DNA from: Tubulanus polymorphus
Lineage: Eukaryota > Nemertea > Palaeonemertea > Tubulaniformes > Tubulanidae
DNA length: 64,000 nt
Assembly: GCF_964204645.1 (NCBI RefSeq)
Contig: NC_134026.1
Location: 23,454,650 to 23,518,649, forward strand
Direction of reading: 5' to 3'
The position numbers and the translations under genes are program-made. Positions 1-64,000 of this stretch are shown piece after piece. Below the pieces are notes generated by a model, which did no database searches, had not been told where the DNA came from, and saw nothing but the letters and a program-made list of their open reading frames with translations. The number at the start of each line of letters is the position of its first letter. Positions within the stretch are counted from its first letter, which is position 1.

Positions 1-2
1 AC

Positions 3-3000
3 CTGACTTTCTTGCAGATAGCAGTGCATAGCTTGTGTAACGTCTGCAGCATGTACGGCATGGTGGTAAGGATTATTACTATGGTAACTGTCTTCAATCA
101 ATGCTGCAAAACAGGATCAATAGGTATATTACAGGGCTGCTAAAATTACGAGAGTGAGTTCCCCCCTCCTACCCAACTGCACTGATGCCACTCATCAGAT
201 TGTTCCATGGGATTATGTACATGGCAGATTCCTTTTGTTGTCAGTGGATATCGAGTTCTATGGGGAATTTACTGTGAGCATTCAGATGATTCATGTACTA
301 ACTGACAAGAACAGGACAGGAATGGCTTATAAATGCATGAACTTTTGCGAGTCCAAATTGGCATTCACAATGTACATTCAATAAACATTTGAATGCAATT
401 AATATGAATTCAAATAGTAAAATTCATCAATTGATTCAACTTCAATCAAGTTAACATGCCGAGAGTTTATGTGAATTTATGCGGAGAACGAATGGCGCTA
501 AGGAGTAGCATTATTCAACAGTGTTGCTAGTTTATCGCATTAAATAAGTGACATCATGATACGAGTTAAAGTCCCCTAAGATCTCTACAGAGCTGACAAA
601 GTATTTTATGGAAATAAGTATATGCTGCGTATATGCAATGAGTACACTGACTTCATTAGCCGTGTCTAATTTTGCATAGCCGATCACTACATGGAGTAAT
701 ATCTATATCATAAAATATAAAACATACAACTTTATAGTTCCAGTGGGTAACATTATCCTAATGACATGTTTGCATATCCCAATGAAGAACTAACTTTTCC
801 ATCCATCCATCTATATATCAATTCTATAAGGGCTATAGTTCTTTATTTGAATCTGGTGACATAAGATAAGATTCATACAACTTTTAAGTGTTTTTCTAAA
901 GCAGATTTGATTATGCTGCTAGAAAAAAAGCGATGGTTCATTAGTGAAACTCGTCATAAAACATCGATCAAAACTCAGTTCTTCATGGAGTAGCATTAGC
1001 AACATCTGCCAGGCAAAAATCGATCAAATATATCGACAAAATTTTCTATATCAAAAAAAATTGAAAGCAAACAGATAACCGGTTGTATCAATTTTCTATA
1101 GATTGTACATCGGTTCACACAGTACCGGCATATCATTATGCATGCTGCTAGTCGAAGTCAATTAACCTGTATTCCACGACCAGTGACCGTCACCAAAGTG
1201 ACCCAACATTTAGCAATGCCATTACACAGTACTGAAAACAAAGAGCAGCATCTGCAATTGCAGCATCAATTGATGTGTGACCATCGAACTAATGCACTTT
1301 TATTATTAATTTCCATCATAAGCATCAATGTTTTCATGGACAATTCCATCGCAAACACATACCGTAATACAATAGAACATGTAGAGAAGAAGGTCTTGGA
1401 TGTAGCTACCCACAAACGAGCTAATGACCAGATTCAAACTACTCCTTTCATCCCATTTATTAGCCATAAGTGTTGGCAAATTTGTCATTCATAGTTTCAG
1501 GCCTTGAATATCTAATTCTGTATCCACCTTTTCCAGGTGAATATCAAACATGGTAACTGGCATAATGTTTTTCATTATCATTTGACGTACTAATTCCATA
1601 CATCTTTTTCCACGTACAAATTTTCTATCATCCGTAATAGTGTAAGATTTTAGGATGAATAGTACACAAGCCCAAATATGTGCTCAACAAAGGAGCTGTG
1701 GCAAGCGCAAAAGCATCATAATGACCATATTGACATCTGCAGCATTCGCAAGCATTTTTTCACCTTGTTACATTCATTTGAATATAAAGGAATTCTTCAT
1801 CGCAAAAAATCCAGACCGAGGATCTTGTGAGGGGAAAATTATTATTTAGCTAGTGAGAAATAGTGAATGAAGCCGTTTTCCAAGAACATATCTGACACTG
1901 AACTTATGGTTTGATATTCTCAGTCGAGTGAACAAATCATTAAATATCGGATAGCCAAGGGTAATTTGGTCACTGATGAATGCTGCAGTCTCCCATAACT
2001 AGGTTAATCAGTCCACCAAAAATACCGGCTCAAAGGAGAAATTCGCCTCCGCCACAAAATAGCCACTGATTAGCCAATAGATATCCACATATTGATAGCA
2101 TTTGCCAGGATACATAATGCAGCTTCACCCAGTTTCCTCAATGGAAACTGATTTCATTTGGCCATGTTCACAAGACAGTTGTAACGCGATAAACCGGACT
2201 TCAGAAGACACCAATATCAATATTATCAGGCCAGTTTGTTGGGAGAGAATCACTGTAGCAGAAACGCAATGATATTTTATGAGAAAGTGCAAATAAAAAT
2301 TGGGATCAAATAACCTCAAAGTCCTCACTTGACTTTCAATAAAATATCTCACATTAGAATTCATTATGATTAAAACTTGGTATTGAAACAGGCGAACGAT
2401 ATTCATCTTAAAAAGCAAGTCCCTGTTGTGATGACATGAATGTAAAAAAGAATAAAAACAAATGAAGTGACATTAGATGCGACGCTTTCTGAATATACAG
2501 GAGGTGACCCGATGAAAGAGCTTAAATCCCAGAATAAGTAAAGCAATCGGAGGTTCACTTTCAAGGCCAGTCAGCCATCTTAAAAGGTGAAACCTCCAAA
2601 ATCAATCTTCCCAACATGATCCAACACCAAATTTCAAAGGAGTCCATCCACTGGTTCAGCCTGTATCTTACTCACAAGGATGTTTGCTGAAAAAGCTACT
2701 ATAAAGAACAAAGATGGCCATCAGGGAACCATATCGGAAGTCGGAACGTCCAAAATCAATAGGGGTCTTGCCTACGTGATCTAACATCATGTCATATAGT
2801 TTCAGTGTATACACAAAGTAGGTTAAGTCAAATCGCTCCATCATCCGAAAACCTCAAATGTCTCTATATACTATTTTGAAAATGTCTCTATATACTATTT
2901 TGACAGAAATCCCACTGGTTCCACAGTCATGGACATCGACGATATCCACAGACATTTTCTATGAAATAACGCAAATTCATATGGTGAGTGAATAGGCAGA

Positions 3001-6000
3001 TATCTGCGAAAGCCAGACCACAACTTATCGGTTCTGGGAACGACGGTCGTGACGCGTTGAGAGCGGCTATACCCAATTACGAATCTGTCCCATGATCTAA
3101 GAACTCTTGTGACAAATGAGTAACACATCGAAGGTCACCGGCGAAAGGTCAGAACATGAGTGCCCCAGTTTATAATCGAGGTAATGAACGATTACAAACC
3201 ATGTCGCAGCCTGTTATACATATCATGGGCGGAAAATCAATTACTCATTAATTGAAACGTATGTCCTACTTTCTTATAGACATTTATTACATTATCATTC
3301 GTACTAGAAGCATAAGTACATAATTATCTAATGGATTCACAGATTAAAATGTTTAAAAACCCTTCACATTTGAAAGAATTGGTTCAACTTCAACTATCAA
3401 CACAAAATAATACACGAAAGGGTAAAGAAGGACAAATACCGTAAAAGATAACTGAAAGGCAGCGAAGCTATGATAAAACAAGACTATTATCTCCTTAGTG
3501 AAGTTGATTTTTTCAGTTAAGTGTGTAAAAGCAAATGTAGATGTATGGAAAGTTGAATGTAATAAACTGTCTATCAGACTCGTATTGGAACAGCAACCCG
3601 GGGAGTGCCTGGTAAAAAACATCACGTACACAGCTCATCTTCAGCTTATACTCGAAGGTCGACTATATCCCTCATTAACGAGAACTATTCTAAATTGGCA
3701 ATCAACTGATTTTCTTCAAATTTCAAAGGAATTGTTACCAAATTATGTGCACCTGCTCGATAAAGTGCTTTTAAGACGTCTACTCATGCATCTTCAGGCA
3801 AAGTGGAAGAGACGAATTAAAAGTCTCTTAGACTAATGGATCACACATATTTTACTGGCTTATCAGCACTGATTAATTTAAGTTTTAGTTGAAGTGTCAA
3901 GCTCCCATATTCCAGGCATATGAGCTCAAATACATTGGTTACAATACTTTAAGGATTGAAAAATTAGTTAACTCGAAAAAAACATTTTCCATCCGATGAT
4001 GTGATATGGCTCAATACAATACACAGGAAAAAAACATAACTTTGTATCCCAGAGATATCTTGGAATTTCACTCTCATGGGATATCTGAGAATTACAGACA
4101 ATAGAAAATTTCTTGGTATATAAGAATAAGGGCACTTTTTGAATCAGATTTCTCCTGACTGAATTACCCTGTATAACCAGACACTTGAAGTTCCATCAAA
4201 AAATTCTTGTTCAGTCCGATGGCAAGAGAAAACTGAGAGTCTAGTCAGCTAATAAGCTGCTGATGATTAGCCGAGCACGATGTCGCAAATTTCTAACGAA
4301 TATCTCAATTCTCTCAAGTTCAGTAACATCATTAACTCAACACTGAGTGCCACTGAGTGCACTAAGAACAGCCAGACCAACTGATGGGCTGGCAAGTTAC
4401 GAAACCACGCTGTTAAGGATTAACTTGCACATTTGGTGCTTCTGAAGCTTTTTTAAAAAATCCATATCCCTTTAGATTACTAAGTGTGGTGCCAGGAGAG
4501 AAAGGTATGCATTTGCTAACCATAAATAGCAAACGCACCTCGCAACAGGTCAATTTAATTAATTCACAAATTTAATAGATGAAACAAATAATTATACCAA
4601 AAAAATTGCTGAAAAAATTTGATGAATTTATAGTGGTCAAGCTGTAAACAATCATTTACAGTTAGCTATGATTCTGATCAAACTATGTCACTGAATATTC
4701 ACAGCCAAAAGAAGGCTTTCAGTTTGTTCAAATGAATACATCGGAGAGAATAAGTTTCTAATAAAACAACAATCTTCACAAGGGTTTAATTCGCATCATT
4801 AGCATAGAAGGATTTCGTATCATCTGCCTCTTATCCGATGCGCCTGATTTCACGGAAGAAGAGGAGAGAGGCTTATTACTGTGTATACGGGTCTGAGCAA
4901 TTCCATTCATAACAATAATAATGATCATAACAGAAAACGATGCAGATATTCCATCGATAATGTTTCACCGGATGACTGACTAACACATTTTTTTCAGAAT
5001 TTATGACAGAAATATAATTCCATTATCACATATTGAATGGTGAATAAATAGCTTCCCTTATCAATCTAAGAATTTATTGGGATGATGGAAACTTGAATTC
5101 GAGGCAAAATTCAATGAATCTACGCAGACGTACTGCAATTACAAGCATTATTCGAGTATAGAAGAAACAGATTACAGTACAAATGTATCCAATGTGAAAT
5201 CTCCAGAGAGGAACCTCTGTCCAGATGTAGGGGATGGAGTCAATGTAAATAGGACAGTACATTAAGTCTCCTTAACAAATCAAGCATAGGCTGTACATTT
5301 AATAGAAGCATCAATACCCAATAAGAAATTTATTATAACCGTTATAAGGGTCCAACAGATTCCCAGATGATACAAGGAGCAACATGATTGCAATGACAGG
5401 TTGCATAAAAATCCATACACAGCCCTCAATATTGATGCTACTGAACCAAGCTCATCAACAGTTATGGTTAAAACATCGTACAGCAGTTCTATTTGCTTCA
5501 TATCATTATCAACAGCAAAATTAAAAAGCTACATAAGATTAATGAATCAAAATCTAATCCGAGCTCTGATTACTGGCACATTCAGCAAAAAATGACCAGG
5601 GAAGTCTACTAAAAACGCCATTCAACTTTACACTAGTCACCAATTCCATTAAGCAATTTTCGCATTATCAAATAACATTTTACGAGATGACAGGTTGATT
5701 CCAGTGTGTGATGCATATTAACAACTGATGAAATTTTCGGACAGAACTACTCGCGCGACATGGTGGCCGGTGATTTCAATGAGCTCAATCTCTTTCCGTC
5801 AGTCGTTATTATGACACTAAGTGCGGCGATTACCGTTAAGTCGGTGAAAATTTCAAATGAATTCCGTCATCAACGGCGAGTCCTGATCGATTCGTCGATC
5901 ATCAATCACGACGTTTAATACTCGCGTCTGAACCGATTCGAGGGCTACACGATTCACCAATTCATGATTACAAATTCTCGACGGCGATCTTAGTTAAAAA

Positions 6001-9000
6001 GTTTCTATGTCGTACAACACGGATATTACGGGGCCCGATGACAGTAGGGGATCAAATCGAGATTGGTCGAGAAAAACAAATGACTGATTAATGACAAAGC
6101 GAAGGAGCCCTCCGGGTTATTAAAACTGAATATGAATATTCCGCTCAGAGTAAAAATGAAAGCTGCATGAAAACACCAGACAATGCAATACCGGTATATG
6201 ATTTACTTGGGACTTATGTTTGTCACTGTCGCAGGCCAGTGAATGTTTCATCTAAGAAAAGGGGCACTTTTGTATGATAATCGACGCTATCAATCATTTC
6301 TATCATAAAAGACAAACAAGGCAGAACTTATAGATTCAACAGTTTAGGACATCCACATGGCTGACACTGATAAGCCATTTATATTAAAGTAATCCGTGTT
6401 CTCAACATTGTTACCATGGAATCAATCTCTATCCATCCATCCAGGAGATGCTGATACATGAGGCGGTTCTTCGTGTTCGTTCCATTTGGAACAATCCGAA
6501 AATCTAAGGTATCATCTTCTTACGGCAAGAAATATTAGCCCGGATAGGTGTTCGTTTTAGAGACATTGTTGTATGTTTGATTCTTGGTAAGTCAAAATGA
6601 ATATGTTCAATGTATCAACCTTAGAGCACAATTCATGCAACCAGTGCAAGTATTTCTCCAGTTTCCACTGTACTTGCAATACCTATTCTAAGGAAGCACT
6701 TTATTTCTATAAGGCCCACCTTGCCACCATGAAGACTGTGTCATAAGATATCTAGTTACTCAATATATAACGTGATGTCACCATTGAACTAAGAGTACTG
6801 AATGGGAAGAGGTAATGTAGTATTGATAAGCATTAGTCAAATCAACAATACGGAAGGATATACGAAAGAAATACTTACATATACATCGCATGACTTTAAC
6901 TGGATCAAGTTGGAAGCGCTCTAAGAATTTATGCTCCTGAAACAGGTGTATGGTCAGGTAAAACAGTGGACGCCCTGTGAATAGAAAAAGCAACAACCAT
7001 CTTCAAATTTATTTAGAGAAGTCAGGATAATTGTGTTAAGTTAAAAGTAAAAAATTGATGAAATTCAGTAAATAGTCAGTTTACTTACCATTAGTAAGTT
7101 TATCCAGGGTGAAAATGTTGAAGTTCCAATCACCCACTGTTTTAAGCAACTTCTACAAATAAGAAAAGCTAGAATTGAGTGGGAAAGCATAGACATCAAA
7201 TTACTATTTTCTCGACACTTTCTACAATATCAGCCACGGGCAAAAAATCTAATGAATAAGACCATTTCTCTTGAAAACAAATGACTCAGAAGTGTACTGC
7301 TATTTGTGTAGGAGAGACCAGTTGTTGGTTTCAGCTTTCAGAAATCGCCTGCAGATTGTTGTCAGTTCATTGCACTAACATGCAGAAATTAGTTAATCTC
7401 GATTGTCAACATGAAACAACGGGAAAAGCCAATATCGAACAACGGCAGTTGACAAAATTTGCGTTGATATTACCGTAAGGGAAACAAACAACTTTACTAT
7501 GAGAAAGGTCACAGCTGGAAGTGCAGCATATGACTTCTAAAAATGTCTGCCTTAAAAAATATTTCTTAAGAAGGTTTTGGATCCAGCTCCCACTCATGCA
7601 ACTGTTAAAACTCAATATAGGCAAGGTACCAAGTTACCCAAACAGCTTGAAGGCTGAATTCTGATTTTTTGGAGAACTGCCATATCACCCACATTGTAAT
7701 TCTTTACGAACAGCGGTGAAGTGAAAGTTAAATAGTCACCCCATAACTCCCCTCAATATCTACCCAGCCTCAGGGCATACATATTCTTACAGTTTGAAGT
7801 TCAATTTTTCCGTTAAGGAACTTGTAAAGATATACATAATCATTGATAAGAATGATCATGTAGAAATGACTGCCACTGACACAGACATGTAAAAATTAGC
7901 CCTGAGGAAAAGACAAATGTCAAGTTGAGTTATTCAATGTGATCATCCGAGTATTCAAAACCAGATTTGAATTTGGGACACGATTGAATAAAGTCATGTA
8001 GCCCTGTCATAGAACATTGAAAATTACGTAAATAATATCAGATCTGATTTGGTACGTTAATTGTGAAGTTCAAGTCAATGTCAATTCATGGCTTAATAAA
8101 CATAACAGGTTTTAATGCAATGACTGCGATCATTGAAACGAGTAAAGGCTGGCTTATGTCTACAAGCAACGCGACGCCTACCGACTCAACCGGGAGCAAC
8201 TGCGATCGCAACCCAGCTTATGTCGACTGCGCTCAGTAACTGTGGCCGACTGGCGGGATATGAGATCCTCCCAGTTGCTTCACTGCTTATGTCGGTTACG
8301 ATACTAGCAACTGCACTGGCTCAGATGGTCACGTGACAAGCATTTTGAGAATAAATTTGAATCATTTTGAATTATTGGGATATACATTTCTTTTACTAAA
8401 GCTATTCATTTAAGATCTTTATCTTTCTGATTCTGTTTTGAAAACAATGTGCTAGCGACATCATATAATGATGGCCGCTCTCACCATAACTCTACCAATT
8501 TCGTTTCTAGATCTTCGGTCCAGTCATCTGCCGTGCTGAAGGTTTGGTTTACGTTTTGAACTATTTGAATTTGAAAGTTTATGACTAATTACGAATGACG
8601 CTAACTAGCGGTCATAATTTGTACTATGCATATGCGGTCTCTTATTGGCTGGAACCCTTGCGCTCAGTTCTGTCGCGTCGCAGATGAGCTTATGTCGGTT
8701 GTGATCGAAAGCAACTGTCCGCCTACCGTAGGCTGGAGTAGAACATGGGCAACTAGCCGGATACGGCTTGCGACAAGTCGGTAGGCGTCGGGTTGCCGTC
8801 GCAAGCCGGCTTATGTCGAACCGATAGAGCAGCAACTGGCGGCCTCTCGTAGGCCGCTAGTTGCCGCTAATCGGCGATAAACTCAGTTGCATCGGTAGTC
8901 ATCGCGTTGCTTGTCGACATAAGCCAGCCTTAATAGATTTTAATCTTTTTTTAAAAAATTCACCAGGCAAAAATCTCTCTAGGTAAAAATCTAAGTCATA

Positions 9001-12000
9001 TCATCTGAATTTTTTCTATTGTGGAGTTTTTCAATAACATGTTCCAGGAGTATATGTACATGCATATGTTTCGAGTTTTCCGTATATGTGCAGGCAAACA
9101 GGTGTTCTCTTTATAACAACCAGTTCTAATAGCTGAGGCAAAAACTGTGTCACTTGTGCATAGGAGGTGGAATTGACACCCTACACCATCTCTGAACAGG
9201 AAGCACATAATCTACCACCTATGGGTGTAAACAAACAAAAACCATTAGTGCAAAAAGCTAGATGGAATAGTTTACAATTCAAACGACGAAATGTAATCCT
9301 CACAATCTAGTTATTTAATATATTTGATAATGACAATATATGTAGTCTGTATAAGCACGGGGCAATATGAAGCTAATTGTCAACTCAGTGAACTAATGAT
9401 ATGAATGACGTCAATCATGACGATTGGTGCTGCTTTTCCTTGAACCTATCACGGCGTTCAGTGGTCTCAGTTAGTGTGAATTTCTTGAGAGAATTTTCAG
9501 GAAGCTATCCGTGGCCTCATAAGTTGTCAAGGCAGTTAGTGCTAAATTAAGCAATCAATTCGTAGTCAAAAACTGTACTGGGTAATCAAGCAATGGGAAG
9601 ATGTGAAATTCCCTGGAAGACACCGTTTCCAGTGTAACAATAATCTCCTCACGAGCATTCGAACAGCCAGTATCATCGCACTATCAGGGAAAATTATTTC
9701 CGCTATTGAATAAGTCCCATGTACGCATTTTCAAACAAAGCTTTTAGAAGTATCTCCTACTGTTGAGGGCAAACTACCCACAGATATCAGTTACATATCT
9801 AAGCATAAGTTCTAAAGAGGTCGATCAGCATTTCTATGTCACTTCTTAAGGTCGCTGTGGATCATCTAAAGGCTGGCTTATGTCGACAAGCAAAGCGACC
9901 CCTACTGACTCCTACCGACGCATCTGAGATCGCAGCCCAGCTTATGTCGACTGTGCTCCGATTCGCAGCTACTGAGGCCAACTAGCGGGATACGAGGTCC
10001 TCCCAGTTGCTTCCCTGCTAATGTCGGTTACGATTACTGGCAACTGCAACGGCTCAGATGGTCATGTGATAAGCATTTTGAGAATAAATTTGAATTATTT
10101 TGAATTATTGGGAAATATATTTGTATTAGAAAAGCTATTTCTTTAAAGATCTTTATCTTTCTGATTCTATTTTGAATACAATGTGCTAGAGACATCATAT
10201 AAAGATGGCCGCTCACGCCATAATTCTACCAATTTCGTTTCTAGATCTTCAGTCCAGTCATCTGCCGTGCTGAAGGTTTGGTTTACGTTTTGAACTACTT
10301 GAATCTGAAAGTTTATGACTAATTACGAATGACGCTAACTAGCGGTCATAATTCATACTATGTATATGCGGTTTCTTATAGGCTGAAACCCCTGCGCTAA
10401 GATCCGTCGCGTCGCAGCTTATGGCGGTTGCGATCGGAAGCAACTGTCCGCCTACTGTAGGCCGGAGTTGAACATGGGCAACTAGCCGGATATGGCTTGC
10501 GACGAGTCGGTAGGCGTCGGGTTACCGTCACAAGCTGGCTTATGTCGCAGCAACTGGTGGCCTCTTGTAGGCCGCTAGTTGCCGCTAATCGGCGACAAAC
10601 CCAGTTGCGTTGGTAGGCATCGCGTTGCTTGTCGACATAAGCCAGTCTTAAGATATATCTTGCATATTCAGGCTTTATCGGCAGTCTTCATCAATTCTCT
10701 TTTCACATTACCGTTACTCGCCTCTTGTCCCTTTCATTCGCTGATGGAATAAGGCTCAAGAGATGAGGCTTTTTACATATTGAGATAAGATTCTGTTTAT
10801 TTCATACAAAGCATTATCGCCTGTGTTGTCGAAATCACAGAGGAATCGAGGAGTTGACATTGAATTTTAAGAAATGCTAATCAAACGTGTACTACTCTGT
10901 AAGCTTCACTGTGAAGATTGCAATTGCCATTCAGATCATTGACACTTTTTGAAAGCTAAAATAGACAATGAATGAATGCACCTCTTTTACATGTACCGTA
11001 AATGGCTAAATAGAGTAGAATAATTTAAGCGTTGATAAGCGCAATCATTCTCAAATTGAATCCTAGATATCGCCACATAATTCTTTGTGTTTTTTTCAAG
11101 GTATGTCATGATAAACGACTAATCTTTTGTACAAACTGTGCTACAAGATTTCATGGAAGCTACCATCACACCATTATTCATCCATGCAAAAACATTACTG
11201 TGTATTGAAACGAAATCATGAATTGACAATCAGCATCGAGTGATGACAACGTGAAAGTACTGCACAAAGCAGAGGGGCACAGACCCACTGAACCATAAGA
11301 AAATGAAAGAGCGCAAACAGCACTTCCCCAATCAGCACTGTAAGAGCGAAATAATCCAACCATCCATCGACCTGGTGATTAAAGACGAAGAAAACTTGAT
11401 AATGGTTTCCTTCATCATCATCAAAGTGTACGGATAGATGAGAGCTAAATACTACCTGTTGGCCGACCCTCTAACAGCTAATGGCCAACATCGTTCCAAC
11501 TATCGACGCTGAATTTATGGGCATGTTTTTTACCACATTACTAAACGATTCATACATCAGATAACAGCCGATATATTTGAGAAGACAACGGGATGGATGG
11601 ACACAGATATATTAATTGGTAATAAAAAAGATTCTATGGTTATATTGCTCAATACAATTGAACAGCAGGTTTTCAATATCATCAATCAATAATTCTTTAA
11701 ATTTTTCCATCAATAACATTTTCAGCATCCACAATAATATTTTCAACATTAAATCAATTGATAGGCATAGAATGCTAAAAATATAGCGGTCAATTTTTAG
11801 AAATGTTTGTCAATATTTCTGGATCAAGTGCCTTAAGAAGCAATGACATTTACTGGTAATAACATAAATAGAAGGCCATTGTTAATAATTAGTTTTTTAC
11901 AGATTCTCCATGATTTCAGCCCAAACATGTGTAATTGCCTGAATAACAAGAGCTGAAGAACCGACAGCTCGAGGAAAGAGGAGCACAAAGACAAACAGGT

Positions 12001-15000
12001 GACAAATATGTTTCGTCTGGATACAATCATTGTGGGTGGAGTAATGGTGAGTTAAGCTGCTATGACAAATGTTGAATCTAACATCATCGACAATTTTTTT
12101 CCAGTAGTGTGATCTATGAAAAAATCATTGAAACCGTACACATAACACTTGACTCACGAATATGCGTCATTGTGTGTTAAAACAGGGAGTTAAACACATA
12201 ACACCTAACTTGTTCAATGTCATCTTTCTTGTTTCTTACTGGCAAGTTCACAAAGAAATGTCAAAGTGATACCACACTATATAGTGTTTCTGTCATCCAG
12301 AAAGCATTCTTCAAAAAGCAGACTGCCTGCGGTCAGCAGTAAATTTGATGACTTTGAAGTCGATCCGTCCACTGACGTAACCGAAGCAATTTGTAACACA
12401 TAAAACAGGCAAACTACCATTATTAACCCACACAATGTTGGACATGATTGTTTTCCCATGACATGCACTACCTTCTAAACAAAGGCATCATAAGATCCTA
12501 ATGACTGATACAACAGTGTATACATTATCTATACTTATTAAGACACCTCATTATTACATTATAATTATCATTATCCTCATCATGAATAAAACAATATATG
12601 GCAATCCCATCAGCCCAGAATCTTATTTATAGGTTGAACAAATACTAGTAATGAATCACTCAATAAAATGAAAAATAATTACATATACTTTATGGATATG
12701 CATGTAATCATATAACTCAATATCATGGCCTACACTATTACTATCAATCATTTTTCACAGAAAAATAAAATATGACACCACGACTATGCATCAGCCTTTA
12801 GGGAGGCAATTCAAGGCCAATACCTAAAGCAGCGATCGACTGACTCCATATTCAATATGTGTCAGGTAGGTGTGACCGAATTCTCCTTGCCTCTCGAATA
12901 CTGACTAAGAACGTCAAGTTTAGTAGCCTCGTTGAAAATGATCCCACGAAAATGATTCACTGCCAGTGGGAATGGATGATGAAAAAGTCTGTTCATTAGT
13001 GAATCGTTTGCGTACGAAGTCCATCTTTCCAGTAGAGTCTAGGGAAATGTCAGAAACTACTTGCGCAGCTAACGTGATTTTCCGACTAGCGGAAGCATGC
13101 GGTCAAGAGTACTTCATTTGTGAACATGATTGCCAACCAAATATACCGTCGAATTACTCTTCAATTTTCTATATAAGGTAAAAAAACATTTTACATGCTC
13201 ACGTGAAACTAGTAAGACACCTGTCTGAACATGATCACGTATCAACTAGTTTTATACGGTTCGAATCAATTTCTCATGAGGTTCTGGCATTAGCTCCAAA
13301 ATTCTTCAAGCGAGAACATTTCTGGTATGTCAAGTTTGGATAATGATATAAATGGTATTATCTACACATGTTATTTTCAGACCACTAGCAACAACTTTTA
13401 TCAAATATCGATGACGATGAGAATGATGAACACACGCTTTTATTGATTGAAACAAGAAAACCATCGTGTGAAACATGCATTAGCTCTGGTGGCCGCCCTT
13501 TTTTCTATTGATTGCCTCCGTGCCACTATCCAGATTTTATAGCAAACTTATACGAACAAATTCTTCGAAGAAAAGCTATACGCAGTTAGCTGAAATGAAT
13601 AAGATCAATCTCACAACAGCATTTTGGGCAAACCCTGGATTCATTTCTGCATGGGCGTGAAGAAAATAATACGGCAAAACTGCAATGCTACAACATGTCA
13701 ACCTCGATTGTCTCCACCTGATACATAAAGCTTCCTTCTCCTGTAAATTATAGTTAATTTCCACTCGAGGAAGTAATTTCTGCAGATAGTACTGTCCCCA
13801 TGGACTTCAGGTATATCAGATAAGGATCAGCTTCCGTTTTTACAATACATGATCAATAATTTGGTCAGTTCATACAAATCAGTATATGGCTAAGAAACTA
13901 ACAAACATCTTCCTTGAAATTGTGTTTTCGCCTAAAACATTAATAATGAGACAAGCAGGTGAGCATCAGTGATAGCTTGATAATAATACTACTCTTTTAT
14001 TACTGATTCGGCGTGGTTTGCGCATCTTTTATAGGAAGAAAATCAAAATGAATCATTCATCCTTCATAAACATTGTCATGGCAATCTGTGCAATCCTTGC
14101 CATCAACTAGAATGTGGTTAGTTGTTCCATGATTGGAGGGATATTTCCAAAAACCACAGAGCCTTCTAATCCAAATAGAAACTTCCAGGAAAATGATACC
14201 CGATGCCCTGCCTAGGTGCACTTGCTTTCTACCGAGAAAGGGCTTAATCATCATATATTTGTTGAAGGTCAGGTAACACATATTCATTTTACTTAACACT
14301 AAACATTCCCTCTTCTAGCCATAGCAAAGAACGACTTACCTTTGCCTGGCCTGAATAAAGGTCATCAAGAATGGAAGCATTTTCAGGTGAGCACCTAGAC
14401 CTTGGACGATTTCGTCTCGTCGGCCGATGTAAACTATGGAAGCGTAGACGACATTTTGGCTTATAGTCCTTGTGTGCTGTTGCTGAAATGTAGAAAATGA
14501 AATTGGAAACTTCAGACTTAAGATATATTTGGGCTAGTAAAACCAAAGAGCCCCTCCACAGTTCCTGATATCTTATATCGTAAAATAATAAACTTGAAAC
14601 ATTTGCATACATGCATGCCAATGTTTTTAAAGGTTATTGTGTACATGTATATATCAAATATATGCCATTATCTTCATATTCCCCTTGTCAGATAGATTAG
14701 ATAAAAAGTTTCCAGTAGGCCTAGACCAACTTGTACTACAAAAAAGCAAGTTAATTTTTTTTTGTAAAATGACGTCAATCTATACCAGACTGAACTGATA
14801 TAGCTCTAATTCAACAATGACGTAAGCGCCACTAGTGCGCCACTAGTGCTGCTGCATGCACTTCATAATATCAAAGCGTAGCTTCCTTACAGTTGCATGT
14901 TATGAAAATTGAAATGCAAAAAAATCATCGTGGATATCAGTCACCATTAACACTCATTTCTGGAGTATTTTGAGTTGATAGGCCTAAATGTCTAAATCGA

Positions 15001-18000
15001 ATTTCGGAGTCAAACAACATCTATAGGACTGTTGGTGATATGACAGCTGCCTCATGGTGCCCAGCAGACTGCCAGCAAATCAGTGATCTGGGCAGCTGGC
15101 AGTTCGATTATGGCAATAAGAATCTATCAATATCCCCCATAGATATATATCGAGGTCAAGCAGAATTTGTGCACATAAATCTAATCCAGTGTTATATCGC
15201 TGTTTATCCGCCAGTAGTCATAAAACTCATATAGATCCACACTGGGGCAACCCATCATTTACAGACCTGTGAATTATCCATTTGTAAATGGACAATCTAA
15301 TTAATTGCTTCCTAGGCAATATTGGCCATTAGAAAGGTACATTACTCGCCCGAGCTAGAACATCACAGACTGGAAAACACTAATGCGATAGTTTGAAGGT
15401 AATATCATGGATAATCAATTGCTTTTACTTTGACCCTTATATCCAATCCACTAAAAAAGATTTTCTTATGCAATAAAAAGGCAATGATACTCTCCATATT
15501 ATATATAGACAATTCTCCTTCAGCACAGATTCATACCTGGTAGCATCAACAGAATCAGTCAACCCATGGACAACTCCATGGTCAACTCTTGGAGTAATCA
15601 TTGATTACTCCAAGGTCAACCACAGCACAAACTGCTGCCTGAGTAGCTCCGGTGTGCAATGCGTACTCTCAGGCTTATCAGACAGGGTTTCCTGCCTGGT
15701 GATGGTATCAAGTTCGAATCTCTGCCAAGGGAGGATGGTGTACACTGATCCAATATGTAACAGAAAACATGCATATCGTACTTCCCAATCTTTATATTCA
15801 TAAAATAAGATATATAGTAGGCGCATGTGTTTCTTTTGGTTTTCGAGAATAACAAAATCACAGACAGGACAAAAATACTTCATACAAAGCAACTTCGATT
15901 ACCTGTCCAAGGCAAGTAGAACCGTAGTGGCCTCCGGACAATTCCCAAGCTCTTACATTATTAGATGATAACCTTTAAAAACATTTATTGCTGAGCACTT
16001 TGTAATGAAATTTCTCAAAGGCATTGCAAATGGTTTTCTGTTTTTGATGAAGTCGCTGTGATCAATGATGACATTTAAGTAACTATGCTAGCTATTGTGT
16101 CTGTATTTGTCAATGAAGAATCGTACTGTCTTTGTCATTCATTGAAAAATCCTTCATCGCAGTTCCCTTTTTTCATATTTACCAGGCTAAAAACTGATAG
16201 TAATTATGAAATGAATGCCATAGCTCCAGGAAAGCTAAAAAAATTAAGAACTTCAGCCCAAGGTGAAAAAATAGGAATTAAAAGCCACGAAAAGTTTTAC
16301 CAATAGAGATAAGTATTAAGATTTGCTGCAGAAATAGTGTACAACAATGCCTGCGCAATTCACAAGTTCTGTACGTAATATTTCAAGGCATCAATAAACA
16401 ATCAAGTTAGTTTTGTTGTTTATCCTTAGCAAAGACGGTCTGTTGCATAAACATTGCTTTCTCTGATAAGAGCTGGCTGAAAATGAAACACATATACATG
16501 AAAATTAAAGTATAATATAAGAGTACAGTTTCCTTACCATCAAGCAGTTTTTGCTCAGAGTCTGGTAATTTATGATGTGATTTATCTTTCGCTACCTCCG
16601 CATGTTTGGGAGCTGCAACATCCCCTTAAAAGAAAAAGAAACCAAGAAAATGAATAGATGGTGTAACATGGATGCAATGCGGTACATTTTCACAAGCTTG
16701 GAAATATTAAACAAAAAGTCTATATATCTTGAGACTTCGTCAAGAGAATTGGAAATTCGAAATCGAAAACAGTTAGAGAACAGAAAGAGCTCCGGCCCAG
16801 GCTGGGAGACAAAATACCAAACTTAAAATGTTTATAACTACGTAACTTGAATGCTTTACAGAAATCATATCTCAACATTTCATTCTTGATTGGTACAGTT
16901 TGAAATTGGAGTTATCATGATATTTTCTGGTGCAAAAGATGACTATTGATACACAACATTTTGTGAGCAAGTAATTTCTGGACATCTGGACATATTTCCA
17001 GAACCACAAAGAAAGACTTTGCCATAACAACTAAATCAAAAAATTTATAATAACATTGAAAACCATCGACATATTTACATTGGCCCAGTATTTATCGAAG
17101 AGGACTATATGGAATTCAGTTGACAGCACCCTTTTAGGCAAGTCATTATGAAACTACAAACAGAAACACACCTGGTGTTATCCTATTAACCAGTAACTAA
17201 TGAGCCTAAATGTGACCATACAGTACGTATATTCAATATCCATATATAATTAAACAAACAAAAGCATTCACCCACCAGCAGCTGTCACAATAAAATGGGC
17301 TGGCTTTGGCAATGTATCAAAGTATGCCTGAGTATAGAAGATATTTGAAATAAGAAGATGAAGTCAATCAATTCACACTAAGGCCAGAGGTTTGTGATCT
17401 CACATTACACATCGAACATTATAGCGTATTTTTTTAGCAGTTTTGTTTAAGGACAAGGTCTCTATCACACCTACACCTAAATCACTGTCGTGCTTTACCA
17501 GGGAGGTGCGAGAGAACTGATATTGAACTCACCGTACTTACCAAGCATTCGCACATAAACTGCATTTCTGTCAGTATTCTCAAATGAGATGCCACCTCGC
17601 CTCTGCAAAATATAAAGAATGCATAAAGATTACTTTGGTGACAGTTAATTACCGAGTCTTTTTTCCTACTGATGCGATAGCTTTGACGTTTAACTGTAAG
17701 TATCCAATCCATGAACATTTTTTCATTGGATTATCAGTTTAATTCTTCTAAATTTTGGACAACGTTTCGATGCATACATATTTAAACTTTGGAGACTTGA
17801 TCTATATAAAGAGAAGGATAAAATGCCGACCATTGACATGATCGGTGGAAAGATAACAACACGACCATTGAAGAAATAATGATAGAAATTCATCTTGATA
17901 GAAATTGAGCAATTTTCAACCAGAGATTTTTGTACAGTAATAAGTCGATATAAAAGTAATATGTAGTATTTGTATATTTTGGTATCACTGCTCAATGCAA

Positions 18001-21000
18001 GTGTAAACCTCTCATGGTGCCAGGTTTTCATGTCATCAGAGAAATCATACCTTTCTGTTGTTATTGATTGTAATGTCCTATGGACATTTCAATTCAATTT
18101 ATTTTCACCATAAAATCATACATGATTTTGGCTTGATATGAATTTTTTACGTAAAAAAAGATGATTTATAGAATCCTTACATAGAATAAACAATGATGAC
18201 TTGCCGGGCCTCTACTGGACACAACTCCTCGGCATAACAGGATAAATAGATAACTAGTCAATTATTATAGTGGATGTCGCCGGGTATGAATCATTTCCGT
18301 TGAAGACAAACTAAGTTAATGACTGATGATGTGTTAATGATTATATCACAATCATTGCAGCAATTGAATACATTAAAAAGTAAGCCGTTTATGGTAGACT
18401 CTTTGAACTCTTGGTAACAAGTGATTACCAATATGGTAACTAACTAATGAGTTATGAAACCATTAAATACCTCGGAAGTATCACATACGCAATTCTCATT
18501 GTACATTGTGCATGCAAATGAAAGAATTAAGGGTTAATCCAAGCAGAATATGTCCCTTATACATGGCGATGTGGTCACAGCATGAAGACTGTAACAACTA
18601 GTACGTGATAACGCATCTACAATTGGCAGACTGATTGCTCCCAACAGGGACATGCCAGAGGTTTATCAGGTTACAGCCGCGAAAATACTAATATCCGTTT
18701 TTTGTCATGGGTATAAATGCTTGCACGAATGCAAAGAACGGAACGTTATCTATGCTTAGGGCATCAAACACATGAGCTGACGTATGGTAATGAAGCCCTA
18801 TGCAGAAAATAAAAGTTGCCCGCATTTCATCTGACAACCGAGCAGAAATCTCATGGGAATTCAAGCATATCATTATTCAAGGAACATTTCATCGCAAAAA
18901 TCTCATTGAAAATTAAAATACGCCATGGCTTAGAAAACGTCAACAAAAATGAAAAAATCCGTACCTCGAGATTGCGAAAGACGTGACCAAAAATCTAATC
19001 AACATGCATTCAACGTCGATTGGTATTAAATTTGAAATTTTCTTGAAGATCTGACCTCGGTATAATCAGATTTAGCATGTGCATGTGTGAACGAGAATAT
19101 CAATCAGAAGATAATTAGATTTCCACTGCGAAAGCTAAAAACTTAATGGTATTTCACCAGATTTTCTGAGCATGCTGACTCCAGAAAATACGAGTTATCA
19201 ATTGAAAAGCAAAGGAAAACTACATGTACTCTTTGGTAACTGAATCAATCATTAACAATTTCATGGATGATATGCCAAAAGAGCTTCTTCGTCTTGAGAC
19301 CGGAAACATTTTTAACCAGGAAAGTATTTCTATTCTATGACCACCAAATCAAGGACACACCCTTTTAAGGATAATGTATTGCCTACGTTGACATCTATTA
19401 CACTTAGCTGATAAAACTTCTAGCAAAACGCAAATTCTGAGGGCTAGGTTTCATAGATGTGGAAGAAAAATAGTACCTGGGAATATTTTGAAATTTGTCA
19501 GTTTACCATTGTTTCTCATTGTTACTATGGTTGTTACCCAGATAGAGGATTTACCCCTAGGGATAACTTAAATACTCAACTCAACTTAACCGGGTCCTGG
19601 TTACCTATCTCAATACTGGCTTTTTAAAATTTATCCCTAACATAAGTTACAAAATGTTCAAATGCTCTGAATCACTATATGTTATATCAGTGAGGTAAAG
19701 ACTTGTCCTACTCTACTACCAATAAATGATCAGTCCCAAATATAATATTAATCAACAAACTGTGCGAGGAAATCATTTATACAATGAAACACTATCGCTC
19801 TGCATCAGACAGTACGGTGATTACACAGTTACCAACTGATCAATCAAATTTGATAATAACTGATAAGATATTTCCTATTCGACAGTGATAAACCAAAAGC
19901 AGGAGAACTGGAGTTATCGAGTCTTTTATTGAAAGGTTCGATTCTGTCCGCAGCCTTTGAAATCAAGTGAAAACTAAATGGCACCAAAAATCCACCATCA
20001 TTCGAAGGATGGATTTTGTTAGGCGTGTAAATGAAACAGATATAGGAACCTTATGCAATGTACGATGAAGTAAAAGTAACCACTTAAAATAAATTGATGA
20101 TAATCAGTCCAGAATAGTGTTTAATGTGGCGAATGGTAACAGGAATAAATCACCCCCACACCCATCCTCAATAAAAATACATCTAGTTACAAATCAACTC
20201 TGGTTCATAATATCAATCTGGTTTATATACTCAATCAAAATAGCGCCGTGAAAAAATCTCCATAGTAAAAAAATCCCGAAATTCAGTTTTGTTCAAATTT
20301 AGAATAACTAGTATGTTTTAGAACCACTTACTGTTTATTACATTAGAGCTTCATTCAACCCTGCCATTATACATTATTCAAATTGACATTTACCTTAGAA
20401 AAATATCTGACAAGACAATAAATATTCTGCAACTAAAAAACATTAATGGTGGTTCTTTGTTTGTTGTTCAATTTTTTGGAATAGGTTAAATAAAATGCCT
20501 TGTCTACCTATAAGCCTTCACATTAAGACTATATTATAACAATCAAGATATCAGCCTCTACAGACTTCCAAAATATTTTTCAAACCAAAGAGGGTAAACA
20601 TACTCGTTATAGACTAGTTGGTGAAGCACGATAACAACACAGTATGACATACCAGTACATACCCATGAACTACCTTCCATTTTTCGAAATATAAACCGCA
20701 AACTAGTACAAATACGATTGAACAGAATTTGCTGCCAGTGACACAGAACAAGAGATATGCTTGAAAATATCACATCGAAATTAAACCAGAAAATCAGCAG
20801 CTGCTAGATTAGGGTGAACGTTATGAATGATGATGATGCACCAACAGCATTAATACTATGCAGAGAAATGAACACCTTCAGATAATGACGAACTAGAAAA
20901 TTCTCTTGTTTGTTCTGGACGTATCAGCTTTTGATGAGAGACGTATTTTGTAGACTTGTTTTTTATATCACTGAGTTCATGCACAGTGCAAGGTCATTAA

Positions 21001-24000
21001 ATAGTCAGAGCTGCTGTGTTTTGTACTATTATCGGATATGCAGTCAATACAGTGTCAATGACTATGGAAAATGATGACCTAAGACTACGTGGGTATTTTC
21101 TAGATCTAATTACTGTTATTCCCAGTTAATGAGATTAATCCAGTTCATTGATGAGAATATCTGAACAGATAACTTAATTCGGTTTTCCATGCCTACTAGG
21201 GGTCCAGGGACACCATGCCCACTTGGTGTAATGCTTGACAATCCGACAATTTCAATATTCCAAGCAGAGAAATCAAAATAAATGGCAAAATTTCACATAC
21301 TTCAACATGACTTCCCTTCACCTCAATTCCATGTTGGATGTACCCTGCCCTGTGACAAAATTGGTAATAATCAAATAATTAAAAACAAAGAATTAAAACT
21401 TGTTGAAATTTTCCTTAAAAAATTGTATGTCACAACTACGCGTGAAGATTGATCGGATTCCTAGTATATTACGCCAATTTCATTAAGATTGACTGATCAA
21501 AAAAATCCATCTCATATGCTAACAATCCCTTCCGAAAGTATTAACAATCAACTTTTTTTCTGACTGAGAAGTAAGTGAAACAAACGTTTCAACATCTTAA
21601 AATCGCTCCGAATGCTCGGAAAATACATTTAAGAACTCAAATTTTTCTTGTCCCCGAACCCTGTCTGCTGATCGACTCGCGAACATAGTTACAATGAAGG
21701 TGCAGCCAATTGTTGGATCATGGGGGTGACAACGTCCTTCCTTCACGATGAAGGCAATTGTCACAGAATAAGCCATTTCTAGACTAGGCAGTTTCATAAG
21801 CCAAAAGGTAACAAGATATCACGCCAATCAACGTCACACTGATAATTGCTGCCCACGAAATAAATCGCAAAAGACTTTCATAGATCTCCACTGATAAGCG
21901 CTTTCAGTCAAAAATAAGGACATTCTATTCTGAACTACGACACGATTTCACATAAATGAAAGTAGTGCGTAGTCTATAAACCAGTTGACTTATTCATGGG
22001 AAATAAACTATAATTCAAATCGTCTTCAATGAAATCAAAGCATGACGTACACATTCTGTACTGAGATAATTACCATTATTTGTCAATACAGCCTTGAAAA
22101 CAGGTACATTAACGAGGTTATTTTTATTCAAAGTCTGCATTAAATACTTGTTACTTCGAATCATTATGTACCTGCAGATCAGGAAATACCTGAATTTCTG
22201 GAATCGAATTAGTTCAGTTTTCATCCTATATTAATATCAAAATACATGATTATATTAAGAATAGGACACTATTTACGGTAGATTTGTTTAAGATTTATGA
22301 GTGTTTCATAGATATGTATATGACAATCAATGCCCATCTAAGCCACCCTTTCACCTTCGAGATCAATTATCAAGCCACTAACGGATAACTTATGATCACC
22401 AGCTCAGCTCTACAGCAACTACAAAATTGATATACGATGTGAGCTCTCGAAACCAATTGATCGATCTGCAGAAAGTCATTTTTATCCATCCACATCAACA
22501 AGCAATTAATTCTGTAAGTTACCAACATGTGCGAAACGTCTCCGTTCATCTCAGAGACTCGCAGAAGCCAACTCCCATAGGTTTTGACAGCTCGTCCCCT
22601 ATGTACCTTGTTACCCAGCGCTGCTACTCAATGGCCCTGGGGATCGATTTATCAAATCAGATTTTATGATGGTGTACACGTCCTGACAGAACGACGACAA
22701 TGTCGGAATTTAACCCTCGTTCAAAACAGCTCTTCACATGGTAAACAGGAATTAGGAAAATTGATACGATTCCATCCTTTTCGCGGAAAACTTTCTAGGG
22801 GTAGATCGTGTTATGACACTTTAAGATTGGCCAGCAATCTTGAGGGCATATCGATTACCGATATGCGACTGGGCAGTTGAAAATCAATCCATTTACCCCA
22901 ATCCAATGGGCGATGCTAACAGGAGGAGTGATGCCATAATCTTCCTGGGAAACTATGGATTTCCAATGCTATTAATCTTCATATCAGGGAATCGTTGATC
23001 TAACATTTTACGTCAATCTTATCAACGAACATGAGAGAAATTGCCAAAGGTTGAACCTAGAACCTATGTGATAACTTCACGAAGGATTTTCAGGTATCAA
23101 AATTATTCAAATTTCAATGGATCCCATAATGTGATCAGGCGGGATATCATTTTTGATTGAATCAAGTAATTTTGCCGTAAAAACTAACTCGATTTTATCT
23201 GAGCACATCTAAAACTCATACATTTTCGTAATTAGATTTTCAGCCAGCTAAAAACAGCCACATGCTATAACAGGAAAGTAACCAAAAAGGCACGGACATA
23301 TCAGAAGCATTTTTCATCACTTCAATTAGAATGCTAGTTGTGTAGACAGTATTACATGTAGTAAATGTGACATTAAGTATTATGGTATCACCGTAATTTC
23401 ATTAATAAGTTTTACTTAGTCATAGCAATACATTGATGAATGAGTAATCTAATTTGACACGGAAGCATAAAATTCAAAGCCAACAAACCTGCTAAGTCTA
23501 ACAGGAAAATGGTTCAAGTACCAGTAATCATTTCTTGAGATACCAAAAGTAATGAGGCTCATTTTGGGTTATCAGTTTGATCAGGCGCACTATACATGAA
23601 TGCTTGTATCTATGTACTATTACCATGACTTAAAAAGTTATGTAGCATTATTTAATGAATGCTCTGATAAGGATAGGGAAAATAAATGCAAGCTTCCAAC
23701 TGAATGATTACATATATGAAGATGAAATATCATCCTTCTCAAGTCAGGGGATCCAGAGGCCAATTTAGAAAAACATGTCACATCCCAGAAAGGCACTTTG
23801 ATATCCACAAATGCACTATTTAGGCACTACCACACTGAAATGCACAAATCATCTTTGTTGACAATGATACTGTTAGCCCTGGATTTACTTTCAAGAATCA
23901 AAAAAGGCAGCAGCAACTAAATGAGTAACTAAAGAAGGTATTTTCCATGAAATTATTATCTGTATAATCAATTGCTGTGGAAAACCATATTGTGTCATAG

Positions 24001-27000
24001 ACCTGTACCAACGGTTTAATTGATGTGACGTAAAATTCACAAGAGTCTGACGACAGAAGTTACAGGATTACATGGTTCCTGATGATGACAAGGCGATCCT
24101 ACTGAATACCTTTTAATCAAACCAATAAATTATATTCTCAACAACAAACAATACTCAGTAATATGTATGGCATATGCATTTATACAATATTGAATATCAA
24201 AATATGCAAATGTATATTGATCTTAGCGTTATACATATTTATCCATTAATATCTCTGGCAGCGATAGGAATATCTTGAGAATTATTCAATTCCTTACTTC
24301 AGTCGTATAGAGATATATTTCTATGTGACAGATGGCATCAAGTCATAGAAAAGGATGGGCTCGAATTCTATGTCAGTGTTAGAAAATACAAGTAGGATAC
24401 CAATCGGCATTAGAATACCGATTTCGAATTGCATACTCCTGATGGATAATTTCAGAAAACCTACCAAGACAAGAGTTCATAAATTGAATTGCTTATTTTT
24501 GATACTAAATATTATCTCTATATAGCAGTATCTGGCTCCAATTATAGACGGAAATTAAGAACAAAGAATTAGCAGTTGACAAAATGTCAAAACATATACA
24601 ATCATTCAACAGAATCAGCTATGATCTTCATTATTGGCATTGACGTATGTTGAAAGTGACAGGAGGGTACCGGCAATGGCTCTGTGTTCTGATTGCTCTT
24701 GTGCCATTCACTTTGCTTTATTCCCACATTTCATACACCAAAACAAGACATACCTGTACTCCGAAATGTAGAAGTATATAATATAGTGTTCGCATTATTC
24801 ATTCGAACTATCTAGATCATTCAAGTGAGCTAAAATCTAGCTCATTACAAACAAATTATTTCATATGGCTAACAATGAATTCAAATATATATTAATTTTC
24901 GATACCAATTTTGTTGAAGCTTCACAAAAATTAGGAATCATGAATTGTGAATATATTTGCACATGTATCTTGTGACCTGTGGTCTTTTGCAAAGTTTCTA
25001 GCACATATAAATTCATATGTCTTGCATGTATTTTAAACTTGAAATTCAATAAATGCCTACGTACATCTAACACAGATCTAATTAGTTAATTAGAGAGATT
25101 CAATTGCGATAAGACATATATTATAATCTTTAAGTTTCACACAGGTGGTATCTAAACAGGGCTTTGCAAACTAAGGTATCTAATTTTGAATATATACCCC
25201 ATGCAAAGGGGACCCAAATAACATTTCCTCCACTTTAGGGGTAGGAGGCATATCTAAATTGAGTGTTGATTTTCCAATTAACAAGAAGTAAAAATATCCA
25301 TTAGTTCCTTTATATAGAATCCAAATCAATGCGGGAGGTGATTTCAATTTATCCTAGAATAAATAGTCCATGCAAATTAATGATATCACCAAGAAATTTC
25401 CCCATTGATGCAGACAAAACAGTATTATTCAGAAAGAACACATAAAATATGTTTCTTAATAAGAGCCAGAGTAAAAGTTAATAGGCTACCGAGATTCTTA
25501 CCCTTCAAACAGAAGGATATAGTCAGTTACTGAAAAAATTTCACTGCCACCACCACATCAGGCGCCTTTTTAGTGACATAGCCCTTATTCCCCAAGTAGA
25601 ACCTTGCCCCCCCCCCCCGTCCCTATAAGAATTCTGTGTACTGGCCTGGTGATGAGTGGCATAAAGAACCTCTTGCAAAGAAACAGCCCCCCTGAGCATA
25701 TCTTAAATAATCATATTAAATTAGGATATTTCTTTGAATTTTTGGCATCTCATTGTTTTCGGTGCTGATCAGGGAATTTTGGGTCAAGGGTATGGGAAAG
25801 TCAGGGAATTATCAGGGAATTTTGCATTTCCTGATCTATAAGAACTCTGTAAACCAATCACTATTTCTTTGTCGGTACCAATTAGGCCTAATCTATTTTC
25901 TAAATTCTCATATACAACATATATAACTACATTTTCCGAATTGCCTTTACACTAGACCATATATACCTTAAAAGTGTGAAAATTTATTTATTCTTATAAA
26001 ACACATAATGATGTGGAACTACTTTCATCTATAAAAAAAACTCACCTCACAAGAATCGGTAATCTTCCAGTTTTTACTGTTCTGAGAAATACATGATGTA
26101 AAGGGAATCATGTCAAACTTGCATCCATATGTCTTCATACAGTATACAAAAAAACTATTATGGTTTTATTCCGATTTGATAGACGGATGACTAAAACTCA
26201 CAATGAACAGGCAGGCTAGTAATCACAAGCAACATCCGCAGCATTAACTTCAACATAAACAGGCCTTCCCGATGCAACTGCACTTTTGTTTTAGCGGAGA
26301 GTCTGAGTCTATGAAGCCTATATCGTAGATAGAATGCTCATGCATGTGGTACACGCAGCCACACACTGGAGTGGCTAGTAAAGGGATCCTCCACTATAAC
26401 TATACACAGCACGCAGACTGACGAGCGATACACACATGACTACCCGGCACTACTACTCTTCGTATGCACTGACAAGCCTAGCCACAGACAACCTCCCCTG
26501 TTGAAATGCAGTAATTGCAATGAGATAGACAGTCTGTCACAGCCGCGCGATACTAGAGGCAGCTCGATCAGTAGTTTCTTAAGTTGGAGACTTATTATTG
26601 TCCCGGTACCGAGCATAGCATTTACGCAAGCCTGATTTCAAACAATTTTGTTAATTATATCGAATCAGATATCAACTTCCTCACATTCGACGATATCAAA
26701 GTTCAAAGACTGTCCACAATAGTGACGGAATGTGATTTCAAAACATTAGATAATGTTGTTAAAGGGAATTTCTGTTCAATTTCACTATTATGAGCTAACA
26801 GGCACGGATCAGCTTTAGGCCTATTAGCCGTATTGCCGAAAATTTTGAGTGCCCTTTGGAATTTCGTCGACCATATTTTCGACGGTACATTTCAATACCA
26901 GTTAGTCTCAAAACGCATCTAAATGCTATGTAATAATCCTAGAATTTCAAAGTGTTCCCAGCAATAGCCCCCACCCACCACATTGGTTTCACACCTGGGC

Positions 27001-30000
27001 ATTTGATAACGAGGAGTCCTCACCGGTATTTCACAAAAGCACCCTAAATTTTCTTCCAAATACTATGTAGCTTCAACCCTTGATCCATGTCCGGCAAAGG
27101 ATAGCTGTCTATATCTCGATGAAAGTTAACTTATTTGAATGAATCAATTTTATTTCATTCTGATATAAATTACTCCGATTGTTGAAGATATACTAAAGGC
27201 ATCAAGTAAAAGCCCCAATCTATGTTCATTAAATGTATAAGGATGCCTTCGTGTGTATCTGAGATTATGGTCCTTGAATGGTGGAGACATGTCCATCTTC
27301 GATACAATAGGCTAACTAACAAAATACACATGAAAAGATGTTAGTAAAATATAAGATTTAAATGCCCAAATCAAAATATCTGAATATCTAAATGTTGCTA
27401 CGACTTTTGATAATATCCATTTTCAATGAATTATCATTTCATTCACAAAAGAAGATTATTGATTTCACATACTGTGGACCCATATATAATTTGGTTTCTG
27501 TTTGTAATCTGTTTTGATCAGAATGGCAACAATAATCTACACTAGATGGCGTATTGGTTAAGATATGTCTCAAATAATTTACAGTAAAGCTCTAACACAT
27601 GATTAAATTGAATATACATTTAATTCAACCATCAGTCAATTTTTGAGTTATAGTTAAACATAATCTGTAACCCTAACACCCTCAACTGAGCTTAACCATA
27701 GTTAAACTGAAAGGGAGCCTTACTTCGAATATTTAATGAACTAATTAGAATCAAGTAAATACTAGACTTGGCACCACTGACCAATTAATTAAACAAATTA
27801 GTATTACAACAAGCAATTATCAGTCAGTAACCCTAAGACCAAGTAAACACCAGTTAGAATATACATTGAAATATTCATAAGGCAACCAGACTAAGATATA
27901 AAACTCCACAGTCAAGTTAGGGATTCAGGGACCACTGTCGAGGGTAGTACAACTTATAAAAAGGGCATTTTGAAATAAAAAAGGCACTCTGAAATTTTGA
28001 AAATCTGTTTTTTTGTTGCGATTTCTAAGCAATTAAAGTCTTGACATGAAGTGCTTTCTAGCAAATTAATTGCATTGAGATGTAGTTTCCAGGTAAAAAT
28101 CTTGAAGAATTATGTGCTTTTTGTTTAAAATTATCCACCTCATCTTGTAAAAAGTGCCCTTATCTACTTCGCACATAAAAAAAAATGAAAAAAAAGGCAC
28201 GAGCTTTTCGTGATGGTATCAGGTGCCTACAGTGCTTCCGGCTGAATCCGCGCCTGCAAGAGCATGGACATGTAAACCTTAGTATAACTTACTTAACTGA
28301 ATAAGCACAATTGTTTTCCACTTAACAGCAAATTGGGAATAATCTGGGCAAGTAAACATGGCTTTTTGATTGGAATAGGACTACGCAATTTAGTCCCACG
28401 TAAAAAAACTTGTTAATTCTTACAAATACTTGAAATTAGTCCCTACCTCCTCCTTTTGTCCACTATCGTCTTTATTCAGATTTTTGTCCATACTTTTGAA
28501 TGTAGCACGGCAATATCTCACTAAGTGATTAGACTGCCCGCACTAACCATAGAAACAGTTCTATGCACTAAGAGCAATACCGATGATTCCAGTAATCGAA
28601 TGTTACTTCAAAATTGCATATTCTATTTAATGAGCTTCAATACTCAAACTTGTCACATTTAATGCCTAAATGCACTAAAGACATGTCTTTTGTTGACTGT
28701 CACAAGTACATTCTTTTAATTTCTGGATGACTTTTTATTTTTAAACTGACCCAATTTTATGCGATCATAATGGTTACCAGAAATAGCATACAAAATATGT
28801 GATCACAAAACCTGAAAGTGTTATGCACTGGTTGACCAACACTAAAGTATGGCCAGACTACTTTCAATGTAGGCCTAGGCCTATATTTATAGCAAATATC
28901 TATGTATCTGTGTTTAAATGATTAACCTTGTGTCTTTTGTAAGGGGACTCATAATTAAGTTCCATTTCCAGGGCAATATGGGGAGGTTATTTAGTTAATA
29001 AACGTGTAAGGGTCCGACATATGACAAGTTCAGATAACACTTAATAGAAAAGCCCAGTGTAGTCCAGTCCATTTATAAATAAAATTATCAAGCGTTTTGA
29101 TGGTTCAACTGCAGGGAAATATTCATCTTCTATTTTATCATACGCAGTTCTGAAGCAGGTGTTTTGGATTTTTAAACCAATGCCAACTTCATTAAATCTA
29201 TTGCTTCAGAGTCAAAATTCTTATCTGTGTGAATCATAATCGATGGAGCGATGAAATTCTCTTTCCGCATATAGCTCTATCTAACGAAACTACTGTGAAA
29301 GGAATAGGAACCACATTGCTGCATCAAGGCATGTTGATTCCCCTTACATTGCTGATTGAAAATGTAAAAAGATTTTCACATCATGGATTTCATGAATATT
29401 TGTGGCCTATAATGAAAGGATTGGTTGACATTGTCATTTTGTACCTTTATAGGCCTATAGATGCTTTATAACTGACACTATTTCATGATGAAGCTACCTC
29501 TGTGTAGGGGTTATTTTCTTCTTTATCAGTTCTTAGCAGCACTGAACAAACAAAATAAAAACCAGATACACCTACAGCGTTTGTATTTAATGGAAGTGCT
29601 GTGCATAATCTGTCCAGTAAAATTCTGAGAAAGATGAATAAGAACCACCGCCCGGCAATCCTGTTAACTCCTAACAACCCTCTGGACCTGGGCATAATGT
29701 ATGGCCCCCAAAATGCCTGCAATCATAGGCCTAGATTAAAGCCTCGAGAAAGAGACAACCAGGTGTGCTTACATTAATAAAACAACAGATAAGCCTAATA
29801 ATCTTCCTAACAACCACAAAAAATAAAAACAATAAAGATACCAAATGACAAAATATATCAAATGAAATAGATGTAATTATCCAAATTATTCATAATCGGC
29901 ATTGGTCAATTACCATATGATGAAAAATCATACATTTCTCCCAGCTGCAAGTAGGCTAGATCAGGCCAACCTAATTTTTTTTCCCATTTATTTCAATCAT

Positions 30001-30890
30001 GTGGAATCCCCCAGTCAAATAAACAATCATTCGCTATTGTATCATGAAATTATCTGATTATACGTTAGGCCTGGTACATATGTCAGTAATCAGATAAAAG
30101 GATGAATTCCATATGAACAAATTAATCCTTTCATTCACATGTAAGTATTAACTGCAAGGCTCCTATATAGTTACCTAATCGTTGGTGGCAAACGCTTTTA
30201 TAAACAGATGGGCTTAGTGAAATCATCCGTGGGATTGTAAAACTAATTAAACCAGACAGGTAATACTGACTATATACAAGGCCTAGCCGTTGTTCCCCAA
30301 ACAACGGTTGTAGGGACCCGTAACAACGACTGGTGTTCAGACTAGGCCTAGCCTACTATCTTTGGTAGGAGATCATATTACTTAGAAGATTCATGTGTGA
30401 AATGAAGCAGCATTCATAGTTAAACTATTACAATATATGAAAACAAGATATGCCAACGATAAAATGAATAGATTAACTCCATGAGAATGATTGTACCGGT
30501 AGCAGTACCTTAAACTGTCACCGTTTCAAAAGATGATCAACCAACACATTCTTCTAAAGACTAGATTAGAGAAGACGTTGTTGTAAGTTAACTGAAATAA
30601 TCTCCATTGCTTTAATGAAATGCAAGATTGAATTTTAAGCTTAGCCAACTTTTAGGTCGAGTACAATGACAATATCAAATTCCACAGAACGAAGAAAGAG
30701 CGCCGAAATAGGATAGAAGGAACATACTTACTTCTAGGCGAGGTCTGCTTGGATACGTTTGTGTAGAACTGTAAGATATTGCATTTCTTCTGGCTAAAGC
30801 TTTCGCAGGTATCTTCGTATCCAATGACAGTCTAGGTAGATGACCGTTACCATTTGAACGGGCCTCCATTTCTAATAGAGCTGCACACAT
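3..30890 (-). CDS. PDE7: cAMP phosphodiesterase PDE7-like, N-terminal part, cut by the window edge
   Basis: Hydrolyses cAMP to AMP in the cytosol. Coding exons in transcript order: 30732-30890, 17542-17602, 16538-16624, 14340-14482, 7089-7152, 6879-6974, 3-103; the last donor GT lies at positions 2-1, so the rest of the catalytic domain is outside the window. All phases fit. Exon 1 carries [11 protein letters not shown] and exon 2 opens [11 protein letters not shown] and ends VRMLG, matching the paired RRGAIS repeats and IRMLG of human PDE7A. Exon 4 ends [11 protein letters not shown], followed by GDWNFNIF and LDKLTNG, then the PDE core [18 protein letters not shown]. An in-frame TAA lies upstream of the ATG at 30890. 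The first metal-site motif reads YHH instead of the usual YHN. Introns reach about 13 kb. Family assignment is firm; PDE7A versus PDE7B is not meaningful in an invertebrate. Confidence 0.95.
104..6878 (-). other. PDE7 intron 6
   Basis: A 6.8 kb AT-rich intron between the KVMRCI exon and the YHH exon. It contains a 24 bp two-copy tandem repeat at 2856-2903 and open frames of chance length. I see no convincing nested gene. Confidence 0.7.
2856..2903. repeat. 24 bp tandem duplication
   Basis: The 24-base unit beginning AAATGTCTCTATATACTATT occurs twice head to tail with no differences, inside a PDE7 intron. Confidence 0.9.
8146..8930. mobile_element. MITE copy 1, PIF/Harbinger-like
   Basis: A 785 bp non-coding element with terminal inverted repeats: it begins AGGCTGGCTTATGTC and ends GACATAAGCCAGCCT. 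It is flanked by the 3 bp direct repeat TAA (8143-8145 and 8931-8933), the target duplication typical of PIF/Harbinger elements. The word CTTATGTCG recurs inside in several places, like a transposase-binding repeat. No transposase frame is present, so it must have moved in trans. A related copy lies 0.9 kb away. Superfamily is inferred from the target site and length. Confidence 0.85.
9870..10648. mobile_element. MITE copy 2, PIF/Harbinger-like
   Basis: A 779 bp relative of the element at 8146-8930 in the same orientation, aligning along its whole length with scattered substitutions and small indels. It also has TAA at both flanks (10649-10651 on the right, 9867-9869 on the left) and inverted ends, with one mismatch in the right end (CCAGTCT). 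Its own target duplication shows independent insertion rather than segmental duplication. Confidence 0.85.
15580..15620. repeat. palindrome flanked by 7 bp direct repeats
   Basis: A near-perfect palindrome (arms CTTGGAGTAATCA and TGATTACTCCAAG) sits between two copies of GGTCAAC at 15580-15586 and 15614-15620. The direct repeats resemble a target-site duplication around a tiny foldback insert. Confidence 0.6.
15640..15740 (+). mobile_element. possible tRNA-derived SINE fragment
   Basis: The segment contains a box A-like TAGCTCCGGTG near 15643 and a box B-like AGTTCGAATCT near 15711, spaced as in a tRNA with a long variable arm (Leu or Ser type). The stems pair poorly, so it is not a working tRNA gene. 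A degenerate SINE head is the best reading; chance is possible. Confidence 0.3.
17603..28446 (-). other. PDE7 intron 1, left part
   Basis: Nearly 11 kb between exon 2 and the alternative first exon. I see short exon-like segments with plausible splice signals but none fits the PDE7 reading frame or a known family. A run of 11 C lies near 25608. No gene is supported. Confidence 0.6.
28447..28491 (-). CDS. PDE7: alternative first coding exon of PDE7
   Basis: A 15-codon exon ([15 protein letters not shown]) starts at an ATG in a strong context (A at -3, G at +4) and ends at a GTAGGG donor in phase 0. That is the phase needed to join exon 2 at 17602 (RRGGISF). It would give an isoform lacking the first RRNAIS motif, as mammalian PDE7 genes use alternative 5' exons. 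No good acceptor precedes it, which suits a first exon. It is inferred from splice signals and phase only. Confidence 0.55.
28492..30731 (-). other. PDE7 intron 1, right part, upstream of the alternative first exon
   Basis: A 2.2 kb stretch between the two first exons. It should contain the promoter of the internal first exon, but I recognise no core motif. Confidence 0.45.
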
Positions 30891-31533
30891 AGTGTGCCTA
30901 TCGTGGGTTTCCCCTATCAGTTACTTCCGCGTTGTACCCGGTGTCGGAGCATTCCATTCTGCTCAACAGATGGCAGCACGTTACGGAAATGTAATAGAAG
31001 CTCCACAATATGGCCGGCGTAGTCAGAGGAGACTGTGAGAATTTTTAATTACTCCAGTTGAAAATGCTAATACATCGACTATTTACATTTTTCAGTCGGC
31101 TTGTATTGTTTGGGTGCTAGACGGAGTTATCCCCATATGCATATATGTAAGTGTTAAAGATTAACTTCGTAATGCATACAAGGAAAAGCTCCATACCATT
31201 TCTATTTTTTAGTGTCAAATTGTGACTGTGAGACGTATATTTCTCTTCAATGTTTTGTTCTGTCAATTTATTGCATGTCTTAACCTATGTTTAAATTTTA
31301 TATACGGCGTAATAAATATAAGTTCAAGTTCAAATATGTCAATTATTTGTCAACTAAAAGTTATAAGGTCTGGTAAGGATTTTATCAGAAAAGCTGCAGT
31401 TAATATAACACTTGAGAATGAGAGTACATCTGTGTAAATTAATTGCAATAACTGATGTTTCATTGTGTTATTTACACCACTGTTTTATTGCTATTTATTT
31501 CTATATTTGTAGAGGGTTTCATTCTAAAAGACT
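30891..31533. promoter_or_regulatory. shared divergent promoter region of PDE7 and the PDZ-dehydratase gene
   Basis: The PDE7 start codon (30890, minus) and the PDZ-SDS start codon (31534, plus) lie about 640 bp apart, so both 5' ends and promoters must fit here unless more upstream exons exist. On the plus strand a likely 5' UTR exon ends at a GTAAGT donor at 31147 and rejoins at the acceptor at 31512, just before the ATG. A 12-codon upstream ORF (31010-31048) starts with ATGG and ends in TAA. I see no certain TATA box. Confidence 0.55.
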
Positions 31534-34500
31534 ATGGCACTTAATAAAAGCAACACAGGAACTTTGGCTCGAAAACCAGCAGTGGCGCCTCCAACTCCCA
31601 ATGTAGCTCCTTCTTGCATAGATTTTGGCCCACCAAGGAAAGTTACTCTTCATCGACAAGCTGGTAGTATAAATAATGGCTTAGGATTTAGTATTGAAGG
31701 TGTGTTTTTATACCGATTCATCCAAATTTCCGAGTTCAACAAATTTCTAGTACTGTCACTGATAACAGGAAGACTTCCATTGAGAACGATGATTGATTTA
31801 TTGCATGCGTTATTTAGTGATAAATTTTGATTCTGTTTTAGTGATTAAAGGCGAAAGCGAAAAGGACAGCGGAGTGTTTGTAAAGAAGATAAGTGCCACG
31901 AGCCCAGCCGCTAAAGGCGGACAGTTACGGGCTGGAGATAAGATCCTTGAGGTAGGGGCGTATGTTACTACGAAAAATTCATCCCTTCTTAAGGGCCTAA
32001 TGGTTTTTAAGGAAACTTTGATATTCATCAATTTGAGGTTAAGGATGGTTCGATGACTAAGCTACATTTAAATGACTGATCATTACATTTGCAGGTTAAT
32101 GGTCAGGAGCTGTCAGGTGTTTCACAAGGAAGTGCAGCTAATATATTATGGGTGGCTCAAAATCCTGTTATTCTCTTGGTGCAAGGCCCTAAAATGGATA
32201 CGAAACCACCGCCGAAGGTTCCGCCAAAACCAAAAATGCCTAAATCGAACACAACACAAACTTTACCGAGAGCACGTGATACAAAGAAGGAATACCATGG
32301 CTCAACCAAAAGCATCGATCGTAAGTTGATCAGAAAAGATAAGTCATCACCGGTCACAGAGCCAACACCACCGCCACCTCCATCGGTTACAGCGGACGAG
32401 CCACCGATGGTTCCCGTACCGGAGCCGATGCCCGTACTGTCGATGAAGAATAACGATCGCAGCATTCAGAGAATGGACTCGAATGAACGCGTGAACTCGC
32501 CGAATCCAGAAATCATCGACCGAATCGTGCAGGAATTCAACGAACGAATCGTAGTTCAACAACAACAAAAACTTGCTGCTCCACAACCAATGCCACCTGC
32601 TCCTGAATTCAACGACGCTGATGATTCTGGAAAATTAGTCATTAACAATGAACTGTTGCCCCCATCAGAACCTATAAATCTGCCTCATCTGACAGAATTT
32701 TATGATAATGTTCGCGGGCCTTTAAGAACAGTTCAACTGGATCGTGAAGCTGGGAAGGGTCTTGGTGTCAGTATCGTTGGTAAGTACTTGATCTCAATAG
32801 TGATCTACCTGTTTTATGAAACAACAATAGTTTTAGAGTTTTTGAAATAAATCTTGCATTATTTTGGACTGGGCAAAGTCAAAGCTAAGCTAATGGCCTT
32901 GTTGGTTTATATTTGAATAACCTAGGACTATGAAAGCGATGATATTCGTGGTTTACTTTACATTAAATTGGTTTTATTATCATTGAATTATCCTCTCTGT
33001 CGTTACTGATGTCATAAACAGGCTTCAAAATCCGGCTAATTATGACAGTCAGTTGATTATCGAGCAGGCTGTTTGTAGTTACACATATTGATCATTGAAT
33101 TGATTATCAATCAACTCTCCATAATTACATTTTCAGTGGCAGTATAGTCTCGCTACTCACGCTGGGAGACTATGATTATGTCCGCAGTGAAGATTTATAA
33201 TTTCAACTAGATTAATTAACCAACAGTGGAGAATTATTTCAAAATTCGATTTTGACTGATGAATGTAGTAGCTCTCTTTTCTACACTGACAATGTCCCTA
33301 CTTTTAAAATAGAAATATTTTTGCAGGAACATATCAAATACATCAGTTAGTTCATAAAATGACATGATCATTAACAATACAAATTCCCCTCAGGGATGAT
33401 TATGTTCTAATAATTGTCACAGGAATATATCTACTTGTCATTCTGAATGAAATTTTTCCCAATTATCAATGCTTGCTTGTACGTTGTTGGTTAAATGGAA
33501 AAACCGTTAAACTAGAGGATCACTTTCTTCTATTTCTAAATCAAATGAATAAGTAATATGAAATGATCATTTATCTATGTTTGATGATGAGGTTTTCAAG
33601 GTTTTACTGAATATATTTTATGCCCACTCGGGACATCAGTCAAGCCAACTATTCGTGCGTTTACTTTTCGCCCATCGTTCATTTGTTCATCTATCTGTAG
33701 ACTATTTATATTTATGTTGGTACCCATGCATATTTTATAACCACAACCAATTGCAAATCAGTAGTTCATGACATGCTCTCTATGATTGTGTTGAGTTTTA
33801 AGGTCATTTATAAGTCCACCACGGGGGCGTTGAATAGCGGAATAATGTGGTAATTCCATCTAATTTTGTAACCTCAATCAATCACTAAGTTGTAGCTCAT
33901 GACATGTTCTTTGTAGGCCTATTTGTTCACCAGGGGTGTTGAATACTGAAATTTTCAGATCGTCAAGCATTTCACCACGTGGGCATGGTGTCCATGGGCC
34001 CCTAGTTTTCTATTGAGATGGGTAATTTTGAAGATTTTTGTGCATGGGATGACGTTATTTTGTTATAGTTGATAAGATAAATGGTACTCAGGAAAAAGGA
34101 GTTATTATCAAAAATGTAGTAGCTGATAGTCCTGCTGGTCGTAGCGGAGTTGTAATGCCTGGCGATTGTATCATTCAGGTAGTTCTTCGTTGTCATTTTC
34201 TTGATGTATTTTGTGCCTGAGGCTCTTGTGGTTTGTTTCGATATAACCAATCACCTATCGGTAACCGTAGGCCGCAGTACATGTCTGTATTTCAAACATA
34301 TTTTTCACAAACTCCTGTCTGTTTCCTATTCCTATTGGCTTATGATACATCATTCTCAGAGAGCGTTGTGGTATGGATTCATCTGTAGTTGTGAGGATGT
34401 GTCAAATTGTTGCTAGCTATCTTGTCTATGATGACTGTCACTACTGACAAATAACATATTCTACTAACAATTATATTAACCTTTAATGTATAACGCTTCG

Positions 34501-37500
34501 TAAATCTACTACTAACCTTTGTCTATTACAATACTGCCACACTCTAATGGAGATTTCTATATTTCATGACTAACTAGGTGAACGATCGAGACTTGACCGG
34601 AGTTACTCAACCCGAGGTCGCCGACTTGTTGCGCACTGTTGCCACACCCGTCACGCTTATAATTCAAATCGGTACCCAGTCGGAGCCAGATAGCAATTAT
34701 GACCAATCATACGGCTCAGACGACGAAGAAGAATGGACACCGCCATCAGTGATACAAATTGAACGAGGCTCCGCTAAAGGCCTCGGGATCAGTGTAGTTC
34801 GTATGTGTTCATTTTTGAACAGAGTTTTTATCTATGTTGTCTTTTTTTTTAACGAATTACACAGAATATTTGTGGCCATAAATCATTTCGATGAAAAAAT
34901 GTCGTACGAAAGGTTATTTTTCTGATTTACTTTAGATAATGGTTTTGTGACGTATTCATTTGAAACATTTCCGATTGAAAATCATCAGAGGACTTAATTG
35001 CCAGTCGCTTCTGTTCAGGGAAAAGGGTTGTGTTGTTGAAATGTAGACTTTGCACAAGTTCTGTATCGTCTTCATAAAATATAACTGTCGAGTGCTTTCA
35101 AGAATGAACACTTGTTGAATTTCTGCTTCATAAAAGTGCTCCAGTCTACTCGAAATTATGAAATTATTGATAGAAAGTCTCGAGAAATTGTACAATGGTG
35201 AAAATGTATGGACACTAGCCTCACTGTGTTATTTGTCAAATTGATATATAGTAGCGTAATGAAGTTTAGAAATGTGGATGCATGGAAGCAGTGAGGCGAA
35301 AATTGTACCCAAGAGATTTCCATCATGTTCAGCGCACTGAATGAGTCTGCAAGTGTTGCTAGTAATACTAATTACTGCTTGTCTCAAGTAGAATGTATAA
35401 TCACACATTAACTACCAACAATCCCACCATTAATTCTCAACATTCAATTCATATCTATTCGTGGTTACGTTTCGTGTGAATCAATGAATTTGATTTATAA
35501 GATTTCTTCTCTTTTCTCATTTTTGCTGTCAGTAATGGTATTATTCATAACAACATTCTTCAAGCACTCATACTTCCAGATACAAACTAACTATTAACTG
35601 TTACAGGTGGGAGTGGAAAACGAGGAATGATTATTAAACAAGTTATTGCTGACAGTCCGTCTGCTAAATGTGGCTCTTTGCAGCCAGGAGATCGAATTCT
35701 GAAGGTAAATAAGGCAAAATTGTAGTTTAGTACCAATATCATAGAGCCATAAGTCAAGGGGTTATGACTAGACTTATAAGCAATATACTGTTATTAACTC
35801 CTGGTAACTAAAAAACTCCCAACCTAACTGAATCATTACTCGCTATCGGTTGTAATTAACAGAATAATCAACATGCATTACTTTGATATTAGTTTATTGA
35901 CACATCCTTCTACATGAGAATTTGCTGTCATGAAATGCTTTTTGCTCAGGTGAATGGAATAAGTTTAGAGGCTGCCAATGAACTTGAAGCCGTTGAAGCG
36001 CTTCGTAAGGCGAGCAATCCTGTTCATTTAGTCGTACAACACCCTCTGGTGGGTACGCCGTACATCGAAAACGGGCATCAGGGATTGATCGACGAGGAAC
36101 GCTCATTGACTGGGTCACATTCCCCGGCTTCCAGTGGACATCTGTACCCCAGCCCTGGAGTTTTAACTCCGAGTACGCAACCAGCAAGTCTAGCTGCTAC
36201 GCCTACGCCATCACTATCAACACCTGTAATCCTTGAACCTCCTCCTCTTCCACAAACATTCCATATTTATCGAGAGCCCGGAACTGGATTGGGTATCAGT
36301 ATCGCTAGTAAGTCACAGATGTTGTCTGTGTTTTTCAACGTCGTTGTAGTTTATTTCTGTGATCTGTATTTTTCATTTTTTCGTGTATTTCATTTACAGT
36401 GTCTTCATGTATTATGTTTACCACTTATATGACGCCCTGAATTATCTATGGTAACTGTTTAGTTACATGATTTCAGTTTGTTAGGTACCCCTGTACCTGT
36501 GTTTTAGAGTCTATTTAGACGAGTTTGTGTTGCAATATGCTTCATGTACCATATGTGAATTTGAACCATGTGTAATCATTGTTTGTAGTGAAAACTAGCG
36601 GAAGGATGAATCGTTATGATAAAACCAAATTCCCACTTAGTAGATTGGTTGAGCTTATATAGGCAACATGATTCATATTGTAGGGCCCATGGTTTTGATA
36701 CTTTTTTTCTGTTAATGGTTTTTAGATGATCGTTTTCCTATCAGCAGATTATCCACATTTGAACAAATACATTTATTATATAGCAATGATATGCATTTAT
36801 GTAATGAAAATATGTTGTTCTGAATGATTGGCGAAAATTATGTATATTTGATGCGTGTTTTTCAGCTGCACCTCCCGGACAGAAGGGTATGGTTATAAAG
36901 CAGATAGCTAATGAAAGTCCTGCAGATCATGATGGAAGATTGAAACCTGGCTATCGAATATTAGAAGTAAGCGGGTTTGTGATTAATATGATGAGTTTTT
37001 CATGATTTACCCCAATAGGATAATGAGAAGGAAAAATGATGTGATACACATATGTTGTAGGTGAATAACACAAGTGTAGAACATTTAACGCAGTGTGAAG
37101 CTGTTGAAATCCTACGTACTGCTAAAAATCCTGTCACTTTAGTCGTTGATACATCAGATATAACTCTAGCTAATGACGGCCCAGCCAGCTGGGATTCACC
37201 AAGAGAAGTTCAGATCATTCGTGAACCTGGAAAGGGTATAGGCGTTAGCATTATTGGTAAATAGAGTTCATGTCATGCCAGTATTCACAGACAGATATGA
37301 GCAAAGTCTGCTCTTTTGATGACTTCATGATATTTCACTATCTTTCCAGGGGTTAAAGATCAAGACGTCATTATTAAACAAGTGATTGAAGGAAGTCCAG
37401 CTGGTAAAACTGGATTGTTAAACGCCGGTGATAAAATATTGCAGGTAATTATTAGTTTCAAAGTATTTGGTTGGTGTATATGTTCACCAGGTGGCATTGA

Positions 37501-39588
37501 ATATTGAAATTGTCAGATGATGAAGAATTTCAGACCATTGCCCAAGTGGGTGTGGTGTCCCCTGGACCATGGTTTATGCTGTTAATCTAATCTCACTGTG
37601 GTTTTCTTCTTAAAGGTGAATGGTTACGATTTGTGTGGAGTTCCTCAATACGTAGCCGTTGAAGTTCTTAGAAACGCTACAAATCCTGTTACATTGCTCG
37701 TGCAGAAGACGCAAGACAGGGTATGTTTCAATAGATGTCACTTTCAAATTGAATCATGTAAATCCATTTCCAAATCCTACAAAACCGTAGCAAATCTGAA
37801 GCGTCTCTGCATAGCACAGCTGGTTTAAATACCGGTGTATGGTTTTTGTTGTAGGATCCTACGTATTTACATACAGAGTATACCGACACACCAGCGAATA
37901 ATAACTGGAATTTTACGAACTCTTGTGATACACTGAACGACGATAATCTTCCGATCAGAGAAACAAGTATTCTTGATTCGGTGCTCTCTCTGGATATATA
38001 CGGAAGTGAGATTTCACACAGCGATCACATGGAATCCCGCAATCAGTTATCCGATTCGTGGCACAGTGCCAATAATGAGAATCTCCATATAAGGACTCCA
38101 TTGATTGAGAGTCGACCAATGTCGGATTATTCGGGCTATAGAGTTTATTTGAAACTAGAGAATACACAACCTGCTGGTTCATTCAAGCTAAGAGGCATTG
38201 GCAATCTATGCAAAAAGGTATGATATTAATTTGATTGGATATATATCTGTTTGAATTAATTAAGTCTTAAACTGTTGTTGTTACTTAATAGGCTAAGGAA
38301 GCCGGTTGCAGCCATATTGTTAGTTCGTCTGGTGGAAATGCAGGAATTGCTGCTGCCTATTCAGCCAAAAGGTTGGGTTTGCCTTGTACAGTTTATGTGC
38401 CCTCTTCAACCCCCGAGTTTATTAAATATAAATTACGAAGTGAGGTAAGTATCAAGAATGAACCGTGCGATTCCTGAAATTAAATTAAGAACTGGCTGAT
38501 TCAAAAATATTTCGGACATATATGACTATGAATTATTGTTTGTTTAACTCATAGGGTGCAGAAGTGATAGTACATGGTGATGTTTGGGATGAAGCTAATA
38601 TTAAAGCTATGGAGATAGCTAGTTTACCTGGTAAATAACAATGCATAAAACATTTAGTAAGCATATTTCACGCAAAAATTCATTTGTTTTTTGCCATGCT
38701 TATTTCAGGATATGGTCTTATTCATCCATTTGATCATCCTCACATTTGGTAAGTTAATCATTGATTCTCATCACTCGAAGGTCCTCACAATTATGTTTTT
38801 ATTCATAGTTTTCTCTGATTTATGACTGATATCTCTTGTAGGGATGGTCATGCCTCAATGATTCACGAAGTAGCCGAACAGATGGATCATATTCCGGATG
38901 TTGTCATAGTTTCAGTTGGAGGGGGTGGTCTAATGTGTGGAGTTATTCAGGGTATGTGGAATGTTGGATGGAATAAAGTACCAGTAATTGCCATGGAAAC
39001 TAAAGGTGCTAATTGTTTGAATGCGGCATTGGAGATGGGTGAACCTGTAAATATACCAGGAATTAGGAGGTAGGAATCATTCAACAATCTCATTTTTTAT
39101 CCAAGTCTTATTCCAATAAAATAGTGTTGAATTATGCATACTGCCTTTTATTTGCAGTATCGCGAAGAGTCTTGGAGCAGTAAAAGTAGGGAAAAGAGCA
39201 TTTGAAATATGCCACCAACATCCTGTATTATCTCAGATTGTAACTGATACTCAAGCTGTAGATTCATGTTGTCGATTTGCTGGTAAGTTTTTGACTGGGT
39301 CTCTTTGAATTAACCGTAGCTAAGCTTAGAACAATTTAGCATCCATTTTAGTACTTTTCAGCACTACAGTTGTAAATACTTTTGGTGATTTTATTTACAG
39401 ATGATCATCGAATGCTGGTTGAACCGGCTTGTGGGGCGACTTTGGCTGCCATTTATCACAATACTATTCCTCGTCTGCAACAAGAAAATAAAATTGGCCA
39501 CGTACGGTCAGTTGTAGTCATCGTGTGTGGTGGAAACATTATGACACTCGGGTGGCTTGAAAAACTGCGGAAAGATTTTGGTATATGA
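31534..39588 (+). CDS. five-PDZ protein fused to a serine dehydratase (1139 aa)
   Basis: Coding exons: 31534-31699, 31842-31951, 32095-32779, 34069-34178, 34578-34800, 35607-35704, 35950-36307, 36866-36966, 37061-37256, 37350-37444, 37616-37720, 37855-38217, 38292-38444, 38555-38630, 38709-38748, 38842-39069, 39158-39282, 39401-39588. They sum to 3420 nt with every phase matching. PDZ domains lie near residues 32-123, 300-390, 412-497, 565-648 and 662-747, each with a GLGF-type loop (GLGFSI, GLGVSI, GLGISV, GLGISI, GIGVSI). The 93-320 exon holds a proline-rich linker (PPPKVPPKPKMPK). Residues 826-1139 are a serine dehydratase domain. The PDZ part resembles multi-PDZ scaffolds such as MPDZ/PATJ; the enzyme could act where the PDZ ligands are. 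The join is phase 0 (QDR to DPTYL). Two separate genes remain possible. Confidence 0.85.
38083..39588 (+). CDS. serine dehydratase domain of the fusion gene
   Basis: Sub-feature of the gene above (residues 826-1139, 314 aa; human SDS is 328). PLP fold type II enzyme that deaminates L-serine, and often threonine, to pyruvate or 2-oxobutyrate. It shows the Schiff-base lysine in PAGSFKLRG (Lys860), the substrate loop SSGGNAG, the phosphate loop VGGGGL (985-990), VEPACGA, and VCGGN with the cysteine (1120) that contacts the PLP ring nitrogen in SDS. The loop has glycine where serine racemase has its catalytic Ser84, arguing against racemase activity. Glycine also occurs here in the human paralogue SDSL. 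Exon 37855-38217 carries both linker and domain start, so an SDS-only product would need the weak-context ATG at 38029. Confidence 0.9.
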
Positions 39589-41466
39589 ATTCAACAAGAT
39601 TTTTGAAACTGCTTGTCTATTTTCCGGAAATGCTGATTAAACTGCATTGTATAAGCCTTCCTTGTGGGACAAAGCTGTGTTGATTGTTTTGTTACTACTA
39701 CAAGACAATCAACTAATAAGTAATGCTTTAAGGGTCTAAATACCTTATTTTTTGTGTTCCTGGTCATTTTAATCAATTTGCTTGTCATTCATTGAAATTG
39801 ATGAGAAATACATACTAATTACTGGTAACTGCTAGATGGGGTTGACAATGACTATATTTCATGAACTTGAATCCCATTCCTTTAATAGACCTACCTCATC
39901 AATACTTGTCAGCTCTTAAAATGTAGGTATACTTACCTCAGGCAGCTGACACTGCCTATATGAGCAACATGAATATACATCTGCTAAAGTTTTAATTTTT
40001 GTCAGTTAATACTCATAACCTTTTCATCAATTGTAAAAATTAATCTAGAATTTAGACTTGTAGATTCCAAATTATAGGATGCTATAAAGAAAGTGTCAAA
40101 AAACCAAAGTTTTTACTTTGCTTCAGTGATTTATTTGACTATTTACATATCACATGTTTACACAGGGTCAAATATTAATGTGGAATATTTGTTTTATTGT
40201 GAGGCTAAATGCAAGTGCTTAGGCAAGAATAGGCAAGTGTGACTAGATCAAAGAATGCCGATTAGTAAGATAAGGCTGTCATTTTTGTCATAATATCATT
40301 TCTTTACTAGATTGTATTGTAAAAAAAAGTTTATATGCATCAATATTAGGCTCAGTGATAATATAGGTTCATCTACTGAGCAATTTAACTATATGTGATA
40401 TCTATCATGATATATGATTGTTCGTTTTTCAATGATCTCTTCTTAAGCTTCAGTCCATCTTTTTGGATTATTATGTATCTCGATAATGTTTGATATATTG
40501 CTTCTATAACTGCTGTACATCATGGCAATCTCTGTTTTCAACTGGTTTCTTCAGTTACATACTGAAATTGTGCCGTAATACATGTATAACTCTGTTCAAA
40601 CTATATACAAGTTAATGAGATCTATGAAACTTGTAACTAAAGAAGTCAGTTTAGAAATCTTATATTTAAGTATGATGAATGCATTTACTGTTTGTTCAAA
40701 GAAATATGTTGTAAATACTTAAAGTACATAAATTGTTCAGTCATTTGAAGTACTGGTAATATGAAAGCGATTTCATCTGTTCACCTGCTTGTACGTACAT
40801 GTATATGGTTCTGCTCACATGGGGAAATCGTCTTGAAATGTGGTTGAATGAGAGCAAATCTATTCTAGAATTCATTACGACACCGATACCTTGCTCAATG
40901 TCACACAACGCATTTTACTGTTTGATAAGAAAGATCTTCACAACTTTGCTATAAACACTGCAACCACCTTTTTGAGAGAGGCAACAGGAGGGTTTTTCTT
41001 TTTAGTTTTGAATACACAGGTCCACTCATGAATTTTGCGACTGCTTGCCCTTGTTGCTCAGAGATGCATTTTAAGAATTGCCAAAGATTTATTAATATAT
41101 TAACAATAACATATCAATTTACATGTGTGAACCTGGCAAATTTATGATGATTGAAATTTTTCTTACCATATATAGAGCCATATCTAAATCTGTTGCAATA
41201 CTTACTCATCAGTGTCATAGAATCGATTTTTGCTTAAAATTAATGTATATTTGATTCAGTAATTTGTAATTGTATTTCCATCTCAGTGCAATGACCAATT
41301 ACCTCAACATCACTTTGGCATTACTGAAGTCAGTGATCATGCCCTGAACCGATTAGATTTTGAAACAATCAATGTATCGAAATATCAGTTAGATTGTTTT
41401 TGTTTGACTTGATGTTTGATCGGTAAATGACCTGACCTTATCATGAAAGAATGAACGGAAGAATTG

Positions 41467-41472
41467 AATAAA
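41467..41472 (+). terminator. candidate poly(A) signal, PDZ-dehydratase gene
   Basis: An AATAAA hexamer 1.9 kb downstream of the stop codon on the coding strand. The actual cleavage site is not visible. Confidence 0.35.
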
Positions 41473-43431
41473 CCAAAATTACTTCGCAAAAATCCACTAT
41501 TACACAGTAAGCAAAATTGACACGAGTGCTGGCTCGCATTTACTCACACAATCTTAGATGTATTAGAGTTGTAAACCTTTTGAAGGAAGTATGTGCATGC
41601 AATTTTAGTGAAATGTGTATTACATTAAAATAGAGAGATGTTATTGCTTTTATTAGTAGCATTAACGAAATAAGTAGTAGAAAACTATTTCCAATTCCTT
41701 GAATTAGGTATGGACTGTATTTAGGGTGAGAGTGTGAATGAATTGTGTACAAAATATGTATGTATATACATGTACATTCTAAGTTAGACCTGTTGATATG
41801 TCGTGTATACGCTAACTCGTGCGATGTTGCTTTTTTGACACAGTCTGTTGATGTGTACTTTGTTCTCTATTTGCCTCTGCTTTTTCGATATGCATGTAAA
41901 TGTGTAGATTATTTGTATATATTAATCTATGTATTAGTTACGCTTTCACCTCGGGTAACTTGTGGAAGAAGTGCATGGATTATTCTATGTAGTGATTGAA
42001 CTGTGTTAGAAATGGCTTGCGATGATTGAGTCACTTCACTTTTGGAATGGACCTTTTAGCAAATTTAAAATTCACGATGAAATTTGAATATAAAGTTATG
42101 GAACTGAAGGTTACTATATATTCGTATGTCATTTAACTATCATTGAACTGCTCACACAATTTAAATTTTTAGTTGTCTAAGAAAAAAACATTTTTGTAAA
42201 TGTACATGTATATAGTATTAAATATGAATGCCTTACCATGTATTGTATAGTACATGTATGATCATTATTGATAATGTGTAAAGTTTATTAACATTATTGT
42301 CGAATGTTGTGCTATCTCTGATAATTTCGTCCATGTTATATTGTCACACACATATCTCTTTATCTCTCTACTTTTTGCACACTTTCCTCATACATACAGT
42401 ACTCGATTATATTTTAACATTCCAGTGTTTGTTTCATTTGTTGATAATTGATAAGATAAAAACTGCCACGTATGCGCGTCACCTCAAGTGTTTGGTGGTA
42501 ATTTGAAGCGAATAGAATTTTTCTTTTTCCAAGTAATCTAGTCACGAGTCTGATTATATCTATCTGATTGTGAGATTGAATCTCTTTTAAATCTTCTGAA
42601 AAAAAAATAGTCGAGATCATCAACTTTAAAGCATTGAAGTTGATTATGTTTTGTATATCTATATAAGTGTACTGTATGAAAAACAGGCCCCTGTAGGACT
42701 CCGACCTGCTGCATGCAAGCAGTAACATACATCGAAAGATTTTTTTAAATAATTGACAACATCCTTTGAATAACTCTAATTTTATGAATTTGACATTACC
42801 TATATGATTGATAAACGATAAACTAAAGTATTTTGAAGCCAAATTTCCTAAAAGCTGATAATTAATTATGTTGTGCTCAATTTCTGTTTATGACTATCAT
42901 TTGATAAATGGGGTTGAAAATATTAAGGCAAAAGCTGAAACTGTAGTGGCGCTGGTATTTTGGCTTAGATGTGTGTTGCCTGTGGGTAGAATATCTTTCG
43001 TTTGTGTTCAAAGGTCTTCATTCCAAAAGAAAACGTCCAGTACTACTGTACTGTAAATAGCTAAGTAAATTTGGTCGACAGCACAGCAGCAGAAATACGA
43101 CTTAAATACAAGCATGTACCTTAATAAGCATACCTTAATTAGTCCCTGGAACAACTGCCCATTATTGACAGGATAAATAATTGCAATCCTATCTCACCTG
43201 GTGTTTTGCTTCTTAAAGTTTTAATTTCTACGCAGAACATTGGGATATACGCAATTTGATAGTTGGCTGGCTCCCCTTTGAGTATTTTTATGTTCCACCC
43301 AGACAGGCTTCTTATTTTTAGTTTGGTATATGGTTGAATACAACATTTTATCAGTAGTTCAGAGTTTAGGTTGAAGAGGGAACATGTATTGTTGTTGTTA
43401 TTTGTTGTTGTCATATATTAGTTTGTCATTC

Positions 43432-43437
43432 AATAAA
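43432..43437 (+). terminator. second candidate poly(A) signal, PDZ-dehydratase gene
   Basis: An AATAAA hexamer 3.8 kb downstream of the stop codon, preceded by a T/G-rich stretch. It would mark a long 3' UTR isoform if used. Confidence 0.25.
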
Positions 43438-43552
43438 ATGATATTGCTTCAAGAATACACTTCTGCTGTTTTATCATCCTTTCGTATATTTGTGGTCTAT
43501 GCAAGACACGGTGTAGGCCTAATCTCGTTACGACGAACATAGTCTATCATTG

Positions 43553-43604
43553 CCTAGTGATAGTCGTATCATTGATACTAAAATTTTCTACGACTATCAC
43601 TAGG
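43553..43604. repeat. hairpin with a perfect 16 bp stem
   Basis: CCTAGTGATAGTCGTA at 43553-43568 is the exact reverse complement of the segment at 43589-43604, leaving a 20-base loop. Confidence 0.85.
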
Positions 43605-43714
43605 TCCGGTAACTGACGTCATTCTCGATACACTGGATGATATTTTTGGTCACTCTTCCCATGCAGTACGGTCAGATGGAGATCTGACAGTCCGGGCTGA
43701 TCTCGTACAGTAAC

Positions 43715-43760
43715 GTATACCCAAAAATACAAGAGTCCTCTCTATGTATTTTTGGTATAC
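43715..43760. repeat. second foldback repeat
   Basis: GTATACCCAAAAATAC (43715-43730) pairs with GTATTTTTGGTATAC (43746-43760) with one bulged base. It lies 110 bp from another hairpin, so both may belong to one decayed foldback element. Confidence 0.7.
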
Positions 43761-44549
43761 CCCATACCTACATTACCGAGACCTGGTACACACCAGGGTG
43801 CCCTTGTTACATGTCTTCCAATCCATCTCGCATTGCGTTTGAAGAAGGAAATTAACTTCTGTTCAATAAGAAATTGAAATCTTCGGATATCTGTGTCAAG
43901 CAGATTTCAATATGACGCAATGAAGTGCAATGTCATCAACATTCTGGTATAGATGAAATGTTATATACATATACTGATAGCAAGTCTTTCGTAAGTAGAT
44001 CAGTACAATCCGGTAGCTCTTTTTGCTGACGCACATCTCGGCATTACCTGGACAGAGCTTATCAACTAGCATTGAATCACGCGAGATATGAAAATCTACG
44101 TGTCCCCTCCGCGGTGATACTAATGACCGTCTCACCAATGTCGTGGAATATATGTATATATGTAATAAATACATACATTTTCAGTTACATTTACGTATAG
44201 GCTACCTTTCAAAACACAAACTGTACATGTGGTAATGAAAATCATGAAAATCAACTACACAAACATTTTATGGACAGTAACTAGAAAATTAAAGCACAGC
44301 GGTAATCATTTTAGAGTTAGAGAAGTATTTTGATGTATTGCCAACGTCGGACTTCTGTCTATTTCAACACTGGTAAACAAATATTCGATAAATCATTAAT
44401 CTAGGGTATCACTTACCTCGGTCTCGAGAGTATCTTCAAATTTTAGTAAACAAGACAGTTAAGGTGGTTTGATATCTCGATCGTCTGACTTTCATGAATC
44501 ATCTGACATCCTGCACCATAAACGTAATCAGTACTCACCGGGTATAAGG

Positions 44550-44565
44550 TTATATATATATATAT
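44550..44565. repeat. TA microsatellite
   Basis: A short run of alternating T and A. Confidence 0.8.
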
Positions 44566-44801
44566 ATTCAAGCGCTATTTCATACGATACAAAGTTGCTC
44601 TGTTTCTTACAAATATCAACAGAAATGCCTAAGATTGGGCATTTGTATAATCATCATTGCGTTTATGCTACATTCACAATAAAACTGAATATATACGATA
44701 AGACTGCAGAAACTTAAAACTTTTATACGTATCAGAAACGCTAAACGATTTTTTTCTTTTATACTGAAATCATAGTGGATCCTTTCTCGGATGTGTTCTA
44801 T

Positions 44802-44841
44802 CATGGACTATAAAACGAAGCTTTCGTTTTCACAGTCCATG
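44802..44841. repeat. loop-free palindrome
   Basis: CATGGACTATAAAACGAAG is followed directly by a segment complementary to it with a few mismatches, ending AGTCCATG. It could extrude as a cruciform upstream of the first transporter gene. Confidence 0.7.
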
Positions 44842-45180
44842 GTTCTATTGTATTTTATAGGGTCAATATCCGAATCCAATCGATGCTTCGATGTCATTTT
44901 TGTATTGATCCTGACTCCTACTTCAACCCGAGGTTATCTTATCAGCAGTGACTGAAATGAATTGTCTTAGTGCCGGTACATTGTTTTATCAAAAATACCT
45001 AATTCAGTCATACGACACAAACGCCATACACAATAACACTAATTGATATCTTATTCGTGCTCTCTGCGATTGCCTGTTGTAGCCACAACTTTTAACGGTT
45101 TCTTCAAATAATAATTCAGCTTACGAAAAAGCTATTAAACGGGATTCAACATACTCGACTAACGCAAACCTCACCCGAGA

Positions 45181-48100
45181 ATGACGCCTGGATACGTGCA
45201 TAAAGAGAGTGAAGACAGTATGGAAGGAGCCGAAATTTCGCATTCCTCAAGCGCAAACGAGTGTACTCCACTCATTCCCAAGACGAAAGAGAGGAGTCAA
45301 TCTACTGATAGGTATATATATAATGAATATCTTCCATCTGACGAATAATTCGCAAAATGCAGCCAATCAAATAAAACTTACAAAATAAAATTTTCTGCTA
45401 TGAACTTTTTTATTGGGTTTGACAGATTTCTTTTTCTAAAAGACTTGTATAAACCGTTACAAAATTACAAGGATGCCTTTGCGGACGCTTGTTTTACGTT
45501 TAAATGAAAATGGATATGTAAATGTATTGAAGATTCATTATATATATTTAATGCCGTTTGTGGATTCCCATCACTAATCTCAAAGGAGCCTCATGCAAGC
45601 CAGCCTCAGAAAACTGTACCCGTAGGTGAGAGTAAAGAAATACAACAACGTATCATGAAGACCTACATACGATTTAATTAATGTGAATTTCTATAATTCC
45701 TCACGCGTTATACATTGCAAATGCATTCCTCATTTTCAGTTATATGATTGCGAAATATATACATTATGAAAATGATTTTTCGGTACTTTTCGATAGTGTG
45801 AGATTCAAAAAAAAACATTTCATATCATGTTTTTTCTTCAAATAAGCCCTAAAAATTAACATTTACCATTGTCCGACGATTGATACGTTTTAAACACCGT
45901 TCCATCAAAAAGGTTTTGATAGTACGACAAATTTTATGAATTCATTTGATGATAATAATAATGATTCTATTAAAAAATCGTTATGTGCAAAAATTATCAT
46001 TATTCGGACTCAATTCCACCTAAATAGACATAACTTATTCATTTCCGATGAAAGAACTGGTCAAAAAGTCTTGAGGATCTTAAGCATATATCGCAAAACA
46101 TTAAATTCATAAAAGAAATTTGACCGAACACGAACAACTGCAATTTTGTGGCGCTTCCGGTAGATACCCGTAACCCCGGAGCCGGTTTCGCAAAAATGCG
46201 GATTAGTTTACGACTGGGAGGTAAGAGAGGTCCCTGCCACCGATTTCCCTCTCATTAACTTTTTAACTAATTAGAATTGTTTCCTATGAAATTTCCTAAC
46301 CAAGCCGAACCCCAGTGTCAAATATGCAAAAAAATAGTATACGCCGCGTCTATAGACCGTTAAATCGTGAATCCTATGGATATCCCAGTTTTATGCCATA
46401 CAATATAATACGTATTCCAGAAACAAAAAAAATGATATCATCGTTAATCCATACAATTTTCGATTCAAAAGCGCCAGAGTCAAATTAGCAACGTATTCCA
46501 AGTGTCCAGTATAAACGTCACTGCGGCATTTCCATGATAAACACGTCTTTTAATAAATGAGAAACTATAATTGTCGTCGCCAACTAAAACAAAATCTCTA
46601 TTCCAGTGACGATCCATTTCAATGATTCGTTTGAACAAAAGTATTCTACTGAAATTCTCACAGAGTCTTGTACTGAATGATTGAGTTTGCGAAATGATTT
46701 GATTTAACTGATAATAAAGCGAAACAATATGGCGGACTGCACATGCCTGTCACTCGTGCAAGATCATGAGTGAATTAAAAAATGCCATAAGTGACTTGAA
46801 AGTTAACTTGATGATTAAGCTTATGAGAAGTTATGAGATTACATAGGCCTAACTTTATCCAGGCTAACCCACATTTGCAACAGACACACCTAGAGAGTTG
46901 TGTCCTGAATCAGATGTGCCATTTAATTCATCATTTTTTTGGTGAAAATATAGAAATTCCTTTGATAGCCGTTACAAGAAAAATGAAATTGTACGCTACA
47001 CTTTATAGTGCTCTAATAGCGATTTTGAATTCCAAATTCTTATTGGTCAAATGGTTAATAGCAATTTTGAGATATGCAAACAGTGGAATCCTTTCATTTC
47101 AAGCTATTAAAAGATAGATATGTCAGCCTTATCATAACTTGGGCTTATCATTTCACATACATAAGACTTATTTCACCTGACTGCTGTCCAAATGTCAATT
47201 CAAATTTCGATTTCAGAATGTTTAACTTATGTTCTCTCCTGAGATGATGGGTGTATTTCCATCGAAAGGGCAGACTGTTCATCGATGAAAGTAACGTACT
47301 TATGATTTTTTGTTATCATTTTCAGATACAATTTGGTATTCATTACGTTCGTCATACAAGGCATAGGATTGACGCTTCCATGGAATCTATTCATGACAGC
47401 TAAAGAGGTAATTGGGAATCGCGAATTCACAATTTTCAAATGAAAATGTGATATATGCGGTAGCTGATTCGGGCCATACTCTGTACGGCTAGACCTACGA
47501 TGAAATAATTTTTACATGGACAATTTTTTTGTTTTCTAGAGCGAATGTTTTTTTTTTTATCGCGCGTCTAGCAGTACAGAAATTGTTCTTAGAATAGCCC
47601 GAATCAGCCACCACGGTTGAAGGATCAAACTTATATATGAACCGGAATCATTTTCGATTTCAGTATTATGTGGGATATAAGTTGGCACCGGCTGGTAACG
47701 CCGGTTATCGTCTGAATTTCCTTAGTTACGCCGGTATTGCTGCAATGGGTTCAAATGCATTGTTAAGCGGAGTGAACCTATTTACGCATTGCGGAAAGTA
47801 AGTCGCTTATAAAGTCTTTCATATTATCCCTCTTCAATTAATGTTAATCATTTTATCATAATATACCACCAGTATATATCAATTATGATTTTGCGATTGT
47901 TTTACTTTCAGTGGCCGACCAACAGTCCGCACAATTGTCAGTCAAATAGCTATGGTTTTAGCTTTTGCTTTCACAATTATTTTGGCAGTCATGGATACTT
48001 CGGAATGTACGTTCCTAGAAATGAATGAATAACCTTTTAAAATGTTCAGATAGTTTGAATATTATCATAAAGAATACAGATAAACACCCTTGGATGACAT

Positions 48101-50306
48101 GGGAGTGATGACAACTATAATAATACGTATAACAATGGGAAAGAAATTGTCATCTTTCAGTTTTTGATTATTTGTGAAGGCGTATTGAATAATTATCATA
48201 TCCCAATCATCCACATTTCAAAGAGTAATGATAATGTTATCCAACTTTCATTTCAGCGCCGGAATTATTTTTCTTCATAACGATGTTCACAATAGTATTT
48301 GTCAACAGTGAGTATTCGCAAGATTAGATTGGTTTTCCTTTTTAAGAATTATACGACTAATTTGTAATATCATGCTATGATTTATATATTTTCAGTGTGT
48401 ACTGGACTGTGGGCAAACTGCATGTTTGGAATAGCGTCTCATTTCAGTAAAAACTACGTAAACGCTGTCGTCATCGGAAGCGTGAGTAAACATCGATGCT
48501 TTAAAGATATTTTGAATTTTAACGTAGAGTAACAAAGAGTACTTTCCACGATTCAACCTCATTCATTATAGCGTTGATGATGTCATTATCATATTGTTGC
48601 AATTTTTCAAATTTTCAGAATCTAAGTGGTTTGATGACTGCTATCTTAGTCATATTGTCAAAATCAGGTTCGTTTTGTAAACATAGAAAGCCATAGATTT
48701 CTAAAACCATTTTTGCACTTTTTCTTTTTTATTTCAAATTAATAGAAACAATAATAGGTTAAAATATGCGATGGATGCTTAATCAATGTTTCTCAAAGTT
48801 GGAGGATTGTTAATTCGAAAGATTAAGAGATTAATTTACCCATGTCCTCCAGACAAGATGGTCAAGTGGTCATATATATGTATGACCAGAGCCATATGAA
48901 GGTATCGAGCTCTTATAGATCTGATGAACGGATAGGGTCCACTACTTCGGATATCCTGCATAACTAACGAATGTTAATTGATTATTTTCAGGCACAGCGG
49001 ATCCAGTCATTTCGGCAATTCTGTATTTTGTATCGGCTGTCGTTATCGTCTTTTTGTGTTTGATCTCATTCATTCTGTTGAGAAAATCGGTAATTTTGAA
49101 CTTTCATTCTTAAATGTATCAGACGTATTGGATCATCATAATAGAACTTCAAATGACAATTGTTTTGAATCAACGTATCTTTGTTTGTGATTCCAGGAAT
49201 TTTACAGAAGTCATTACTCTGATAAATTGGTGATGAATGAGGATGAATCCAAAGCTGAAATGGTTCTTCCTTATTGGAAAGTTTTCAAACTGGTAAGACC
49301 ACCCAAGGAGACGATGTATTTCCTCGTGTTTTTTTCACAGAATCTAACGAAGTTGGCAATAAACATTTCTTTACAGATTTGGCCACAACTTTTCGATGTT
49401 TGGTTTCAAAGATTCATCGCTGGGGCTATTGTACCGGCGCTCCTGGCTGACATTGAAAAAGTCGATTCTAATTTCTTAATTCCTGGTCAGTAATTCATAA
49501 TTTTGAACAGCTATCGATTTAGACTTTACATTATTCCATTTAACAAGACAAATATCGTATTATATTTTCAGATTACTACTACACGGATATTATGTGTTAC
49601 CTGTTTGTTAATTTCTGTATTTGCTTTGGTAACTTTTTCGTCTTCTTTATTCATAAGGTAAGCTTGTAGATAATAACATCACAAAATCTAAGCGTTTTTA
49701 TACCTTTCAATTCAAATTTTATTTAAGAGTGGGTTTTTCAGATTCACAAATCCAAATTTACATTCTGTTTACCCGGTATTCAGATTTAGAATGTTTCTTT
49801 TTATTTCAGCCTAAGTCATTGTATGTCATATATTTCCAAATGGTGCGAATTTTGTTCATCCCATACTTCATGTTGTGCAACTACCGACCAGAAACGAGAA
49901 GCAGCAACTTGCCAGTTTTGTTGAAAAATGATTGGGCTTTCTTAGCGGGTGTCATCGTATTCGGAACGACGAATGGCCACTTCTCTGGTCTAACAATGAT
50001 GTATTCAAAACAGTAAGTTTTTAGAAGTGATTATTTTAATATTGGCCCAGCCATGGATTCTAAAACACTTAAGAGTCCATGGCCCAACCTAACACTACTT
50101 TCTCTTATCGCTGTATTCATCTTTACGCTGAGCAAGTCTTTTAACTATACCTAATTTGTTGTTTATCTCTTATTCACAGAGCTGGAGGAACCGACCCGGC
50201 AGCAAAGCTATTGGCCGGTATGTACACAGGATTTGTGCAAAATTTCGGACGTTGTTTTGGACTAGGGATGAATATTGTGATCGCGTATTTTGTTGAATAT
50301 GTCTAA
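45181..50306 (+). CDS. equilibrative nucleoside transporter, tandem copy A (448 aa)
   Basis: SLC29/ENT family carrier moving nucleosides down their gradient across a membrane. Coding exons: 45181-45311, 47326-47407, 47664-47797, 47912-48006, 48257-48307, 48396-48481, 48619-48667, 48992-49089, 49197-49292, 49377-49485, 49572-49657, 49810-50012, 50180-50306; total 1347 nt, all phases fit. TM1 contains LPWNLFMTA, the family signature. Later hallmarks are HFSKNYVNAVVIGSNLSG, RFIAGAIVPALL, MVRILFIPYFMLCNYRP and TTNGHFSGLTMMYSK, with about 11 hydrophobic segments and a C-terminal one ending VEYV. The N-terminal tail has ECTPLI, a possible acidic-dileucine endolysosomal sorting motif like that of ENT3. 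Copy B downstream has the same exon plan. Intron 1 is 2 kb. Substrate range cannot be read from the sequence. Confidence 0.95.
50042..50089. repeat. foldback repeat in transporter A intron 12
   Basis: TTGGCCCAGCCATGGATTCT pairs with AGAGTCCATGGCCCAA further right with small mismatches, giving a short hairpin that is absent from the matching intron of copy B. Confidence 0.65.
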
Positions 50307-52306
50307 GACCTACAACAGCTTTTCAAAAATGAACTGGGATATGTATCTTGATGTTATCTTTCAAGAGAAGTAACCGATCGGCGCGTGGTTTTGTAAATCG
50401 AACCACGTGAATTAATATGCCATTAATCGCTTTTAGCAAGGACGTTAGAGCTTTGCCATATAGCTCTTAAACAACAAAATTCGGTTTGCTATATGAATTA
50501 TATACATTTGTATCTCTATAATGGATACATACGCTTGTATCCCTTAATTTGCTTACGCGCGTTCGTGATAAATGAAAAAAAGAACGAGGATGAACGCATC
50601 GTGAAAAATGGAAATCGTAAGCGTGTAATAATTTGCATTTAAACCTGGTCCAAGTGATATGGCAACTGCTTTGCCGTGTAAGTAAAAATCTGAAACAAAC
50701 TTGTGTAAGATATATATATATATAATCTCATATTATGTTATCTAATAAAACTCTGAAACCAAATTTTAATTTTTCATTGTTTATTTGGATAACGCTATAA
50801 ACTGCATGTGTCGCAGGAATACGGAGACGCCGCTATCCTTATTCACAGTACACTGGATCGTCATTCTCCATCCGATCAAAATGACTACTGCAAAGCCTGA
50901 CATCTTTTTTCATATACAAGAGATGTTATGGCCGGTTAATAATCCTTTTTTTCTTTCTTTGATAAGTGTTTTGTTGATACATAGTCTTTGCGAAGAACTT
51001 TCTTAACGAATGTAAGACATATGATAGTATAAAGCTGGGCGCATATAACAGTTTTAATGCAAATGGTAATGTGTTGTATTTAGTCATATCAAGTATTGTT
51101 AGTACGAAGCGTTCAATAAAATGTGTAGTAAGCAAATTTCAACAAAAGTGGATGATATACGAAATTACTTTTTTGTCGGGATATATTTTTATGGCCCTTA
51201 TCAGCCACCATATATACGTACTGAATGACTAAATGATCACCAAGCCATGACGGGCGTTATCACTCCAAGGTAGAAGGTGCTTAACTGTTTTCATGCGTAC
51301 ATGCACAGTTCGGTTATATATATGTTATATATTCGTGCGATCAAGGTTAGTTTAAGCGTACTTTCTTAAGTATAAAATCGTAATCTAAACCGAGGACATT
51401 TTCTAAACTCTTATGCCATGCAGATTTGGTAAAGCTATAAACTTTGCGACCATAGAAAAATGTGTCCCACATAATCCTGGTTCTTTGAGGAGAGAATCAC
51501 GAGTGTAATTCTCAATACTTATCATCGATTTAGACAGTACGGATGTCATTCAGCACGAGTGATCTTTTTTATTCTACTCGCTGTCTATAATTATATGGCT
51601 CATTATAGATAAAAAACAATCTTAACTCGATTTAATCATCATTGAATGTCAATAATGATAAACATTTAGACGCGACCAGACCTTAATAAGCACGATCAAT
51701 TCAAACGATCACATGACTTAGGGTTGTAAAAAAGATGAATTAAACTAGTTAATTGAATATCTACATATCTACGAATACATGTATGTAAATTGTTCAGAAG
51801 AAGCAAATGTTTATAATTTCTTTGATATATATGATCCATGTTTGGTTTATCAACAGAAAATATAAAGTTGACATATTTTTTATAAAGTTGACGAAAGAAA
51901 TCAAGTTATGAAGCACTTCCATCCGGGGCAATGTTCATTAAAATCAGACATCTACGTAAGTCCTGTTAACATGATTGTCTTCCATTTCTAAATCTATTCA
52001 TCAGTAGTGGATCTATTTTTTGTTATTTCTGTCTTGTTCTTCAATGTCTCGTGTTATTCTTTTTGGTAAGTTATCTTATCACGCGAAGGGTTTTAATATG
52101 ACCTGCCCTTGTGCCATTTGTTCGTCACAAGATACACAATACTTTGTATATATATCCTTATAGTTTTTGATAAAGTCGCACTGTTGGACAATTGTTTTTG
52201 TAGTTTTATCCACAAACTACTTGCTGATGAAAATATTGGAACCTATCTTGTGCCCGAACCAATTGAGTTACTTTAGTCCAAACAGACCTACGACTACCGT
52301 ATCACA
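50307..52306. other. intergenic spacer between the tandem transporters
   Basis: 2 kb holding the 3' UTR of copy A (AATAAA at 50744, another at 51116) and presumably the promoter of copy B. No other gene is visible. Confidence 0.6.
50744..50749 (+). terminator. poly(A) signal of transporter copy A
   Basis: AATAAA about 440 bp after the stop codon, following a TA-rich run. Confidence 0.55.
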
Positions 52307-55300
52307 ATGACACGCGGGCGTTCAGGCACGAAAACCATGATTGTCGATGATATGGGAGATGGAATAGACTCTGTGTCGTATTCTTCAAGAACAGATGAGA
52401 CGACTCCACTTATACAGTTGTCGGGAGTGAAACTTCAAGAACCTACCGATAGGTATTTATTTAAATGATATGATATGTCGCCTAATAATGACAAGCACAA
52501 AACCTAGAAGTGTATTTGTTTATTATAGGGTCTCTTAATGATCAAACGTTGAATCATTCTACTCTCAAACAATTTGGGGTCACGATTTTCCATTTTATAT
52601 GCAATGTATTTACATCATGGAATCTTCTCAATTAGAAGTTGTACCACTTACGTTTTGGTCAGATGCAAAAAGTAGTAAAAAGATCTATTTTTCAAATCCG
52701 TTTTGAAGTCTTTGTGAAGTATTCCACGATGTTTTACTTTGGGAAATTGGATCTGGATATTGAAGTCATACCTTTTTACTTTGAGTTCCCATGAACAAAT
52801 GCTGCTATTACATTAGAGAAAGTGGTGATTTATCATAATAACCCGTCACAGAAGAAAAACCATGAAGTGATCACGATTTGAAAAGTCTACAACTTGATAA
52901 CTTGAAAATTGATAACTTTTTATTCTATTTGTAGATACAACTTGGTTTTCATTACGTTCATCATACAAGGGGTGGGACTGACGCTACCATGGAACCTATT
53001 CATGACAGCTAAAGATGTAAGCATTCTCATAACATCGAAAAATAAAATCTATTGCTCAGTGGGGAGGAGACGATAAGATTTTTTTTAAAATATAGATATA
53101 CAATCCGATGGAATATGAGCCAAAATACGATTGAACCAACAAGAATTTTAGATATCTGTCTTCATGACTGAATTGATATTTTTATTTCAGTATTATGTGG
53201 GTTATAAGTTGGCACCGGCTGGTAGCGCCAGTTATCGTCTGAATTTTCTTAGTTATGCTGGTATCGCTGCGATGGGTTCAAATGCCTTGCTCAACGGTGT
53301 AAATCTCTTTACGCATTGCGGAAAGTAAGACTCTTAATTATCAATTAATTATCAATGTTGCATGGTGCTGGGCTTTAGCTTACTGATGCGCGATTTTTTC
53401 GAACTTTCAGTGGCCGACCTACTGTCCGGACCATTGTAAGTCAATTAGGAATGATTATAGCCTTCGTTTTTACGATAGTCATGGCTGTATTTGATACATC
53501 TACATGTAAGTTTCATGGAGGCATCTTTTCTTTAAGAATGCCATGTCGCAATTACAGTTTCCATCGTTTTTCCTTTTTCTAAAAAAAAAATTCAATTTCA
53601 TCACCCATTATCGCATGATATCATTTTTTCAGATCCACAAGTATTTTTCTTTATTACGTTGTTTACAATAATATTCGTCAACAGTGAGTATCTCCATGAC
53701 GTCATTTATTGACCTATATTAATAGAGAAATAATCAAATATCTCAAAATTTCAGTTCCTGTTAGTTTCATCACGATACAATTTACATGATATAATCTTGG
53801 AATTATCTGAATCCGGACATTAGATTGCTTTTCCTTTTTTAGAATTATAGGACTAATTTGTAACATCATGCTATGATTTATATATTTTCAGTGTGTACTG
53901 GACTGTGGGCAAACTGTATGTTTGGAATAGCGTCTCATTTCAGTAAAAACTACGTAAATGCTGTCGTCATCGGAAGCGTAAGGATGATAGTCTAATGTTA
54001 GACTGATCAATTAGAAATGACTTCTTAGATATGAGTGTAAAAGTAACTATACTGTGGGAATGGTCTATTTTCAGAATTTAAGTGGATTGCTCACTGCTTT
54101 ATTTGTTATATTGTCGAAAGAAGGTTCGTATTTACGCAATAATATTGTCTGAATATAAAATGCGGTTGAAATTACTATTCACATGGCTTCGCTCCAATGG
54201 CCTAAACGTAGATGATATTACTTCAAAAAGTTATCGTTTCAATTAAAAAGTAATATCATCTACGTTTTGGAGCGAAGCCATGTGATCATTTTTACCCCCT
54301 GTACAAGTAGGCACACTTAAATGTAATCCTAATCCATATACCCTCTGTGTTTTTCCAGGATCAGCGGATCCAGTTATATCAGCGATCTTGTATTTTGTAT
54401 CTGCTGTGGTTATCGTTTTTATGTGTTTAATCTCATTCATTATGCTGAACAAATCGGTAATTCAACTTTCTTAAATCCTCAGATTTTCATAAACCCTACT
54501 TTTGTATAGGAATCTTTTAAAAAAAGCAACTACAACGTCGATATTGAGATGATATCCGTAATCATCTCAGCGAATGATATATTTTCAGGAATTTTATAAG
54601 AACTATTATTCCGATAAATTGATCCAAGCTGAAGATGAGTCAACGGCCGAAATGGTGCTACCATATTGGAAAGTATTCAAAATGGTGAGCAGTGTCTTGA
54701 ATGTGAGTTTCTGAATCAACGTTCGATAATAATTTTGAAATGTTGCACTATTATACAGATCTGGCCGCAATTATTTGACGTTTGGTTCCAAAGATTCGTT
54801 GCTGGAGCCGTCATTCCTGCAATGCTCGCAGATGTTGTTAAAAGCGATCCCAATTTTCTGATACCTGGTCGGTATTTCATTGACGAGTGATTAAACTAAA
54901 ATGTATCTTTTTTCACATAAGTACTATGATCTATTTTAGAATACCACTACACGGATATCATGTGTTATTTATTCACTAACTTTTGTATTTGTTTCGGAAA
55001 CTTATTCGTGTTTTTCGTTCACAAGGTAAATACAGCTGATGACATACGATTTGATATAAGTTGCTACCCAAGACGTAAGAATTACAAGAATGGAATTGTC
55101 TTGTCTTTACGCTTGTTTTGTTGTATTTCTAGCCGAGATCAGAGTATGTGGTATATTTCCAAATGGTACGAATGTTATTTGTACCATTCTTTGTATTGTG
55201 CAACTATAGACCTGAAACCAGAAGCAAAAACCTTCCAGTTTTGTTGAAAAGTGATTGGGCTTTTTTGGCGGGTGTCATTGTATTTGCCACGACGAATGGT

Positions 55301-55597
55301 CACTTCTCTGGATTGACAATGATGTACTCAAAGCAGTAAGTTAATTCTCTTGAAATTATACGCCCACTTGTATATCTTGAAAGTATGTACACATCTGTCT
55401 CTCGAATGCTGATCGATAAGAGATAAGTCGTTAATCTCCACCGATTTCCCGATTGTTTTTTTTTTCACAGGGCCGGAGGAAATGACCCAGCATCCAAACT
55501 TTTAGCTGGCATGTATACTGGATTTCTTCAAAATTTTGGACGCTGCTTTGGACTAGGAATGAATATCGTAATTGCATGGATTGTCGAAAATATCTAA
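52307..55597 (+). CDS. equilibrative nucleoside transporter, tandem copy B (453 aa)
   Basis: SLC29/ENT paralogue of copy A. Coding exons: 52307-52452, 52935-53016, 53191-53324, 53411-53505, 53633-53683, 53892-53977, 54075-54123, 54359-54456, 54589-54684, 54759-54867, 54940-55025, 55133-55335, 55471-55597; total 1362 nt. Exons 2-13 have exactly the same lengths and phases as in copy A, so the pair is a tandem duplication. It has LPWNLFMTA, HFSKNYVNAVVIGSNLSG, RFVAGAVIPAML, MVRMLFVPFFVLCNYRP and TTNGHFSGLTMMYSK. Only the N-terminal tail differs strongly, but it again contains a sorting-like motif, ETTPLI. The frame is intact. Introns are shorter than in copy A; intron 7 contains a foldback element. 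Confidence 0.95.
54179..54284. repeat. MITE-like foldback in transporter B intron 7
   Basis: The arms are about 37 bp: TCACATGGCTTCGCTCCA on the left matches the reverse complement of the right end, and both continue into AAACGTAGATGATATTACTT. The left arm has a 7-base insertion. The matching intron of copy A lacks it, so it arrived after the duplication. Confidence 0.8.
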
Positions 55598-55901
55598 GAC
55601 GACTTGATAAATCAGAAAAGTTTTTCCTTTTGCTTTACGTGGTCTTCTTTGAAAGGCTTTATTCGCATCATCTCTTTGTTTGAGTTTACAAAACATATCG
55701 GTGATTTTATGCTGGTAAAACTCATAGATCCACAAGAAAAGAAAAACTTACAGGCATCTCCGCGAAGAGAAATAAGAAAGGTCAAAGTCGCACATGACAA
55801 ATTTATTAAAAATTGTTGAAGAAAGTATTCTGCATTTGTAACGACATACTATGAAATTTTGAACGAGTGTATAATATCAGCGCATATTGTATACTATGTA
55901 A

Positions 55902-55907
55902 AATAAA
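55902..55907 (+). terminator. poly(A) signal of transporter copy B
   Basis: AATAAA about 305 bp after the stop codon. The opposite-strand signal of IR25a lies only 36 bp further on. Confidence 0.55.
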
Positions 55908-55942
55908 GATTGAACTGAATTTATAAATATTTTTGCTGAATG

Positions 55943-55948
55943 TTTATT
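55943..55948 (-). terminator. poly(A) signal of IR25a
   Basis: TTTATT on the plus strand is AATAAA on the minus strand, about 315 bp after the IR25a stop codon. Confidence 0.45.
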
Positions 55949-56262
55949 ATGGAGAACGGTATCTGTAAGTAGTTCGGTGACGACATAAATATCAACAATA
56001 AAGTGTACGTGCAAACCACAGACCACGTTACGTATTGCTAAAAATGGATGATCTGTCATTTTCAGTTCATCCAAACTTCAAGGGAGCCATGATATCTTGT
56101 AAAAAGTATGTTCATATGTTCACTTAAAAGTCAAATTAGATTTGATTCTGACCTACTTGACCCACAACTGTGGATCTGGCTTATGATAGGTAATAACAAC
56201 ATTACATTAGTTTCGATGAAGTACCCGTAAGTAATAAAACTTCAAAAGGAAAGTCACTGAAG

Positions 56263-59200
56263 TCAATAGAACATGGCTCTTTGAAATTCCTCCATCGACC
56301 CGACTACCGGCATGTTACATGCTGTTTCTCTTGATCGCTGACGAGATGTCGAATTGTTTCCTATAGTAGTTACTGACATCCGTAAGGCTGGCGTTGGTTG
56401 TCTTTGATACAATTCTGAGGAGTAATTCAACGAATTATTCGCATCATTTTGGTCTAATTGTAGATTCGATGCGCTACAACTAGAGTTCGATTTTTGTTTG
56501 ATCACTTTTTTGTATTTATACCAATAAAACTCGAATGCAAGGGCTATCAGAGCCAGCCCAATACCCATGAATATCACTAAGAAGACACCGCCAATATTTT
56601 GGATACTTATTCCATCGCTTTCATCTTCGACTGTTGGACACTCGGGCACTTTTTGAAAGTGTTTATCGATATATTCTTTGCTCCAAGCTGCCGTTTTAAG
56701 ATCCTCCAATACTCTTTGATTTAAAAGCTGTAATATTCTGCAAAATCGAATGGAAAATGAACATGAGAATAAGTATCTGGAACGAATTTGAAACTACAAT
56801 TCATGGTATCTGGTAACGTTATTCAAGTCTTTGGCCCATGAAATTAGATTCAACCGCACATATTTCTTACAATTGGAGTTTTTTTTACCGAAAAAGGAAT
56901 GGATTATCAGAAATATTTATCAAACGTATAATTTAAACAGAGTTAAGATCATATGCTCACTGTTGTGATAGATCATTTCGTAGCGCGATGTTGCCTTCTT
57001 GAACGGCAATAGCGTAAGGTTTCCGGCTGAATGATTCTCCTACTGCCCACAAACCACAGTCAATCATCGTCGCATATTTATTGGATGTTTCATCGCCTGC
57101 GAAATGGATATTTCATTTAAAAAAAACATTACTGGCGCTACGTGATTTAATCAACGTTCTCAAAAGATCGCTAGAAGTTGGCGTGCCAGAAATGATATTT
57201 GCATCTATTACAATCACACCGATAGCATCGAATTGAAATTTGCAAAGAGCATCAGAAAACTATCATTTTCCTAACCTATAAAAGCAAAACTTCCGTTTTT
57301 CACACGTCGTATAGCTTCTTCTTGATTTTTGGGAAATTTTGACAATTCCATTGCCGTCCACATGTTAGTGAATTTGTCACTGACCGGGTAATCCCAAACA
57401 GCAAGTTTAGCTCGTTCCTGGTCTGACATGCTATCGTTTAGACTCATTTCTTTCCAGATTCTATAAAATTGAAGAAATAAATATACATACACATGAACAT
57501 GTATGTCCCAAAAATACATCAGTAGGCATGTATGATACATACCCATAGAACTTCGCTTCAATATCGGCCATTCTTTTGAAGTAAACCTGGGCAGAAGTGC
57601 TTTCCTGTGGGGCATATTTCGTTTGGAACTGTTTTGCTAGATCATCCAGTGATTCTATAGGCGTTTCTAAACGTTGTACGGTCAGAAATGCCGCTAGATT
57701 AGCTGTGTACGTGGCTATCATGATAAACCCGAATAACCACCAGGTTGCAGCGATAAGTCGCCCGGATATAGCTCTCGGTACTTCACCTCCACCTAAATGA
57801 TAATGATGACGATAATGCCATATGGGATATCTAGCATGTTTAGTTGAGCATGGCAAAATAAAGAAAAAAACGTCTTGATGGATTAGGAACCATTATCGAC
57901 ATAACGAAACCCTATGCATTTGCACACGCCTATTTCTGTACCCCCTGTCTATTTCTTTTAATCTAATTACCTTGCGGAGTCAGGGAAGTCATACAAAACC
58001 ATAGACCTTCTTTGAGACTAAAAACGCGAGGTTCATCACCGTCGCCGTCCCATTTATCACGATTGTTCTGGTAACTGTACGGACTATATTTATCGAAGAC
58101 GAACAGCAATAGACTGACGAAGAAAAATGCTGATAAAACGCATAACCAGACATCGTTTTCGAGCACTGTCATAAATTTGAAAAGTCTGTACTCGAACGTC
58201 GGTTTTTGCATCAGTATAGTGATTCCAACCAGGTCGTAATATGGGATTGTAAAGTCTATAACGCTCTCTCGTTCAGCAGTCAGTGACAATGGAGCTGCTA
58301 CTATATCTGCTTTCTGTTAATAATTCAAAAAATAAAAACTTCTCTTCAGAGCACATTTCACTTAACAGTATATGTACAAATACATAATCATAGCACGAGA
58401 AATGAGGTACGCCACTAATGAATTCAGATAGCTGCAGCTGACGCCAGTCATATAATGTATATAGTTTGTTATGATTTTGATTACTTACATCGTCGAGTAA
58501 TTCTTTGATCAGCCCAGTCCAAGATCCATTGTCGAGTTGACGTCCGTATGCGCCATCACTGACTTCGTACAGATCGTATTCAAAGTCCATCATTTGTGAA
58601 AGCTTTTCAATAAGATCTTTACAGTATCCTCTATACTCTTTTCGACCATCCGCTTGACTCTTAATGTACATGAAAGGCGGTTCCTATAAATGAAGAGGGA
58701 AATTACGATACCAACGAGGATGTTAATTTGGAACTTGGCATATATATCATATATATCTAACATTTTCTCAAGGGTCAAATCGGGCCAAACGGAGGCACAC
58801 CCAGTAGTTTGTGGTCTATAATTTCATCTCGGTGACCGACCCTTCACGACTTGTTGACCCCTCCCAATTATTCACACAGCTTACATGAATAGTTGCTACT
58901 CGATATCGTTTGGTTATGTTCGTATGAATTAGAGATGGACCTGGCGTTCTCAATTCCAATCCTCGCGTGTAATTCCATCTGCCGAGCTGAAAATTCAAAA
59001 TATTTTGAACTTTACGATGAGGTCAAAACCATGTTGTGCATGGTAAGCCATGGACAACGAACAGCTGTCACTAAAAGGGAAATTAATAATTGTTAATGTA
59101 TATATACCTGATGAATTTGTCTGGTTTTATCGATGATCAGTCGATCTATCGATAAGTTGATGGTTTCGAAGTTCTCTTTTGGTGAAAACACAAATTCACC

Positions 59201-62200
59201 AAAAGAACCCGCCCGATTGTTTTGCTTAAAACGATTAAAAGAACATGTATATTCAATCTCGATGATATATCACTTGAAATGGTTTTGTAATGATTACTAT
59301 ATTGTATTTTTATCCTAGAAATTTGACGATAGAGTTGAGGGACACCAAATTCAATAATTCTAAAAAACCTGTATTTACGTTATTCAGAAATATTCATTCA
59401 AAAACGGAAAATATATATTCTTATATACATGCATTTCAGTCTCGATGTGTCGAATTAAAGCAACAAAAATGTAACTGCACCAGTCGCGTGCTGGTTCAGG
59501 CTGTGTGGAAGATTGTTTGTACGAAAGGGAACCAACATTCCAGTTATGTACTTCGATTTAGAAAATGATGTAAATTCGACCGAACATTCTACTATATTTG
59601 TACTATACATTCTACTATATTTGTACTTCGATTAAGAAAAAACCCTTGTTTCGTTATCGGTAGGTGCAGTTGGGTAAATAAGTATGAAATCAAAAAGGGA
59701 AGTTAAATTGGGTAATTACCAGGAAAGCTAAGTACATTACACCCAACTCGTTGTCATGGGCAGTCATTGATACCAAGATGGTCTTACTCATTGATTGAAG
59801 AACACACCCACCGATCCCATCGTCACCAAACTATTAATTATTCATACATTTGACAATGAAAATAATCATTAGTTCGACGCAGTGACGCAGGCTTATTATG
59901 AATGCAGCTTACAATAGAAATATGATAGGCGTGTATACATACATCGCAAACCGCTTGCTAATTTAATTCTCTTGATGACCATAAATACTTTGATATAACT
60001 GTGTTAGTTTCGAACATTTATAAGTACAGTTGAAGCTCGTTAATACGATTCTGGTTAAGACGAAGCCCGTTCATTACGATGATCCAGGCATATCCCAGCT
60101 AAGATATTTATATCAAGCAAGCTTTGGATAATACGTCAATTTCACTTTTCCCCACAAGATTCGTATTAACGAGGTTCAACTGCAGTATTCATTTTGACGA
60201 CACACGACACACGACGCACACATTTATTCCAATAACTTACTGACGTGATTTGGTATAAAATATTTGTAGTTTGCATTTCGATATTTTTGTTGAACTGGCA
60301 CGTTTCGTTATCCGTTGTTATCCACGTTCCGTTATGTGCAGTCGAACCCAGGGCATCGGACACCAACTTTAAGACATCATGCGTATAAACCAAGTCCAAT
60401 ACCTTTTTGTTAAACGTATTGAAATGGAAAATGGCGTTCATTTATAACCCTATATTCTAGGCATATTAGCAAAGTATTATAAAAAATATCAATTTCGGGT
60501 TGCGTGCCTTTGTGGGTAAACGGGAAAAATGCCACCGGAAAAGATGCCACATTTGCAAAATAGGAAAAATATAATTTTGAAAACTCAAAAAACTCATTGC
60601 AGAAAAATGTAAATATGTGTTATGTCTCTCAAATACTAGTAAGAAAATCATAAAAAATCTAGAAATGATGTGTCTACCACAGTCTTATCACGAATCTATG
60701 GAATATGTCTGAAAATAAAGCAAATATCAAATAGAAATCAAATAGAAATGATCAAATAAAAAAATCATTGGTGGCATTTTCAGACTCTCGTTTTCACCGG
60801 TGACTTTTTTCCTACAATCACCGCTGTATACATATTTCATGTTTGTTTTTTCTCACTGGAATTAAGGGCCATTGCAGGCCTATTCCATATATTATGGAAT
60901 TGTGAGTTTTGTATGACGATCAAAATAATAATAATGATAATATATACCTGACTTTGGGTCAGATTTCCCACTGTGGAATTTACGTAAGTAACTAATGGGG
61001 CAATGTGACTGTCACTTTTTGGTGTCATGGTTACAACGCTGTATTTATCGGGACATTGTACGCAGATAGTCGATGCTGATGAGAAGTCCTGCAAATGAAA
61101 TTATCAGCATAAGCGTAAATAACGCTTAAATAGCGCAGTAAAAATCACGGTGAACAAAGGATGTATGAATGCAAATTTTTGACATCGTAACATCATGATG
61201 GCATGCTCGTGAAAAATCTATATGCCCCGGGTAGTCGAGACTTTTCTACACTTCGGCACTGATTAATTGAAAATCTAAAATAAAGACCTATGATAAAATG
61301 ATTTTCACTAATATATACTTACTTTCGATAAGATAAACCAATGGAATTTGAATGTTAGCAGTCCTTGTTTTTTAACCTAAAAAACGTCGATACAAATGCA
61401 TTAGAGACTACTGGACTATCTGGATGGTTTCGATATGAACATAAAAGAATTTAACTCACAACTGTTAAAAACGTATTGGCATTTTCTGTAGCCATAGCAA
61501 GAAACAAGTGTGATAGGTCAGTGTCTTTAATTTTTTGAGCAATTATGTCGGCAGATGTATCCATAAGATATAGATGTTGCGATGGTATATTATCCATTAA
61601 CTCCGTAATTCCGTTGTCAATGGCTACAAGTTAAAACAAATTGGTGACACCATCAGATCATGGACATATATAAACTGGAGTTATTTTTGTCCACGATCAG
61701 ATCAAACATACAATGGATAAATGCGCATATGTGAAGATACATACCGAACGAAGAGTCGAAAATGAGACCGACGTCTGAAAGATTGCTGGCTTCGACAATG
61801 TCAACAACTGATCGAAGTAAAAGTCTTTCAGGAGGCACAAAATTCAGTGAATATTTCATCAGATTCGATGAATCGGGCAGCGTGCTAACGATACCGATTG
61901 TTAGTATTCCCAAAGTTTCGGCAAAGTTCTTAACAGCACTAGAAACCCCGGTTTCAGTCAGATCAACCATCATTGAATAACCAGACTTGAGTTTGTCACA
62001 TACTGCAATGTGGTGGAAGTAAATGGATCGATGAAAAGACCATTGGGAGAAAATGATAATTCAGCGACTTGATATTTCAGTCAAATTTTGCCTAAATGAC
62101 AGTTGTTTATGCCGGTATACCGTTCAGAAATAAGCCCGATTGAGAAGCAAATTTTGAATCAGAATTGATGGAATCTATATGCATGAATCTGTAGATCTTA

Positions 62201-62551
62201 TAAATATCACTTACTCTGCGAATAGCTTATTGTTGAAGCAATTGGCTGATATGTGACTATCATCCTAGATGTCGTAGGTGTAGAGTTTTGGTCGTTGATA
62301 AAGTTTACACTCTGAGAAATGTACTCCTTAATTAACGAGTTCTGCTGGGTAATCAAAACAACTGCAATGGGATGAATACAATGATATTGAAACTTGGTAG
62401 TCGGCTTATCCTTTCGTGAAAATAACCGAAGATCTCCAGAAAGCTTACGTATTTTAAAATCTACACCTCCGGCAACTGGTAAACACGTAAAGAAGAATAA
62501 AGTTCGAACGGCAACCGATAAGGAACCTATGGAATTCATCGCTGGTTTCAA
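56263..62551 (-). CDS. IR25a: ionotropic receptor co-receptor IR25a (943 aa)
   Basis: Chemosensory iGluR-family co-receptor channel of the plasma membrane. Coding exons in transcript order: 62449-62551, 62215-62361, 61745-62002, 61460-61623, 61323-61376, 60948-61088, 60241-60402, 59108-59224, 58885-58986, 58489-58683, 57971-58313, 57543-57792, 57276-57460, 56961-57096, 56263-56737; total 2832 nt, all phases fit. An N-terminal signal peptide (VAVRTLFFFTCLPVAGG) precedes a full amino-terminal domain to about residue 400. The ligand-binding domain keeps the glutamate-contact Arg (AERESVIDF, Arg496) and Asp (AVWDYPVSD, Asp702). The pore reads SLTPQGGGE and M3 is ATYTANLAAFLT. AKLAVWDYPVSDK and FSRKPYAIAVQ are IR25a hallmarks. 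M4 lies near 836-860, with a ~90-residue tail. Family members are about 940 aa. Exon 7's acceptor has a modest pyrimidine tract. Confidence 0.96.
59584..59627. repeat. 21 bp repeat, two copies
   Basis: ACATTCTACTATATTTGTACT occurs twice, two bases apart, within an IR25a intron. Confidence 0.85.
60027..60182. mobile_element. short pogo/Tigger-like MITE in an IR25a intron
   Basis: A 156 bp element whose ends, CAGTTGAAGCTCGTTAATAC and the reverse complement of its right end CAGTTGAACCTCGTTAATAC, differ at one position. CAGT plus a CTCGTTAATACGA-like core recalls pogo/Tigger (Tc1-mariner) termini. The left flank is TA as expected, but the right flank is CA, so the duplication is decayed. No coding capacity. 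Confidence 0.65.
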
Positions 62552-64000
62552 TCGTGTTTTATATTCATCAAATCCAGAATAACCATAATGATCGAATAAC
62601 GATGAGCCTGAAAATCAAATTAGACCGATTCCATTCAGTGAGGAACGTACCCAGCGCCTACGTGAGCATATATATATATACCATACGTATATCATCTTCC
62701 AACTCAAACGAATAACGACCACTTGATGGAGACACATGTGCCTATCGAATTGATCGATTATGTATCCGAACACACGCGGAACGTTTGAAAAGAAAAGTTT
62801 AACTAACGATTATTGAATAAATTTGTGACCATGCGTACTCTTTGGAACAGGTTTTGGAGAGCTGCATTTTCATAGTAAGCATTTTGCGTCATATACCAAC
62901 TTCATTATGCTATATGAAATGTGATGGTTCAATCTATTAACTGTCCGATACTTTAGTTCTTAACGTTAACATCAGAATGCAGTTCAAGTATTAGTTAGTA
63001 TTAGTATCAGACTCGAAACAATTAGGAAATATTGCTACTTTTAGCCAATGTTGCATCATTCTACAATTGCTAGAGGTTGGTTTTCACGAACGCTTTCCAG
63101 CTTTTTCCTGCCACTGGCAGGGCCAGTTTTTCGGCGTTTTACGCGCGGTTTGTCGCGGCAGCAGGATAAAAAGCTGCTGGAAACCACTCGCGAAAACCAA
63201 CCTTTACGCACACCTCGTCACAGGGATAAATGAATGAAACTTTAATGGCTCCGCCATCGGTTTCTATGGATACATACAGTGAAATGCGTATGTAAACGCC
63301 ACTCACAGTCCAAATGATTTGGAAGAATTTTTTAGGATCCACTTTTTGATTTATGCCAATTACTTACGTAATTCAAATCAAATGTCCTGTAAAAGCTTTT
63401 AACAGGTACGAAGAGCAATCCAGATGGAGGTACGAAAGTGCAATAGCGCCGAGCAACATTCAATAGTATTGTAACGAGTATATAAGGAGCGACAGAGAAC
63501 TTCAAATTCATAACTAAATGTCCATAACTACAGTATGGCATGTAAACATTTTACTAATATCACTATATACGTATGTAAAGCAAGGACATATAATTTGCAA
63601 TAGATGATTTTACACTCTATTGCCTTCATAACGTGATATTTTTTCATTCTTCATGAAGTTGAAAGTGAATTAAGATAAAAGTGACAAAATGAAAATATAT
63701 GGATTCGTAAATATTCAAACGATAAAACTAAATAGTCCTTATTTCACACGTGTGTTTTCACTTTTTACTTTTGCAATTTGTATCAAGGAGAAAAATCCCC
63801 TGAAATCTATATGCAGTAATGAATATGTAACTATACCTGTCACCTCTTAGTTATACTACGACGGATGACAAACATATAGATATCGACGTCTTGATCGCAA
63901 TAGAATCATCTGTGTAATCCGATTGCAGTGCTCCAACTATCCGGTTGATATCAGATTTACGTTGATAAGTAGTGGATGCCTTCCATATCCGATGTATAGT
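62552..64000. other. upstream region of IR25a
   Basis: 1.4 kb presumably holding the IR25a promoter and 5' UTR, plus a foldback element at 63074-63203. An open frame at 63332-63541 (minus) has an unassigned phase-0 donor but no in-frame link to IR25a. I see no other gene. Confidence 0.5.
63074..63203. repeat. MITE-like inverted repeat upstream of IR25a
   Basis: AGGTTGGTTTTC at the left end and GAAAACCAACCT at the right end are exact inverted repeats. Pairing continues imperfectly inward (TTTCCAGC against GCTGGAAA). The element is 130 bp; no clear target duplication is seen. Confidence 0.65.

Follow-up and report, generated by a model that had tools for sequence, protein, structure and literature searches.

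A probable in-frame fusion of five PDZ domains with a serine dehydratase-type enzyme in the nemertean Tubulanus polymorphus

Background

The scaffold proteins MPDZ/PATJ, DLG and INAD share with the gene described here an array of multiple PDZ domains with G-phi-G-phi loops but, to our knowledge, have no SDS domain. Among them, INAD is laid out as five PDZ domains with a long gap after PDZ1. SDS enzymes are homodimers, the active site of SDS/SDSL relies on the PLP lysine, Asn67 and the GGGG loop, and both enzymes are otherwise known as free proteins. The vertebrate representatives have ~320-330 residues, as judged from PDB chain lengths, whereas the Tubulanus enzyme is preceded by five PDZ domains in frame.

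PMC6424897 describes what Phe40 and Cys303 do in human SDS, and how Ser84 acts as the re-face base of serine racemase. Serine racemase itself has been linked to PDZ proteins: according to PMC4000995, it binds GRIP1 and PICK1 via PDZ interactions, in the case of GRIP1 through its own C-terminal region, and its C-terminus resembles a type II PDZ ligand. This system is similar to the present one in that a related PLP enzyme is involved and a PDZ scaffold cooperates with a serine enzyme (PMC4000995). The PDZ partners of the racemase are separate proteins, however, which sets this system apart from an in-line fusion.

Gene model

In the window, i.e., the whole 64,000-nucleotide stretch of Tubulanus polymorphus contig NC_134026.1 that was analysed, positions 31534-39588 of the + strand contain 18 exons that join into a single frame of 1139 residues. 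For exon chaining, GT donors and AG acceptors were tried up to 4 bases from the boundaries proposed in an earlier note, and two stop-free 18-exon chains were left, of 1139 and 1140 residues, the sole difference being the donor at 34178 vs 34181. The earlier claims of 18 exons joined in phase and of a phase-0 junction at 37720/37855 were thus reproduced by the exon chain, and the claim that exon 12 (37855-38217) has no stop was borne out by the frame listing. One weak point of the model is the acceptor of exon 5, in the PDZ part, which received the lowest score (-7.6 bits). The coordinate of Met808 given earlier needed a minor correction, its start being 38029. The features are listed below; except for PDZ3, the borders of the PDZ domains inside exons are our own reading.

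31534..31699, + strand: exon 1, with Met1 and the start of PDZ1; Met1 is the first in-frame Met downstream of a stop (ORF from 31528)
31842..31951, + strand: exon 2, PDZ1 (exon chain, Pfam)
32095..32779, + strand: exon 3, end of PDZ1 and start of PDZ2, separated by a long proline-rich linker (exon chain)
34069..34178, + strand: exon 4, PDZ2; alternative donor 34181 (exon chain)
34578..34800, + strand: exon 5, end of PDZ2 and start of PDZ3; weak acceptor (exon chain, splice scoring)
35607..35704, + strand: exon 6, PDZ3 (exon chain); best Pfam PDZ stretch, residues 416-494
35950..36307, + strand: exon 7, end of PDZ3, linker and start of PDZ4 (exon chain)
36866..36966, + strand: exon 8, PDZ4 (exon chain)
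37061..37256, + strand: exon 9, end of PDZ4 and start of PDZ5 (exon chain)
37350..37444, + strand: exon 10, PDZ5 (exon chain)
37616..37720, + strand: exon 11, end of PDZ5; phase-0 donor (exon chain, splice scoring)
37721..37854, + strand: joining intron, 134 bp, with the strongest acceptor of the gene (splice scoring)
37855..38028, + strand: linker (5' part of exon 12), residues 750-807, 58 open codons without ATG in any frame
38029..38031, + strand: Met808, the sole in-frame ATG of exon 12 upstream of the enzyme homology; candidate start of a separate 332-residue SDS; C at -3
38032..38217, + strand: remainder of exon 12, enzyme start; codon of Lys860 (SDS Lys41) at 38185-38187
38292..38444, + strand: exon 13, SSSGGNAG motif (Gly884, Asn886)
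38555..38630, + strand: exon 14, enzyme (exon chain)
38709..38748, + strand: exon 15, enzyme (exon chain)
38842..39069, + strand: exon 16, glycine loop GGGG (986-989)
39158..39282, + strand: exon 17, enzyme (exon chain)
39401..39588, + strand: exon 18, Cys1120 (SDS Cys303), C-terminus DFGI and stop
39636..39641, + strand: ATTAAA, the first of the hexamers tried past the stop codon and a candidate poly(A) signal for the joined gene

The PDZ array and the enzyme

Five PDZ stretches were recognised in the 1139-residue protein by Pfam (PF00595, E 5.6e-75), which agrees with the count in the earlier note. The carboxylate-binding loops of PDZ1-5 read GLGF, GLGV, GLGI, GLGI and GIGV, as in multi-PDZ scaffolds. 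The best PDB matches were InaD-like protein (6ird) and DLG4 (2xkx) for PDZ4-5, and DLG4 and MPDZ entries for the whole array. With INAD, the array has in common the number of PDZ domains (five) and the long gap after PDZ1. We do not claim INAD orthology of the array: the INAD entry 1ihj was absent from the best 60 of 289, 272 and 235 hits in three PDB searches with PDZ parts, and PDZ1 of Drosophila INAD, used as a query against the genome, preferred other places (C4:1070762 at 1.5e-8, vs 0.012 for the PDZ3 exon and 0.08 for the PDZ1 exon of the window, the exons being searched apart). No literature on INAD in molluscs or annelids was found.

In the enzyme part, Pfam identified one PALP domain at residues 827-1121, which covers profile positions 5-295 of 295 and is therefore full length. 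In the PDB, the best four among the 60 listed of 144 matches were SDSL (2rkb) and SDS (1pwe, 4h27, 1p5j). Identical columns numbered 157 of 308 in the alignment with 2rkb, which we take to be human SDSL (the final five-residue alignment line was left out), and 152 of 316 in that with 1pwe, presumably rat SDS. At 17 positions compared in 1pwe numbering, Phe40, Lys41, Ser64, Gly66, Asn67, the glycines 168-171, Glu194, Ala198, Cys303, Gly304 and Gly305 are kept, while Ala65 is changed to Gly, Ser200 to Cys and Ala222 to Ser; Gly at the residue 65 position is also found in SDSL. The residues by which SDS membership was judged are present as Phe859, Lys860, Asn886, GGGG 986-989 and Cys1120. The full PALP profile and the equivalents of Phe40, Lys41, Asn67, the glycine loop and Cys303 are shared with vertebrate SDS/SDSL (1pwe, 1p5j, 4h27, 2rkb), and together with the 1pwe and 2rkb alignments they confirm the earlier description of a complete SDS-type PLP enzyme with intact cofactor residues. 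Its assignment as a predicted serine/threonine dehydratase of the SDS/SDSL kind is thus supported. The best NCBIfam model, NF006094 (serine/threonine dehydratase), scored 223.5 bits, below its cut-off of 331; since the NCBIfam library is designed for bacteria and archaea, this leaves room for an animal SDS. A pattern search for bacterial relatives of the enzyme matched 15 stretches, none of which encodes a relative.

The position of Ser84 of serine racemase, which we take to correspond to SDS residue 65, is occupied by Gly884 in the Tubulanus enzyme (via SDS Ala65), so that racemase activity or D-serine synthesis would be unexpected. The earlier note had drawn an analogy with serine racemase, of which the binding of the racemase to GRIP1 and PICK1 stands (PMC4000995), but the analogy is weak, as Gly884 replaces Ser84 and the racemase partners are separate molecules. 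Two other proposals of the same note, that the fusion is in frame and that the enzyme is an SDS, are backed by the sequence.

The junction between the two parts

The central question is whether the PDZ array and the enzyme belong to one gene or to two neighbouring ones. Splice sites were scored with a leave-one-out matrix over the 17 introns, with 993 AG and 938 GT dinucleotides as decoys. The acceptor of the joining intron reached 12.7 bits, the top value of the 17, and no decoy AG scored as high (0/993); its donor, at 6.2 bits, is the fourth weakest of 17, and 31 of the 938 decoy GTs scored as high. With 134 bp, the joining intron is of ordinary size compared with introns 8-17 (74-171 bp), and unspliced read-through would meet a stop at 37826. 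A scan for five poly(A) hexamers found no start in the interval 37374-38420 and several occurrences within the enzyme part. The other recognised genes in the window are kilobases distant from the locus, which would make a gene border of ~300 bases here unusual, although the number of genes seen is small. Rfam found nothing in the window.

Another important question is whether the linker is coding. Its 58 codons (residues 750-807) are in phase with PDZ5 and, on the + strand, are open in the enzyme frame only, with 0, 1 and 6 stops per frame. An open frame was retained in 527 of 20000 dinucleotide shuffles of the linker. For comparison, 58-codon windows were drawn from DNA assumed to be non-coding, namely the introns of the gene and two flanking regions, each on either strand; these windows overlap and are not independent. 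Of them, 899 of 39396 (2.3%) were open, and 54 (0.14%) were open with a coding score at least as high as that of the linker; the phase match with PDZ5 would, we infer, add a factor of ~3. ATG is missing from all frames of the linker, as it also was in 59 of 5000 shuffles; this counts against coding and could also be explained by a 5' UTR.

Codon scoring, performed by leaving out one exon at a time, gave the linker -0.047 bits per codon, slightly under zero and the best of its three frames. This value is above that of the second half of exon 12 (-0.128), which is coding by homology, near that of exon 17 (-0.033) and under those of most other exons. The score has little power in exon 12, since the coding second half falls under its own +1 frame (-0.094). 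A synonymous-codon test trained on 25 loci (7826 codons) gave means of -5.8 for known coding windows and -4.1 for non-coding ones, and +2.1 for the linker; as it fails to separate coding from non-coding DNA, it is uninformative on the linker. Residues 750-832 had no NCBIfam match.

As far as sequence can tell, we regard it as quite probable that a real fusion transcript is made from this locus and that the PDZ array and SDS form a single protein. Within this reading falls a possible, though doubtful, case in which both products are made, the fusion and a free SDS from an inner promoter and start, so that the linker would be UTR for one product and coding for the other. This would account for the open frame and the splice signals and, at the same time, for the missing ATG upstream of Met808. 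A promoter scan, however, found 3 sites vs 3.0 expected, and the consensus used is bacterial.

The main rival is a reading with two same-strand neighbours: the PDZ gene ends past PDZ5, SDS has a message of its own in which exon 12 supplies the 5' UTR and the beginning of the coding region, translation starts at Met808, and the open frame is due to chance. A start at Met808 would give an SDS of 332 residues, a usual length, with SDS homology beginning at its residue 14 to 17, and the 174 nt upstream fit a leader by their lack of ATG. We nevertheless consider this reading improbable: exon 12 opens at a very strong acceptor, which leads one to expect an upstream exon, and the donor of the PDZ5 exon is in the matching phase; none of the five poly(A) hexamers has a start within 37374-38420; an open linker frame would be expected in 2.3-2.6% of cases only; and the C at -3 of Met808 is a poor context for translation start.

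Less probable still is an SDS gene nested in the final PDZ-gene intron, with a short last exon of the PDZ gene downstream of 39588. PDZ5 does end shortly before exon 11 ends, and a small tail exon could easily be missed, but the two parts lie on the same strand, the introns up to the enzyme are small and ordinary, and the + strand of 39600-43700 contains no stop-free stretch of at least 35 residues above 9 bits, a limit that a short exon would escape. An assembly error joining two unrelated genes is scarcely credible, as the locus lies inside a 31.9 Mb contig, the joining intron contains neither N nor a tandem repeat, and nothing was found in favour of such an error.

Other copies in the genome

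Whole-protein and enzyme-only searches and a PALP family search found no second SDS-type gene in the genome, a miss that is not proof of absence. The next-best places for the enzyme were C9 (28%, E 3.8e-4 over query 153-318), a piece of which is PALP according to Pfam, and C2:1957 kb (45%, E 5.1e-4 over query 144-188), a piece of which was not matched by Pfam. The PALP family search of the genome gave 16 matches at six gene places, the window included. By their reading frames, four of the five other places look like threonine-dehydratase, racemase-like or cystathionine-synthase-like genes.

Two side observations were made in the same genome. It contains bantam (62.9 bits vs a cut-off of 61), and C6 carries Hox-type homeodomains in a row, among them presumably Lox2, Lox4 and Lox5; these genes suggest that the animal is probably a spiralian. 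A COX1 search gave no hit.

Discussion

A single gene would encode 1139 residues, in which a linker of ~58 to 75 residues connects five PDZ domains to an SDS/SDSL-type serine/threonine dehydratase, with the PDZ and enzyme parts presumably translated together. The enzyme would convert L-serine and L-threonine to pyruvate or 2-oxobutyrate and ammonia. Because SDS enzymes are homodimeric, it would pair two scaffolds and bring together ten PDZ domains. Ligands of the N-terminal PDZ array, e.g., the tails of membrane proteins, would anchor the enzyme; a placement at the synapse or the membrane is our guess. As for the origin of the fusion, a likely route would be that transcripts of a PDZ gene read through into an adjacent SDS gene and were spliced to the acceptor in front of its first coding exon, by which, we propose, a former 5' UTR was turned into the linker.

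The protein ends in DFGI, which matches the phi-x-phi pattern of class II PDZ ligands, a match that is frequent by chance. A more far-reaching scenario, which we put forward tentatively and consider unlikely as a whole, is that the fusion is the sole SDS-type gene and performs all SDS-type serine/threonine breakdown, that two five-PDZ scaffolds are dimerised, and that docking of DFGI on its own or a neighbouring PDZ domain controls assembly or activity.

Both halves belong to ordinary, known families. No description of a combination or fusion of PDZ with SDS/PALP was found in the literature, to which the search was confined. The statement in the earlier note that no protein with such an architecture has been described is therefore supported in part, and the combination may already be present, unnoticed, in databases. 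As far as the literature shows, the pairing of these two known families, PDZ and SDS, is new.

Should the fusion protein be produced, a metabolic enzyme would be permanently built into a signalling-type scaffold in a genome in which no other such enzyme was found. It would be a clear-cut example of two genes fusing, perhaps through read-through that made a former UTR the linker, and would allow testing whether serine breakdown at PDZ-organised sites matters.

C-terminal tail of the probable fusion and other features

Class II PDZ ligands follow the rule phi-x-phi, and the C-terminal residues of the probable PDZ-SDS fusion, DFGI, fit this pattern, which makes the tail a candidate ligand of this class as judged from sequence. 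The protein carrying this candidate ligand has five PDZ domains of its own. The features considered here are as follows (window coordinates unless a contig is named):

39574-39585, + strand: DFGI, end of the fusion, read from the spliced exon chain
47598-50303 and 53152-54887, + strand: similar exons present in two copies (Pfam and translated peptides)
56266-62060, - strand: ionotropic glutamate receptor exons (Pfam Lig_chan, glutamate-binding and ANF_receptor)
8089-10687: translated peptides alike at several places
C6:5318231-5634753, + strand: ten homeodomain matches

The two copies probably represent a tandem pair. A nucleoside transporter was matched in one of four stretches of the first copy, and peptides resembling those of the first copy were found in two of three stretches in or adjoining the second, where Pfam matched none of the three tried. 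The receptor exons, with the listed Pfam domains matched in 4/5 stretches tried, lie ~17 kb downstream of the fusion. The region of similar peptides has somewhat raised G+C, gave no Pfam match in the two stretches tried, and is perhaps a repeat element, the repeat search there having covered tandem repeats only.

In the searched T. polymorphus genome (G000), 10 of the 37 homeodomain matches fall within ~316 kb of contig C6, all on one strand, apparently forming an ordered Hox cluster.
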